This document shows positions 1 to 51,002 of a DNA stretch of 51,002 bases, one piece after another; within the stretch, counting starts at the first letter, position 1; each line of letters starts with the position of its first letter. The stretch comes from an uncultured Opitutia bacterium. Lineage in GTDB: Bacteria; Verrucomicrobiota; Verrucomicrobiia; Opitutales; Opitutaceae. The position numbers and the translations under genes are program-made. Below the pieces are notes generated by a model. The model did not search any database. It was not told the DNA's origin and saw nothing but the letters and a program-made list of their open reading frames with translations. The stretch is taken from NCBI GenBank assembly GCA_903825285.1, contig CAIJZY010000049.1:1-51002 (forward strand), written 5' to 3'.

Positions 1-264
1 CACGCCCCACTCGTAGATCGGCACCTCGAGCGGCAGCGCGACCCAGGGCTTGCCGAAGACCGGCGTCTCGTAGCGCAGCGAGAAGTTGTCCTGCTGGTCG
101 ATGTAATACGTCACCAGCGCCGTCTGCGTCTGCCGGAACTCATGGCCGGGGAGAAAGGCGGACTTCCAGTTGAAGGTGGCAAAGTAGACGTGCGCGATCA
201 GGGCGGCGCAGAAGATCCCGATTAGGAGCCAGGTTTCGCGACGTGAGGGGGTGGGGGCGTCCAT
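1..264 (-). CDS. ArnT/PMT-like membrane glycosyltransferase, N-terminal part (cut by window edge)
   Basis: The first 88 codons of a gene that runs off the left edge. It starts at an ATG (264-262), 10 bases after the stop of the large glycosyltransferase gene. The visible part has a short basic N-terminus (SRRETW), one hydrophobic segment (about residues 12-30) and a loop containing HEFRQTQTA, followed by a region ending LPLEVPIYEW. The gene at 4331-6391 has the same layout (HPFRQTQTA, then IPLEFPIYQ), so the two are paralogues. Families of this kind are polytopic enzymes that take sugar from a polyprenyl-phosphate donor in the periplasm. That role is inferred from the paralogue and the locus. 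The donor and acceptor cannot be read from the sequence. Confidence 0.75.
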   Translation of the reverse strand, partial: MDAPTPSRRETWLLIGIFCAALIAHVYFATFNWKSAFLPGHEFRQTQTALVTYYIDQQDNFSLRYETPVFGKPWVALPLEVPIYEWGV

Positions 265-274
265 GGGGGGAAAA

Positions 275-3200
275 TCAGCCGAAATAAGCTTCCCGCGCCA
301 TGGCCACGTGGGTCGGCAGCGCCACGCGGGCATCATAGAAGCGCGACATGCGGGCGAAGGCCATGGACGCCATCTTGTCTTCATGGGCGAAGAATTTGTC
401 CAGCCCGGCCTTCAGGGCCGCGGCGAGCTTGTGGTAATCGCCCGCGGGGATGAGGTAGGCCTCGTCGTTGTTCACCAGCATCTCCGGGATGCCGTTGACG
501 TTCGTGCTGATGATCGGGACGCGGAACGAGGCCGACTCGAGCAGCACGCGGGGGAACGACTCCTCGAAGCTCGTGCAGACGAAAATGTCGGCCAGCCGGT
601 ACCAGTCGTAGATGTCGATGGTCTCGGGGAACAGCCGGGTGTTCTTCAGCTCCATCAGGGCGATGTCCTGCTCGATGGACTCGAGGTAGAGGCCCTCGCG
701 GGCGCCAACCATGAGGAACTCGATCCGGCCCTGGTCGGCGAACGACGCGCCGTGCTGCTTCATCAGCTGGTCGATGGCGCGGATGTAGACGTGCTGGCCC
801 TTGCGCTGGCAGACGGAGCCGATGTTGACGACCAGCGTGGCGTCGGGGTCGAGGCCGTACTTTTTCCGCAGCGCACGGCGGTCGTGCGCGGCGGCGAACC
901 GCTCGATGCGCTCGATGTCCACCCAGCTGGCGAGCGTGCGGAAGTTGTCGTTCGTGTTCAGCTCCTCGTGGATCTGGCGCGTGGCCTGGGCGGTGAAGAT
1001 GACGCGCCCGGCCTCCTTGATGGCCTGCTCGATCAGCGGCACCACCTCCGGCGCGGCGAGGCTGTGCTCGGTGAAGAACTTCCGCGGCGTGTTGCTCTCG
1101 TGGATGTAGAGCGCGGTCGGTTTGCCCAGCGCCTGGCCGAAGAAGACGACCCAGTACGCCAGCATGGTGTTGCCGACGATGAGGTCGATGTCGTCCCAGC
1201 GCAGGCCGGCGGCGAACTTCCGGAGCCGGGCCTGGAACTCCGCGGCGTTCGGGGCCTTGATGAAGTCGTCCACGGCCAGCAGCTCGACCGGCAGGCCGGC
1301 GTCCTCGAACTTCTTCCGCAGCGGCCCCTCGACGGGCGAGAACACGCGCACGTCCCAGCCGGCCTTCTCCGCCAGGTAGCGGGCGTACTCGAAGATGAAC
1401 AGCGGGGCGCCCTCGAGGTTGAGGTTGTGGGTGACGACGGCGACGCGGAGCTTCAGCGGGCGGCGGGCGTGGCGGTGGTCGTTGGCGTTGAGCTTGAAGC
1501 TCGAGGTGCCGTAGTCGACGACCTCGCTGATGTAGGGATCGCGGAAGTTCGGGTACCGCTGGACGAAAGCGAGGTGCTCCTTCTCCGTGTAGGTGTTGCC
1601 GCGCGTGGCGCTGCCGAGGTGGACGAGCGTGGCCTGGGGCGAATAGACGGTGCGGAAACCGGCGCGGGCGGCACGCAGGCAGTAGTCCACGTCGTTGTAC
1701 GCGACCTGGAAGTCGCGCTCGTCGAAGCCGCCGAGCTGGCGGTAGAGGTCGGTGCGCGTGAGGAGGCATGCGCCGGTCACGGCGGCGACGTTGCGGGCGG
1801 CGTGCGAGAGGAAGAGGTAGCCGAAGTCGTCCTTCGGCTGGCCGAAGAACACGGCGTGGGCCAGGCCGCCCTGCGGGCTGACCCAGATGCCGGCGTGGTT
1901 GAGCGTCTCGTCGGGATGGATCAGCCGGGCGCCGACAACACCCACGCCCGTCACCGTCGTCCAGCCCACCAGGTCCTCGAGCCAGCCGGGCTCGCGGGCC
2001 TCGATGTCGTTGTTGAGGTGGAGCACGAGCGGCGTCGTGGCGGCGGCGGTGCCGAGGTTGACGAGGCGCGAGTAGTTGAAGGGCGCGGTGGTGTTCCCGG
2101 TGCGCAGGACGCGGCAGGGCAGCCCGGGCCGGGCCTCGAGCTCGGCCAGCAGCGCCAGCGCCGCCGGCTCCGTCGAGCCGTCGTCCACGATGACGAGCGC
2201 GGCGTGCGCCCAGTTGACCGTGCGCTCGAGCGAGGCGACGCAGGCGCGGAGGAGCTCGGGGCGGTTCTTCGTCGGGATGACGATGGTCACCGGGTTCGCC
2301 GCGAGGAGGGCCGCGTCCCACTTCAGCTGGTGGAGGCAGAGCGCGTGGTCCTTCATCAGCGGCGGCAGGAATGCGGACGCGCGCAGGCCGCGGCGCTGGA
2401 CGCTGTCGTCGATGGCGCGGCGGGCGGCGTCAAAGAGGTAGCCCTTCTGGTCGCCCTTGCTCGCGGTGCTCTGGGCGTGCGCGCGCCAGTGGTAGCCGAT
2501 GTAGGGGACGTGGAGGATGCGCTCGGGACGCATGCGCTCCGTGCAGCGCAGGATGAGGTCGATGTCCTGCGCGCCCTCGTAGCCGAGGCGCAGGCGGCCG
2601 GCGTCCTCGACGATCTGCCGGCGGATGACGGTGAGATGGTGCGTGTAGTTGTGCGTCAGCGCCATCTCGGGGCTCCAGTCGCCCTTCAGCTGGGGGTCAA
2701 AGCGGCGCCCGGCCTCGTCGATCTTGTCCTCGTCGGTGTAGACCATCTCCGCGTCGGGCCGCGCGGCGATCGCCTCGGCGACATGGAAGAGGGCGTCGGC
2801 CGGGAGGACGTCGTCGTGGTCCAGGAACGCCACGAAGTCCCCCGTCGCGAGGTCGAGGGCGGAGTTGGTCGCGGCGGAGATGTGGCCGTTCTGCGGCCGG
2901 AAGGTAAACTTGATGCGCGGGTCCTTTTTTGCGGCGTCCGCGAGCATCCGCCGCACGTGGCCCTGGGGCGAGGCGTCGTCGGCGACGCACAGTTCCCAGT
3001 TGGGGTAGAACTGGCCGGTGACGGAGGCGAGCAGCTCCGCGAGGAAGGGCGCCGGCGTGTTGTAGGTCGGCACCACGATGCTGATGCGCGGCCCGGCCTT
3101 CGCCAGGGCGGCCGCCTCGCGCTGGAGGTACGTGGCGAGACGGGGGGTCAGCCGGTTGTGGTTCGTCCAGAGCGTGTAGGGATCCTGCTGCTGCCACGGG

Positions 3201-4240
3201 GTCGGCGGGGCGGCCTTGGCGGCGCGGCGGATCATCTTCTCGGCCAGCTTGGCGCGGGTGAGGCGCACCTCGCGCCAGAAGCCGGGCCAGCTCTCCATGA
3301 CGTAGTCCCCGGCGAGCGCGCCGCGCACGAAGGCCCAGACGGTGCGCGCGAACTTGCCCTCGTGGTAGATCGCGATCGGGCCCGAGTTCTCGTCAATTTT
3401 GTTGAGGAACAGCCGCTTGGAGCGGAGCAGCTGGCGCGGGCCGTCGGGATACTCGACGAAGATCTTGAGGCAGGCCGGGCTGAAGTTCTCCGGCCGCACG
3501 TCCACCAGGCCGTAGAAGGCGGAGCGCAGCGCCTGGGGCCACGCCGGGTTGTGGCGCAGGACGTCCTCGCGCTCCTTGCCCCAGATGAGGCGGTTCTCGT
3601 TCACGGCGCCGATGGTGGCGACAAGCCGCGAGATCGTGCGGCTCATTGAGAAGGCCCAGCCGCTGACGCGGAATTTCTCGTAGTGGGCGTTGACCCAGTC
3701 CTGCGGCAGATCGAGGAACGCGACGAGGTCGTTCTCCGGCCACATGGTCGTGGAGTTGACCGTGATCTCGCCGAGCACGCGCGCGGCCTCGCGCATCATC
3801 ACGGCATGCGGCTCGTAGTGGAAATGCCGGTAGAGGTAGTAGAGGCTCTCGCCGACGAGCTCGGTGCGCAGGACGGGCTTGGGCCGGCGGGCGGGCAGCT
3901 CGGTGCCGGCGGTCTCGATCTCGGCGCGGTAGAACTCGGCCCAGGCGTTGCCGGGCCGCAGGGCCTCAAGGGTCAGCGTGCGGGCGCCGAGCCAGGGCCG
4001 GACGGTGACGCGGAAGCCGGAGCGCCGCGCGACGAGACCGCCCTTGAAGAACTCCTCCAGGTCGGGCCGGTCCAGGCCCATGATGCCATAGGTGACCACG
4101 CCATCGAGCAGGGCGCGCACGTCGGTAAGCTCCTCGCCGTTCTTCGCATGGACCCAGCCCCGGATGTCGATCGTCTGGCTGGTGACATGCCACGACGCCG
4201 GTTGGTCGATGAAGGTGTGAAAAGAGGCGGGCTCGGACAT
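275..4240 (-). CDS. Giant multidomain glycosyltransferase: two N-terminal modules, two GT2 domains, one GT4 domain
   Basis: A 1321-residue cytoplasmic protein expected to add several sugars to the growing glycan. Residues 7-110 and about 188-275 are two copies of a module also found at the N-termini of the GTs at 7302-9239 and 9832-11094 (signatures IDIRGW...GLDRPDL and RVSGWAF...GKEREDV). The first GT2 domain starts near residue 385 (SIVVPTYN, then FLDHDD as the metal-binding motif). The second starts near 650 (VTIVIPTKN, VIVDDGST, HLNNDIE). A GT4 domain fills about 930-1320 (RVAVVTHNLNLEGAP near its start, SFEESFPRVLLESASF near its end). The ATG start at 4240 is followed directly by the first module. 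A three-catalytic-domain fusion suggests sequential transfers by one polypeptide. Sugar specificity is not readable. Confidence 0.9.
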   Translation of the reverse strand: MSEPASFHTFIDQPASWHVTSQTIDIRGWVHAKNGEELTDVRALLDGVVTYGIMGLDRPDLEEFFKGGLVARRSGFRVTVRPWLGARTLTLEALRPGNAWAEFYRAEIETAGTELPARRPKPVLRTELVGESLYYLYRHFHYEPHAVMMREAARVLGEITVNSTTMWPENDLVAFLDLPQDWVNAHYEKFRVSGWAFSMSRTISRLVATIGAVNENRLIWGKEREDVLRHNPAWPQALRSAFYGLVDVRPENFSPACLKIFVEYPDGPRQLLRSKRLFLNKIDENSGPIAIYHEGKFARTVWAFVRGALAGDYVMESWPGFWREVRLTRAKLAEKMIRRAAKAAPPTPWQQQDPYTLWTNHNRLTPRLATYLQREAAALAKAGPRISIVVPTYNTPAPFLAELLASVTGQFYPNWELCVADDASPQGHVRRMLADAAKKDPRIKFTFRPQNGHISAATNSALDLATGDFVAFLDHDDVLPADALFHVAEAIAARPDAEMVYTDEDKIDEAGRRFDPQLKGDWSPEMALTHNYTHHLTVIRRQIVEDAGRLRLGYEGAQDIDLILRCTERMRPERILHVPYIGYHWRAHAQSTASKGDQKGYLFDAARRAIDDSVQRRGLRASAFLPPLMKDHALCLHQLKWDAALLAANPVTIVIPTKNRPELLRACVASLERTVNWAHAALVIVDDGSTEPAALALLAELEARPGLPCRVLRTGNTTAPFNYSRLVNLGTAAATTPLVLHLNNDIEAREPGWLEDLVGWTTVTGVGVVGARLIHPDETLNHAGIWVSPQGGLAHAVFFGQPKDDFGYLFLSHAARNVAAVTGACLLTRTDLYRQLGGFDERDFQVAYNDVDYCLRAARAGFRTVYSPQATLVHLGSATRGNTYTEKEHLAFVQRYPNFRDPYISEVVDYGTSSFKLNANDHRHARRPLKLRVAVVTHNLNLEGAPLFIFEYARYLAEKAGWDVRVFSPVEGPLRKKFEDAGLPVELLAVDDFIKAPNAAEFQARLRKFAAGLRWDDIDLIVGNTMLAYWVVFFGQALGKPTALYIHESNTPRKFFTEHSLAAPEVVPLIEQAIKEAGRVIFTAQATRQIHEELNTNDNFRTLASWVDIERIERFAAAHDRRALRKKYGLDPDATLVVNIGSVCQRKGQHVYIRAIDQLMKQHGASFADQGRIEFLMVGAREGLYLESIEQDIALMELKNTRLFPETIDIYDWYRLADIFVCTSFEESFPRVLLESASFRVPIISTNVNGIPEMLVNNDEAYLIPAGDYHKLAAALKAGLDKFFAHEDKMASMAFARMSRFYDARVALPTHVAMAREAYFG

Positions 4241-4330
4241 TAAAGGGCTAAGCTGAGCCCAGCGTCCGGACGGGGTAAAGCATGGTTTTCGCAGGGCGCG
4301 CCGGAACCCCGGCCCGCGCCGCCCGTCCGG

Positions 4331-6391
4331 TCAGCGGACCTGGACGCGGCTCCAGTACGCCCAGTCGCACGCCGAGTTGTTGGCGGGCCCGGGCAGGGTG
4401 CGTAAGAGCAGCTTTCCCTGGATCGGAGTGGTGCTGTCCAGGCTCCAGGCCTGGAAGCCGCGGTCCGCCGCGACCGTGCCGGGCCGCAGCCAGCGATAGA
4501 AGAGCCGCTGGCGTGTGCCGTCGGGCTGCACGGCGACGATCTCGAACTCGACGCCATCGGAGCCGTTGTACCCGTCGGGCTTCATGCCGAACTCGATGGC
4601 GACGTGGCGCGCGCCGGGTGGCGGGGTCAGTTCAATCTCCGTCGGGGCGTGCGCAAAGAACCCTACGTGACCATCGACCTTCTCGGCCGTGGGGTAAATG
4701 CCGAAGGGCAGGGTGACCTTGTCGGGCAGGGGACTAAAGCCGGGGAACATGCCGTGGTCCTGCAGCTGTCCGAGCCAGTAGGTCGCGCCCGGCAGGGGAC
4801 CGGCTCGCGGGACCGGCTCCGAATAAAGCTGGATCCCTTCGAGCGGAAGTCCCCGGAGGGCGTCCAGCGCCCCGGCCAGCATGTCCTGACGCAGGTGCAC
4901 GCTGTATTCGCCGGTCTGGAAAAAGGGTGTCTCGGCCATCCCGAGCTCCTTCAGCCAGTGGAGGTGGCTCGCGCCGTCGGGCTGCCCGCGGTAGAGGAGC
5001 ACGGCCGCGATCCGCTCCGGCCGGACGCGGCGGATCGCCTCGCGGATGACGGTGTCGTCGTGGACGTAGCGGTCGGGCACCAGCATGGCGCGCCGGTGGC
5101 TGTAGTAGGCCAGCACGGGGTTCCAGTTCAGGCCGAAGCCGGCGAGCACATCATCGGGCTGGGTGACCCGCGCAATGGCCAGGGCGAGCTCGGGCGGGCC
5201 GCCGGCCGCGCGGGCCTGCGGCTCGTAGTACTTCTGGAGATAACCGGAAAATTGCGTGAGCAGCACCAGCCCGACCACGCCGTAGCGGCCCAGCGGCGGA
5301 ACCTGCGGGTCCTCCATCAGGGACCGGAGCGGCAGGGCGAGGAGCAGGAGGAAAAACAGTCCGCTGGAGTAGAGATAGTAGTCGTGGACGAAATAGAGGT
5401 TCGTGAATGCAAGCGGGCCGGCCATGGCGATCAGCAGGATCGCCGCGAACCGCCGGCCGTTCCCGCGGAGGAAGAGCAGCAGCAGGACCGCCAGGACAAT
5501 AAGGGAGGTGCTGGGGAACAGCGCGCGCTCGAGCTGCACGCCAAACTGCCGCCAGAAGCCGGGATCGAGGCGCTGCGCGAGCGGGCCGTAGGTCCAGTCA
5601 TGCAGCTCCGACGACACCAGCATCGTGCCGAGCACGTTGTGCCGCTTGACCGCGTCGGAGTAGTGGACCCACCACGTCGCCGCCAACACGCCGGGCCCGG
5701 CGGCCACGGCCGCGCGGATCAGCAGGGTGCGCCACTCCGCGCGCCGCGACCACAGGGCGACGAGCGTGAGGGCGGCGGCCGGGGCGAGGTAGACGGCATA
5801 GGTCGTGACCTTGGCCAGGCCCGCGGCGCAGCCGAGCAGCGCCGCCGCCGCGAGGGCGGGCCCGCGGCCGGATCCGAGGCCGGCGTGGAAGAAATTCAGG
5901 AACCACAGCGCCAGGCAGAAGGCCGTGGACTCGATCAGGAAGGCGCGGGAAAAGAACTGGTAGACCGGGCAGGTCAGCACCAGCGCGAGGAAGAGCCAGC
6001 GCTGGGCGGGCGGCACCTGCAGCCGGCGGAGAATGAGCCAGAGCGCCGGCAGGGCGGCGTAGAAAAACGCCAGGGAGACGGCGCGCCCGGCCTGGTCCAC
6101 GGGCAGCCCTGTCACCCGGCAAAGCCCGGCGACGGCCGCCTGGTAGATTGGGAACTCGAGCGGGATCGACCAGGGCGGCCCCATGATCGGCGTCACGTAG
6201 TCGAGCCGGAACCCATCGCGGAGCATGTACTCCACGGACATGGCCGTCTGCGTCTGGCGGAACGGGTGGGTGTCGAGCAGCGCGTTGTTCCAGCCGGCCC
6301 GGGCGAACCAGAGGCTGGCGAGCAGGACGACCAGGAAGATCGCCAGGCAGGCGGCAGGCTCGCGGGATCGGTTGAGGCTGGGGGCGGACAT
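4331..6391 (-). CDS. ArnT/PMT-like polytopic glycosyltransferase with C-terminal beta-rich domain
   Basis: A 686-residue membrane protein. The N-terminal half has many hydrophobic helices. The first periplasmic loop carries DTHPFRQTQTA, the kind of acidic loop used by lipid-linked-sugar transferases of the ArnT/PMT fold. From about residue 560 the protein becomes soluble and beta-rich, with a stretch around GARHVAIEFGMKPDGYNG that looks like a periplasmic carbohydrate-binding or jelly-roll domain (inference). It is a paralogue of the partial gene at 1-264. It starts 12 bases after the stop of the downstream-coordinate epimerase gene, so the two are probably co-transcribed. The likely job is transfer of a sugar from undecaprenyl phosphate to the glycan or lipid outside the inner membrane. 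Confidence 0.8.
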   Translation of the reverse strand: MSAPSLNRSREPAACLAIFLVVLLASLWFARAGWNNALLDTHPFRQTQTAMSVEYMLRDGFRLDYVTPIMGPPWSIPLEFPIYQAAVAGLCRVTGLPVDQAGRAVSLAFFYAALPALWLILRRLQVPPAQRWLFLALVLTCPVYQFFSRAFLIESTAFCLALWFLNFFHAGLGSGRGPALAAAALLGCAAGLAKVTTYAVYLAPAAALTLVALWSRRAEWRTLLIRAAVAAGPGVLAATWWVHYSDAVKRHNVLGTMLVSSELHDWTYGPLAQRLDPGFWRQFGVQLERALFPSTSLIVLAVLLLLFLRGNGRRFAAILLIAMAGPLAFTNLYFVHDYYLYSSGLFFLLLLALPLRSLMEDPQVPPLGRYGVVGLVLLTQFSGYLQKYYEPQARAAGGPPELALAIARVTQPDDVLAGFGLNWNPVLAYYSHRRAMLVPDRYVHDDTVIREAIRRVRPERIAAVLLYRGQPDGASHLHWLKELGMAETPFFQTGEYSVHLRQDMLAGALDALRGLPLEGIQLYSEPVPRAGPLPGATYWLGQLQDHGMFPGFSPLPDKVTLPFGIYPTAEKVDGHVGFFAHAPTEIELTPPPGARHVAIEFGMKPDGYNGSDGVEFEIVAVQPDGTRQRLFYRWLRPGTVAADRGFQAWSLDSTTPIQGKLLLRTLPGPANNSACDWAYWSRVQVR

Positions 6392-6403
6392 CGGGGACGG
6401 GCG

Positions 6404-7297
6404 TTAGTGCGCGGCGCGGCGGATGCCCTCGGCGAGGGAGACGGTGGGATTCCAGTCCACCGCGGCGCGGAGCTTGGCGTTGTCGAGCAGGCTGTCGTGG
6501 ACGTCCCACGCGTTGGCGGGGACATGGACGATCTTGATCTTCCGGCCGAGCGTCTCCTCCACGTGGGCGATGACCTCGTTGACGGTGTGCGACTCGCCGT
6601 GGCAGACGTTGAAGACCCCCTGGGGTCGGACCTGGAGAATCTGTCCGAGGGCCGCCGTGAAGTCAGTGTGGTAAAGGAAATTCTTGCGGGCGGTGCCATC
6701 TCCCCAGACGGAAAAAGGTGTGCCGGTGCGGGCGCTGTTGAGCAGGAAGGGCACGATGCCCTGCGGCTGGCGCATGGGCGCGGGAAAACCGTAGGGGTTC
6801 GAGATGCGCAGGATGGTGTAGGCGAGGCCGGCGCGCGCGGCGGTGTCCTCGATCAGGCGCTCGGCGAGCAACTTGGCCCGGCCGTAGCAGCCGATCGGCG
6901 CGCAGTCATCGCTCTCCCGGCTGGGCCGATTATCGCGGGCGTTGCCGTAGACCGCGCCGCCCGACGAGAAGAAGATGAAGTGCGGCCGCCGGCCGGCCGG
7001 CCGGGCCGCGACGGCGGCGAGGAGGTTGCGCAGGTACGGCAGGTCCTGCTGCTCCTCCGCGCCCGGCTGCCGCTCGGACGTGGCGGGCAGGGTGCTCCAG
7101 GCCAGGTGCAGCACCGCGTCGGCCCCGGCCAGCGCGCCGGGCTCCGTCAGGCCGGCGAGCGGAAGAAAGCCGTCGCCGCCCTGCCGGGAGAACAGCGTCA
7201 CCACCTGCGCCGGGGCGCGGAAATGCGCGACGATCAGCGCGGCGAGGCGGCCACGCCCGCCAGTGACGAACAGTCGTTGCGGGGTCGGTGCGGACAT
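6404..7297 (-). CDS. NAD(P)-dependent sugar epimerase/dehydratase (extended SDR)
   Basis: A 297-residue extended short-chain dehydrogenase. The start is the ATG at 7297-7295, 4 bases after the stop of the preceding GT gene. An upstream in-frame extension to 7480 overlaps that gene and does not resemble the family. The Rossmann motif is TGGRGRLAA, where the usual third glycine is replaced by alanine. SSGGAVYGN and the catalytic YGRAK (Tyr-x-x-x-Lys) follow, and then NPYGFP. These mark an enzyme acting on nucleotide sugars, such as a UDP- or GDP-hexose/heptose epimerase or reductase. The exact substrate is not readable. It sits in a run of GT genes, consistent with precursor supply. Confidence 0.85.
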   Translation of the reverse strand: MSAPTPQRLFVTGGRGRLAALIVAHFRAPAQVVTLFSRQGGDGFLPLAGLTEPGALAGADAVLHLAWSTLPATSERQPGAEEQQDLPYLRNLLAAVAARPAGRRPHFIFFSSGGAVYGNARDNRPSRESDDCAPIGCYGRAKLLAERLIEDTAARAGLAYTILRISNPYGFPAPMRQPQGIVPFLLNSARTGTPFSVWGDGTARKNFLYHTDFTAALGQILQVRPQGVFNVCHGESHTVNEVIAHVEETLGRKIKIVHVPANAWDVHDSLLDNAKLRAAVDWNPTVSLAEGIRRAAH

Positions 7298-7301
7298 GAA
7301 G

Positions 7302-9239
7302 CTACGACGTTGCCAGCGTGCGGTAGAAATTGGCAAGCGCCTCCGCGCTGCGCCGCCAGCTGAAGTGCTGCGCGGCGAACGCCGCGGCCCCGCGGCCGAG
7401 CCGTTCGGCCAGCGCCGGGTCGGCGCGCAGCGCCCGCACGGCCCCGGCGATGCCCGCGGCGTCGGCCCGGTCGAGCACATAGGCGTCGAGGCCGTGGCGG
7501 ACCAGCGTGCCGAGGTTGGTGCGCGGCAGCACCACCGGCCGGCCGAGCGCGAAAAACTCGGGGAGCTTCGAGGGGAACCGGTAGTCGTTGAACTCGTCGG
7601 GCCCGCCGGGCTGCACGAAGATGTCGGCCAGCGCCATCAGCGCGGGCAGGTGCCGGTGATGCGGGATCTGGCCCAGCTCGAGCACATAGGGGGCGACGGC
7701 CGTGGCGAGCGGCTCCTGCAGGGGCACGCGGTCGTGGCCGGTGCGGATCAGGGTGACGCGCTCCCCGGCGCGGTTGAGCTCGGCGACCGCCGCGTACAGC
7801 TCACGCACTTCGGCGGCGTTCGCGGCGTGGACGTTGCCGTGGTAGAAGAGCACCGTCTCGCCCCGTGCGGCGTCGAGCACGCGGCGGAACGCATCGGGCC
7901 GCGGCCGCGGATAAAAATGCCGGGCATCGGCTGCCGGCGGGAGGATGAGGCAGGCCTTGCCGGCGGGGACGAACTCGCGGAGGCGCTCGGTGATGACCGT
8001 GATGCCGTCGGCCGCCGCGAGGAAGGCGCGGCTGCGGTGCGGGTGCGAGAGACCGGGGGGCACGAGCCGGTCGAGCGCGTTGTCGTCCAGTCGGTCGAGG
8101 TCCGCGAACTCGCGCCCGAGCGTGAGGGCGAGGAGGTGCTGCTCGTTGTCCTCCAGGTGCACGATCACCCGCGCGCCATGGCGCGCGCGCAGCTGTTCAG
8201 TCACAACGCGCACGTTCTCGCGGCAGGTCCAGGCGTGGATGACGTCCGGCCCGCGGCCGTCGGGGAAGGTCACGCCGCGCTCCGCCTCGGCAAATGTCAG
8301 GCCGCGAAACGCCGGGCGGTCGTGCAGGGCGAGCGTCTCCGGGTCGTGGGTCACGGCGACCGCGCAGGCATGGCCGGAGGCGGCGAGCTCGTTGGCGAGG
8401 GCGGCGACATGGAGCGCGCTGTTCGAGGCGAACGTGCCGTGCAGCACGAAGAGCAGGTTCAGGGGCCGGTCCGCGCGATTCGGGGCGGGTGGGGCGGACG
8501 GCATGGCCGCGCCGGGGACGTCCAGTCCAACGCGGGGAACGGTGAGGTCGAGGTTGGCGGCGTGGTTCTCGTCGGTAGCGACGCTGAACGAGACCTTGGT
8601 TGACGCGATGGCGATACACCCACTGGCCAGCCGGGCCCGCACCCGGACGGGACCGTGTCCGGCCACGAGGAAATCCTGGCTGCGGAAGCCGGCGCGGCCG
8701 GCGTGGGACACGCCGGGAAACAGCGCGGCCACGTCGTCGCGCTTCCGGCCGACGTCGCAGGCGATCTCCCGGTGCCCATAGCGCAGCGTGAGCTCCGTGA
8801 TCGGCTCGTCCACATCCAAGGCCCAGCCGCCGACCTTCACGCGGTCGCGCAGCAGGCCTTCGGAGATGGGCTCGTCCATCACCGCGGCGAACGGCCGGGG
8901 CTCGACCGCAACGGTGAGCTGGCGGCAGCACTGCCACGTGCCGTCGGGGCGCTGGGCCTCGAGGGTGGCGGCGTGGACGCCGACGGGCAGCGGTCCCGTC
9001 AGGATGAAGCCACAGCGCACGGCGGCGGGGTGCGAGGGAAAGAGGGTGGGCACGTCCGCGCGGGCGGTGCGCTCAGTGAGCGGCACGACGCCGGCGGCGG
9101 TGGCGAGGCGGACGGGCGGCGGCTCGGGCAGCTCCTCCGCGAGGCACCAGCCCTGGACGCGGACCTCGTGCGCGAAGGCGTGGAGCGGGCGCGGCGTCTC
9201 GATCTCGGCGTGGAGCCGGAGGGCGGCGGACGAGCTCAT
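7302..9239 (-). CDS. GT4-family glycosyltransferase with two N-terminal modules
   Basis: A 645-residue protein. The ATG at 9239-9237 overlaps the stop of the coiled-coil gene by 4 bases (ATGA), so I prefer it to a start 17 codons earlier. Two tandem copies of the locus-specific module fill about residues 6-115 and 115-220 (signatures VRVQGWCL...ARADVPTLFP and VKVGGWAL...KRDDVAALFP). A GT-B fold follows: NLLFVLHGTF, later VLFYHGNVH, and the C-terminal FPSKLPEFFALGRPVVLP typical of GT4 nucleotide-sugar binding. Expected to be a cytoplasmic, retaining enzyme. Donor and acceptor are unknown. It shares a transcription unit with the coiled-coil protein and the epimerase. Confidence 0.88.
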   Translation of the reverse strand: MSSSAALRLHAEIETPRPLHAFAHEVRVQGWCLAEELPEPPPVRLATAAGVVPLTERTARADVPTLFPSHPAAVRCGFILTGPLPVGVHAATLEAQRPDGTWQCCRQLTVAVEPRPFAAVMDEPISEGLLRDRVKVGGWALDVDEPITELTLRYGHREIACDVGRKRDDVAALFPGVSHAGRAGFRSQDFLVAGHGPVRVRARLASGCIAIASTKVSFSVATDENHAANLDLTVPRVGLDVPGAAMPSAPPAPNRADRPLNLLFVLHGTFASNSALHVAALANELAASGHACAVAVTHDPETLALHDRPAFRGLTFAEAERGVTFPDGRGPDVIHAWTCRENVRVVTEQLRARHGARVIVHLEDNEQHLLALTLGREFADLDRLDDNALDRLVPPGLSHPHRSRAFLAAADGITVITERLREFVPAGKACLILPPAADARHFYPRPRPDAFRRVLDAARGETVLFYHGNVHAANAAEVRELYAAVAELNRAGERVTLIRTGHDRVPLQEPLATAVAPYVLELGQIPHHRHLPALMALADIFVQPGGPDEFNDYRFPSKLPEFFALGRPVVLPRTNLGTLVRHGLDAYVLDRADAAGIAGAVRALRADPALAERLGRGAAAFAAQHFSWRRSAEALANFYRTLATS

Positions 9240-9775
9240 GGCTGCTTGCCGCGGAAGAGGCGCTCGAGCGAGCGCAGCCCGGCGGTCCAACGCCAGCTGC
9301 GCGAGGACTTCAGGCGGCGCAGGTCGGCGTCGAGCTGCGTGAGGCGCTGCTCGCGGTCGGCCGCGTGGACGGCGGCCTCGCCGAGGCGGGCCTCAAGGTG
9401 CTGCCGGCCCGTTGTGAGCCGGCCCACTTGGGCGGTGAGCTCCGCGACGGCCTGCTTCTCCTGCGCGAGCGCCTGCTCGGTGGCCGCGAGCCGGGCCTGC
9501 GTGGTGGCCAGCGTCTCGCTGGTGCCCTGCTGGATGTGCTGCAGGTGCTCGAACTGCGCCTGCAGGCCTGCGCGGTTGTTCTCGGCGTGCGCGGCCTCGT
9601 CCATTTTCTGGTCCGCGAGGGATTGGGCGGCACGGAGCAGTTGCCCGTGCTCGGCGAGCCGCGCGGCGGTCTCGTCGCGCACGTCCTCCAGCTCCATGAT
9701 GCGCACCTGGGCCAGGATCAGCTGCTGGCGGACACGCTGGAGCATTTCTCCGGAGTCCGATGGGGCGGGATTCAT
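9236..9775 (-). CDS. Coiled-coil protein with C-terminal SRSWRWTAGLR motif
   Basis: A 179-residue protein that starts at the ATG 9775-9773 (an alternative start lies 10 codons upstream). Residues 10-155 are a long Glu/Gln/Ala/Leu heptad-like coiled coil with no catalytic motif. It ends with LKSSRSWRWTAGLRSLERLF, a short amphipathic motif often seen beside coiled coils in bacterial polysaccharide glycosyltransferases. It overlaps the next gene by 4 bases, so translation is probably coupled. It may act as a scaffold or length-control partner for the GTs around it, since coiled-coil length controls O-antigen chain length in some ABC-dependent systems. That role is inference only. Confidence 0.8.
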   Translation of the reverse strand: MNPAPSDSGEMLQRVRQQLILAQVRIMELEDVRDETAARLAEHGQLLRAAQSLADQKMDEAAHAENNRAGLQAQFEHLQHIQQGTSETLATTQARLAATEQALAQEKQAVAELTAQVGRLTTGRQHLEARLGEAAVHAADREQRLTQLDADLRRLKSSRSWRWTAGLRSLERLFRGKQP

Positions 9776-9807
9776 GGCTGGATCATCATCAAGGCGCGCC
9801 CGCACGG

Positions 9808-9826
9808 GATGTGAAGTCTATTGTCG
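9808..9826 (-). promoter_or_regulatory. Repeated intergenic motif, copy 1 (promoter or operator candidate)
   Basis: On the minus strand this reads CGACAATAGACTTCACATC. It lies 6 bases after the stop of the GT2 gene and 33 bases before the start of the coiled-coil gene. A 17/19 identical copy occurs at 14779-14797, also just after a stop codon and before the next gene. TAGACT could serve as a -10 element, but I see no convincing -35 at the right distance. Confidence 0.35.
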
Positions 9827-9831
9827 CCGGC

Positions 9832-11094
9832 TCAGGGGGCGCGCAGTCCGAGCTTCCACAGGAACTCGATCCAGGCGCTGCGGCGGAGGTAGCGGAGCAG
9901 CACCGGGTGGCCTTCCAGCTCGCGGGCCGGAAAGGCCCGGCCGTGCGTGCGTTCCCGCAGGAGGGTGATCTCCCGCTGCCCGGTGTCGTGCATGGAATAA
10001 CTGGTCTTCTGGGTGGGATGAACCCGGAAGCAGGCGAGAAAATACGGGATCCGGACGATGCGGGCCCCGGCGGCCTGGAAGCGCAGGAGCAGGTCCCAGT
10101 CGATCGCGAACTTGAAGGAGGTGTCCAGGCCGCCGACGCGGTCCCACAGGCGCCGCCGCCAGAACATGGTTTCCTGCGGGACGAAATCATTCAGCCGCAG
10201 CACCGCGTCATCGTGCCGGGGCATGAACCAGCGCGCGATCTCCCGCGAGGCCTCATCCACGACAATGCGGTGGCCGTAGACCACATCCACCTCCGGGTGC
10301 CGCGCGAAGTAGTCCGCGACATAGGCGAGGGCCCCGGGCTGGTAGTAGTCGTCGGAATTGATCCAGGCCATGAGGTCGTCCGGGCCGCCGGAGGTCTTGG
10401 CAAAGCCGCGCGCGATCGCATCGGCCTGCCCGCCGTCGCGGGTGCTTTCCCAGGCGTGCAGCCGTCCGGCGCGCTCGCGGATGAGCCGGGGACTGTCGTC
10501 CGTCGAGCCGCCGTCCTGCACGACATACTGGCAGTCCACGCCCGGCTGCTCGAGCACGCTACGCAGCGTCTCGTCGAGGAAACGGGCCTGCTGGTACGAC
10601 GGCGTGACGATCGCGATCCGTGGACGGCGCGGGCTCGGGGCGGTGGCCGGGAAGCGTTCCGGCCGGACCGGGCGGGCGGCGTAGGCCATGTGCGCCGGCA
10701 TCTGAAAGAACATGAGCTCGGTCCAGGCGCCACCGCCGAGCCAGAGCGGGATGACCTGGCGCGCGACGCGAACCGGGCGGCTCATGACCGTGTGCCAGGC
10801 GCCGTCGGCCGTCGCGGCCTCGAGGACCACCTGGATGCGTCCGCCCGGCAGGGTGCCGCGAATCTCAATGCCCGTGTTGTCGTCCGGGGCCTCCGGCATG
10901 GCGGCCTTGACGTCCGGGCGGGGCAGGCCGACGACGCCGTCGAGCGTGACGTGGCCCGCGCGGAGGCGGATGGCCCGGATCGGCTGGCCGTCGTCGCCGA
11001 AGCACCAGCCTCGGATAATAACGCACCGGGACAGCCGGTCCCATGCGGCGGGCTGATCGAGGTAAAACCTGGGGGGCGGTGCGGGTGTCTCCAC
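9832..11094 (-). CDS. GT2-family glycosyltransferase with one N-terminal module
   Basis: A 420-residue protein with a GTG start (11094-11092); no in-frame ATG lies between it and the upstream stop. Residues 9-112 are one copy of the module shared with the GTs at 275-4240 and 7302-9239 (CVIIRGWCF...GLPRPDVKAAMP...LEAATADGAW). The GT2 domain covers about 158-370: RIAIVTPSYQQ, QDGGSTDDS, a DGGQADA loop and WINSDDYY (metal site). All catalytic landmarks are present. It probably transfers a sugar from a nucleotide donor in the cytoplasm. A 75-base gap separates it from the transaldolase gene, so it may or may not be in the same operon. Confidence 0.88.
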   Translation of the reverse strand: METPAPPPRFYLDQPAAWDRLSRCVIIRGWCFGDDGQPIRAIRLRAGHVTLDGVVGLPRPDVKAAMPEAPDDNTGIEIRGTLPGGRIQVVLEAATADGAWHTVMSRPVRVARQVIPLWLGGGAWTELMFFQMPAHMAYAARPVRPERFPATAPSPRRPRIAIVTPSYQQARFLDETLRSVLEQPGVDCQYVVQDGGSTDDSPRLIRERAGRLHAWESTRDGGQADAIARGFAKTSGGPDDLMAWINSDDYYQPGALAYVADYFARHPEVDVVYGHRIVVDEASREIARWFMPRHDDAVLRLNDFVPQETMFWRRRLWDRVGGLDTSFKFAIDWDLLLRFQAAGARIVRIPYFLACFRVHPTQKTSYSMHDTGQREITLLRERTHGRAFPARELEGHPVLLRYLRRSAWIEFLWKLGLRAP

Positions 11095-11169
11095 GGGATG
11101 CGGGCTCCGGCCGAGACAAGCGCCGGGCTTCCGCGATGGAAAGGCAATTACCCGGCCTGCGCGAAGGTG

Positions 11170-11889
11170 CTAGAGCTTGAACCCGGCGTCGGTCGAGTCC
11201 TTCACGAACGTCTTCACGGTGTCGAGCGACAGCGCGTCGAGCGTCATGCCCAGCATCTTGGCGGCCTTGGCGAGGATGTCGTGCGGGACGGTGATGATCT
11301 GGCAGCCGCACTCCTCAGCCTGGAAGAGATTGAGGACCTCGCGTGTGCTCGCCCAGAGCAGCTCGGCCTTGGGCTGGCCCTCGAGGAGCGGCACGCAGGC
11401 GCGCATCAGCGGCATGGGGTCCACGCCGGAGTCGGCGATCCGGCCGGCGAACACCGACACGACGGAGGGCACAGCGGGGTTGAGCGCGGCGGCGACGCCG
11501 GCGACCTGTTTGAGCGAGAACAGGGCGGTGACGTTGAGCTTCACGCCCTCCTGGCCGAGGTCGCGGATCAGCGGGAGCGAGGATTCGCCGCGGGAGTTCG
11601 TGATCGGGATCTTGACGTAGACGTTCGCGCCCCAGGACTTGATCTTGGCGGCCTGGCGGCGCATCTCGGAAAACTCATCGGAGAAGACCTCCAGCGAGAT
11701 GGGCTTCGCGGTGACCGTCTGCAGGATGTCCTTGGCGAACGCCTCGTAGTCCTTGATCCCGGCCTTTTTCATGAGGCTCGGGTTGGTGGTCAGGCCCTTG
11801 ATGTAGGGCTTGGCGTAGAGGTCGAGGATGCCGGCTTTGTCGGCGCCATCGGCGAAGAGCTGGATCTTGAGATCGGCAAGGGATTTCAT
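11170..11889 (-). CDS. Transaldolase / fructose-6-phosphate aldolase-like enzyme
   Basis: A 239-residue class I aldolase of the short transaldolase family. Residues 32-39 (GLTTNPSL) and Lys93 in YVKIPIT (the Schiff-base lysine) are clear, and the length fits the family. Transaldolases interconvert sedoheptulose-7-phosphate plus glyceraldehyde-3-phosphate with fructose-6-phosphate plus erythrose-4-phosphate. The start codon overlaps the stop of the GmhB-like phosphatase gene (ATGA), and GmhA-, HddA- and HddC-type genes lie nearby. I therefore infer a dedicated supply of sedoheptulose-7-phosphate, the first substrate of heptose activation. A fructose-6-phosphate aldolase activity cannot be excluded from sequence. 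Confidence 0.88.
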   Translation of the reverse strand: MKSLADLKIQLFADGADKAGILDLYAKPYIKGLTTNPSLMKKAGIKDYEAFAKDILQTVTAKPISLEVFSDEFSEMRRQAAKIKSWGANVYVKIPITNSRGESSLPLIRDLGQEGVKLNVTALFSLKQVAGVAAALNPAVPSVVSVFAGRIADSGVDPMPLMRACVPLLEGQPKAELLWASTREVLNLFQAEECGCQIITVPHDILAKAAKMLGMTLDALSLDTVKTFVKDSTDAGFKL

Positions 11890-12488
11890 GCAGGGGAAAT
11901 TTTCACGGGATTGAGGTTTCCGGCTTCCGGGTGGGCAAGGATAATTCGGGCGGCCTCGGGAAAGCTGCGCACGGTGAAGTCCGGCGCAACTCGCAGCGAC
12001 TCTTCATAGCCGAGGTCGATGAACACCGTGCGCACACCGGCGTTGTGGCCGCAGTCAATGTCGCGCCAGCGGTCGCCGATCATCCAGGAGCGCGCGAGAT
12101 CAAGGCCGAGGTCCCGGGCGGCCTCCAGCAGCATGCCCGGCGCGGGCTTGCGGCGCGGGTCCTCGGGTTCGCCGTCGCGTCCGGCCGCATAGCAGACCTC
12201 GACCGCGGCAATCTCCGGGATGAGCTGGCGCAGTCGGGCGTGCATGGCCTCGACCACGGCCTGCGGCTGGGTGCCGCGGCCGACATCGGGCTGGTTGGTC
12301 GCGACCACGAGCGTGTAGCCGGCCGCGTGCAGGGCGCGGCAGGCCTCGGGCACGCCCGGGAAGAGCTGGAATTCGGCGACCGACGCCGGGGCATAGGGCA
12401 TGCCCGCGCGGACGACCGGGACGTTCAGCGTGCCGTCGCGGTCCACAAAAACGGCGCGGCGATTGGGCGGAGGCGGGGAGGGAGGCAC
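11886..12488 (-). CDS. gmhB: HAD-IIIA phosphatase, D-glycero-D-manno-heptose-1,7-bisphosphate 7-phosphatase-like
   Basis: A 200-residue HAD-family hydrolase. I place the start at the GTG 12488-12486, just after the stop of the methyltransferase-GT2 gene at 12509; no ATG is available, and the frame further upstream is a shadow of that gene. Residues 14-22 hold VDRDGTLN (nucleophile Asp plus general acid Asp). Then VVATNQPDVGRG, RRKPAPGMLLEA and SWMIGDRWRDIDCGHNAG follow the GmhB pattern. The Cys-x-His...Cys-x-Cys zinc site typical of GmhB is mostly missing, with one Cys left in VEVCYAAGRDGE. The stop overlaps the transaldolase start. Expected role: removal of the 7-phosphate during GDP-heptose synthesis. 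The histidinol-phosphatase branch of the same family is the alternative. Confidence 0.8.
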   Translation of the reverse strand: MPPSPPPPNRRAVFVDRDGTLNVPVVRAGMPYAPASVAEFQLFPGVPEACRALHAAGYTLVVATNQPDVGRGTQPQAVVEAMHARLRQLIPEIAAVEVCYAAGRDGEPEDPRRKPAPGMLLEAARDLGLDLARSWMIGDRWRDIDCGHNAGVRTVFIDLGYEESLRVAPDFTVRSFPEAARIILAHPEAGNLNPVKISPA

Positions 12489-12508
12489 GGGCGCGGCGAC
12501 TGGGCCGA

Positions 12509-13927
12509 TCAGACGAACTTCAGTTTCCGGGCCGCGAAGAGCACCATGCGCAGCAGCAGCCAGCCGTGGCTCCACCGCTGGATGTTGGTGGTGCCGTAGG
12601 TCCGCTGCCGGTAGCGGATGGGCACGTCGGCGATCTTGAGGTTGAGCTTGGCCGCGCCGAACAGCAGGTCGAAGTCGCCGAAGGGATCGAAGTCGCCGAA
12701 GTAGGCGCGATTGGCGGCGATCCGCTCGTAGTGCTCGCGCGTGAGCACCTTGGTGCCGCACAGCGTGTCCTTCACCTGCTGGCCGAGCAGCCACGTGAAG
12801 ATGAGGCCGAAGGTCTTGTTCGCGCAGAGATTCAGGAACTGCATCGCCTCCTCGTCCATGGGGTAGACCAGGCGCACGCCGTTCGCGAACTCGGCCCGGC
12901 CGCTGGCGATCACGTCGTAGAACTTCGGGAGCTCCTCCGGCGGCATGGTGAGATCGGCGTCGAGGATCATGAGCACGTCGCCCGTCGCGACGGCGAAGCC
13001 CAGGCGCACGGCGTCGCCCTTGCCGCGGCCGGTCTGCTGCAGGTGCTTGATCTTGAGCGCCGGGTTTTCCCGGACGACCCGCTGGATCTGCTCCCAGGTG
13101 TCGTCGCGCGAGTGGCCCTCGACAAAGATCAGCTCGGTGCCCCCGCCCATCTGCGGCGTGCGCCGGACGGCGTCGGCGATGTTGCCGGCCTCGTTGCGGG
13201 CGGGGATGACGACGGAGACCGTGAGCGGGCGTGCGGCCCGCGGCACGCTGGGCCGGGCGATGCAGAAGACCGTTAGGCAGAGCCAGCTGACGAAGGGCGC
13301 GAGCCAGCGGTTGAACAGCGTCATGATCCCGAGGCAGGGCACCGGGAACAGCATGCGCGGCTGCACCACGACGGGGCTCCAATCAGCCAGCTGGAGGAGA
13401 TTGCGCACGTCGGCGGTGCTCAGCCAGCTGCTCTGGGGCTGGCGGGCCTTCACGCCGAGGAACCGGGCCAGCGAAAGCGCCGGCCGCCAGAGGCCCGAGT
13501 GATAATTGAGGATCAGGCGGGTGTTGGCGTGCGACACCCGGTGCAGCTGCCGGAAGATCTGCTGGACATCGGCGGCGAAGTTCAGCGTGTCCGAGATGAT
13601 GATGTAGTCGTACGGGCCGGGCAGCTCGAGAAACTCACCGGACTGGACATGGAACACGGCCCCGGGCACGCGGGCGGCCGCCGCCTTGAGCTGGACCGCG
13701 GAGAGGTCGATGCCGGTCTTGCGCGTGGCGTGGAGGCCGGCGAGCAGTTCTCCGGAGCCGCAGCCGATCTCGAGCACCGAGGCGTCCGCGGGGATCAGCA
13801 GGTTGTAGTAATGGGCCAGCAGCCGGTGGTAGCCGCGGGAGAAATAATTCGGCGTCGTCGGTGCGGCGTCGTAGAAGGCGCGGATTTTTTCCAGGTGCGA
13901 CTGCGTGAGCTCGGAGACGGTGCTCAT
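12509..13927 (-). CDS. Methyltransferase-GT2 fusion protein
   Basis: A 472-residue two-domain protein. The ATG at 13927-13925 overlaps the stop of the preceding methyltransferase gene (ATGA). The N-terminal part (about 1-190) is a class I SAM methyltransferase: VLEIGCGSGELLAGL is the SAM-binding motif, with GIDLSAVQLKAA as the acidic loop. The C-terminal part (about 235-440) is a GT2 domain: SVVIPARNEAGNI, FVEGHSRDDT, MILDADLTMPPEEL (metal-binding DxD), then RTYGTTNIQRWSHGW. That end resembles processive or DPM-like GT2 proteins. The gene lies in the heptose block. Coupling sugar transfer with methylation in one chain suggests capping or modification of a residue as it is added (inference). 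Confidence 0.88.
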   Translation of the reverse strand: MSTVSELTQSHLEKIRAFYDAAPTTPNYFSRGYHRLLAHYYNLLIPADASVLEIGCGSGELLAGLHATRKTGIDLSAVQLKAAAARVPGAVFHVQSGEFLELPGPYDYIIISDTLNFAADVQQIFRQLHRVSHANTRLILNYHSGLWRPALSLARFLGVKARQPQSSWLSTADVRNLLQLADWSPVVVQPRMLFPVPCLGIMTLFNRWLAPFVSWLCLTVFCIARPSVPRAARPLTVSVVIPARNEAGNIADAVRRTPQMGGGTELIFVEGHSRDDTWEQIQRVVRENPALKIKHLQQTGRGKGDAVRLGFAVATGDVLMILDADLTMPPEELPKFYDVIASGRAEFANGVRLVYPMDEEAMQFLNLCANKTFGLIFTWLLGQQVKDTLCGTKVLTREHYERIAANRAYFGDFDPFGDFDLLFGAAKLNLKIADVPIRYRQRTYGTTNIQRWSHGWLLLRMVLFAARKLKFV

Positions 13928-14694
13928 GACGCACCCTCCTTCTCGAGCACGATCAGCAGGCGCGCGGCAAAGAGGCGGGGGAAGGGGCTGGTCACAAAGT
14001 CGAGGCCGCGCATGAGGATGGCCAGGAACGGTCCGCCCAGCCGCGGGCCGGAGAATCCGCCCGAGGTCAGGTAGGCGAACGAGGCGATGGGCTGCACCCG
14101 GGCCACGCGCCATCCCGCCAGGCGGTCCCGGGCCTCGCCCCACCAGAAGTGGCGCGTCGCGGAGGCCTGGATGGCGTAATAGTCCACGTCGTCGGCGGAG
14201 AATCCCGCTGGCGCCTCCCAGACGGTCGGGGCCTTCACGCCCACGGGCTCATGGTGGAACAGGTGGTACACCAGCCGCCCGGTCCAGCTGGCGGCCGGCT
14301 CGAACAGGATCACGCGGCCCCCGGGAGCCAGGACCCGGTGAAACTCGCGCAGGGCGGTGCCAGGGTAGCGCAGGTGGTGCCACACGTCGAACAGGATGAG
14401 GTGGGACACGCTGCCGTCCGCGAAGCTCAGGCGATACGCGTTTTCCTGGCGGTCCAGCCAGGGGTTGGGAAAGAGGTCGGTCGTGATGCACTGCGGGATG
14501 ACTTCCTTGATCGTGCCCATACCCGACCCGAGCTCGACCACGAGCCCGGGGGCCGATTGATCGATGTGGCCGGCGATCAGCCGGTAAAACCGCCGGTAGA
14601 TGTCCTGGAGGAGCGGCTTGCGCTGCCAGGCCTCGCGGTTCCGCAGGATCTCGATGTTGTGCTGCCCCACCGGCAGTGCGACGGACGCTTTCAT
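13924..14694 (-). CDS. Class I SAM-dependent methyltransferase
   Basis: A 256-residue protein. I prefer the ATG at 14694-14692; an in-frame TTG at 14763 would add 23 residues of no recognisable content. SAM-binding signature: LVVELGSGMGTIKEV. Later motifs are LILFDVWHHLRYPGTAL and LAPGGRVILFEPAAS, typical of small-molecule and sugar methyltransferases (Methyltransf_11 type). The C-terminus is hydrophobic and may sit near the membrane. Its stop overlaps the start of the methyltransferase-GT2 fusion, so the two are probably co-translated. The methylated position or sugar is unknown. Confidence 0.82.
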   Translation of the reverse strand: MKASVALPVGQHNIEILRNREAWQRKPLLQDIYRRFYRLIAGHIDQSAPGLVVELGSGMGTIKEVIPQCITTDLFPNPWLDRQENAYRLSFADGSVSHLILFDVWHHLRYPGTALREFHRVLAPGGRVILFEPAASWTGRLVYHLFHHEPVGVKAPTVWEAPAGFSADDVDYYAIQASATRHFWWGEARDRLAGWRVARVQPIASFAYLTSGGFSGPRLGGPFLAILMRGLDFVTSPFPRLFAARLLIVLEKEGAS

Positions 14695-14778
14695 GGGCGC
14701 CGACAAACTGGCCAAGGAGTTGCCGCCAAGGGCGAAACGGACCTCATCATCCCCTTCACTCAACGAACGGCCTCAGGC

Positions 14779-14797
14779 GATGTGAAGTCTAATATCG
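14779..14797 (-). promoter_or_regulatory. Repeated intergenic motif, copy 2 (promoter or operator candidate)
   Basis: On the minus strand this reads CGATATTAGACTTCACATC, 17/19 identical to the copy at 9808-9826. It lies 14 bases after the stop of the GmhA-like gene and 84 bases before the ATG of the methyltransferase gene. The two copies differ only in the A/T-rich part. Function is unproven. Confidence 0.35.
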
Positions 14798-14811
14798 GGT
14801 TGCTCCGGCCG

Positions 14812-15435
14812 CTAGGGTCGAGACCCCTTCGGCTGACCCGGGGCCACCGACTCCCATTTGGTCTGGTTCACCTTCAGGTCGGGGTGGGAGACAAGCAGGT
14901 GCCAGATCACAGCCTGGAAGGCCTCGCTGTGCGGCGTGACGTTGCCCGGGTTGACGGTCGGCACGATCACGCAGGCGTCGGCGACCTTGGCCGTGTGGCC
15001 GCCGTCCTTGCCGACAATCCCGATGACGCGGGCGCCGACCTGCTTCGCCAGCTGCAGGGCGGCGACGAGATTTGGGGAGACGTTCTGCTCCAGGTTGCCG
15101 CCGCCGACGGAGAGGATCAGCAGCGCGTCCTTCGCGTTCAGCCGCGAGCCGCGCAGCCACTCGGCGAACACGCTGGCCCAGCCCTCGTCGTTGGTCCGCG
15201 CGGTGAGCTCGGAGACGTTGTCGGTCGGGGCGTAGGCCTCGAGCCCGGCGATCTTGCGGAAATCGTTCACCGCATGGGAGGCGTTGGCCGCGCTGCCGCC
15301 CACGCCGAGGATGAACAGCCGGCCGCCGCGCGTGCGGACGCCGACCAGCTCGCGGACGCACTTCTCGCAGTCGTCGGGCTTGAGCTTCGCGACGATCTCG
15401 GCCGTTTCCTTCAGGTGCTGGGCGGAGTAGCTCAC
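14812..15435 (-). CDS. gmhA: Phosphoheptose isomerase-like SIS-domain protein
   Basis: A 207-residue sugar isomerase (SIS) domain protein with a GTG start (15435-15433). Residues 40-62 include LGVGGSAANASHAVNDF, the phosphosugar-binding loop of the GmhA family. LILSVGGGN and IGIVGKDGGHTA form the second half of the SIS fold, and the C-terminal EAFQAVIWHLL is also typical. GmhA converts sedoheptulose-7-phosphate to D-glycero-D-manno-heptose-7-phosphate. HddA-, HddC- and GmhB-type genes and a transaldolase lie within 9 kb, which supports this over other SIS functions. Upstream is a 61-base purine/pyrimidine-biased leader with no clear Shine-Dalgarno sequence. Confidence 0.85.
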   Translation of the reverse strand: MSYSAQHLKETAEIVAKLKPDDCEKCVRELVGVRTRGGRLFILGVGGSAANASHAVNDFRKIAGLEAYAPTDNVSELTARTNDEGWASVFAEWLRGSRLNAKDALLILSVGGGNLEQNVSPNLVAALQLAKQVGARVIGIVGKDGGHTAKVADACVIVPTVNPGNVTPHSEAFQAVIWHLLVSHPDLKVNQTKWESVAPGQPKGSRP

Positions 15436-15496
15436 GCGGAAGAAAGGAGCAGGGAGCAGGGGGCAGGGAAAGGAAAATGAAACGAATATCCAGGCG

Positions 15497-16195
15497 CTAC
15501 CGGCCGGCGGTCCGCGCCTTGAGCAGTTGGTCGAGCTCGGCGAGTCCCTCAGGGGAGCCGATCTCGTAGAACCGCTCGCGGACCTCGTAGCCGGCGAGCT
15601 GACGGCGGGCGACCAGGGCCTGTTGCACTTCCGCGAGGTCCACCACCGAGTCGCGCGGGAAGCCGTCGAACGCCGCGGGCCGGAACACGCCGAGCCCGTA
15701 GTCGATATGGCGCATCTGCGGCAGCGGGGCCTGCTTGCTATAGGCCTTGATCGCCCCGGCCTCGAACCAGACGTTGCTGCGGTCGTAGCGGCCGTGGTTC
15801 TCGTAAACCGTCATCAGGCCGGGCTGGGCGGATTGAAGAAAGGACGCACCGACCGCGCGGTAGTCGATGGGCAGGTAGCTGTCGCCGTAGAGGACGTAGA
15901 ACGCATCGCCGAGTCGAGGCAGGGCGCGGATGAGCGCGCCGCCGGTGCCGAGCAGCTTCTCGCCGTCGAAGGCGTAGTCGAGGCGCACGCCCCACTGCGA
16001 ACCGTCGCCGTACCGGGCGGCGATCTGCTCGCCGAGGTGGCCGACGCACAGCACGATCCGGGTCAGGCCGGCCTGCTGCAGCAGGCGGAGCTGGTGGGAG
16101 AAGAACGGCTCACCCGCCACCTCGACAAGCAGCTTGGGAATTTTCTCCGTGATCGGCTGGAGGCGGGTGGCCAGGCCGCCGGCGAGGATTGCCAC
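15497..16195 (-). CDS. hddC: Sugar-1-phosphate nucleotidyltransferase, HddC-like
   Basis: A 232-residue nucleotidyltransferase with a GTG start (16195-16193). The N-terminus MAILAGGLATRLQPITEKIPKL is the nucleotide-binding signature, with an alanine where GTRL is usual. GEKLLGTGGALIRAL and VLYGDSYLPIDY (metal-binding Asp) follow, and the C-terminus has FYEIGSPEGLAELD. Length and motifs fit the short HddC/RfbA-like class without a hexapeptide domain. In the GDP-heptose pathway HddC joins GTP and D-glycero-D-manno-heptose-1-phosphate. Base specificity cannot be read from sequence, so GDP is inferred from the neighbouring HddA-type kinase. Confidence 0.82.
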   Translation of the reverse strand: MAILAGGLATRLQPITEKIPKLLVEVAGEPFFSHQLRLLQQAGLTRIVLCVGHLGEQIAARYGDGSQWGVRLDYAFDGEKLLGTGGALIRALPRLGDAFYVLYGDSYLPIDYRAVGASFLQSAQPGLMTVYENHGRYDRSNVWFEAGAIKAYSKQAPLPQMRHIDYGLGVFRPAAFDGFPRDSVVDLAEVQQALVARRQLAGYEVRERFYEIGSPEGLAELDQLLKARTAGR

Positions 16196-16218
16196 GGGCA
16201 GAGCTGGGGCGGGCGTTT

Positions 16219-16371
16219 TCAGAAGGCGACGTAGATGAAGGGCTGCACGGGTAGCGAGAACCGGTAGAGCATGTAATGGAACAGCACGCCGATGGCCAGC
16301 CCGAGCAGGAAGCGGCCGAGCAGCCGCAGCGGGACGGGGATTTCAACCTTGGGCAGATAACGTGTGAGCAT
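16219..16371 (-). CDS. Small single-pass membrane protein beside the MBOAT/SGNH pair
   Basis: A 50-residue reading frame with an ATG start (16371-16369), 6 bases after the stop of the SGNH-like gene and 23 bases before the HddC-like gene. It has a basic N-terminus (MLTRYLPKVEIPVPLRL), one hydrophobic helix (LLGRFLLGLAIGVLFHYMLY, about residues 17-36) and a short tail ending PFIYVAF. The compact spacing and clean signal-anchor shape argue that it is real. It is probably a third component of the acylation machine, like the short peptides found with some MBOAT systems (DltX-type). I cannot assign it to a named family. Confidence 0.6.
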   Translation of the reverse strand: MLTRYLPKVEIPVPLRLLGRFLLGLAIGVLFHYMLYRFSLPVQPFIYVAF

Positions 16372-16377
16372 GGTCGT

Positions 16378-17538
16378 CTAGGGTTGGTGAAGCTGGCGGA
16401 TCTGCTGCGCCACGAGCCGGGCCACCTTGCGGCCGCCGTCGCTGGAGAGATGCGCGCGGTCAATGTAGTCGATGGATTCGTAGTCCTCGCCGGACACCGC
16501 GCAAGCGATGCCGTGGTCGCGCCAGATCTGGGCGCTGTCGGCGTAGACGGCGGTGTCGCGGGCCCGCTCGGAAGCGGTCAGCAGGTTCAGATAATACGGA
16601 CAATTCTTGTTCAGGATGATGAGGGTATGTGGGCGCAGGGAGGGGATGATCGTCTTCTCGATGTCATCAACCAGCCGCTGTCGGTTGCCCCCCTCGAGGT
16701 GCCACTGCTGATGCGCGTCCTGCACGGCCATGTTCGCCGAATAGCCGCGGACGATCGCCATCTCCTCCGGCAGCAGGTTCTTGAACCGTTCGCCGAGCGG
16801 CCGGGCCTGGGGCTCGTTGTCGGGCAGGTGATCCCGTGCGCCCCAGGGGTCCTGGGCCACGACGAAGTTCCAGACGGTGAAGACATGCCGGTAGCCGATG
16901 TGATGCCAGAGCGACTGGTGCCGGGTCCAGGCCTCGAGCCACGAGCCGAGCCGCTCCTCCGCCTGCTGCTCCCGCTCCTTGGGCGGGAGCGTCTGCAGCC
17001 AGTTGCGGATCTCCGTTTCCCGCGGGGCATAGCCCGAGAGCCGGTGCTGGTAGAGGGCCTGCCAGTAGAGATAGCCAGAAGCCCCGCCGACGGCGCGCCC
17101 GGTGGCGGCCGGCGGGTTGGTGTTGGCGACATAGATCACCGGGTAGCCGCGGAGCAGCAGCGATTCCGCCACGAGCGCGGCGCCCTGCGCCGGGTAGGCG
17201 CCGCGAAAGGCCAGGTTGACCACGACGTAGCGGGCGCCGAGCAGCTCCTGCAACTGCACGCTCCACAGGTCATCCACGGGCTGGCCCACGCCGTTGAAGA
17301 TCGAGTTGCCGCCGATGATGACGAGGGTCTGCCCCGGGTGCCAGCGGGCGAGTGCCAGGGCCTCCAGCATGGCATACGGCGGATAATAGAGGGCGTCCGG
17401 GCTGATCCGCTGATGGAAGCGCCGGAAACCGTCCGGCTTGCTGTATCCGCTGGCGAGGCGCCCCTGCCACGAGGCGCCGAGGAATCCGGCCAGGATCCCG
17501 GCGAGCAACAGCCAACTGGATTGACGGGGCAGCGTCAT
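16378..17538 (-). CDS. SGNH-like hydrolase/transferase partner of the MBOAT protein
   Basis: A 386-residue protein with an N-terminal membrane anchor (residues 7-24), so the rest is periplasmic. The SGNH nucleophile block is VIIGGNSIFNGVG with Ser79, and the C-terminal Asp-x-x-His is D360-R-A-H363, followed by LSSDGGRKVA. This matches the AlgX/AlgJ/DltD-like partners that move an acyl group from an MBOAT protein to a polymer. It lies 2 bases after the MBOAT gene and is followed by the 50-residue membrane peptide. Inferred role: periplasmic O-acetyl or O-acyl transfer onto the exported glycan. Confidence 0.82.
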   Translation of the reverse strand: MTLPRQSSWLLLAGILAGFLGASWQGRLASGYSKPDGFRRFHQRISPDALYYPPYAMLEALALARWHPGQTLVIIGGNSIFNGVGQPVDDLWSVQLQELLGARYVVVNLAFRGAYPAQGAALVAESLLLRGYPVIYVANTNPPAATGRAVGGASGYLYWQALYQHRLSGYAPRETEIRNWLQTLPPKEREQQAEERLGSWLEAWTRHQSLWHHIGYRHVFTVWNFVVAQDPWGARDHLPDNEPQARPLGERFKNLLPEEMAIVRGYSANMAVQDAHQQWHLEGGNRQRLVDDIEKTIIPSLRPHTLIILNKNCPYYLNLLTASERARDTAVYADSAQIWRDHGIACAVSGEDYESIDYIDRAHLSSDGGRKVARLVAQQIRQLHQP

Positions 17539-17540
17539 GG

Positions 17541-18740
17541 TCAGTGGAGCGCGAGCAGCTTGGCGGCCATGGACCAGGCCCGCAACGGTTCATAGAAAAA
17601 CAGCAGCCAGCCGAAGGCGGCGTAGAGCAGCGTGAGCGCCCAGCCCAGCGCCGGTTGGCGCGCGAAGTGACCCGCCAGGCTGCGGCCCAGCGGGCCGAGC
17701 ATCCGCGGATAGGCGTGGTTGACGACCAGCCCGGCGCCGTGCCACAGGCCCCACAGTACGAAATGCCATGCGGGCCCGTGCCAGAGTCCGCAGAGCGCGA
17801 AGACAATCATGGCGTTCAACAGCTGGCGGGCGAGTCCGTACCGGCTGCCGCCCAGCGGGATGTAGACATAGTCCCGGATCCACGAGGTCAGGGAGATGTG
17901 CCAGCGCTGCCAGAAGTCCTGGAGGCTCGTGGCCAGGTACGGGTAGTTGAAGTTCTCCGGCAGCCGCACGCCCAGCAGCCGCGACAGGCCGATGGCCATG
18001 TCGGTGTAGCCGCTGAAATCGAGCAGGATGCGCGCGGAGAGCGCGGCGAGGAAGAGCCAGGCCTGGCCGAGGGTGAGCGAGTCGTAGCGGTCGCCGTAGA
18101 AGTTGAGCGCGAGCGTGAGGTTGTCGGCCAGGATGATCTTCTTCACCAGGCCGAGCGCGATGCGCTGCAGGCCGGCCGCGACATCCTCCACGGTGACGCG
18201 CGCGAGCCCGGACCGCAGGCTCGGCAGGTAGTCGTAGTAGCGCTTGATGGGGCCGGCCACCAGCGAGGGGAAATGGATCGCGAACAGGACGAAGTCATCG
18301 GGCCGGCGGATCGGCTCGCGGCCGCGCCCGACCTCGACCAGGTAGTGGACGAACTCGAAGGCGAAGAAGCTGATGGCCAGCGGCGCCGCGCCGGGCAGGG
18401 CGGCGCGGGCCGAGTTCGCCAGCGCAACCGCGCCGGCGGGATACACGGCGCCAAGCACATCCGTGCTGAGAAACAGGGCGTACTTGTAGAAGCACAGGGC
18501 CGCCACGCTCAGCGCGATGCCGACCGCGCACAGCAGGCGCCGGCGAGTCAGCGCGAGCAGGTAGGTGGCCAGGCCGATGACCACGATCGGGATGACACCC
18601 GCGGGCCCGGCGAAGTGGTAGTGAAAGACCGCGCAGCCGGCGATCAGCCAGGCCCGGCGCAGGCCCGGGAGGAACAGAAGCCAATAGACCGGAAAGAAGA
18701 CCGCGCTGAAGCAGATGAACCAATAGGTATTGAAGATCAT
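17541..18740 (-). CDS. MBOAT-family O-acyltransferase (AlgI-like)
   Basis: A 399-residue polytopic membrane protein. The MBOAT hallmark is at residues 316-335: ALCGLWHGPAW then FVLWGLWHGAG, with His321 and His334 in the family's two conserved histidine positions. Other typical blocks are FPSLVAGPIKRYYDYLP, DFSGYTDMAIGLSRLLG and PYLATSLQDFWQRWHISL. Proteins of this type pass an acyl group across the inner membrane for O-acylation of alginate, cellulose or other polysaccharides. The SGNH partner starts 2 bases after its stop, so they form one unit. Confidence 0.93.
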   Translation of the reverse strand: MIFNTYWFICFSAVFFPVYWLLFLPGLRRAWLIAGCAVFHYHFAGPAGVIPIVVIGLATYLLALTRRRLLCAVGIALSVAALCFYKYALFLSTDVLGAVYPAGAVALANSARAALPGAAPLAISFFAFEFVHYLVEVGRGREPIRRPDDFVLFAIHFPSLVAGPIKRYYDYLPSLRSGLARVTVEDVAAGLQRIALGLVKKIILADNLTLALNFYGDRYDSLTLGQAWLFLAALSARILLDFSGYTDMAIGLSRLLGVRLPENFNYPYLATSLQDFWQRWHISLTSWIRDYVYIPLGGSRYGLARQLLNAMIVFALCGLWHGPAWHFVLWGLWHGAGLVVNHAYPRMLGPLGRSLAGHFARQPALGWALTLLYAAFGWLLFFYEPLRAWSMAAKLLALH

Positions 18741-18762
18741 GCGACCGACCCGGACTGCGGAC

Positions 18763-19746
18763 CTAGTTCTGGGTCACGATCTTCGTCCCTTCAAAATCGA
18801 ACCGGAACCGGACCTCCTGCAGGCCCTTCTCGCGCATGGCGTGTCGCAGCCGCTTCTTGTCGGACGCGTAGAACAGCAGGAAGCCGCCGCCGCCCGCGCC
18901 GATGAGCTTGCCGCCCAGCGCCCCGTTCTGGATGGCATAGTCGTACCATTCATTGATGCGCGCGTTGCTCATGCCGGCGCTGCGCGCCTTCTTGCGCTGC
19001 CAGTGAATGTCCATCAGGTGGGCGAATTCCTCGAGGTTGCCCGCCTCGATCTCGGCGAGCGACTGGTAGCCGAGCTCCTTGGTGACGTGCAGGCTCTCCA
19101 GCATGGCCGGGTCGTTCTGCTTCGAGCGGTCATCCTGGTCCCGGAGGATCGAGGACGCGCTGCGCGAGTAGCCGGTGAAGAACAGCAGGAGGTTGTCCTC
19201 GAGGTTGAACAGCGTCTCCTCGGAGATGCGGCAGGGACGGTACTCGACGCGGCCGTCGCGGTGGAAGGTGAACGCCGTGATGCCCCCGACCGCGGCGATG
19301 TACTGGTCCTGCTTCCCGATCGGCTCGCGGAGCTTGTTCAGCTCGATGTCGCAGGCCTGCTCGGCCAGCTCGCTCGGAGAAATGCTGTTCTTGTTGTGCG
19401 TGTGCAGGCACTTCAGCAGCGCGGTCGTGAAGCTGCCGGAGGAGCCCAGCCCGGTGCCGCCGGGGATGTCCGCCATCGCCGTGAGTTCCAGGTGCGGGTC
19501 CGTGACGCCGGTGAGCTTGAGGGCCTCGCGCACGATCGGGTGCTCAATCTGGTCCACGGTGTGCACGCGCTCGAGCTTCGAGTACTTGACGATGATCTCT
19601 TCCTGGAAGGTGCGGTGGTGCGTGATGTAGACGTACTTGTCGATGGCCGCGGCCAGGAGGAAGCCGCCGTGTTCCTGGTAGTAGGACGGCAGGTCGGTGC
19701 CGCCGCCGCCGAGGGAGATGCGCAGAGGGGAGCGTGTGATGATCAT
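18763..19746 (-). CDS. hddA: GHMP kinase, D-glycero-alpha-D-manno-heptose-7-phosphate kinase-like
   Basis: A 327-residue GHMP kinase. The ATG at 19746-19744 gives MIITRSPLRISLGGGGTDLP, the usual HddA-type N-terminus, so I reject a start 19 codons upstream. The ATP loop is PGGTGLGSSGSF (about 95-106), and the C-terminal GHMP motif is KLIGAGGGGFLLFY. HddA phosphorylates C1 of D-glycero-D-manno-heptose-7-phosphate to give the 1,7-bisphosphate for the GDP route. L-fucose-type kinases share the fold. The presence of GmhA-, GmhB- and HddC-type neighbours makes the heptose role the best call. Confidence 0.87.
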   Translation of the reverse strand: MIITRSPLRISLGGGGTDLPSYYQEHGGFLLAAAIDKYVYITHHRTFQEEIIVKYSKLERVHTVDQIEHPIVREALKLTGVTDPHLELTAMADIPGGTGLGSSGSFTTALLKCLHTHNKNSISPSELAEQACDIELNKLREPIGKQDQYIAAVGGITAFTFHRDGRVEYRPCRISEETLFNLEDNLLLFFTGYSRSASSILRDQDDRSKQNDPAMLESLHVTKELGYQSLAEIEAGNLEEFAHLMDIHWQRKKARSAGMSNARINEWYDYAIQNGALGGKLIGAGGGGFLLFYASDKKRLRHAMREKGLQEVRFRFDFEGTKIVTQN

Positions 19747-19775
19747 GGTCGGGGCAGGGAGAGTCGGGGGATAGC

Positions 19776-20801
19776 CTAAAGGCCGGCGGTGGATCCAGGG
19801 CAACCACTGGCGCGATAAATCAGCTCGACGATCTCGAGGGTGCGGATGCCCTCCGCCAGCCCGGGCGCGGGCTCGCGGCCGAGGCGGAGGTCCTCGACAA
19901 ACGCCTCGGTCTCGAGCCGCCAGGAGTCGTCACCGGCGGGAAACTCGAAGACCGTCGTCTCGGGCGGGCCCATCTGCGGGAGCATCTTGTAGTACGTGAG
20001 TCGCTCGGGGCCGTAGCTGCCGCCCAGGCCGTCGATCGCCAGCTTGCCGTCGCGGCCGTAGATCTCGAGGGAGAACAGGTTTTTCCACTCGGTGCAGCTC
20101 ACATGGAGCCAGGCCGTCTGGCCGGCGGCGGTGCGGAGGGAAAGAAACGCGTTGTCGTCGACCTTCATGTCCCAAAACGACGTCGTGGCGTGGCCCTCGA
20201 CGCGCGGGAAGTCGCCGAGGAACCACCCCGCGAGATCGATCAGGTGCACGCCCTGGTCGATGAGCTCGCCGCCGCCGGAGAGCTTGGGATCGGCGCGCCA
20301 TTCGCGGTCGTAGCCCTTGCGCCCACCGTGACCGTAGCGGCCCCGCAGGAACATGAGGGGGCCGACGGCGCCGGCATCGACCAGCTCGCGGGCCTGGCGC
20401 AGTCCGGGATGGAAACGGTGGTTGTAGCCGAGCCGCACCCGCACGCCGGCGGCGCGCGCGGCGTCCTGGACGCCGCGGAGCTGGGCGGCATTCAGCGCGC
20501 CGGGCTTCTCGACCAGGACATGCTTTCCCGCCCGCACGGCGGCGAGCGCCAGCGGCGCGAGCGAGGCGTTGAGCGTGGCGACGACCACGGCCTGGACCCG
20601 CGGGTCGGCGAACACGGCGGCCGCGTCGGTGCCCGGCTGGCAGCCCTCGGCCAGCGCGGCGACCTCGGCCGCGCGCGCGGCATCGAGGTCGCAGGCGTGG
20701 AGCAGCGCATGGCGGCCGGCGAGCGCGAGGGCGCGCTTCTTTCCGATCAGGCCGCAGCCGATGACGGCGAAATTGAATTGCTCGGGCTTGGCGCGGTTCA
20801 T
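19776..20801 (-). CDS. Gfo/Idh/MocA-family oxidoreductase
   Basis: A 341-residue NAD(P)-dependent dehydrogenase. The Rossmann N-terminus is FAVIGCGLIGKKRA, VLVEKPGALN is the EKP motif with the catalytic lysine, and GYNHRFHPG follows. The region GGGELIDQGVHLIDLAGWFLGD contains the active-site Asp/His pair. These enzymes oxidise or epimerise sugars or nucleotide sugars in many surface-glycan loci. The exact step is not readable. It starts 12 bases from the start of the divergent plus-strand GtrA gene, and it ends 29 bases before the HddA-like gene. Confidence 0.88.
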   Translation of the reverse strand: MNRAKPEQFNFAVIGCGLIGKKRALALAGRHALLHACDLDAARAAEVAALAEGCQPGTDAAAVFADPRVQAVVVATLNASLAPLALAAVRAGKHVLVEKPGALNAAQLRGVQDAARAAGVRVRLGYNHRFHPGLRQARELVDAGAVGPLMFLRGRYGHGGRKGYDREWRADPKLSGGGELIDQGVHLIDLAGWFLGDFPRVEGHATTSFWDMKVDDNAFLSLRTAAGQTAWLHVSCTEWKNLFSLEIYGRDGKLAIDGLGGSYGPERLTYYKMLPQMGPPETTVFEFPAGDDSWRLETEAFVEDLRLGREPAPGLAEGIRTLEIVELIYRASGCPGSTAGL

Positions 20802-20813
20802 TCCGTAGCGGGG

Positions 20814-21221
20814 ATGCTCAAGGCGAATCTAACCGGCCGGGGGACGCAAGTGAGGTTTGCACGCTTCCTCGTGGTCGGCGGGACGGCCTACGCGGTGCAG
20901 GTGGGCGCGATCAAACTGTTTCTCCTGTGGCTGGGCACGAATGCGGCGTTCACGCTGGCCTTCGTGGCCGGCACGGCGGCCCATTACTCCCTGAACCGAT
21001 TTTGGGCTCTGCCCAGTGCGCGGACTGACTCCCTCCGCCAGCTGCAGGAGTACCTCGGGGTCGCCGCGGTCAGCTTCCTGATCAATTTCTCGCTGTTCCA
21101 CCTCTGCCTTCATGTTTTCGGCCTGGGCCGGATCTGGGCCACGGCCGTGGCCGTGCCGCCGTCCACGGCAGTCGTTTTCCTGCTCCTGAACTTCCACGTC
21201 TTCCGGACGGCGGACCGCTAG
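20814..21221 (+). CDS. GtrA-family small membrane protein
   Basis: A 135-residue protein with four hydrophobic segments typical of GtrA (FARFLVVGGTAYAVQVGAIK, NAAFTLAFVAGTAAHY, GVAAVSFLINFSLFH, VAVPPSTAVVFLLLNF) and the family pattern LNRFWAL between helices 2 and 3. GtrA-type proteins are thought to help flip polyprenyl-linked sugars made by GtrB-type GTs. A GtrB-type gene lies at 25479-26420. An in-frame GTG at 20850, preceded by GGGGGA, gives a start (MRFARFLVVGG) closer to the family and leaves room for a promoter. It is the only plus-strand gene in the central 46 kb. Confidence 0.85.
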   Translation: MLKANLTGRGTQVRFARFLVVGGTAYAVQVGAIKLFLLWLGTNAAFTLAFVAGTAAHYSLNRFWALPSARTDSLRQLQEYLGVAAVSFLINFSLFHLCLHVFGLGRIWATAVAVPPSTAVVFLLLNFHVFRTADR

Positions 21222-21226
21222 GCGGG

Positions 21227-22048
21227 TCAGCGCGGGGCGGAGCCCGGCGGCGTGACGCGGCGGAGCGTGTAGAGATCCGACTTGGCCAGGGCATCCCGCT
21301 GCGCGGCCAGCCCGGCCCAGTCGTCCCACTGGGCGCTGAGCAGCCGGCCGCTGATGCCGTCGCTCGCGGGCGAGAGAAGCCATTCGACCAGGCCGAACAC
21401 GCGATCCAGGGGCGCGCCGCCGGAGGCTTTTTGCTTCTGGGCTGCGGCGAACTCGGCCGCGCCGACGACGTCGGGGCCCAGCTTGAGGATCTCCTCGGTG
21501 AGCCGCGTGTTGATCGCGCCGGGGGCGACGGCATTGATGTCCAGCGGCCGGCCGCGTTCCTCCTCGGCGATGGTCTCGACCAGCCGGACGATGCCCGCCT
21601 TGGCGGCGGCATAGGCGGAGAATTGCGCGCGGCCCTTCGCGGCACCGCCGCCGGAGAAGCAGACCACCTTCGCGCGCCGCGGCGCCTTGGCCAAATGCGG
21701 TGCGAAGGCGCGGAGGCTGTGAAACGTGCCGTCGAGGTTGGCCCGGATCGTGGCGTCCCAGTTGGCCGGGTCCGCGGCGAGCGTGCGGCCGATCTCCCCC
21801 TGCACGCCGGCGCAGGTGATCAGGCCGTCAATCTGGCCCCAGGCGGCCGCGACCTCGTCGGCGGCGTTTGCGATCTGCAGCCAGTTGCCGACGTCGCAGC
21901 GCGAGGCCTGAAACGATCCGGGATGACGCACCACAAAGTCGGCCTGCAGGCTGCGCGCGAGGCCCCAGACGCGGTGACCCTGGGCAATCAGTCGTTCGGC
22001 CAGGGCCCGGCCGATTCCGGTGCTGGAGCCAGTGAGGACGAGGTTCAT
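21227..22048 (-). CDS. Classical short-chain dehydrogenase/reductase (SDR)
   Basis: A 273-residue SDR. NAD(P)-binding motif LTGSSTGIGRAL at residues 5-16, the NAG-type motif as ITCAGVQGEIG, the catalytic Ser in VVCFSGGGAAKG and YAAAKAGI as the Tyr-x-x-x-Lys pair. It ends convergently with the GtrA gene, 5 bases apart. Likely to reduce or oxidise a keto group on a sugar or precursor. The C-terminal 50 residues diverge from the family and carry no motif I know. The substrate is unknown. Confidence 0.88.
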   Translation of the reverse strand: MNLVLTGSSTGIGRALAERLIAQGHRVWGLARSLQADFVVRHPGSFQASRCDVGNWLQIANAADEVAAAWGQIDGLITCAGVQGEIGRTLAADPANWDATIRANLDGTFHSLRAFAPHLAKAPRRAKVVCFSGGGAAKGRAQFSAYAAAKAGIVRLVETIAEEERGRPLDINAVAPGAINTRLTEEILKLGPDVVGAAEFAAAQKQKASGGAPLDRVFGLVEWLLSPASDGISGRLLSAQWDDWAGLAAQRDALAKSDLYTLRRVTPPGSAPR

Positions 22049-22073
22049 GGGGAAAAGGTTGGAGCGGGCAGCG

Positions 22074-23723
22074 TCAGTGATGGCTAGGCCGCACGTACAG
22101 GGTCATTTGCCGCTGGAACAGGGTGTAGGTGCCGGCGCGGAGGAGGTGCTCGTCGCACCACGCTTTCACCTGCGGATAAAGGCGGCGCATCTGCAGGTCG
22201 TAGGGCCAGAAGCCGTTCCCCGGCATGGAATCCGTCACCAGCATATAGTCGCACAGCCGCAGGCGGTAAAAGATCACGTCGTCTTTTTCTGTGAGGATGC
22301 TTTGGGGTAGCTGCAGCTGAAAGGAGATCCAGACCTTGTGACGCTCATAGCAGACCACCTGCAGAATCTGGGAGTCGAGGAAATCCACGATTTGGTCCAC
22401 CCCGATGACTGGGTTGCCGATGCCTCGGGCGCGCGAGTCGCGGAAGATATAGTCCGCGATGACCCTTGCCTGACGGTCGCCCTCCAGGAACTCCTCGGTG
22501 TGGGTCTGGATGAGCTGGCGTTGGACGAAATAGCATTCACCTGCAGCAATCACGCACAGCACGAGTACGACGGGCACGACCCGCCACTCGGGATCCATTC
22601 CGGCGAGATCCAGTCGCTGCCACAACTGGGTCCAGACCCACAGCACCAGCAGGATGACGCCGGGGACGAGCACGCCGAGGACCAGCTGGGATTTTTGTGG
22701 ATGAACGGTCAACACCAGCGCGGGAATGAGCAGGAATGCCAGGCCGGTGAACAGCCAGTCCCGGTCAAGGCCGGATCCGACTTTCCGGCGCAGGGCCCAC
22801 AGCCCGACCAACACGATGGTCACGGCGGCGACCGTCCAGCCGAAGCATGCCCCCAAATGGAGATCCCCCAGGTTGCCGAAGACGAACTGGAGTGCCTGGG
22901 CCAGGTCCATGCTGTGCAGGCGGGCGGCGCCCTCGGCGCCCGTGATGTGCCCGACCCAGTAGTAATTGTAGATGTTGACCCGGTTGACCCAGAACATGGG
23001 TCCGGCCAGCGCGGCGGCGGTCAGTCCGGCCAGGCCGAGGTTGCGCAGGCGTGGCCAGCGCCCCTTGCCGCAGAGAATCCAAACCGCGTAGGCCAGGAAA
23101 ATCCCGGCGAAATACACGCCGGTGAGGAATCGACCGAGGAGGGTGACGGCGACGGCCACCCCGAATAGCAGCGACCAGCGCCACGAGCGGAATCCACGGG
23201 TCAGCAGGGCGGCAACCGCCGTGAGGCCCAGCAGGCACATGGCCGCATGATCCAGCCGGAAGTCCACGGCCGAGCCGGCCGCGCCGGTCCAGGGTCCGGC
23301 CAGGCACGGCAGGAGGGCGAAGCCCAGCCAGCCCAGCGTGCGCGATCCGCTGATCCGCGGCAGTGCGGCCAGCAAGGCGGCCTGCCAGGCGAGGAAGACG
23401 AGCATGTTCAGGCTGAGCGCGGCGCTGCGCGAGGCCGAGCCCACCAGCCAGAAGATGCACAGCGCCGCCGTGTCGTGCAGCGTCCCCTGCAGGGCGGGCT
23501 TCTCCAGGGCGAACTTGAACCCGGCGGCCAGGCCGTGCGCCTTGGCCTCCTCATAGGCGGTGTAGGATTCCCGGAGGTACTGGATCTGGTCGTTCCACCG
23601 CGGATAAATCGAGGCGTGGTGGACCGAGGTCATCCGGTCGAACAGCACGAACTCGCCGAGCATGAGCAGCACCGCCGCCAGCCAGAGCCAGCCGCTCCGC
23701 GGAATTTTGAAACCAAGCTTCAT
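22074..23723 (-). CDS. Polytopic membrane protein of unknown function
   Basis: A 549-residue protein. The ATG at 23723-23721 overlaps the epimerase stop (ATGA); a start 20 codons earlier would lie inside that gene. About ten hydrophobic helices fill residues 10-410, followed by a soluble C-terminal region of about 130 residues (FVQRQLIQTHTEEFLEGDRQ onward). The long loop after the first helix (SIYPRWNDQIQYLRESY) has an acidic character, as in lipid-linked glycosyltransferases. I do not recognise a specific family. A membrane sugar transferase is the best guess from layout and context, and a polymerase-like role cannot be excluded. Confidence 0.78.
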   Translation of the reverse strand: MKLGFKIPRSGWLWLAAVLLMLGEFVLFDRMTSVHHASIYPRWNDQIQYLRESYTAYEEAKAHGLAAGFKFALEKPALQGTLHDTAALCIFWLVGSASRSAALSLNMLVFLAWQAALLAALPRISGSRTLGWLGFALLPCLAGPWTGAAGSAVDFRLDHAAMCLLGLTAVAALLTRGFRSWRWSLLFGVAVAVTLLGRFLTGVYFAGIFLAYAVWILCGKGRWPRLRNLGLAGLTAAALAGPMFWVNRVNIYNYYWVGHITGAEGAARLHSMDLAQALQFVFGNLGDLHLGACFGWTVAAVTIVLVGLWALRRKVGSGLDRDWLFTGLAFLLIPALVLTVHPQKSQLVLGVLVPGVILLVLWVWTQLWQRLDLAGMDPEWRVVPVVLVLCVIAAGECYFVQRQLIQTHTEEFLEGDRQARVIADYIFRDSRARGIGNPVIGVDQIVDFLDSQILQVVCYERHKVWISFQLQLPQSILTEKDDVIFYRLRLCDYMLVTDSMPGNGFWPYDLQMRRLYPQVKAWCDEHLLRAGTYTLFQRQMTLYVRPSHH

Positions 23724-24718
23724 GCGGAAGCGGCGGGGCCGGCGTCGCGGGCCGAGTATACCCAGCGGTTCGCCTCGAGCCACTGGAGCGTCCGCCCGAT
23801 GCCCTGGGCGATGGTGAGTCGGGGCTTCCAGCCGGCGGCCTGGATCTTGGCCGTGTCGAGAAAGATGAAGGGGTTGTCGCCGATCCAGCCGCGGTCGCCG
23901 CCGGTGAACTCGAGCGTGGGCTTTAGTCCGAGCGCGTCGCAGATGAGCGTCACGCTGTCGGCCACGCGCACGTACTCCGCCGTGCCGAGGTTGTAGACCT
24001 GCGTGCGGTGCGGGGCGCCGTAGGCCGTCTGTGCGCGGGTGACCCGCAACATCGCGTCAACGCAGTCCTGCACGTACAGGTAGCTCTTGCGCTGCTGGCC
24101 GTCGCCCAGGATGCGGAGCCGGTCGGGGTGCGCGAGCAGCTGCCGGTAAAAGTCGTAGACGTGCCCATGCGTGTAGCGCTCGCCCAGGATGGAGACGAAG
24201 CGGAAGACGTAGGCCTCGTCGAGCTGGCCGCCCTCGGCGTAGGCGGAGAGGAGGGCCTCGCCGGCGACCTTGCTCGCGGCGTAAAGCGAGGTCTGCACGG
24301 GGAACGGCGCGGTTTCCGGCGTCGGGATCAGCGCCGCCTCGCCGTAGACGGAACCGGTCGAGGAGAACGCGATGCGGCGCACACCGTTGGCCCGCATGGC
24401 CTCCAGGACATTGGCGGTGGCGAGGGTGTTCTGCTCCAGGTCCTTTTTCGGATGCGCCCAGCCGTCCTTGATGTCCGCGTTGGCGGCAAGGTGGAAAACG
24501 AACTCCGTCCCGCGCATCGCGGCGGTGAGCGCGGGCAGGTCGAGGTTGTCCCCGCGCACCAGCCGGAACGCCGGATGCTGCAGCGCGCCCTGCAGGAAGC
24601 GCTCCTGACCGGTGGAGAGATTGTCCCAGCCCGTGACGGTCACGCCGTCCGCGAGGAGGCGGTCAACGAGGTTGGAGCCGATGAAGCCGGCCGCGCCGGT
24701 CACGAAGACGGATTTCAT
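23720..24718 (-). CDS. NAD-dependent nucleotide-sugar epimerase (extended SDR)
   Basis: A 332-residue extended SDR with complete motifs: TGAAGFIGSNL (residues 7-17), HLAANADI, SSTGSVYGE, YAASKVAGE (catalytic Tyr-x-x-x-Lys), FRFVSILGERYTHG and YLYVQDCVDAM. This resembles UDP-glucose 4-epimerase and related UDP-sugar epimerases (GalE/WbpP group). It probably supplies a nucleotide sugar to the GTs here. Its stop overlaps the start of the membrane protein gene, and it begins 12 bases after the methyltransferase gene. The substrate (UDP-Glc, UDP-GlcNAc or a uronic acid) is not readable. Confidence 0.9.
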   Translation of the reverse strand: MKSVFVTGAAGFIGSNLVDRLLADGVTVTGWDNLSTGQERFLQGALQHPAFRLVRGDNLDLPALTAAMRGTEFVFHLAANADIKDGWAHPKKDLEQNTLATANVLEAMRANGVRRIAFSSTGSVYGEAALIPTPETAPFPVQTSLYAASKVAGEALLSAYAEGGQLDEAYVFRFVSILGERYTHGHVYDFYRQLLAHPDRLRILGDGQQRKSYLYVQDCVDAMLRVTRAQTAYGAPHRTQVYNLGTAEYVRVADSVTLICDALGLKPTLEFTGGDRGWIGDNPFIFLDTAKIQAAGWKPRLTIAQGIGRTLQWLEANRWVYSARDAGPAASA

Positions 24719-24730
24719 GGCCAGCGTCGC

Positions 24731-25474
24731 TCAGGGGGCGAGGGGTTGCGGGCGGGGCCGGAGGGCGAGCCCGATGACGAGATTGTTGAACACGAAGGGA
24801 AGGAAAGGGAGCGGGAAGAAGCTGCGGGACTCGATCGTGAAGTAGGGGGTGAGCTCGGCGATGACCTCGTCGGCGAGATTGATGTGCTCGCGCCGATAGA
24901 ACCACGAGTAATCGCCGCCGTACAGCCGGCGGTAGACCCGCTCGGCGGAGAGCTTGCGGGCCAGCGTGTAGGCCGGGCTCCCCTCGCAGGGGATGACGAC
25001 GAGCAGCTGGCCGGTGCGGCGGTTGAGCAGGCGATAGGCTTCGTGCAGCGCGGCGGGGAGGTTGGGCAGGTGCTCGAGCACGTGCACTGCGATGATGCGG
25101 TCGAAGTAGCCGTCGGGAAAGGCGAAGGGCTGCTGGCAGTCGCCGATCACGGTCTGGACGCGCGGGTGGGCCCGGCGGATCTCGGCCGCCATGTTCTCCC
25201 GGAAGTCGTTCGCGTAATAGTTCGCCTCCTGCTCCGGCGTCAGGACCTCGAAGCGGAGGTGCTCGCCCAGTCCGGCGCCGATCTCGAGCGTGGTCTTGAA
25301 GCCCGGGTCCGAGTGCCGGACCGGAAACTCGTGGTTGAACTTCTCGATCAAGCCGTAGCGGCCCCGCCCGGCCAGCTCCTCGTGCCAGCGCTGCATGAAG
25401 TCATCGCTGATGCGCTGCTGGTCCGCCGTGAGGGCCGGCAGGAGCTTGGGCCATTTGCCGCCGGGGGGAGGCAT
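24731..25474 (-). CDS. Class I SAM-dependent methyltransferase
   Basis: A 247-residue methyltransferase. SAM-binding block TLEIGAGLGEHLRFE, then DCQQPFAFPDGYFDRIIAVHVLEHLPNL, the usual Methyltransf_11 arrangement. The C-terminus (FFPLPFLPFVFNNLVIGLAL) is hydrophobic and may touch the membrane. It lies 4 bases after the GtrB-type GT gene and 12 bases before the epimerase, so the three are probably co-expressed. Target sugar or lipid unknown. Confidence 0.87.
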   Translation of the reverse strand: MPPPGGKWPKLLPALTADQQRISDDFMQRWHEELAGRGRYGLIEKFNHEFPVRHSDPGFKTTLEIGAGLGEHLRFEVLTPEQEANYYANDFRENMAAEIRRAHPRVQTVIGDCQQPFAFPDGYFDRIIAVHVLEHLPNLPAALHEAYRLLNRRTGQLLVVIPCEGSPAYTLARKLSAERVYRRLYGGDYSWFYRREHINLADEVIAELTPYFTIESRSFFPLPFLPFVFNNLVIGLALRPRPQPLAP

Positions 25475-25478
25475 GCCG

Positions 25479-26420
25479 TCAGTCCTTGAAGCCCTCGGCG
25501 CGGTCCACGATGAACTTCGGCCGCGCGCGGACCTCCTCGTAGATGCGGCCGATGTATTCCCCGAGGATGCCGACGCTGATCAGCTGGATCCCGCCGAGGA
25601 AGAGGATCAGGATGACCATGGTGGGATTGCCGAGGGGGAAGGGGAACCCGCAGAGCTTCATGACCAGGTAAGCCAGGGCGATCAGGAAGGAGGCGATGGC
25701 GATGAAGAAACCGAGCTGCGTGCTGAGGGTGAGCGCGTAGGTGGAGAAGCAGAAGATGCCGTTGAAGCCGATCCGCAGCGAGCCGAGGAAGCGGTTGTAG
25801 TTCGTCTCGCCCGTGTGGCGCGGCGGCCGGTCGAAGGGGATGATGACCTGACGGAAGCCGACGACGGCGACCATGCCGCGCAGGAAGCCGTGGGACTCCT
25901 TCAGCTTCACGATCTCGGTCACCACGCGGCGCGACATCAGCCGGAAATCGCCCGTGTTCGGGGGAATCCGCACGTCGGCGATCTTGTCGATCACCTTGTA
26001 GCCCGTGGCCGCGATGAGCCGCTTGATCCACGGCTCGCCCGTGCGCTGGCGGCGCTGGGGCAGCACGACGTCGTAGCCCTCGCGCCACTTGGCGACCATC
26101 TCGTGCACGAGCTCCGGCGGGTCCTGGAGGTCCACGTCCATGACGATGGCCGCGTCGCCGCGGGAGTATTCCAGCCCCGCCAGCGTGGCCATGGGCTGGC
26201 CGAAGCGCCGGGAGAACCGCAGCAGCTTCACGCGCGGGTCGCCGGCGCGGGCCTCGAGGATGACTTCCTCCGTGCGGTCGGGCGACGGGTCCAGGGCGAA
26301 GATGATCTCATAGTCGTCGGTGAGTCCGGCGAGGACGCCGCGGATCTGCCGGAGGAACTCGGGGACGTTCCTTTCCTCCTTGTAGACCGGTACGACGATC
26401 GAGAGCTGCATGTACCTCAT
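25479..26420 (-). CDS. GtrB-type polyprenyl-phosphate glycosyltransferase (GT2)
   Basis: A 313-residue membrane GT2. LSIVVPVYKEERNVPEF starts the domain, FSRRFGQPMATLAGL and DVDLQDPPEL (metal site) follow, and two C-terminal helices (about residues 230-300) end in GILGEYIGRIYEE. This is the GtrB/DPM1/ArnC architecture. These enzymes load a hexose or other sugar onto undecaprenyl phosphate on the cytoplasmic side. A second ATG at 26411 (MQLSIVV) is an equally good start. The product would feed the ArnT-like enzymes in this locus and could be flipped by the GtrA-like protein at 20814-21221. Confidence 0.92.
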   Translation of the reverse strand: MRYMQLSIVVPVYKEERNVPEFLRQIRGVLAGLTDDYEIIFALDPSPDRTEEVILEARAGDPRVKLLRFSRRFGQPMATLAGLEYSRGDAAIVMDVDLQDPPELVHEMVAKWREGYDVVLPQRRQRTGEPWIKRLIAATGYKVIDKIADVRIPPNTGDFRLMSRRVVTEIVKLKESHGFLRGMVAVVGFRQVIIPFDRPPRHTGETNYNRFLGSLRIGFNGIFCFSTYALTLSTQLGFFIAIASFLIALAYLVMKLCGFPFPLGNPTMVILILFLGGIQLISVGILGEYIGRIYEEVRARPKFIVDRAEGFKD

Positions 26421-26568
26421 TCAACGCGGATTCAGCCGAAAAAATCAACTCCGGCATTGCGGGCACTTTACCAGTTGGTCGTTGATTGAAGGCCGAGAGA
26501 GGACGGGGCACTGATCGGACGCGCCATTTACGTCATGGCAGGTGAGACGGGCTCACGTCGCCCACCGC

Positions 26569-27592
26569 TCACTGCCGCGTGAACACCAAAATGTGCCACT
26601 CTGGAAGGACGGTTTTCCCGTCCGCGGCGTGCACCGGACGTTCTTCCATGGTCTTAAAACCCAGGCTGTAGGCCCGGGCAGCAAGTTTGCTGCGTTGGGG
26701 TACTACGAATACCGACTCCAGAAAGACTAAGCGATTGACTGAATGCAGGTCGCTGGTCTCCAAGTTCGGCAGCAGGACAATCTGGTTGGGAATCGGGCGG
26801 GTGAAAGTCAGGGATGCACTGGCGATGAAATCGTAGGCCAGCACGACATCATCTGACCGCAGATTGCGTGAAAGCTCAGCGGCCCACACTCGCCAAGCTA
26901 TCTGTCGTGGAAGTCGACTGCGCGATGATCGGCGGCGAGATCAAGGTCAAGCCGCAGGCAATTAGAGATGCGTTCGGGGAGAAATCGATCAGCCGGCAGA
27001 GCCGATAGGCCGCAATTCCCGTGATCGCCCAGGCGAGGAGATTGAAGAAATTGAGACATTGGAAAGGCGGGCTGTAGACGAGACAGAACAACTGCAGCAG
27101 ATTATAATTGAATGGCAGGTAGACCTGCCGCAGGTCCGGCGCCAGGAAATGCGCCAGACTGCCCTGGCCGAGGTAATACATGACCCGGGGTAGGTGGTAC
27201 GCGAGGGCATCGGGGGAGCTGGGCTGATACGTGGATGCAACCGCAATGCTGCCGAGTGCCAGCGCCGCCGTGACCAAGGAGAATGCTCCCAGTAACCATG
27301 GATTGATCCTGGATGCTTTGGCAGAGACTGGGGAGACGGACGGTATCGGCGCGGGACGGACTCTGAATAAAACGCTGCAAATCAGGCCCGCAATCGCCGC
27401 CGAGGTCCCGAGAAACCAGAGCGGGTCATCCAATCGGTGAAGCCGGGAGAGCAACAGGCTGGTGGCGACAACATTGCCCCAAGCCAGCATGGTTGCGGCC
27501 AAGAGTTGGTCGGCCGCCGGTCGCACCAAGCGCCGGGCGCTCCCGAGCGACGTCCAGGTCAGTACGACGCAGTGGAGGAGGAAAAGATCCAT
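26569..27592 (-). pseudogene. Internally deleted copy of a large membrane glycosyltransferase gene
   Basis: Two fragments in different frames. The first (27592-26876) encodes 238 residues that match, in order, the start of the 950-residue protein at 30541-33393 (for example LLAATMLAWGNVVATSLLL, AYHLPRVMYYLGQGSLAHF, FNYNLLQLFCLVYSPPFQCLN) and then stops at VGR. The second (26889-26569) encodes about 106 residues of a soluble C-terminal part (DVVLAYDFIASASLTF ... PEWHILVFTRQ) in another frame. The simplest reading is that a full-length gene lost its middle, leaving a frameshift at about 26880. Neither half should work as a transferase. The C-terminal part does not visibly match the 950-residue paralogue, so it may derive from a shorter ArnT-like relative. 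Confidence 0.75.
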
Positions 27593-27695
27593 GCTTGGGG
27601 CGCTCTTTGCTGGATAAAATCCCCATGAGCTATTGCCAGAGGGGCCCGAAGTGTCGAGGGATCAATTCGGGTTCTACCAGAGCAGTCTCCTACGA

Positions 27696-28283
27696 TCATC
27701 CAGTCAGCGTTTGCTTGGCGAGCGCGGCAAAACTGTTCAGGCCGAATTGGAACGCACGATAGGTTTCGCATGCCAGCCCATATTTTTTCGCCAGATCCTC
27801 AATGTCGGCACGGCTGTAGTAGTGCTTGTGGTCGGCGATCTCCGGCCCCGAGATAATTTTCAGCTTGAAGGCGAGAAACTCGAGCAGGGGCCGTGACGCC
27901 GGTGTCGGGGTCGTGAGGAGGATGCGGCCATCGTCTTTCAGAATGCGACGGAACTCGGCGAACAGCGGCCCGACCAGATCGAGTGGGATGTGCTCGATGA
28001 CTGCCAAAATGGTGATTTGGTCGAAGGATCGATCGGCGAAGTCAAAGCGGTCCTTGAAATGAAAACGCTGGATTTCGAGATTCGCCGCCGGTCGGTCGGG
28101 CGCGGCATCATAGTCCAGGCCAATGCCGAGTTTGATGTCCGGCTGCACCGAGCGCAGGAACAGCGCCTGGTGGCCGCAGCCGAAATCCATCAGCGTGGTG
28201 CCCGGTCGGATAAAACGCCGGACAATGCCCGAGCGCCAGCGGCAGATGAACAGGTCCAACGCATTGAAATCCTTTGTGCCCAC
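27696..28283 (-). CDS. Class I SAM-dependent methyltransferase (short)
   Basis: A 195-residue methyltransferase with a GTG start (28283-28281). SAM motif LMDFGCGHQALFLRS, acidic loop GIGLDYDAAP, and ILAVIEHIPLDLVGPLFAEF, then ILKDDGRILLTTPT. It is short for the class but has a complete fold. It follows the GT2 gene with a 27-base gap, so the pair may modify a lipid-linked sugar or precursor. Base composition is lower than at the edges of the locus. Confidence 0.85.
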   Translation of the reverse strand: MGTKDFNALDLFICRWRSGIVRRFIRPGTTLMDFGCGHQALFLRSVQPDIKLGIGLDYDAAPDRPAANLEIQRFHFKDRFDFADRSFDQITILAVIEHIPLDLVGPLFAEFRRILKDDGRILLTTPTPASRPLLEFLAFKLKIISGPEIADHKHYYSRADIEDLAKKYGLACETYRAFQFGLNSFAALAKQTLTG

Positions 28284-28310
28284 GGGTGATCGGTGGTTTG
28301 CGCGGTGGGT

Positions 28311-29249
28311 TTACCGCTTGATGCGTTTGATCACCACGCGCTCGAGCTCCAGGAATCGCTGGTTGACCGAGCTGAGCACCAGGCCGAGGGACAGGCTCAT
28401 GAAGGCCAGCATGCTGCATGCAATAGAGACAATGGCACAGGCGCGGCTCGCAACATACCGATGCAGGACCAACTCCGTGAACGGAAGCGCGCCGGTCCCC
28501 AGGGCCACGAGCAGCAGGATGAGAAATATCGAGCCGAAGAGTGTCAGTGGCTTGTAGGCCCGCAGTAACAGGAACAATCGGAGCAGCACGCGGATGCCGT
28601 CAGGGATGGTGCGGAGCTTGGAAAAGCTCCCGGCGGGGCGTTCACCATAGGGCGCTTCGATTTCTCGGACCACCATGCCGCGGTAGAGGCTTTGCACGGT
28701 CAGCTCGGTCTCGACGTCAAAGCCCCGGGATGTGATGGGGATGGAGCGCGCGCATTCCCTGGTGAACGCCCGGTAGCCCGAGAAGATGTCTGAGATGTTG
28801 GCTCCAAATATTCGGTTGATGATGCTGCAGACCATTTGGTTGCCCGCGACGTGGAACTTGCGGAAGGATTTGTCGGTGTACTGCTCCAGGCGGGCCGCGA
28901 CCACCATATCGGCATCGCCAGCCAGAATGGGCGCGAGCAGTCGGTGCACCGCGCTGGCATCGTAGGTGCCATCGCCGTCAATCATGACGATGATGTCGGC
29001 ATCCACGGCCTCGAACAGCGTGGCGACGACGTAGCCTTTGCCCTGCTTCTTTTCACGAATGACAGTGGCGCCAGCGGCACGCGCGAATTCCGCGGTGCGA
29101 TCAGTGCAATTGTTGTCGAAGACGTAAATTGCGGCCTGCGGCAGCTGAGCCCGAAATTCGGTCACTACCTGCGTGATGGTCTTTTCCTCCTGATAGCAGG
29201 GAATCGTGATCGCGATGCTGGGAGCGGGGGTGGAACTCAGGTTGGCCAT
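28311..29249 (-). CDS. GT2 glycosyltransferase with C-terminal membrane helices
   Basis: A 312-residue protein. The GT2 core is IAITIPCYQEEKTI, VFDNNCTDRT and VMIDGDGTYDASAV (metal site), with GYRAFTRECARSIP and GFDVETELTVQSL. Two hydrophobic segments at about residues 235-290 anchor it in the membrane. This is the DPM1/AglD-like architecture used to make polyprenyl-phosphate sugars, so it may provide a second lipid-linked donor besides that from the GtrB-type enzyme. A 131-base gap upstream contains TAAAAT as a possible -10, without a clear -35. Confidence 0.9.
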   Translation of the reverse strand: MANLSSTPAPSIAITIPCYQEEKTITQVVTEFRAQLPQAAIYVFDNNCTDRTAEFARAAGATVIREKKQGKGYVVATLFEAVDADIIVMIDGDGTYDASAVHRLLAPILAGDADMVVAARLEQYTDKSFRKFHVAGNQMVCSIINRIFGANISDIFSGYRAFTRECARSIPITSRGFDVETELTVQSLYRGMVVREIEAPYGERPAGSFSKLRTIPDGIRVLLRLFLLLRAYKPLTLFGSIFLILLLVALGTGALPFTELVLHRYVASRACAIVSIACSMLAFMSLSLGLVLSSVNQRFLELERVVIKRIKR

Positions 29250-29380
29250 GGGGTCACAAGCGACGGTGGGAGGGTGGTGGAAACCGACTGCGGCGGGTTC
29301 TCAAGGAGCCGATTTTATCGCGGCATGTCCACAGCGATTTGAGCGTCCGATGCGGGGGAGTGGAGGACGACCCGGCAGAG

Positions 29381-30544
29381 TCAGGAAATTTTTAACAGGA
29401 CCAGTCGGTGGCTCTGGACAAAGGCCAGCATCCGGGAGAGTCCATCGGTCACCCACGCGAGCACGAGGCAGGTGGTGGCGCAGATGATCACGATGAGCTC
29501 GGGCATCTCCCGGCACGAAGCCAACGCCTCGGCATAGCGCCACGCGCCGAAATAAAGCACCAGGATATGCCAAAGGTAGATTTCCAGCGTGTAACGGCCG
29601 AGGTAGCTGAGCACCGTGGCGCGCGGTGACCAACCCAGGGTGACCCCGGCGGACAAGCCGACGACGATGCTCAGGTCGTAGATCATCATCTCTGGGCGGA
29701 CGTACGCGAAATCCAGCCGGTTGAATTCGAAATGGGCTCCCATGGCCGCTCGGTCCATGAGGTGCACCCCGTTCCACGCCATGGCTCCTGCCGCCGCCAG
29801 CAGGGCGATGCCGCACGCGGCTTTCACCGTGCGGGCCGAAATCAGACTGGTCAGGCTGCGGAAGTGGAGCCCGGTGAAGAAATAGAATACCCAGAAGAGA
29901 ACATTGGGCCGGCCCCAGCTGTAATAATCCAAGGCGCCTCGATTGCACAGCACACCGATCGTGAGGTGCACAGCCAGCAGCAGCCCGGTTAGGCCGAGGG
30001 CGACATGTTCGACCCTGAGGATGGGGATAAGCCGATTGAGCCAGTGAGGCAGCGCCTTCAGGGCCGGTTGTAGGATATAAAGCTGCAGAATGAGCGGGAT
30101 GAAGTAGAGGGTGGGCTCGATGCCGTAGAGGCACAGGCGCTGCAGCAGCCAGGCGTAGCGGGACCGATAATCCGGCAAGCCCAACCACTCGGCGTGGTGA
30201 TTCAGCAGGAAAAAAGCGGCAAAACTCGCGATGAGGTAGGGGAATGCGATCCGCCAGAACCGCCCGCGGTAGTAATCGGCCAGCGACACCTGGGACCGTG
30301 AGGAGCCTGCCAGCAATCCGGAGAGGAAGACAAACATCGGCACGGCAAAGCTGAACACTTGGTTCAGGGCGAGGCCCAGATGAAAGGACGAACTCCACGC
30401 AAAGCCATCGGTGGTCACGAAGCTGCCGGCGAAATGGACGCAGACCACCCCGAAGATGCTCCAGCCGCGGAGCGTATCAATGTACGCATTGCGGACCGCA
30501 CCGGTCGATCCGCGCCCGTCCTGTGATGGCTGCACGGCGCTCAT
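29381..30544 (-). CDS. Acyltransferase-3 family membrane O-acyltransferase
   Basis: A 387-residue polytopic protein with the family's N-terminal pattern AYIDTLRGWSIFGVVCVHFAG (Arg and His about ten residues apart) and about ten helices. GRYTLEIYLWHILVLYFG near the C-terminus is also typical. OafA/NodX-type proteins add acetyl or other acyl groups to surface glycans. Its ATG overlaps the stop of the 950-residue membrane protein gene (ATGA). With the MBOAT unit at 16219-18740 the locus thus has two independent acylation systems. Confidence 0.92.
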   Translation of the reverse strand: MSAVQPSQDGRGSTGAVRNAYIDTLRGWSIFGVVCVHFAGSFVTTDGFAWSSSFHLGLALNQVFSFAVPMFVFLSGLLAGSSRSQVSLADYYRGRFWRIAFPYLIASFAAFFLLNHHAEWLGLPDYRSRYAWLLQRLCLYGIEPTLYFIPLILQLYILQPALKALPHWLNRLIPILRVEHVALGLTGLLLAVHLTIGVLCNRGALDYYSWGRPNVLFWVFYFFTGLHFRSLTSLISARTVKAACGIALLAAAGAMAWNGVHLMDRAAMGAHFEFNRLDFAYVRPEMMIYDLSIVVGLSAGVTLGWSPRATVLSYLGRYTLEIYLWHILVLYFGAWRYAEALASCREMPELIVIICATTCLVLAWVTDGLSRMLAFVQSHRLVLLKIS

Positions 30545-33393
30545 GGGTTTCTGATGCCTTCCACCCGCAGGCTCCGGAACACGTAATAGTAGGGCGCAGA
30601 GTCGGGCAGGGTATCGAGGCGGCGCCTAATATTCAGCGTGCGGGTCTCGTGCCGCCCAAACATTTCCCAGTGATCCTTGGCCCCTTTCTCCAGCGGGGTT
30701 TTTTCGGCGACGAGCGAAGCCTTCACGTCTGGATAGCGCTCGAGGTAGTCCAGCCAGTCTGGCTCAGATCCGACGATCACATTCCTGAATTCCAGGATAT
30801 TTTTCCCCGGCTGGGGCGTGAGGGTGATGTTTTCGTTGAGCCAGGAAGTGCGTCCCTCGAGATGATAGTTCTTTATGACTTGGCCGTTCAGCACCAAGTC
30901 CACCGAGGCACTGTCCCTCACGTGCAGTCTGAGGCCAAAGGTGAGTTGCAGTCGTCCGACATGGCTATTGGCCGGTATTTCCAGCCGGACCACGGGGGCT
31001 TTGGCCCACCGAATCACCGGCAGGTCCCATTGCGGGTAGGGTCCCTCGGCGGCGGCAAGACCCGTAGTGACAATCTGGGTCTTGGGTTCTCCCGGGACCA
31101 AGTTCTCCGCGAAGACCGACACGGGATCCTGCGGGGCCGGTTCCTCGGGAGGGAGATCCCGGAAAAGATAAGGAATATCGATGGCCCCAACCTCCTTCCC
31201 GCTAGACTGGTCTTGGGCCCTGACCGTGAATCTCTGAAAGGGACGGATCACCGACGCCTTGGCTTCACCCGTGGAGCTGAAGGTGGCCAGTGTTTCGGAG
31301 GTGTTGTCGGTGTAATCCACGCCCACCCGCAAGCGGACTTGGTCCGGCACGTTGAGCCCTGCGACCTTGATGCGGAGGTCCTTGTAGCGGTTGGGATCGC
31401 GTGGCCCGTAGTAAAGGCTGACGAGGACATGCCGATCCGCCTCATTGGACATGACCTGATCCGGGTGTGGCACGAGCCCGTAGTAGTCCAGCGCGGGCTG
31501 ACCGACGCCGATGGTGCCGAGGAATTCAACCCCGGCCGTCCGTTTGGTGGGGATGGCAACTGTGGTAAATGACGAGAGCTGTTCGATGTTGCTGTAGGCG
31601 ACCTTCCGGGGGAAGGCCCATTCAGAGAATACATTGTACGCGGAGGCATCCACCTTGGCGAAGGCGGTGAATCGTTGATTCCGTCCTAGGGTCATAAGGA
31701 GGAAAATGCGCTCGTTGCCGTCAGTGGAGTCTATGTTGATGCGGGGTTGACCGCTCAGACGCTGCACCATGGTTGGAGGCAAGGAGGGAAGGGCCTGCGG
31801 CGGAGGCTGTCCGGCCCAGAGTGGCGCATAGGGACGGCTCGTGTTTTGGAACAGGTAGACGCCGGCCATCCAGAGGGCGCTGAGGACCAAGGCGGAGAGC
31901 ACATAGCGTGTGCCACGCCTAAACGGGGCGCTGGCCCAACCCGCTTCCACCACCGGTGCGAGGCAAGGGCTCATCACGAGAATCGCAGGCACAAAGTATC
32001 GCTGATTGTAGAGCGACCACTTGTTCAGGAAGAAATAGGTCACGAACCAGCCAAGGCCCAGGGCGGCCAGCCATAGCAGGGGCGCCGAGGTTTTACGTGG
32101 GCGAGCGAGGCAGAAGACCGCGCTCAGCAGGATGCAAGGCCCGGCAAATCCGTACCATACATGGTCCTCGTTCAGGTCGGGAGGAAAGAGGTAGAGCGGG
32201 GAGAAGGCATAGGCCGGGTTCCAATGGGGAAAGAAGGTCTGCTGGCCCCACGCGTTCAGCTGACCAGTGAACGTCATGTCAAAAGTGAATCGATGCAAAG
32301 GCTCGATGAACAACTGCAGCAGGTACGCTTCGGAGGTCTGGGCGACGCACCCCAGGGAGAATGGTCGGTTCAGCGTGAAGTCGTAGGTCTTGTTAAGCCA
32401 CTCACCTTTCTCGACAAAGTTGATGATCGCAAAAGGCGCGCAAAATGCGCCCGCGATCAGAGCCGGAATCAGCCAAGCGCGCGCGCCGGCGAAAAACTCC
32501 GCGAGTAGCCCTTTCCTCCAATGCTGATATGCCAGCAATGCTAGGATCAACCCGCCAACCGGGCCGAAGAACACGATGGTCAACTTGGCGCCGGCGGTCA
32601 ACCCGGCGGCCAGTCCGGCCAGCAACGCGTCGCGTGCCTGGCGCGACGCACGCCAGCGCAGCGCAAACACCAAGGCGCACAGAAGCCCCGCCCCGGTGGG
32701 CAGGTCATTCGTGGTGGCCGTAGCCTGCGCGAGCACCTGCGTGGAGGTGAGCGCCAGCCAGCAGGCGATCAGCGAGGCCGACGCGGCACATCCGGCCAGA
32801 CGGCAAAGGCGATAGACGGCCAGGCCGGCGGTCAGCCAGGCAGTGAGGTTGATGAAATTGAGGCACTGCAACGGCGGGCTGTAGATCTCACAATAGAGCT
32901 GGAGCAGGTTGAAATTGAACGGAAAGTAGATCTGCCGGGGATTGCCCGTGTCAAAGTGCCCCAGCGTGTTCTGCCCGAGATAAAACATCCCCCGCGGCAG
33001 GTGGTACGTAAGGGAGTCGTAATTGTTGGGGACGTACGTGCTGCCGATTCGCAGGCTCGCGTAGGTGATGGGAAGCAGGGTCAGGAAAAATAACGCGAGC
33101 ATCCAAGGCAGTGGCGCGGCGTCGGCCGTAGGGTCTGTACGGGCCTCGGTCTCTGGTTGTACGACTCGCAGCAGCAGCCATGTGGCGAGGGCAAGGATCA
33201 GTGATGTCCGGAAGAACCAGGCGTTTTCGCCGAGACGGTGCAGGCTCGCCAGCAACAGGCTGGTGACCACGACATTGGCCCAGCCCAGCAGCAGGGTGGC
33301 CAGAATCCGGTCCATCGTGGAACGGACCAGTCGGTGTGTCGCGCCCAAGGACGCCCCGAGGAGGATGACCGTGTGTGCGAGGAAGAGAGCCAT
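30541..33393 (-). CDS. Large polytopic membrane glycosyltransferase with periplasmic C-terminal half
   Basis: A 950-residue protein. Residues 1-560 carry about twelve hydrophobic helices with an acidic first loop (VPNNYDSLTYHLPRGMFY) like that of ArnT/PMT-type enzymes. The remaining 390 residues are soluble and probably periplasmic, with a beta-rich segment (HVGRLQLTFGLRLHVRDSAS). Near the end, DYLERYPDVKA...HWEMFGRHETR is the short repeat also present in the two double-GT proteins. It starts 1 base after the GT4-methyltransferase gene and overlaps the acyltransferase gene. A truncated relative is the pseudogene at 26569-27592. Function as a lipid-donor sugar transferase is inferred from layout. 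Confidence 0.82.
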   Translation of the reverse strand: MALFLAHTVILLGASLGATHRLVRSTMDRILATLLLGWANVVVTSLLLASLHRLGENAWFFRTSLILALATWLLLRVVQPETEARTDPTADAAPLPWMLALFFLTLLPITYASLRIGSTYVPNNYDSLTYHLPRGMFYLGQNTLGHFDTGNPRQIYFPFNFNLLQLYCEIYSPPLQCLNFINLTAWLTAGLAVYRLCRLAGCAASASLIACWLALTSTQVLAQATATTNDLPTGAGLLCALVFALRWRASRQARDALLAGLAAGLTAGAKLTIVFFGPVGGLILALLAYQHWRKGLLAEFFAGARAWLIPALIAGAFCAPFAIINFVEKGEWLNKTYDFTLNRPFSLGCVAQTSEAYLLQLFIEPLHRFTFDMTFTGQLNAWGQQTFFPHWNPAYAFSPLYLFPPDLNEDHVWYGFAGPCILLSAVFCLARPRKTSAPLLWLAALGLGWFVTYFFLNKWSLYNQRYFVPAILVMSPCLAPVVEAGWASAPFRRGTRYVLSALVLSALWMAGVYLFQNTSRPYAPLWAGQPPPQALPSLPPTMVQRLSGQPRINIDSTDGNERIFLLMTLGRNQRFTAFAKVDASAYNVFSEWAFPRKVAYSNIEQLSSFTTVAIPTKRTAGVEFLGTIGVGQPALDYYGLVPHPDQVMSNEADRHVLVSLYYGPRDPNRYKDLRIKVAGLNVPDQVRLRVGVDYTDNTSETLATFSSTGEAKASVIRPFQRFTVRAQDQSSGKEVGAIDIPYLFRDLPPEEPAPQDPVSVFAENLVPGEPKTQIVTTGLAAAEGPYPQWDLPVIRWAKAPVVRLEIPANSHVGRLQLTFGLRLHVRDSASVDLVLNGQVIKNYHLEGRTSWLNENITLTPQPGKNILEFRNVIVGSEPDWLDYLERYPDVKASLVAEKTPLEKGAKDHWEMFGRHETRTLNIRRRLDTLPDSAPYYYVFRSLRVEGIRNP

Positions 33394-33394
33394 G

Positions 33395-35314
33395 CTAAAG
33401 AGTGACGTAGAGAGCGCAGCAGCCGGCGCAACCCATGAACCGGCCGTGCCCGGCCTTTTCCCAGTCCTGGGCCGCCCGCTTCACCCCGATGCTATCCGTG
33501 TCATTGTCGTGATTCAGGAAGTCATGGACCAGGATCGGCGTGCCCGGCTTTAGATAGGAGCTGAGGGTCTTTAGGTCGGCGGCGACGCCATCGAACGTGT
33601 GATCGCCGTCCAGAAATACCATGGTGGGCGTGATCGACCAGCGTTTCACGAACGCCTGCAGGTTTCCGTGGAAGAGATGGCAGTAATGCCCCAGCATTTC
33701 CCCGGCGAGGATTTGGCGAGTGCGCGTGATGGCGTCGTCGACAATATCAATGCCATAAAACTTCGGCGCCTGCGTGCGCGCCGGGTTGGCCAGCGCCCCC
33801 CGTAACTCGACGGTGGCGGACCGACCGCCGAAAGTGCCGATCTCCAGAATCACATCACCGGCATGGTACGCCATCTCGTAGAGTTTAAAGGAATCCCCCG
33901 GGGTTTGCCAACCGGGCAAGGCAGCGGTCGTCTCGAATATCTTCGCATGTTCCTCGTTGATGAACGGGCCTTCTGCTGGCCAGGAGGGGCGGTGGGTGGT
34001 GGTGGAGGGAATGTCTATTCTCTCATCCAAAGCATAGGCGAGGGCGGGGGGATTGAATCCCGTGCCGGCCTGGCGTTGACCGTTGAAGAATACATGCCAC
34101 CGGTGCTCATGGGCCCAATTGGAGAACCGGGCGACCGCATATTGCCTGGCCCATGGGCCGGCCACCGCGAAGAAGCGAGGGTCGGACAACGCCGCCCGGA
34201 TGGCCGCGATGGCTTCCGCTGCGTCGCCGTTGCGGACGAGCTTCCCGGTGATCTCGTTGCGAACAATCTCCTCCACGCCTCCGGCCTGGAAGGCGATGAC
34301 GGCGACGCCGCAGAGTTGCGCCTCCATGATGGTCTGGCCGAACGCCTCTTCCGTGGCGGTGCCAAGGAAGAGGTCGGCGGCTTGGTAGATCAACGCGAGT
34401 TTGTCGGCGGCAAGGTGGTACCCCATGCCGATCATGCCGGGTATCTCCTGCGCATTGTGGCCGAAGGCGGCGAAGGTTACCTCATCCCTGAGGGCCGCGA
34501 CGATGTCGCGGAGGTGCTGCCCGCCTTTGCGGTTTTCACGGAAATTCACCGCCGCGCAGAGCACAATCGGTTTGCCCTCCGGCAAACCGAGCAGCTTGCG
34601 AGCCGCGTGTTTGTCTCCAGGTTTAAAGATAAACTCATCGGCCCCCAGATGAATTGTCTCCACCGCGCGGCTGGCCGGCAACGCGGTCTTGAACATCTGC
34701 TTGCTCCAGTCGCTGTTGGCGACGATTTCGATGCCGTCAGGTCCGCCAAAGATCTCGCGGCGAATCTGCCAAGCCCCGGCGATCAGCGAGGGATCGAGGG
34801 CAGGATACTCCGTGGCAGTGGGACAAGTCTCGTTGCAGCCGGTCAAGTACAGCTGGCAGTTGCCGGGATACGCGCAGCGCCCCGTGAAGAGATAAGCATC
34901 ATGGAGGAATGCGATGACCCGGCAGCCGATGTCGCGCAGTGCGGTCAGGAGCCGGAAGGGCCAGCGCGCCGCATGAAGGTTGCCCACGATGACGACGGTG
35001 GGGTCGAATCGGGCCACTTCCATGAGGATGCCGGCGATGACGGCGTCGTCGGACAGCGATTTGCCTCCCTCGAGATGATTGACCTCACGGACGCCAAGCC
35101 ACAGGTCGGGTTCGATCCGGCGTGTGGCAACATGTCCCAGTTCGATGCCGCCGGGCGACCAGGCCAGCACGCCGGTCTCGATGCCCAGGGCGATCATGCC
35201 TTCGACCTGTCTAGCCTGCGCCACACCTGCCCCATACTGAAAGCTGACATCGTTGAGAAAGAGCACGCGACGGGGCAGGTCGGCGGTGAGTAGCCTGGAG
35301 TTCAACGGTTTCAT
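33395..35314 (-). CDS. GT4 glycosyltransferase-methyltransferase fusion
   Basis: A 639-residue two-domain protein with an ATG start (35314-35312). The N-terminal part (about 15-425) is a GT-B fold: RRVLFLNDVSFQYGAGVAQA, later EEAFGQTIMEAQLCGVAVIAF with the Glu-x7-Glu block of retaining GT4 enzymes. The C-terminal part (about 465-639) is a class I methyltransferase of the Methyltransf_24 type: VILEIGTFGGRSATVEL, FLDGDHTFDGVAADL and TPILVHDFLNHDND. The two jobs, adding a sugar and methylating it, could act on the same residue. It lies 10 bases after the methyltransferase gene at 35325 and 1 base before the membrane protein gene, so this is one tight operon. Confidence 0.9.
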   Translation of the reverse strand: MKPLNSRLLTADLPRRVLFLNDVSFQYGAGVAQARQVEGMIALGIETGVLAWSPGGIELGHVATRRIEPDLWLGVREVNHLEGGKSLSDDAVIAGILMEVARFDPTVVIVGNLHAARWPFRLLTALRDIGCRVIAFLHDAYLFTGRCAYPGNCQLYLTGCNETCPTATEYPALDPSLIAGAWQIRREIFGGPDGIEIVANSDWSKQMFKTALPASRAVETIHLGADEFIFKPGDKHAARKLLGLPEGKPIVLCAAVNFRENRKGGQHLRDIVAALRDEVTFAAFGHNAQEIPGMIGMGYHLAADKLALIYQAADLFLGTATEEAFGQTIMEAQLCGVAVIAFQAGGVEEIVRNEITGKLVRNGDAAEAIAAIRAALSDPRFFAVAGPWARQYAVARFSNWAHEHRWHVFFNGQRQAGTGFNPPALAYALDERIDIPSTTTHRPSWPAEGPFINEEHAKIFETTAALPGWQTPGDSFKLYEMAYHAGDVILEIGTFGGRSATVELRGALANPARTQAPKFYGIDIVDDAITRTRQILAGEMLGHYCHLFHGNLQAFVKRWSITPTMVFLDGDHTFDGVAADLKTLSSYLKPGTPILVHDFLNHDNDTDSIGVKRAAQDWEKAGHGRFMGCAGCCALYVTL

Positions 35315-35324
35315 CAGTCAGTGC

Positions 35325-36314
35325 TCAGGCGGTCTTCTTGAAGAGGAAAACTCCGGTGATCGTGGGCCCGACATGGGAGCGATAGCAGTCGTCGAGGAAC
35401 TTCATCTGCGACTTCATGTGCCGGCGGATCAACTTCAGCAGCGGCGCATCGAACAGCATGCAGTACTGCAGGTAATTCAGGAAAAAGACACTGAATGTCT
35501 CGAACTCGGGCAGGAGGGGCGGCGCGTAGTCGCTGAATGTGGCATTGGGCAGGAACTTCAAGCGCAGGCCATACTGGGCGCCTAGATCTCCCAGTTCGGT
35601 CGGACTGAAGAGGTGCTTGTCCTCGGCGGTCGCTTTGTCGATGTCGCGACGGCAATAAAATTTCACGGTGTCCGCGAAATCTTTCAGTTGTTTCTTCCAC
35701 TCTGGACGGAGGTCAACTCCGGCGGCCTGCAGCGTGGGGGCGATGCTCTGAGCGACCGCCGCCATCAGGATGTAGCCGCTTTCCACCGGCTCCGCTCCCA
35801 TCGCGAGCGAACCGCCGGGGCGCAGCGTGCGGGCGCAGGCGGCGATGAACTCCTCCACTTTCAGGATGTGGTGAAGGGTGGAGCGCATAGCGATCAGCGA
35901 GAACATGTCCGGGGGCAGTTGGCTAAGGTCGTCTGCATTCAGCACGGCGTAATGCAGGCGGGTCGAGGGATCGCCGCCGCCCTCGAACAGTCGTTGCGTC
36001 AGGCGCAGGAAGGTTCCGGAGGGATCAGTGATGAGAAAATCCGGCCCTGGATAATTTTGTGCCAGTCCGTAAGTGAGGCGGCCAGTGCCGCAGCCGATTT
36101 CCAGGGCCGGACCCTGAGTGTCAACGCCATGGATTTGAAGCAGCGAGCAAAGACCCTGCCCTTCCTCGGGTTCGGCCGCATTGACCCCGTACTGGGCATC
36201 GTAGCCGTCCTCCGCGTGGGCGTATGGGCGCTCGGGCGAAAGCTGCAGCCAGCCCTTCGACTTCGGGAGGGATGCAACCCAAGACTCAAAATTTTCTGGC
36301 ACGGATGACTTCAT
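35325..36314 (-). CDS. SAM-dependent methyltransferase, copy A of a paralogous pair
   Basis: A 329-residue protein with an ATG start (36314-36312), 2 bases after the double-GT gene. SAM motif ALEIGCGTGRLTYGL, then FLITDPSGTFLRLTQ, NADDLSQLPPDMFSLIAMRSTLHHIL and LRPGGSLAMGAEPVESGYILM. The gene at 39288-40289 encodes a colinear paralogue with the same order of motifs (for example GCGTGYLTYGV and GAEPCESGYLLM). Each follows a double-GT gene, so the GT and methyltransferase form a two-gene module. Target unknown. Confidence 0.88.
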   Translation of the reverse strand: MKSSVPENFESWVASLPKSKGWLQLSPERPYAHAEDGYDAQYGVNAAEPEEGQGLCSLLQIHGVDTQGPALEIGCGTGRLTYGLAQNYPGPDFLITDPSGTFLRLTQRLFEGGGDPSTRLHYAVLNADDLSQLPPDMFSLIAMRSTLHHILKVEEFIAACARTLRPGGSLAMGAEPVESGYILMAAVAQSIAPTLQAAGVDLRPEWKKQLKDFADTVKFYCRRDIDKATAEDKHLFSPTELGDLGAQYGLRLKFLPNATFSDYAPPLLPEFETFSVFFLNYLQYCMLFDAPLLKLIRRHMKSQMKFLDDCYRSHVGPTITGVFLFKKTA

Positions 36315-36316
36315 GG

Positions 36317-39151
36317 TCAGGAGGCTGGAGTATACGGTCGCCCGGTCCGGTATGCCTCGTTAACCGCCTGCAGTTCGGGGAGGTAAGGCGGATTTTCCCC
36401 GGCGGTTTTCTGGTTCTGGTGCTGGCGGAAGATCGTGGTGATCTCCGGAATGGCGAAACCCTGTGCCCCGGCCTGTGCCATGCGCACCCAAAGATCGTAG
36501 TCCATGCTATAGTAGAGGTCCTCGCGGACCATCCCGCCGGCGCGGTCGAAGATGTCACGGGTGAAGAAGACCTCGGGTTGGTGAAAAAACATCCCCTTCA
36601 GCCAGGCCCCGTCGAGATCGAGCAGTTGATCCAGCCTGAGTGCCGCGATGCGGCCCAAGGGCAGGCTGGAGCGGTGGACATGGCTGGGCAGGGCTTCCCG
36701 GTCAACCACCCGAGCGCATCGGCCGACGATCAGGTCGGTTTTGTGCAGCAGGAAATTCTGCGCCACGGTGTAGAGGCTGCCCGGGGCCAGGCGGTCATCG
36801 CTGTTCAGCCAAGTTAGGATGCCGCCGGTTGCGCGTTGAAAGCCTTTGTTCAGGGCGTGGGACTGCCCATGGTCTTTTTCGCTGACCCACCAGGCCAGAC
36901 GATCGGCGTATTTCTTGATAATCTCCACGGACCCGTCCGTGGAGTCACCATCAATGACAATATACTCCAGGTTGGGGTAATGCTGGTCCAGCACTGAGCG
37001 AAGGGTCTCCTCCAGATATGCGCCTTGGTTGTAGCTGACGGTGACTACGGAAATTTTGGGCCAAGGCGCATCCTGCGCGGGTCGATCGGGATAGAGATCC
37101 TGCGGGCGGAGATTGGGCCAGTGGATGGAGAGAGCGTTGCTCGGCATGCGTGGCCCGATCCATGAATCGGGTGGCCTAAGGCACAGCAGCACGTGGTTTG
37201 GCAGCGTGATGCGCGCGCGATCCTCCGGGAGCCACTCGGCCGAAGTGTCAAACCCACTAATGAGGAGCTTGTGATGGGGCTGCAGCCGGCCCATGAGGTG
37301 CGGACGTGCGCTGTCGGCGTCGATGCAGTCAAAGGCCACGCAATCGAACTCCGCCAAGCCCGAGCAATAGCCCGGCGTGCCTGCGCTCCTGCGCTCGCGC
37401 AGTCCGAAGAGCTGGTAATGCTCCCAGCCACTGCGGATCTCGCCCTTGGCAATGGCGCTGGCCACGTCGGGATTCGCCAGCGCATACGCCTGCTCGTTGA
37501 AGAGATTGTCCGTCAGGCTGAGCCATTCCCAGAGCGACTCGGTCCAGAAATGGATGAAACTCGGCCGGAGCTCCGCCAGTTCCGCCGGGCTGGAGAAGAC
37601 CTCCACCTGGATGCCCATGGCCCCGAACCAGAGCAGCAACGGGAGCAACCGGGGATGATACTTGACCACTGCGACCTTGCGCAGGTGCTGCGCATAAGGG
37701 GCCAGGGCCTCCCAGATTTTCTCCTGGTCCGCCGGCTGGTTCGTCAGGTGCCTCGCATGGGCCTCGGCCAGGGTCGCCTGCAGCTGGCCGTTCAGGCTGG
37801 CAATGACCGCATCCCTTTCCGCGCCGGCCTTGGCGTGCGCCTGGATCTCCGACTCCAGTGACTTCATGTACGCCAGATTCCGCTCATGGTCCGAATACGC
37901 CGTCTTCAGCTTGTCCTGGTAGAAGGAAATGGACTTGAGCCGTTCTGCGCTGTCGGACTCCACTTCCTGCAGATAGCTGACGACCTTCTTCAAGTCGGCC
38001 TTGAGCTGGTCAATCTGCGTCTGCCGGTCCTTTTCGACCTCGCGCAGATAATCGACGGTGCGTTTCGTGGCCACTCGGGCCTCCTTCGCCGCCACCCGAT
38101 ACTGCTCGATCGAGCGAAGCGCGCCGGCGCGGTTCAGCTCTATCGCCTGGAGGGCGGCTAGACGGTTGGTTTCAATGGCCTGCAGGCGTGCGGCGCGATC
38201 CAGCTCGGACGCTCGCAGGGTGTCGAGAAGGTCGGCCAAGGCGAGGCCGCTGCGCGAATCATCTGCCCGGGCCGGTGGAACCACCTCCGCCGCTTCCGCG
38301 GCGGCCGGATCGCCGGAATGCAGTTGCCGCAGGTAGGGCAGGTACACATGCCGGCGCAGGCCGGGGGTGAGGGTGGCGTCGTATTTGAAGAGCCCCGGGT
38401 TGTAGAGCCCGCGCCCGAGGTGGGTCAGCGCATGGAAGTGATAAAAGATCAGCGGTCGACGATTGATCAGCACGCCCTCGGCGCCGGCCGTGACCTTGCA
38501 GTGCTTGATGTTCCAGGGCGCGGCATTGATCCCGGGATGGGAGAGGCTGACTACGCCGGGAAATTGCGCGGCCCAGGCGTCGAGGTACTTCTGGTCCGCG
38601 TAGCGGCTCTCCTCCAGGCGATTGAAGCACCATTCGGCGCACTTCTCGGCCCAATCGGCCACGCAGGCCTCCCCCGCGGCGTCGCGGCGCATTGAAACCC
38701 AGCCGACGTTGTACTTTCCATAGCGCTCCAGGTGGGCGAGTGAGGAGGGGAAGCGGTGCGGCGTGATGGCGATCGAGCCGGTCCCGATCTCGTCATACAC
38801 GGGTTGCGGAGAGCTGAAGAAATACAGGTCGGCGTCCAGGTACGTCAGGAGTTCACTCTCTGGCAGCCGCGGCAGCAGGTGCCGCATCAGCCACGCGGTG
38901 CAGGTGAAATAGAACTCCAGTTTCGACCGGTCACCGCGCGCGGTGACGAGGGCGGGGAAATACCGGATCAGCTCCGCCACGGGCAGCAGCCGAATGCGGG
39001 GCAGCGCACTTTTCCGCAGCGCCATTTCGACCTCCTCGTCCATGCAGAGCACCGTGAGCTCGAAATCACCCGCATGGGTGCACAGCGATTGGTAGAGCGC
39101 GAGACCGCGAGTCAGGTAATTTTCGTCAAAATAGGTGCAGAAATAGCGCAT
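36317..39151 (-). CDS. Double glycosyltransferase with central coiled coil, copy A (motifs intact)
   Basis: A 944-residue protein; the ATG at 39151 matches the paralogue's start (MRYFCTYF), so I reject a GTG three codons earlier. Residues 1-290 are a GT-A domain with [13 protein letters not shown] (DAD at 106-108) and [10 protein letters not shown]. About 310-470 is a long coiled coil with repeats such as LQAIETNR and LQAIELNR. A middle region holds [20 protein letters not shown]. The C-terminal GT2 domain (about 700-944) has [31 protein letters not shown] and WLNSDD at 783-786. All catalytic motifs are present, so both domains should be active. The downstream methyltransferase starts 2 bases away. 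Confidence 0.9.
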
Positions 39152-39199
39152 GAAGGGCACGGAGGCGCAGTCAGGAGGTTAATCGTGACGGTGATGTTG

Positions 39200-39229
39200 C
39201 CTCTGCAAATGGCGTGGAAATCATGTCAA
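39200..39229 (-). promoter_or_regulatory. Possible promoter for the copy-A double-GT operon
   Basis: In the 108-base leader of the copy-A double-GT gene the minus strand has a perfect TTGACA (39229-39224). Seventeen bases further on, where a -10 would be expected, there is no TATAAT-like sequence (GCAGAG). The element lies just after the terminator-like hairpin at 39261-39300, so a fresh promoter here makes sense, but the -10 is not convincing. Confidence 0.25.
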
Positions 39230-39260
39230 AAAGAAGGAGTTGAGCAGGACAGGCCAGCTG

Positions 39261-39300
39261 AAAAACGCCCTTGTCGCGAGACCGCTGCTACACGGGCGTT
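39261..39300 (-). terminator. Intrinsic terminator-like hairpin after copy-B methyltransferase
   Basis: On the minus strand AACGCCC and GGGCGTT form a 7-base stem around a 23-base loop (which can itself pair GTC with GAC), followed directly by further T residues to make TTTTT. It overlaps the last codons of the gene ending at 39288. It would end the transcript that comes from the exporter-sulfotransferase side. Confidence 0.5.
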
Positions 39301-40289
39301 CCAGGCGCCGTTTTCTTCAGGATGAAAACCCCGGTGATTTCCGGCCCGGGGTGGCTGCGGTGGCATTCGTCAATGAACCGGAGCTGGTCCTTCAGGTGCG
39401 TGCGGATCTGCTCCATGAACTCCGCGTCGAAGTTCATGCAGACCTGCAGGTAGATCAGGAAGAAATTGCTGAAGCTGTGGAAGCTCTGGACGTACGGCGG
39501 CGCGAAGTCGCGGAACGACGAGGTGGGATAGAACTTCAGCTGCAGGCCATTCGCCCCGCCGAGCTCGGCCAGCTGGTGCGGACTGAAGAAATGCTTGTCC
39601 TCGGCGTACGTCTTCTTGAGGTCGCGCAGGCAGCAGAACTTCACCGTGTTCGTGAAGTCCTCGAGGCGCTCGGTCCAGTGCGGGCGCATCTCGATCCCGG
39701 CCGCCTTGAGCGTCGCTGGGATGGACTGCGCCACGGCCGCCATCAGCAGGTAACCGCTCTCGCAGGGCTCCGCGCCCATCATCAGCGCCCCGCCCGGGCG
39801 GAGGATGCGGCCGCAGGCGGCGATGAAGCCCGGGACGTCGAGAATGTGGTGCAGCGTGGACCGCAGGGAGATGACCGAGAACATGCCCTCCGGCAGGTCC
39901 CCAATGTCATCCGCGTTCAACACCGCGTAATGGCGCCGGGTGGTGGTCGCACCCTGGGCCTCAAGCTGGTTCTGCGTCAGGCGCAGGAAGGCGGGCGAGG
40001 GGTCCGTGACCAGGAAATCCGGGCCCGGATAATGCAGCGACACGCCGTAGGTGAGGTAGCCCGTGCCGCAGCCGATCTCCAGCGCGGGTCCCGCGGTGTC
40101 AATCTGGTGGGTCTTGAGCAGTGCGCACAGACCCTCGCCCTCGCGCGGGTCGGGGGCCGACAGGCGGTACTGGGTGTTGTAGTCCTCCTCCGTGTGCATG
40201 TACGGGCGGGCGGGCGACAGCTGCAGCCATCCGCGCCACTTCGGGAGGCGGTAAATCCAGGCGGTGAAGGACTCGGTGGCGGCGCTCAT
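39288..40289 (-). CDS. SAM-dependent methyltransferase, copy B of a paralogous pair
   Basis: A 333-residue protein, ATG 40289-40287. SAM motif ALEIGCGTGYLTYGV, FLVTDPSPAFLRLTQ, NADDIGDLPEGMFSVISLRSTLHHIL and GAEPCESGYLLM. It is colinear with copy A at 35325-36314 (roughly 329 against 333 residues), with high G+C codons like the outer parts of the locus. The SAM motif is intact, unlike the GT motifs of its partner gene at 40311-42953. It starts 21 bases after that gene and ends at a terminator-like hairpin. Confidence 0.88.
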   Translation of the reverse strand: MSAATESFTAWIYRLPKWRGWLQLSPARPYMHTEEDYNTQYRLSAPDPREGEGLCALLKTHQIDTAGPALEIGCGTGYLTYGVSLHYPGPDFLVTDPSPAFLRLTQNQLEAQGATTTRRHYAVLNADDIGDLPEGMFSVISLRSTLHHILDVPGFIAACGRILRPGGALMMGAEPCESGYLLMAAVAQSIPATLKAAGIEMRPHWTERLEDFTNTVKFCCLRDLKKTYAEDKHFFSPHQLAELGGANGLQLKFYPTSSFRDFAPPYVQSFHSFSNFFLIYLQVCMNFDAEFMEQIRTHLKDQLRFIDECHRSHPGPEITGVFILKKTAPGTPV

Positions 40290-40310
40290 GCGGGACGAAG
40301 GGGCGGGGGG

Positions 40311-42953
40311 TCAGGGCTTGGGCTGGTGGGACGCGCTCACCGCGCGGAGTTCGGCGACACGCTCGGCGTCGGCTGGGTCGCCGGGGATCTCGCGCGAGAG
40401 CGCCAGGATCTCAGGCAGCGCAAAGTGGCGCGCGCCGGCCTTCGCCATGCGTACCCACAGGTCGTAGTCGGTGCTGAAGCGGAGGTCCTCGCGCAGATGT
40501 CCGCCGGCGCGCTCGAAGATGTCGCGGGTGAAGAAAACCTCGGGCTGCCGGAAGAACGGCCGCTGCAGCCAGCCCCGGTCGAGGTCGAGTAGCTCGCCGA
40601 GCCAGAGCGGCTGGATCCGGTCCAGCGGCAGGTGGTTGCGGTGCAACTGGTGCGGACGCGGCTCACCGTCCCGATCGCGGGCGCACCGGCCGGACATCAG
40701 GTCGGCGGTGTGCAGCAGGAAGTTCTGTCCCACGGTGAACAGGCTGCCCGGAGCCAGGCGGTCGCCGCAGTCCAGCCAGGTCAGGATGCGGCCGCTGGCC
40801 AGGGCCAGGCCCTCGTTGAGCGCGCGGGCGTGGTGGTCCGCCTGCGTCCCGACCCGCCACACGAGGCGGTCGGCGTAGCGCTTGATGATGTCCGCCGAGC
40901 CGTCGGTCGAGCCACCGTCGATCACGATGTACTCGAGGTTGGGATAGCACTGGTCCAGCACGGAGCGGAGGGTTTCCTCGAGGTGCGCCGCCTGGTTGTG
41001 GCTGGCCGTCACCACCGTGATCCGCGGCCAGTCCGCGCGCTGCGCCGGCTTTTCCGGGAAGAGTTCCTCCGTGGTCACCGGCGGCAGCGCGGACGCCAGG
41101 GTGCCGGCCGGCTGGCGGGGTCCGATCCAGAAGGCCGGCGGATGTTCGCAGTGCAGGGTATGGCCCAGGAGATAGCTGCGGCCCTCGCCCGCCGGGAACC
41201 AGTCGGTCGGCGGGGTGAAGCCGCTGATGAACAGCTGCTGGTATGGCTGCATGCGCCCGGCGAGGAAGGGTGCGATCAGGCCGGCGTCCGAGCCGTCGAA
41301 GGCCACGGCGTCGAACTCCGCCAAACCCGAGCAGTAAGCCGGCGATCCCAAGCTGCGGCCCTCGCGCTGGCCGAACCGCAGGAAATGGTCCCAGCCGCTC
41401 GTGAGCGCGCCCTGCGCGATCGCTGCCTGGACGTCGGGATGCTCCGCCCGGTAGGCCCGCTCGCTGAACAGGCTGTCGAGCTGGCCCAGCCATTCCAGCA
41501 TGGGTTCCGCATGGAACCGCACGGCTCCGTGGCTCAGCAGCAGCAGGTCGGGCGGGCACCCGAACACGTCCACCGTGGCCCCGAAGAAAGGAAACCAGAG
41601 GATCTCGGAGAGCAGGCGCGGATGAAACTTGGCGACGAGCAGCCGGCGAACCCGGCGGCCGTAGGGCTCCAGCACCGTCCGCACCTCCTCCTGCTCGGCT
41701 TGCGCGGCGGTGATCGCCCGCCGCTCGAGTTCGCCCGAGAGGCTCGCGATCTGCGCGTCCTTGCCGGCGCGCTCGGCCGCCGTCTCCGCTAGGAGCTTCT
41801 TGATGTACTCCACATTTCCCTCGAGGTCGAAGTAGGCCTGCTTGAGGTCCTGCTCCACCTTGAGCAGCCGGAGCCGCTGGGTGAAGCGGTCGTCCTCGAC
41901 CTCCTTCAGGCGCAGGAGCGTGAGCGCCAGCGTGTCGCGGCTCTCCGCGAGCGACTGCCGGGCGGCGACCTCGGTCTTCGCGCGGGCGAGTTGGTGGTCT
42001 GCGGATTCGCGCCGCGCCGCGCGCAGCTGCTCGACGAGGAAGGGGAGTGCGACCCCGGCACGGGGATCATCGGCAAGGGCCGGCGGCACGATGTCGGGGA
42101 CGCCATCGGGTGAGGGACCCGCGAGCACCCGCAGGTAGGGCCGGTAGAGGTGTTCCCGCAGCGCCTCCGACGGCGCGACGTCGTATTGATGCAGGCCGGG
42201 ATCGTACAGCTGCCCGACGAGGTGGTGCAGGCCGTGAAAGTGGAAGCAGACCAGCGGCTGCCCGCCGATGAGCGGGCCTCCCGGCGAAGCGGTGACGGCG
42301 GCGCCCGCGAGACTCCACGGGGCGGCGTTCACCCCGGGATGGCTCAGCACGACCGTGCCGGGGAACTGCGCGGGCCAGGCATCGAGGTACTTCTGCTCGG
42401 CGTGGCGGCGCGGCTCCACGAGGGTGAAGCACCAGGCGGCGCACTGGTCGGCCCAGTCGGCGGCGCAGGCCAGGCCCGTGGCGTCGTGGCGCAGGGTGAC
42501 CCAGCCGGCGTTGAATTTTCCCCGGCGCTCCAGGTTGGCGAGCGCGGCGGGTAGGCGCTGCGGCGTGATGGCCACCGAGGCGGTCCCGATCGCGTCGAAG
42601 GCCGGCTGCGGCGAGCGGAAGAAAAACTGCTCGGCGGCGAGGTAGGTGAGCAGCACACCGGCCGGGACCTGCGGCAGCTGGTCGCGCAGCAGCCAGGCGG
42701 TGCAGGTGAGGAAGAATTCTGCAGCGGTCCGGTCGGACTGCGCCGCCGCCAGCGGCGGATGCCGCCGGGTCAGTTCGCCGGCCGACAGCAAACGCACGCA
42801 TGGGAGGGCCCGGCTCCGCAGCGCGGATTCCGCCGCTGGGTCCGCGCACAGGATGACAAGCTCGAAGTCGCCGGCCTGGGCGCGCAGCGACTCATACAGC
42901 GCCAGCCCGCGGGTCAGGTTATCGGTGCCAAGTGAGGTGCAGAAATATCTCAA
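40311..42953 (-). CDS. Double glycosyltransferase paralogue, copy B (metal motifs lost)
   Basis: An 880-residue paralogue of the protein at 36317-39151, probably using a TTG start (42953-42951) that gives MRYFCTSLGT. The domain order is the same: GT-A domain, coiled coil (about 305-420), a short repeat (EHPDVQAAIAQGALTSGWDHF) and a C-terminal GT2 domain (about 645-880). The catalytic signatures differ. DADLYFF becomes AAEQFFF (106-108), the GT2 SEKDHGQ loop becomes GTQADHH, and the LNSDD metal site becomes LDCGD (about 728-731). The fold appears kept, since [11 protein letters not shown] and [11 protein letters not shown] are conserved, so it looks like a non-catalytic or altered paralogue rather than a broken gene. 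Confidence 0.88.
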   Translation of the reverse strand: MRYFCTSLGTDNLTRGLALYESLRAQAGDFELVILCADPAAESALRSRALPCVRLLSAGELTRRHPPLAAAQSDRTAAEFFLTCTAWLLRDQLPQVPAGVLLTYLAAEQFFFRSPQPAFDAIGTASVAITPQRLPAALANLERRGKFNAGWVTLRHDATGLACAADWADQCAAWCFTLVEPRRHAEQKYLDAWPAQFPGTVVLSHPGVNAAPWSLAGAAVTASPGGPLIGGQPLVCFHFHGLHHLVGQLYDPGLHQYDVAPSEALREHLYRPYLRVLAGPSPDGVPDIVPPALADDPRAGVALPFLVEQLRAARRESADHQLARAKTEVAARQSLAESRDTLALTLLRLKEVEDDRFTQRLRLLKVEQDLKQAYFDLEGNVEYIKKLLAETAAERAGKDAQIASLSGELERRAITAAQAEQEEVRTVLEPYGRRVRRLLVAKFHPRLLSEILWFPFFGATVDVFGCPPDLLLLSHGAVRFHAEPMLEWLGQLDSLFSERAYRAEHPDVQAAIAQGALTSGWDHFLRFGQREGRSLGSPAYCSGLAEFDAVAFDGSDAGLIAPFLAGRMQPYQQLFISGFTPPTDWFPAGEGRSYLLGHTLHCEHPPAFWIGPRQPAGTLASALPPVTTEELFPEKPAQRADWPRITVVTASHNQAAHLEETLRSVLDQCYPNLEYIVIDGGSTDGSADIIKRYADRLVWRVGTQADHHARALNEGLALASGRILTWLDCGDRLAPGSLFTVGQNFLLHTADLMSGRCARDRDGEPRPHQLHRNHLPLDRIQPLWLGELLDLDRGWLQRPFFRQPEVFFTRDIFERAGGHLREDLRFSTDYDLWVRMAKAGARHFALPEILALSREIPGDPADAERVAELRAVSASHQPKP

Positions 42954-43083
42954 GAGGAGGTTCGGGCCGGGCCCTGGAAAATGAGTTTCACGCCATCGAG
43001 CCGCTGCCGGTCAAGCACGTCAAACCCAACTTCAGGTCTGCCGATTGACCGGCCGGCCCCGGCGACCCGCCGCGGCCTCCGCG

Positions 43084-43905
43084 CTAGGTGGCGGCCGGCG
43101 GCGCCTGGTGGTGGTCGGCCCATTTGGAATCGGTCTCGAAGCCGAGTTCCTGGAGCTCCCGGCCAATCAGCTGGTCCAGCAGCCGCACATGGTCCGGCTG
43201 GTACCAGTTTTTCCAGTCACCCACCTGGCCGCGCCGGAAGAAGTCGCGCGTGTTTCCGGAAAAGACCTTGGAGAAGCCCGAGCAGTAGACTTTCTCCACC
43301 TCGGCGCAGCTCTTGGCCACCGGCAACCCCAGGTAGGCGATGATGCGGTTGAGGGTGCCGATGTAGTCCGCCTTCAGCGCCTCGTAGGTCACGAAGCTGA
43401 TCCCCGGGTCCTGCCGGGCCTGCCGCACATGGGACGCCCAGATGGGCGCCTCCCGGCGGAGGAAATCCGCGAACTCGTCGGCGCGGAACACCGGGTCGCA
43501 GCCGCCGCGGGACAACTGCACCTCTGTGCCGTGGATGCTCGTCACGGAGACCTGCTCGGCGTGGAGGGTCGGGTAGGCCTGACAGAAAAAATAGTAGCTG
43601 AGCAGGGCGTCGCGGCCGTCGCGGCACACGTAGACCACGGGCCCCGGGGGAAACACCTGCCGGTAGGCCGCCATGTCGGCGTGTGACTTAATGCAGATGG
43701 GCTGATCCGGAGACCGGCGGGGCGCGCAGCGGAAATTGAAGGGCTCGCCGAGTTCCCCGTGGTGCTCCGTGTACAGCTTGTCCTGCGTGTACGCCTCGCC
43801 GCCGACGCAGTCGAACAGCAGGGTCAGAGAATTGAGCAGCCAGGTGTTGCCCGAGCGGGGGTAGGACAGCAGGTAAAAGGCGTTGGGTGGCAGCGGCGGG
43901 GGCAT
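43084..43905 (-). CDS. PAPS-dependent sulfotransferase
   Basis: A 273-residue sulfotransferase (Sulfotransfer_1 type). The 5'-phosphosulfate loop is SYPRSGNTWLL (residues 14-24), the 3'-phosphate site is CRDGRDALLS (94-103), and the C-terminal FFRRGQVGDWKNW binds PAPS. It transfers sulfate from PAPS to a hydroxyl, most likely on the glycan or its lipid precursor. The stop of the gene is followed by a 130-base gap. Upstream it starts 3 bases after the Wzt-type ATPase gene. The cysN and cysD genes nearby can supply the first step of sulfate activation. Confidence 0.92.
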   Translation of the reverse strand: MPPPLPPNAFYLLSYPRSGNTWLLNSLTLLFDCVGGEAYTQDKLYTEHHGELGEPFNFRCAPRRSPDQPICIKSHADMAAYRQVFPPGPVVYVCRDGRDALLSYYFFCQAYPTLHAEQVSVTSIHGTEVQLSRGGCDPVFRADEFADFLRREAPIWASHVRQARQDPGISFVTYEALKADYIGTLNRIIAYLGLPVAKSCAEVEKVYCSGFSKVFSGNTRDFFRRGQVGDWKNWYQPDHVRLLDQLIGRELQELGFETDSKWADHHQAPPAAT

Positions 43906-43908
43906 GGA

Positions 43909-45351
43909 TCAGGCGGGAGGGATCACTTCGAGGGCCGATTGGCTCGGCAGGCCCGTCATGCCGAAATGGAGCAGCTGGAACGGAAGGGTCTCCTCGCGCA
44001 GGCGCACGCTCACCGCCACAGCGGCGTGTAGCTCGCAGATCCGTAGCTGCGTGCGCATGAAGTCGTCGTAGGTGATGCCGGGCTGGTCGAGCAGGTCCGA
44101 GGCCACCATCTCAAGGGCTACATCCAGCGTGTATTCGGCGCAGTGGACGTTTAACACGGTGTCCTGCCGGTAGCGCAGCCGGCTGCCTGCGGCCACCCGG
44201 GCTGGGGAGCGGAGGCCGTCCTGCAGCGTGATTTTGGAGTGGACCGGCTGCGCGGTCTTGTCGCGCACGGTGAGGCAGCCCACGCAGAACTCCATGTCGC
44301 GAAGAATCTCGAACTCGTAGAACACGCTCATGGTCTGGCCCTGGCGGAAATGCCGGCAGGTCTCGCCGGCGGCGTTGGTCACGGCGAGATACGTGCAGCG
44401 GGCCCAGTCATTCGTGATGATCCTGCAGCCCGTCGTGTCCACCGCGGACTCAGGCCCGGGCCACTGGGGGATGGCCGGGCGGCGCGGCGCGGCATTCGAG
44501 GTGTCCGGCGACGGAGCCGCGGGCGCCGAGCCGGCCCCGCTGGCAAAGGCTGCGGCCCGCTCCTGCTGCTCCAGCTGGAAGTAGACCTTGGTCGCCTCTG
44601 CGGAGGGGCCGTGGAAGGCCACCTCGCCGTGCCGGAAGACGAGCGTGCGGGAGCAGAACTGCTGCACTGAGCCGAGGTCGTGCGACGCCAGCACCACGCA
44701 CACGCCCGTGTCGAGCAGCTGCCGCATGCGCTCGTAGCAGCGCTGCTGGAAGAACACATCGCCCACGGACAGCGCCTCGTCCACAATGAGGATCTTCGGC
44801 TCGACCGCGGTCTGCACCGCGAACGCCAGCCGCACGAACATGCCGCTCGAGTAGGTCTTCACCGGCTGCTCGATGAAGTCGCCGATGTCGGCGAACGCCG
44901 CGATCTGGTCAAAGCGGTTGTCGATCTCCTGCCGCGTCAGGCCCAGCACCGCGCCGTTGAGGTAGACGTTCTCGCGCCCGGTGAAGTCCTGGTTGAACCC
45001 GCTGCCGAGCTCGAGCAGCGCCGCCACGCGGCCGTTCACCTGCACGCGCCCCTCGGTCGGCTGCAGCGTGCCGGCGATGATCTGGAGGAGGGTGGATTTG
45101 CCCGAGCCGTTGCGGCCGATGATGCCCACGCTCTCGCCCTGGCGGACCGCGAAGGAGATGTTGCGCAGCGCCCAGAAGTCCCGGTAGCGCGCCTGGGCCT
45201 GCGCCGCCAGCCGCTGGCCGGCCGCGGAGTTTTTCGGCAGCAGCCGGCTGGCGGAGGCGAGCAGCGGGGAGGCGAGCCGCGCGGACGGGGAGTCCCACAT
45301 GCGGTAGGCCTTGCTGACGCCCTCGACGGAAATGACGGTGTCGCCGCTCAT
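43909..45351 (-). CDS. wzt: Polysaccharide ABC exporter ATPase with C-terminal carbohydrate-binding domain (Wzt-type)
   Basis: A 480-residue ATPase. Walker A is GIIGRNGSGKST (residues 77-87), the signature is YSSGMFVRLAFA, Walker B is ILIVDEALSVGD, and the switch His lies in LASHDLGS. Residues 305-480 form the Wzt C-terminal domain that recognises the finished glycan (start near SAVDTTGCRII, later QTMSVFYEFEIL). Wzt works with the permease Wzm, but none lies in this window. A 24-codon remnant sits directly upstream where Wzm would be expected. The sulfotransferase gene begins 3 bases after it, so export and sulfation genes are coupled. Confidence 0.93.
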   Translation of the reverse strand: MSGDTVISVEGVSKAYRMWDSPSARLASPLLASASRLLPKNSAAGQRLAAQAQARYRDFWALRNISFAVRQGESVGIIGRNGSGKSTLLQIIAGTLQPTEGRVQVNGRVAALLELGSGFNQDFTGRENVYLNGAVLGLTRQEIDNRFDQIAAFADIGDFIEQPVKTYSSGMFVRLAFAVQTAVEPKILIVDEALSVGDVFFQQRCYERMRQLLDTGVCVVLASHDLGSVQQFCSRTLVFRHGEVAFHGPSAEATKVYFQLEQQERAAAFASGAGSAPAAPSPDTSNAAPRRPAIPQWPGPESAVDTTGCRIITNDWARCTYLAVTNAAGETCRHFRQGQTMSVFYEFEILRDMEFCVGCLTVRDKTAQPVHSKITLQDGLRSPARVAAGSRLRYRQDTVLNVHCAEYTLDVALEMVASDLLDQPGITYDDFMRTQLRICELHAAVAVSVRLREETLPFQLLHFGMTGLPSQSALEVIPPA

Positions 45352-45363
45352 GCGCCCCGAGGA

Positions 45364-45438
45364 TCAGGCCCGCGCGACCGCGGAATCGGCCGCCTGCGGC
45401 CCGGCGGCGTCGAACTGACTGAAGTGGTTTTGGGACAT
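45364..45438 (-). other. 24-codon reading frame upstream of wzt, possible remnant of the permease gene
   Basis: MSQNHFSQFDAAGPQAADSA is followed by VARA and a stop, starting at ATG 45438-45436 and ending 12 bases before the Wzt ATG. The composition resembles the loose N-terminal tail that precedes the RELLYF-type core in ABC-2 permeases (Wzm), but no core follows. It may be the truncated start of wzm, a leader peptide, or chance. Too short to be sure. Confidence 0.3.
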
Positions 45439-45505
45439 GACTAGGCCGAAGTTATTAGCATTAGGTGGAATGGCTTCGATCAGAATCTCAATGCCAATTC
45501 CCGTT
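45439..45505 (-). promoter_or_regulatory. A/T-rich leader upstream of wzt, promoter candidate
   Basis: The minus strand here is conspicuously A/T-rich for this locus (TTGGCATTGAGATTC ... CCTAATGCTAATAACTTC). TAATGC or TAATAA could be a -10, and TTGAGA or TTGGCA a -35, but the spacings are not canonical. It fits a promoter for the exporter-sulfotransferase operon, after the two hairpins that follow cysN. Confidence 0.3.
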
Positions 45506-45547
45506 TGCCGCCGCAGGCGGCAGCATCGCGTCGCCAAGCGACGCGAT
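45506..45547 (-). terminator. Two adjacent strong hairpins after cysN
   Basis: Positions 45525-45547 form a perfect 10-base stem (ATCGCGTCGC with GCGACGCGAT) with a 3-base loop. Positions 45506-45522 form a second perfect 7-base stem (TGCCGCC with GGCGGCA) with a 3-base loop. They follow the cysN stop by 10 bases. There is no T-run, so they may be terminators of an unusual kind or RNA-stabilising elements. Confidence 0.4.
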
Positions 45548-45557
45548 CGTCCACCGG

Positions 45558-46799
45558 TCAAAGGATCATGCCAGTGGCGACCGTGGTGTTCGCCGCCTCG
45601 TCCACGAGCAGGATGCCGCCGGTCTGGCGGTTCTTCTTGTAGCTGTCGTAGCTCACCAGGTCGTCCGTGTGGATGGTGACGCGGGCGAGGTCGTTCATGG
45701 CGAGGGGAGATTGGTCCTGGTTCCGGTGGAGCGTGCCGATGTCGAGCTTGTAGCGCACCGCCTGCAGCCGGCAGCCCGTCTCCTGCGTCGTGTGGCGGAG
45801 CACGTAGCGGCGTGCGGGATCGTAGGGCTGCTCGGACAGCCAGCAGAGCATCGCCTCAAACTCGCGCGCGGTCGCCGGCAGGTTGTTCGGCCGGGCCAGC
45901 ATTGCGCCGCGTCCGAGGTCGAGTGGCGGCTCGAGTTCCATCACCACCGACATGGGATGATGCGCCTCGGCGACCGACCCGCCGGGGCCGTGGATGGACT
46001 TGATGCGTGCCGTGCGGCCCGACGCGGGGTGCATGACCTCCTCGCCCGGGCGGAACAGCCCGCTTGCGACCTGTCCGGCGTAGCCAATGTAGCCGGGGCT
46101 GCTGGCGGACGGTGAGCGCAGGACGGTCTGGATGGGGAAGCGGGCGTCGATGTGGTTGGCGTCGTTGCGCACGTAGACCGTCTCGAGCGTGTAGAGCAGG
46201 GGGGCGCCGGCGTACCACGGCATGCGGGGAGATTTCTCGACGATGTTGTCGCCGTGCAGCGCGGAGATCGGGATGAACTGGATGTCGGCGGAATCCAGCC
46301 GCGCGGCGTACTCCATGAACTGCTCGCGCACGCGGTCGAACGCGGCCTGCTCGAAGTTCACGAGGTCCATCTTGTTCACGCAGATGACCAGGTGCTTGAT
46401 CCGCAGCAGGGTGGTGAGGAAGGCGTGGCGGCAGGTCTGGGGCGTCATGCCGTGGCGCACGTCGATCAGCAGCAGGGCCAGCTGCGCGGAGGAGGCGCCG
46501 GTGACCATGTTGCGGGTGAACTCGAAGTGGCCCGGGCAGTCGGCCATGATGAACTTCCGGCGCGGCGTGGCGAAGTAGCGGTAGGCGACGTCGATCGTGA
46601 TGCCCTGCTCGCGCTCGGCGCGCAGCCCGTCGGTGAGCAGCGCGAGGTTGGCGGCGGCGTCGCCCCGCTGGGCGCTGGCGCGCTCGACGGCGTCCCACTG
46701 GTCCTCGAAGATGGACTTGGTGTCGTACAGCAGCCGCCCGATGAGCGTGCTCTTGCCGTCATCAACATTGCCGCAGGTGATCAGGCGGAGGAGATCCAT
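45558..46799 (-). CDS. cysN: Sulfate adenylyltransferase subunit 1 (GTPase), CysN
   Basis: A 413-residue GTPase. Motifs: G1 GNVDDGKST (residues 10-18), G3 DCPGHFEFTRNM and G4 NKMDLVNF, with the family N-terminus MDLLRLITC. CysN couples GTP hydrolysis to adenylation of sulfate by CysD, giving APS. It has no fused CysC (APS kinase), and no separate cysC lies in this window, so PAPS for the sulfotransferase must use an APS kinase encoded elsewhere. cysD lies on the opposite strand 2.8 kb away instead of directly beside it. A decayed copy of the 5' end of this gene lies at 49225-49366. Confidence 0.95.
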   Translation of the reverse strand: MDLLRLITCGNVDDGKSTLIGRLLYDTKSIFEDQWDAVERASAQRGDAAANLALLTDGLRAEREQGITIDVAYRYFATPRRKFIMADCPGHFEFTRNMVTGASSAQLALLLIDVRHGMTPQTCRHAFLTTLLRIKHLVICVNKMDLVNFEQAAFDRVREQFMEYAARLDSADIQFIPISALHGDNIVEKSPRMPWYAGAPLLYTLETVYVRNDANHIDARFPIQTVLRSPSASSPGYIGYAGQVASGLFRPGEEVMHPASGRTARIKSIHGPGGSVAEAHHPMSVVMELEPPLDLGRGAMLARPNNLPATAREFEAMLCWLSEQPYDPARRYVLRHTTQETGCRLQAVRYKLDIGTLHRNQDQSPLAMNDLARVTIHTDDLVSYDSYKKNRQTGGILLVDEAANTTVATGMIL

Positions 46800-46941
46800 T
46801 TACGGTGGGAGGTGGACAGTGGCTGAAGGAAGGTGGCGGCGCGGGGCATTCATCAGTGGACGGTTGGCGGTGATGGGCAAAATGAAAATGTCTGCCCGCG
46901 ACTTGACCCGACAGGGGCGTGGGCGCTTCACGGACCTCGAC

Positions 46942-49140
46942 TCACGGCGCCTGTGCCGCGAACCGCGCCGCATCCTCCCCAGGTCTCTGCAACAGCCACA
47001 GGGGGCCGAGCACCCAGAGCGTCAGGAGGAGCGGCGTGGCGGGAGCGAGATACATCGAGGCGGCGGCGTGGAACGAGGTAGCCTCCACCAGCGCCGCGAC
47101 CAGCACCAGTGCGACCGCGCCACCCGCCAGTGCAAGCAGGATCAGGGCCGACAGCGCCGGCCCCCGGCGCAGCATCCATCCGGCCGCGAGCAGCGCCGCC
47201 AGCAGGGCCGGTCCGCTTACGATGTACCCCGCCCAGCGGTAGATGTCGGCCAACGCCAGCCGCGCGGCGGTTCTCCCTGTGGTCGGCGCGTAGTCGGGCG
47301 TGAGGGACTCGTGCGTGACGGCGTCAACCAGCACCCGCACCGTCTCCGGCGCCGGCCGGGGGGGGAATTGCACCGAGAAATCCGACCATGCCCCCATCAC
47401 ACCCCAGGAGTCCCGGAATGCGGCGACCAGAGGCCGCCAGCGTGAGCGATGCCAGGGCGGCAGGAACCCGGTGCGCGCGGAACCGGCTGGGATGCGCCCT
47501 TGGTCCGCCGCGGCGTTCACTTCCCCGGCGACACGATGCCAGTAGGCATCGGCGGTGCCCGCGGTCGCGCCATGGCCGGCCGCGGCCGCGGCTTCGCGCA
47601 GCGCCCATTGGAACCATCCGCCCTGGATTTCCCCGACCGAGTCCGGGTCGGGCTCCGCTCCCTGGCTGACGGCAATCCAGCGCCCGCCGATGTCGCCTTC
47701 GAGGAAGGGCTGCAGTTCGGCGAAGGCAGGGCTGGCGGCATAGGCGCGCAGCCGGACCGCGTGGCTCACCGGCACGCGGGGGGAAAACCGGTCCGGCTTC
47801 AGGCGCAGCAGCGCGCCATAGGCGTCGGGAAACGAACCGTCGCGCACGTCAACCGTGATGAGTGCGGCATACCAGTGGTTGTTCAGCGCTCGGATCGCCT
47901 CACTGCTGACGAATACGATCATGATCGGCAGTGCGACCAGCGCCAGCCCTCGCGAGCGCAGGGCGGGACCCGCCCGCCAGGCGGGCACGACGGTCGCGGC
48001 CAGGAGCAAGGCCACCGAGGGCAGCAGCCAGATGCCTTCCTCGCGGCAGTGCCAGAATCCGGCCAGTGCGGCCCCGGCGAGGAGACTCCACGCCAGGGGG
48101 CCGCGCCCCGCGCGCCTGATCCGGGTGGCCAGGCCGATGCAGCCGGCTAGCACGAACATCGTGAGCGCCGGCTGGATTCCGCTGCGCAGCACGCGCCCGA
48201 CCGCTGCGCCGGAGAAAGTATGGGGATCCAGCAGCAACAGCCCCAGCAACAGGAGTCGTGCGGTCGGCGAGGGCATCAGCGGGCGCAGGGCCCGCACCAG
48301 CAGGACGGCGGCGAGGGCTTGCATCAGGGTCTCGACCAGGAGCAGCGGCATCCCGCTCTTGCCCACCAAAGCGAGGAACAGCGGATAGGCCGGTCCTTTC
48401 GTCAGGATGATCTCGTCGTAGGTCCCGAGCCACCCGCCCTGCATGAGTGACTGCGCCTGGTGGAGGAACAGCAGGTCGTCGTGACGCGCCAGGGGCAGCA
48501 CCGATAAATGGAGGTCGGAGGTCAGCGCCAGCTTCAGCGCGATCAGGCCAAGCGCCAGCACCGGCTCGATCCAGGCGCGGTGCGCCAGCGCGTCCGCCAG
48601 GCGGGCGCCGAACCCCACCACCGCCGCCGCGCCCAGCAGCAACCACACGAGCGTGGCTGATGCATGGCCATGAAAGGCCGAGACCACAGTCACTCGGCGC
48701 AGTTCAACGGGCTCCGCCAAGTCGTCGGGCAGGTCGAGCCGCACTACCCGCGAATCGTTCAACACGTAGCGGATCGCATGGCTGTCGCCCTTGGCCGTGA
48801 CGGTGCCCAAGACCAGATGGGCGTCATCGAACTCGATACCCTGGAGGTAGGCCGACGACGGATAGACGTAAAACTTGGTCGGTCCCGGGGCCGGAGGACC
48901 GGCGAACTCGAAGGTCACCTGCCGGATGGGTCCGCAGGCCGCGGGCAGTGCGAGTAACACGTAGGGATCCTCTCCGGTCCGCCGCAATTGCCGCGAGTGC
49001 GCATCCCAGTTCACCGCGTGCAGGACACTGAACTGGACCTGCTCGCCGGGGAGCGTGAGACGCGTCTGCGACCAGCGCACGGCGCCGGCGGCCAAGCCGA
49101 GGAGCAACAGGACCAAGGCGAGCGCCGGGGCGGGTCTCAT
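46942..49140 (-). CDS. Polytopic membrane protein with N-terminal extracytoplasmic beta domain
   Basis: A 732-residue protein. I prefer the ATG at 49140-49138 to a GTG five codons upstream. One N-terminal helix (ALALVLLLLGLAAGAVRW) leads into a soluble, beta-rich domain (about residues 25-160, for example VTFEFAGPPAPGPTKFYVYP). About ten helices follow, with a loop around HDDLLFLHQAQSLMQGGWLG, then a soluble segment (about 440-630) and three terminal helices. I do not recognise the family. The layout resembles the lipid-donor glycosyltransferases seen elsewhere here. Its gene separates cysN from the decayed cysN copy, so it may have been inserted between them. Confidence 0.75.
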   Translation of the reverse strand: MRPAPALALVLLLLGLAAGAVRWSQTRLTLPGEQVQFSVLHAVNWDAHSRQLRRTGEDPYVLLALPAACGPIRQVTFEFAGPPAPGPTKFYVYPSSAYLQGIEFDDAHLVLGTVTAKGDSHAIRYVLNDSRVVRLDLPDDLAEPVELRRVTVVSAFHGHASATLVWLLLGAAAVVGFGARLADALAHRAWIEPVLALGLIALKLALTSDLHLSVLPLARHDDLLFLHQAQSLMQGGWLGTYDEIILTKGPAYPLFLALVGKSGMPLLLVETLMQALAAVLLVRALRPLMPSPTARLLLLGLLLLDPHTFSGAAVGRVLRSGIQPALTMFVLAGCIGLATRIRRAGRGPLAWSLLAGAALAGFWHCREEGIWLLPSVALLLAATVVPAWRAGPALRSRGLALVALPIMIVFVSSEAIRALNNHWYAALITVDVRDGSFPDAYGALLRLKPDRFSPRVPVSHAVRLRAYAASPAFAELQPFLEGDIGGRWIAVSQGAEPDPDSVGEIQGGWFQWALREAAAAAGHGATAGTADAYWHRVAGEVNAAADQGRIPAGSARTGFLPPWHRSRWRPLVAAFRDSWGVMGAWSDFSVQFPPRPAPETVRVLVDAVTHESLTPDYAPTTGRTAARLALADIYRWAGYIVSGPALLAALLAAGWMLRRGPALSALILLALAGGAVALVLVAALVEATSFHAAASMYLAPATPLLLTLWVLGPLWLLQRPGEDAARFAAQAP

Positions 49141-49224
49141 AGTCGCGATCGCCACCGGCTCAAGCCAAGCGGCTCCTCTGCCTCGTGTAAATGGGAACTC
49201 GCCGCATGCTCAAGGGAGCCACGG

Positions 49225-49366
49225 GGTCGTCCTGCTGCGCGCTGGCGCGCTCGTCGGCGTCCCACGGGTCCTCGAGGATGGACTGGGTGTCGCACCGCCG
49301 CCGACCGTTGAGCGCACTCTTGCCGTCATCGACATTGCCGCAGGTGATCAGGCGGAGGAGATCCAT
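49225..49366 (-). pseudogene. Decayed duplicate of the cysN 5' end
   Basis: From the ATG at 49366-49364 the minus strand reads MDLLRLITCGNVDDGKSALN and continues as a clear but altered copy of the first ~50 codons of cysN, before losing homology near 49225. Over 119 bases (49248-49366 against 46681-46799) I count 107 identities without a gap. Part of the leader is shared too (CGGTGG-rich stretch just upstream). The P-loop Thr is now Ala and the switch region is gone, so it is not functional. It lies head-to-head with cysD. Confidence 0.85.
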
Positions 49367-49438
49367 GGTTCGGTGGAGATGGCGGCGGTGCCGCACGCTG
49401 GACTGTGGACGTTGGGGAGGGACGGTAAATGGTCAATG

Positions 49439-49454
49439 TCGGCAAGCTTGCCGA
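49439..49454. promoter_or_regulatory. 16-base perfect palindrome upstream of cysD
   Basis: TCGGCAAGCTTGCCGA is a perfect inverted repeat in the 244-base region between the cysN remnant and the CysD start, 156 bases before the ATG at 49611. It could be a dimeric regulator site controlling sulfate activation genes, or a small hairpin. Nothing else in the window repeats it. Confidence 0.35.
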
Positions 49455-49610
49455 TGCGGAAGCCGAACTGCAGCCGGACGCCAGCTTGGCGCGATGAACC
49501 GGGCTAGAGCAGTGGACAACTGCAGCGCAGCCGGCGGGTGACGCGGTGGCGAAGCGGCTTGCCGCATCCACACCCGCACGCCAATGAATTCGAGTGGCAC
49601 TGCCACTCCG

Positions 49611-50516
49611 ATGTCCCACCTCCTTCTCAGCCACCTCGATGCCCTGGAGCATGAGGCAATCCACATCCTCCGCGAGACGGCGGCGCAGTGCCCGCGGGCG
49701 GCGATCCTATTCTCGGGGGGCAAGGACTCGCTCGTGCTCGCGGCCGTGGCGCGCAAGGCCTTTGACCCCGCGCCCTGTCCCTTTCCCCTGCTGCACATCG
49801 ACACGGGCCATAATTTTTCCGAGACGCTCGCGTTCCGCGACCGGTTCGCGCGCGACTTTGGGTTCCAGCTCGTCATCCGGCTCGTGCAGGACTCGATTGA
49901 CCGCGGCCGCGCCAGGGAGGAGACCGGGCCCAACGCCAGCCGCAACCTCCTGCAGACCGTCACGCTCCTCGACACGTTGGCGGAGCTGAAGCTCGACGCC
50001 GCGCTCGGCGGCGCGCGCCGCGACGAGGAGAAGGCGAGGGCGAAGGAGCGCATCTTCTCCCACCGCGACACCTTCGGCCAATGGGATCCGCGCCACCAGC
50101 GTCCCGAGCTCTGGAACCTCTACAACGGCCGCAAGAACCCCGGGGAGCATTTTCGCGTGTTCCCGCTCAGCAACTGGACCGAACTCGACATCTGGGCCTA
50201 CATCGAGCGCGAGCAGCTTCCGCTGCCCTCGCTGTATTTCGCGCACGAGCGCGAGGTGTTCCTCCGCAACGGCACGCTCCTGGCAGTGTCGCCGCATATG
50301 CGGTTGCAGCCCAGCGAGACGGCGCACCGCGAGCTTGTGCGCTTCCGGACCGTGGGCGACATGACCTGCACCGGCGCGGTGCGCTCCAGCGCCTCCACGC
50401 TCGCCGAGATCATCGCCGAGGTGGCCGCCGCCCGCCAGACCGAGCGCGGCACCCGCTACGACGACCGCCGGTCGGAATCGGCGATGGAGGACCGGAAGCG
50501 GACGGGATATTTTTGA
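49611..50516 (+). CDS. cysD: Sulfate adenylyltransferase subunit 2, CysD
   Basis: A 301-residue PP-loop ATP pyrophosphatase. I start at the ATG 49611 (MSHLLLSHLDALEHEAIHIL), the usual CysD N-terminus; an ATG nine codons earlier adds unrelated residues. PP-loop SGGKDSLVL at residues 35-43, LHIDTGHNFSET, WTELDIWAYIEREQLPLP, and the C-terminal MEDRKRTGYF match the family throughout. CysD forms ATP sulfurylase with CysN and makes APS. It is on the plus strand, head-to-head with a cysN remnant, and convergent with the last, partial gene. Confidence 0.96.
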   Translation: MSHLLLSHLDALEHEAIHILRETAAQCPRAAILFSGGKDSLVLAAVARKAFDPAPCPFPLLHIDTGHNFSETLAFRDRFARDFGFQLVIRLVQDSIDRGRAREETGPNASRNLLQTVTLLDTLAELKLDAALGGARRDEEKARAKERIFSHRDTFGQWDPRHQRPELWNLYNGRKNPGEHFRVFPLSNWTELDIWAYIEREQLPLPSLYFAHEREVFLRNGTLLAVSPHMRLQPSETAHRELVRFRTVGDMTCTGAVRSSASTLAEIIAEVAAARQTERGTRYDDRRSESAMEDRKRTGYF

Positions 50517-50528
50517 GGTGTGGCGAGG

Positions 50529-50553
50529 GCCGGGCGTGACCGGTGGGCCCGGC
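50529..50553. terminator. Hairpin between convergent genes
   Basis: A perfect 7-base stem (GCCGGGC with GCCCGGC) and an 11-base loop lie 12 bases after the cysD stop and 11 bases before the stop of the opposing gene. No T-run follows on either strand. It may act as a bidirectional terminator. Confidence 0.35.
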
Positions 50554-50564
50554 GCACGTCCAGA

Positions 50565-51002
50565 CTAGAGCCGCTCGTGGGCAATCAGCTCGCGCCATTC
50601 CCCATCGTTCAGCGGGAAGGGCACGCGGCGGTATTCCTCCAGTCGCATCGGAATATGCGGTGGCGGATTCGCCAACGGCGTGGCGCGCTCCAAGGTGAAG
50701 CGCGCGCGGAAAATCCACCAAACCGGATGCACTTCGCTCGTGATCAACTTCCGGGGCTCCGCGGGGTATTCGCTCTTGAATGGCTCGATGGTGCCCAGCC
50801 AGCCCAGGTACTTCGTCCTGACATCAATGCTGTAGAGGAGATAGTTCCAGAAATGCGCGATGTGGGGGTCGTGCGCGCCCTCGTGAGCGATGAAGTAGGG
50901 ATCAAGGTGCCAGGCGATATACCCGAAGCTGGCGCCATAAAACTGGTGCGGGGTCACCCGTCCCTGGCGAAAGGCTTGTTCAACGATGGAGTTGGTCGCA
51001 TG
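50565..51002 (-). CDS. Unrecognised protein, C-terminal part (cut by window edge)
   Basis: The last 145 codons of a gene entering from the right edge. The frame is open to the edge, so the true start lies outside. The visible part is rich in aromatic residues and His (FYGASFGYIAWHLDPYF, HEGAHDPHIAHFWNYLLY, HPVWWIFRARF) and has no membrane helix. I do not recognise it. The stop is convergent with cysD, with a small hairpin between them. Any link to sulfation or glycan assembly would be guesswork. Confidence 0.6.
   Translation of the reverse strand, partial: HATNSIVEQAFRQGRVTPHQFYGASFGYIAWHLDPYFIAHEGAHDPHIAHFWNYLLYSIDVRTKYLGWLGTIEPFKSEYPAEPRKLITSEVHPVWWIFRARFTLERATPLANPPPHIPMRLEEYRRVPFPLNDGEWRELIAHERL

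Follow-up and report, generated by a model that had tools for sequence, protein, structure and literature searches.

In ABC transporter-dependent O-antigen assembly, as it is described in the main text of PMC11231755, the terminating enzyme is located at the distal tip of a coiled-coil ruler, with the polymerising glycosyltransferase (GT) modules either C-terminal to the ruler or on partner proteins. Protein contacts keep the complex together, and its modules are distributed in many ways, such that some WbdD/WbbB-type orthologues end after the coiled coil and others run on into GT modules (main text of PMC11231755). Going by the same source, length control of bacterial surface polysaccharides, and the assembly of polymerase, capping enzyme and ruler, are best known from a few enterobacterial systems. 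Here we describe a locus in the window, i.e. the whole stretch of 51,002 nucleotides that was analysed, which is one contig of a 3.74 Mb genome (coded G000 in the comparisons). Two paralogous proteins, copy A and copy B, are both encoded on the minus strand within a run of same-strand genes, whose order from upstream to downstream is Wzt-like ATPase, sulfotransferase, copy B, MT-B, copy A, MT-A, GT4-methyltransferase and PMT_2-like protein. The features are as follows:

43909 to 45351, minus strand: Wzt-like ABC ATPase whose Wzt C-terminal domain is a weak match (27.2 bits against a cut-off of 30.4)
43084 to 43905, minus strand: sulfotransferase (PF00685, 75.3 bits)
40311 to 42953, minus strand: copy B, 880 amino acids, with a pseudo GT8-like N-domain, a coiled coil, a middle domain and an eroded GT2 domain
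42093 to 42953, minus strand: pseudo-N domain of copy B, residues 1-287, a GT8-like GT-A fold in the model, with AAE replacing DAD
41658 to 42065, minus strand: coiled coil of copy B, predicted helices at residues 297-387 and 400-432
40311 to 41030, minus strand: GT2 domain of copy B, residues 642-880, PF00535 match, with LDCGD and the loop GTQADHH
39288 to 40289, minus strand: MT-B, methyltransferase directly downstream of copy B (PF08242, 58.8 bits)
36317 to 39151, minus strand: copy A, an active-type GT8-like head fused to a coiled coil, a middle domain and an intact GT2 domain
35325 to 36314, minus strand: MT-A, second methyltransferase, after copy A (PF08242, 60 bits)
33395 to 35314, minus strand: GT4 and methyltransferase protein (Pfam), member of the recurring locus
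30541 to 33393, minus strand: PMT_2-like protein, member of the recurring locus (weak match, 23.3 bits, below the cut-off of 26.1)

The locus probably stands in an ABC-exporter context. The Wzt C-terminal domain, which scores 27.2 against a cut-off of 30.4 in the window, exceeds the cut-off in G119 (33.5) and G010 (37.0), the only other genomes scanned, and an ABC2_membrane protein is found near the locus in G119 and G274; none was found among the 34 window ORFs scanned with Pfam. Genes that we name CysN-like and CysD-like from a reading of their Pfam domains also lie near the locus. Together with MT-A, MT-B and the sulfotransferase, they suggest that the polymer may be methylated and sulfated.

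Copy A occupies an ORF of 947 amino acids (36317-39160) with its start probably at 39151, which gives 944 amino acids, and copy B begins with a TTG start; the two share 50% identity over 935 columns (BLASTP). The motifs LDAD, SEKDHGQ and LNSDD of copy A are replaced in copy B by LAAE, GTQADHH and LDCGD, respectively, within the stretches LTYLAAEQFFF of the N-domain and VGTQADHHARALNEG...LTWLDCGDRL of the GT2 domain. A previous reading of this DNA, made from the sequence only, had reported these letters and the lack of a frameshift, and both observations are borne out on the minus strand, with no stop codon inside copy B and an open frame of 899 amino acids holding it. It had also stated that the length was kept, which is not the case: copy B is 64-67 amino acids shorter, depending on the start of copy A, and 53 of these are missing from the coiled coil (139 versus 192 amino acids). 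As for its claim that both metal-binding motifs had been lost, the DxD of the N-domain is indeed gone, but the second motif is lost only in part, since the change from N-S-D-D to D-C-G-D replaces Asp by Gly at the third letter and keeps the last Asp. A sequencing error at these codons, which that reading had allowed for as a refutation, is unlikely because the orthologues of copy B in G005 (77% identity; AAD, GEPADHH and DSGD) and G010 (63% identity; AGD, GENATSL and NPGD) also carry altered motifs.

The N-domain of copy B could be modelled confidently (pLDDT 93.7, pTM 0.92), and, in agreement with the idea that the folds are kept, the model matches glycogenin and UGGT with Z scores of ~18 and LgtC with 17.2, at rmsd values of 3.4-4.2. 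Foldseek searches with it retrieve XXYLT1 (E-value 2e-8, TM score ~0.5). LARGE1 is also among the fold matches, and sequence identity to these is just 6-17%. According to the model, the domain is a GT-A fold of the glycogenin/LgtC kind. The DxD metal motif, which is DAD in copy A, in all five GT8-type stand-alone heads and in 15 of the 16 outgroup rows (DSD in the remaining one), is absent from copy B (AAE). Both His residues of HFH (H241 and H243) are retained, one of which may be a metal ligand, and 95 of the 130 N-domain positions in an unbiased count are kept.

An N-domain tree with the 16 outgroup rows, from which the motif columns and three long rows (G123 A with DPS, G123 B with APT and G006 B with TSA) were left out, separates two sets. 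Their labels, active-type and pseudo-N, were set after an earlier unrooted N-domain tree, so that the outgroup tree refines the earlier one and does not test it independently. All 10 rows of the active-type set carry DAD; they are the A copies of G000, G010, G006, G211 and G274 and the stand-alone heads of G005, G119, G132, G198 and G275, and their grouping as a clade is weakly supported (68/47). Sixteen rows make up the pseudo-N set, a single clade (97/89) that includes nine of the 11 B copies, and 14 of these 16 rows are without DAD, the motif being retained in G119 A and G132 A. In the earlier unrooted tree most branches are weak, four changes are required for the B rows, and G274b is placed among the active-type rows and not, as in the outgroup tree, with pseudo-N. 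Because the N-domain of copy A groups with stand-alone heads, it is not simply the unspoiled sister of that of copy B. On the strength of these alignments and trees, the loss of DxD from the N-domain of copy B is clear and old, and the head of copy B is very probably inactive.

The protein family is present in 20 of 252 family genomes (cut-off 1e-100), and 22 regions were fetched from the 19 other genomes. Their genes were called by a longest-ORF rule, which missed the stand-alone head of G005 (added manually) and some methyltransferases. The recurring gene order is Wzt, (sulfotransferase), (stand-alone head), B, MT-B, A, MT-A, GT4-MT and PMT-like, with optional members in brackets; where the fetched regions allow comparison, pieces of this order are absent in many genomes, and copy B was not seen in the fetched regions of seven of the 20. 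Outside these genomes, 14 named loci (L037-L049 and L066), whose titles are all Verrucomicrobia(ota) or Opitutae/Opitutaceae and genera such as Lacunisphaera, match most of copy B or its coiled-coil, middle and GT2 part, and the remaining 64 of 78 loci, from many phyla, match its GT2 part only.

In a tree of the middle and GT2 domains (31 rows), all 19 A-type rows fall on one side of a single branch (100/98) and 12 rows on the other, namely 11 rows labelled B and G002a, whose sister is the G006 B copy and which is therefore counted as B. If the root is placed on this branch, one old duplication accounts for both copies, and the tree thus indicates that A and B split once, anciently. G123a and G275, both eroded, are long rows in this tree, and support for one B group is just 84/79. 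The earlier proposal that the motifs had been lost beside an intact paralogue has to be amended, as the N-domain of copy A belongs with the stand-alone heads and B-type GT2 domains are intact in several other genomes. A recent loss beside an intact sister is rejected on the single A/B split and on the placement of the two N-domains in different sets.

The GT2 domain of copy B is still readily recognised by PF00535 (74.9 bits against a curated cut-off of 23.3). In the family alignment, which had been suggested as a check on the motif changes, copy B differs at eight of 15 GT2 positions that were hand-chosen after seeing the alignment and that do not vary among the 19 A copies. Six B copies (G000, G005, G010, G123, G119 and G275) have lost 7-10 of these positions and the other 25 rows 0-2. 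B-type GT2 domains are intact in G006, G002, G206, G207 and G209. As the six eroded rows sit in two groups that also hold intact B copies, erosion took place at least twice; this is a parsimony count only, given that two of the eroded rows are long and that one group has the support of 84/79. Of 118 positions that are invariant in the 19 A copies, the window's copy B keeps 89, that of G206 keeps 117 and that of G275 the fewest (63).

Could the altered motif by itself show that this domain is dead? Among 98 aligned GT2 stretches (loci L050-L114 without L066), 94 have letters at the motif, of which 89 read DD, three GD and two DN, and LNSGD is present in E. coli WcaE, which RefSeq annotates as a fucosyltransferase. 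LDCGD alone is therefore ruled out as proof of inactivity, and the argument of the sequence-only reading from a missing metal site in the GT2 domain was too strong. What makes the domain suspect, on the aligned residues, is that the E-x-D-x-G-Q loop, Asp788, His860, His914 and Lys918 have been lost together. Copy B retains the DGGSTDG motif, Asp737, Asn771, the last Asp of DxD, both Asp residues of DYDLW and, in the C-terminal R-x-H, Arg912, and may therefore have some activity left. It loses just two (G765 and D788) of the eight positions that we selected as well conserved in the wider GT2 survey, which counts against calling the domain dead. In Klebsiella O7, replacement of the three Asp residues of DXDD by Ala left no activity on the acceptor used, according to the main text of PMC11231755. 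We consider it probable, with less assurance than for the head, that the GT2 domain of copy B is inactive.

Alternatively, copy B might combine a dead head with a GT2 domain that is still an enzyme, with a changed donor, acceptor or metal handling; the remaining Asp residues would then bind metal otherwise and the rebuilt loop would recognise another sugar. The retained last DxD Asp, DYD Asp, Asp737 and Arg912 speak for this, as does the copy B of G132, which has NSGD and in which the other 14 positions are intact except for K918E, and the GT2 domain is strongly constrained (omega 0.080). However, that constraint is ~2.7 times looser than in the GT2 domain of copy A (0.080 versus 0.030), and WcaE, whose LNSGD offers a working precedent by annotation, keeps the SExDxG loop and HQ, whereas copy B has lost both the loop and the His. 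Moreover, the new loop varies among the B copies (GTQADHH, GEPADHH and GENATSL), and the G010 copy has also lost Asp737 and Arg912. A changed enzyme is, in our estimate, rather unlikely.

Selection on copy B across related genomes was another of the checks that had been put forward. In the eroded clade of G000, G005 and G010, a codon model yields omega values of 0.094 for the whole gene, 0.094 for the N-domain, 0.076 for the coiled coil, 0.094 for the middle domain and 0.080 for the GT2 domain; compared with a model of omega=1, 2dlnL is 877.6 (whole gene) and 228.8 (GT2 domain). When G123 is added to the clade, omega is 0.099 for the whole gene and 0.065 for the GT2 domain. For comparison, the GT2 omega is 0.030 in four A copies and 0.047 in four intact B copies. 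The NG86 estimate for the pair of copies B from G000 and G005 is 0.25 at an unsaturated dS of 0.57; this method takes no account of codon bias, and in deeper pairs dS approaches or exceeds 1. Selection on the eroded B clade is purifying, less strict than in the intact copies and far from neutrality. A pseudogene is rejected on the omega values from both the codon model and NG86. Copy B could still be pictured as a relic, kept by chance and becoming a pseudogene, given that both its active sites are eroded, that it was not seen in the fetched regions of seven of 20 genomes and that the N-domain of the G002 copy is damaged. Against this stand not only the low omega in every domain, with its very large likelihood support, but also 11 full-length open frames of B copies, a near-constant coiled-coil length and a recurring gene place, and we regard a relic as very improbable.

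The predicted helices place the coiled coil of copy B between its N-domain and its middle and GT2 domains; the arrangement of these domains is unsure, since the full-length model has a pTM of 0.53. Residues 378-403 fall largely below a pLDDT of 50. The coiled coil is 139-143 residues long in all 11 B copies (SD 1.6), a near-constancy that is drawn from 11 related sequences, and 161-193 residues in 12 A copies with GT8-type N-domains (SD 11.2), whose middle and GT2 domains show no length change. The coiled coils of A and B have an A-Y-x-D-x3-N box in common, but as they differ by ~20-50 residues, slack would be required for them to pair in parallel. Both types of stand-alone head found in the family end shortly past a coiled coil of the A/B kind. 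A coiled-coil profile built from four GT8-type stand-alone heads retrieved 37 of 271 predicted locus proteins, all of this family, with copy B at 7e-18, and a profile from two heads of the second type, termed HIE, also retrieved 37 proteins, with copy B at 6e-7. These matches lend support to a shared coiled coil without proving it, because of shared composition and because the family list was partly built by A/B similarity.

The HIE type, labelled after a local motif, is unrelated to the GT8-like head, and its stand-alone form in G206 has no Pfam match at E 0.1. It is fused to copy A in G121, G126, G050, G133, G199, G207 and G209 and is a separate protein in G206 and G123. An HIE head occurs in nine of the 20 genomes and an active-type GT8 head in 10, with no overlap; in G002, where copy A is cut by the contig end, neither type was seen. 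This count leaves aside more distant GT8-like proteins (39-42% identity), which G000, G005, G010, G126 and G275 encode at other loci, a second HIE-type head in G126 and the DAD-bearing pseudo-N domains of G119 A and G132 A. Twenty A- or B-type proteins lack a live head, and 19 of them, including the G274 copy at a contig end and the three long rows, keep the full pseudo-N domain; the one exception, copy B of G002, has lost most of it. That a dead N-domain is kept so regularly points to a structural job.

Based on these observations, we hypothesize, at about even confidence, that copy B is an ancient paralogue that serves as a mostly non-catalytic, structural subunit of a coiled-coil complex of terminator, ruler and polymerase making an ABC-exported polysaccharide. 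The layout of head, coiled coil and GT2, with a Wzt-like protein at the locus, is like that of the systems described in the main text of PMC11231755, from which the roles are inferred: if the proteins work as WbdD/WbbB-type machines do, the head, at the distal tip of the coiled coil, would cap and so terminate the chain, the coiled coil would measure its length and the GT2 domain would extend it. Copy B would assemble through its coiled coil with copy A or, in relatives, with stand-alone heads, and as a scaffold, spacer or diluting subunit it may set the stoichiometry and hence the chain length. The earlier proposal of a pseudoenzyme kept for structure or regulation is supported in part, and strongly so where the keeping is concerned, by omega, the orthologues and the coiled-coil length.

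A more specific version, which we put forward tentatively as the less probable one, makes copy B a pseudo-polymerase ruler, doubly inactive yet selected, with a fixed coil of ~140 residues, that would co-assemble with copy A or with interchangeable capping heads and determine chain length by diluting or spacing the active head; active and dead modules would be dealt out among the proteins, with each locus keeping one live head type. Copy B could instead be a lectin-like subunit, whose dead sites bind the growing chain or a nucleotide sugar and hold the acceptor for copy A as an allosteric or processivity factor. The retention of both folds in the models and of DGGSTDG, and the constraint on the middle and GT2 domains, are compatible with such a role, but no conserved new binding signature emerged, the window's clade offers just three to four eroded sequences, and we deem it improbable.

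Copy B is probably a bacterial pseudo-glycosyltransferase, and one that is strongly selected. The Opitutaceae family moreover offers a natural series of what is apparently the same machine, with fused, stand-alone, exchanged and dead heads and eroded GT2 domains, and allows one to ask what a coiled-coil glycosyltransferase subunit does once its chemistry is gone. Within the open-licence PMC literature, we found no paper that treats this protein family or describes a locus of this kind with a dead copy, no report of a pseudo-subunit of this kind in ABC-dependent glycan assembly, and the word 'inactive' is absent from the main text of PMC11231755.

The two copies can be set beside several known systems. 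Copy A resembles E. coli WcaE in its GT2 domain, SExDxG loop and HQ motif, and it shares the SExDxG loop with WrtF, a GT2 fucosyltransferase by its entry title and the best fold match for the GT2 domain of copy B, on which our literature search found no paper; unlike A and B, WcaE and WrtF are short single-GT proteins, and WcaE has LNSGD with an intact loop and His, both of which are lost in copy B. LARGE1, which is among the fold matches of the N-domain of copy B, likewise joins a GT8 domain to a second GT-A domain and has a coiled-coil stem, but it is eukaryotic, both of its domains are active and, to our knowledge, it is without a dead partner copy. In the GtfA-GtfB pair, GtfB is an inactive glycosyltransferase that is kept as the partner of an active one; it has a GT-B fold, acts in protein O-glycosylation and belongs to a family unrelated to copy B. 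The closest counterparts are WbdD, WbbB of Klebsiella O12 and ORF6 of Klebsiella O7, which, as portrayed in the main text of PMC11231755, have the same succession of an enzyme domain, a long coiled coil and GT modules; they work with a Wzm/Wzt exporter, to which the Wzt-like ATPase of the present locus would correspond. The present locus differs from the WbdD/WbbB type in that its head is GT8-like or of an unrelated second type, and in that it retains a complete paralogue with an eroded head and an eroded GT2 domain.

In genomes carrying the HIE-type head, which is unrelated to the GT8-like head, the GT2 domain is intact in three of the four copies of the B paralogue, whereas in genomes with a GT8-like head it is eroded or has the NSGD motif form in six of the seven B copies whose GT2 can be read (the exception being that of G006), and these numbers, four copies against seven, are too small for a test. 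The B-copy loci given for the HIE-type observation are:

L153:10461-13112
L154:4674-7328
L155:10592-13255

Some 8 kb ahead of its main HIE-type head, G126 has an additional, more distant one (55% identity; G126:C12:423088-424212). In G002, most of the eroded GT8-like N-domain of the B copy (L141:4010-6126) has been lost, with a frame change, and this copy retains an open frame across the coiled coil, middle and GT2 domains. The coiled coil of the stand-alone head of G198 (L151:8340-10247) contains internally repeated units, as if it had been lengthened through duplication.

Two other groups of genes in the window are possible functional sets. A set modifying the polymer outside the cytoplasm could be encoded at 27696-33393:

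28311-29249, AglJ-like GT2 (217 bits, below the NCBIfam cut-off of 325)
29381-30544, acyltransferase
within 27696-33393, PMT_2-like protein

Together with a sulfotransferase, the following proteins may form a sulfate-activation and sulfation set (43084-50516):

45558-46799, GTP_EFTU protein, CysN-like in appearance
49584-50516, plus strand, PAPS_reduct protein, CysD-like in appearance
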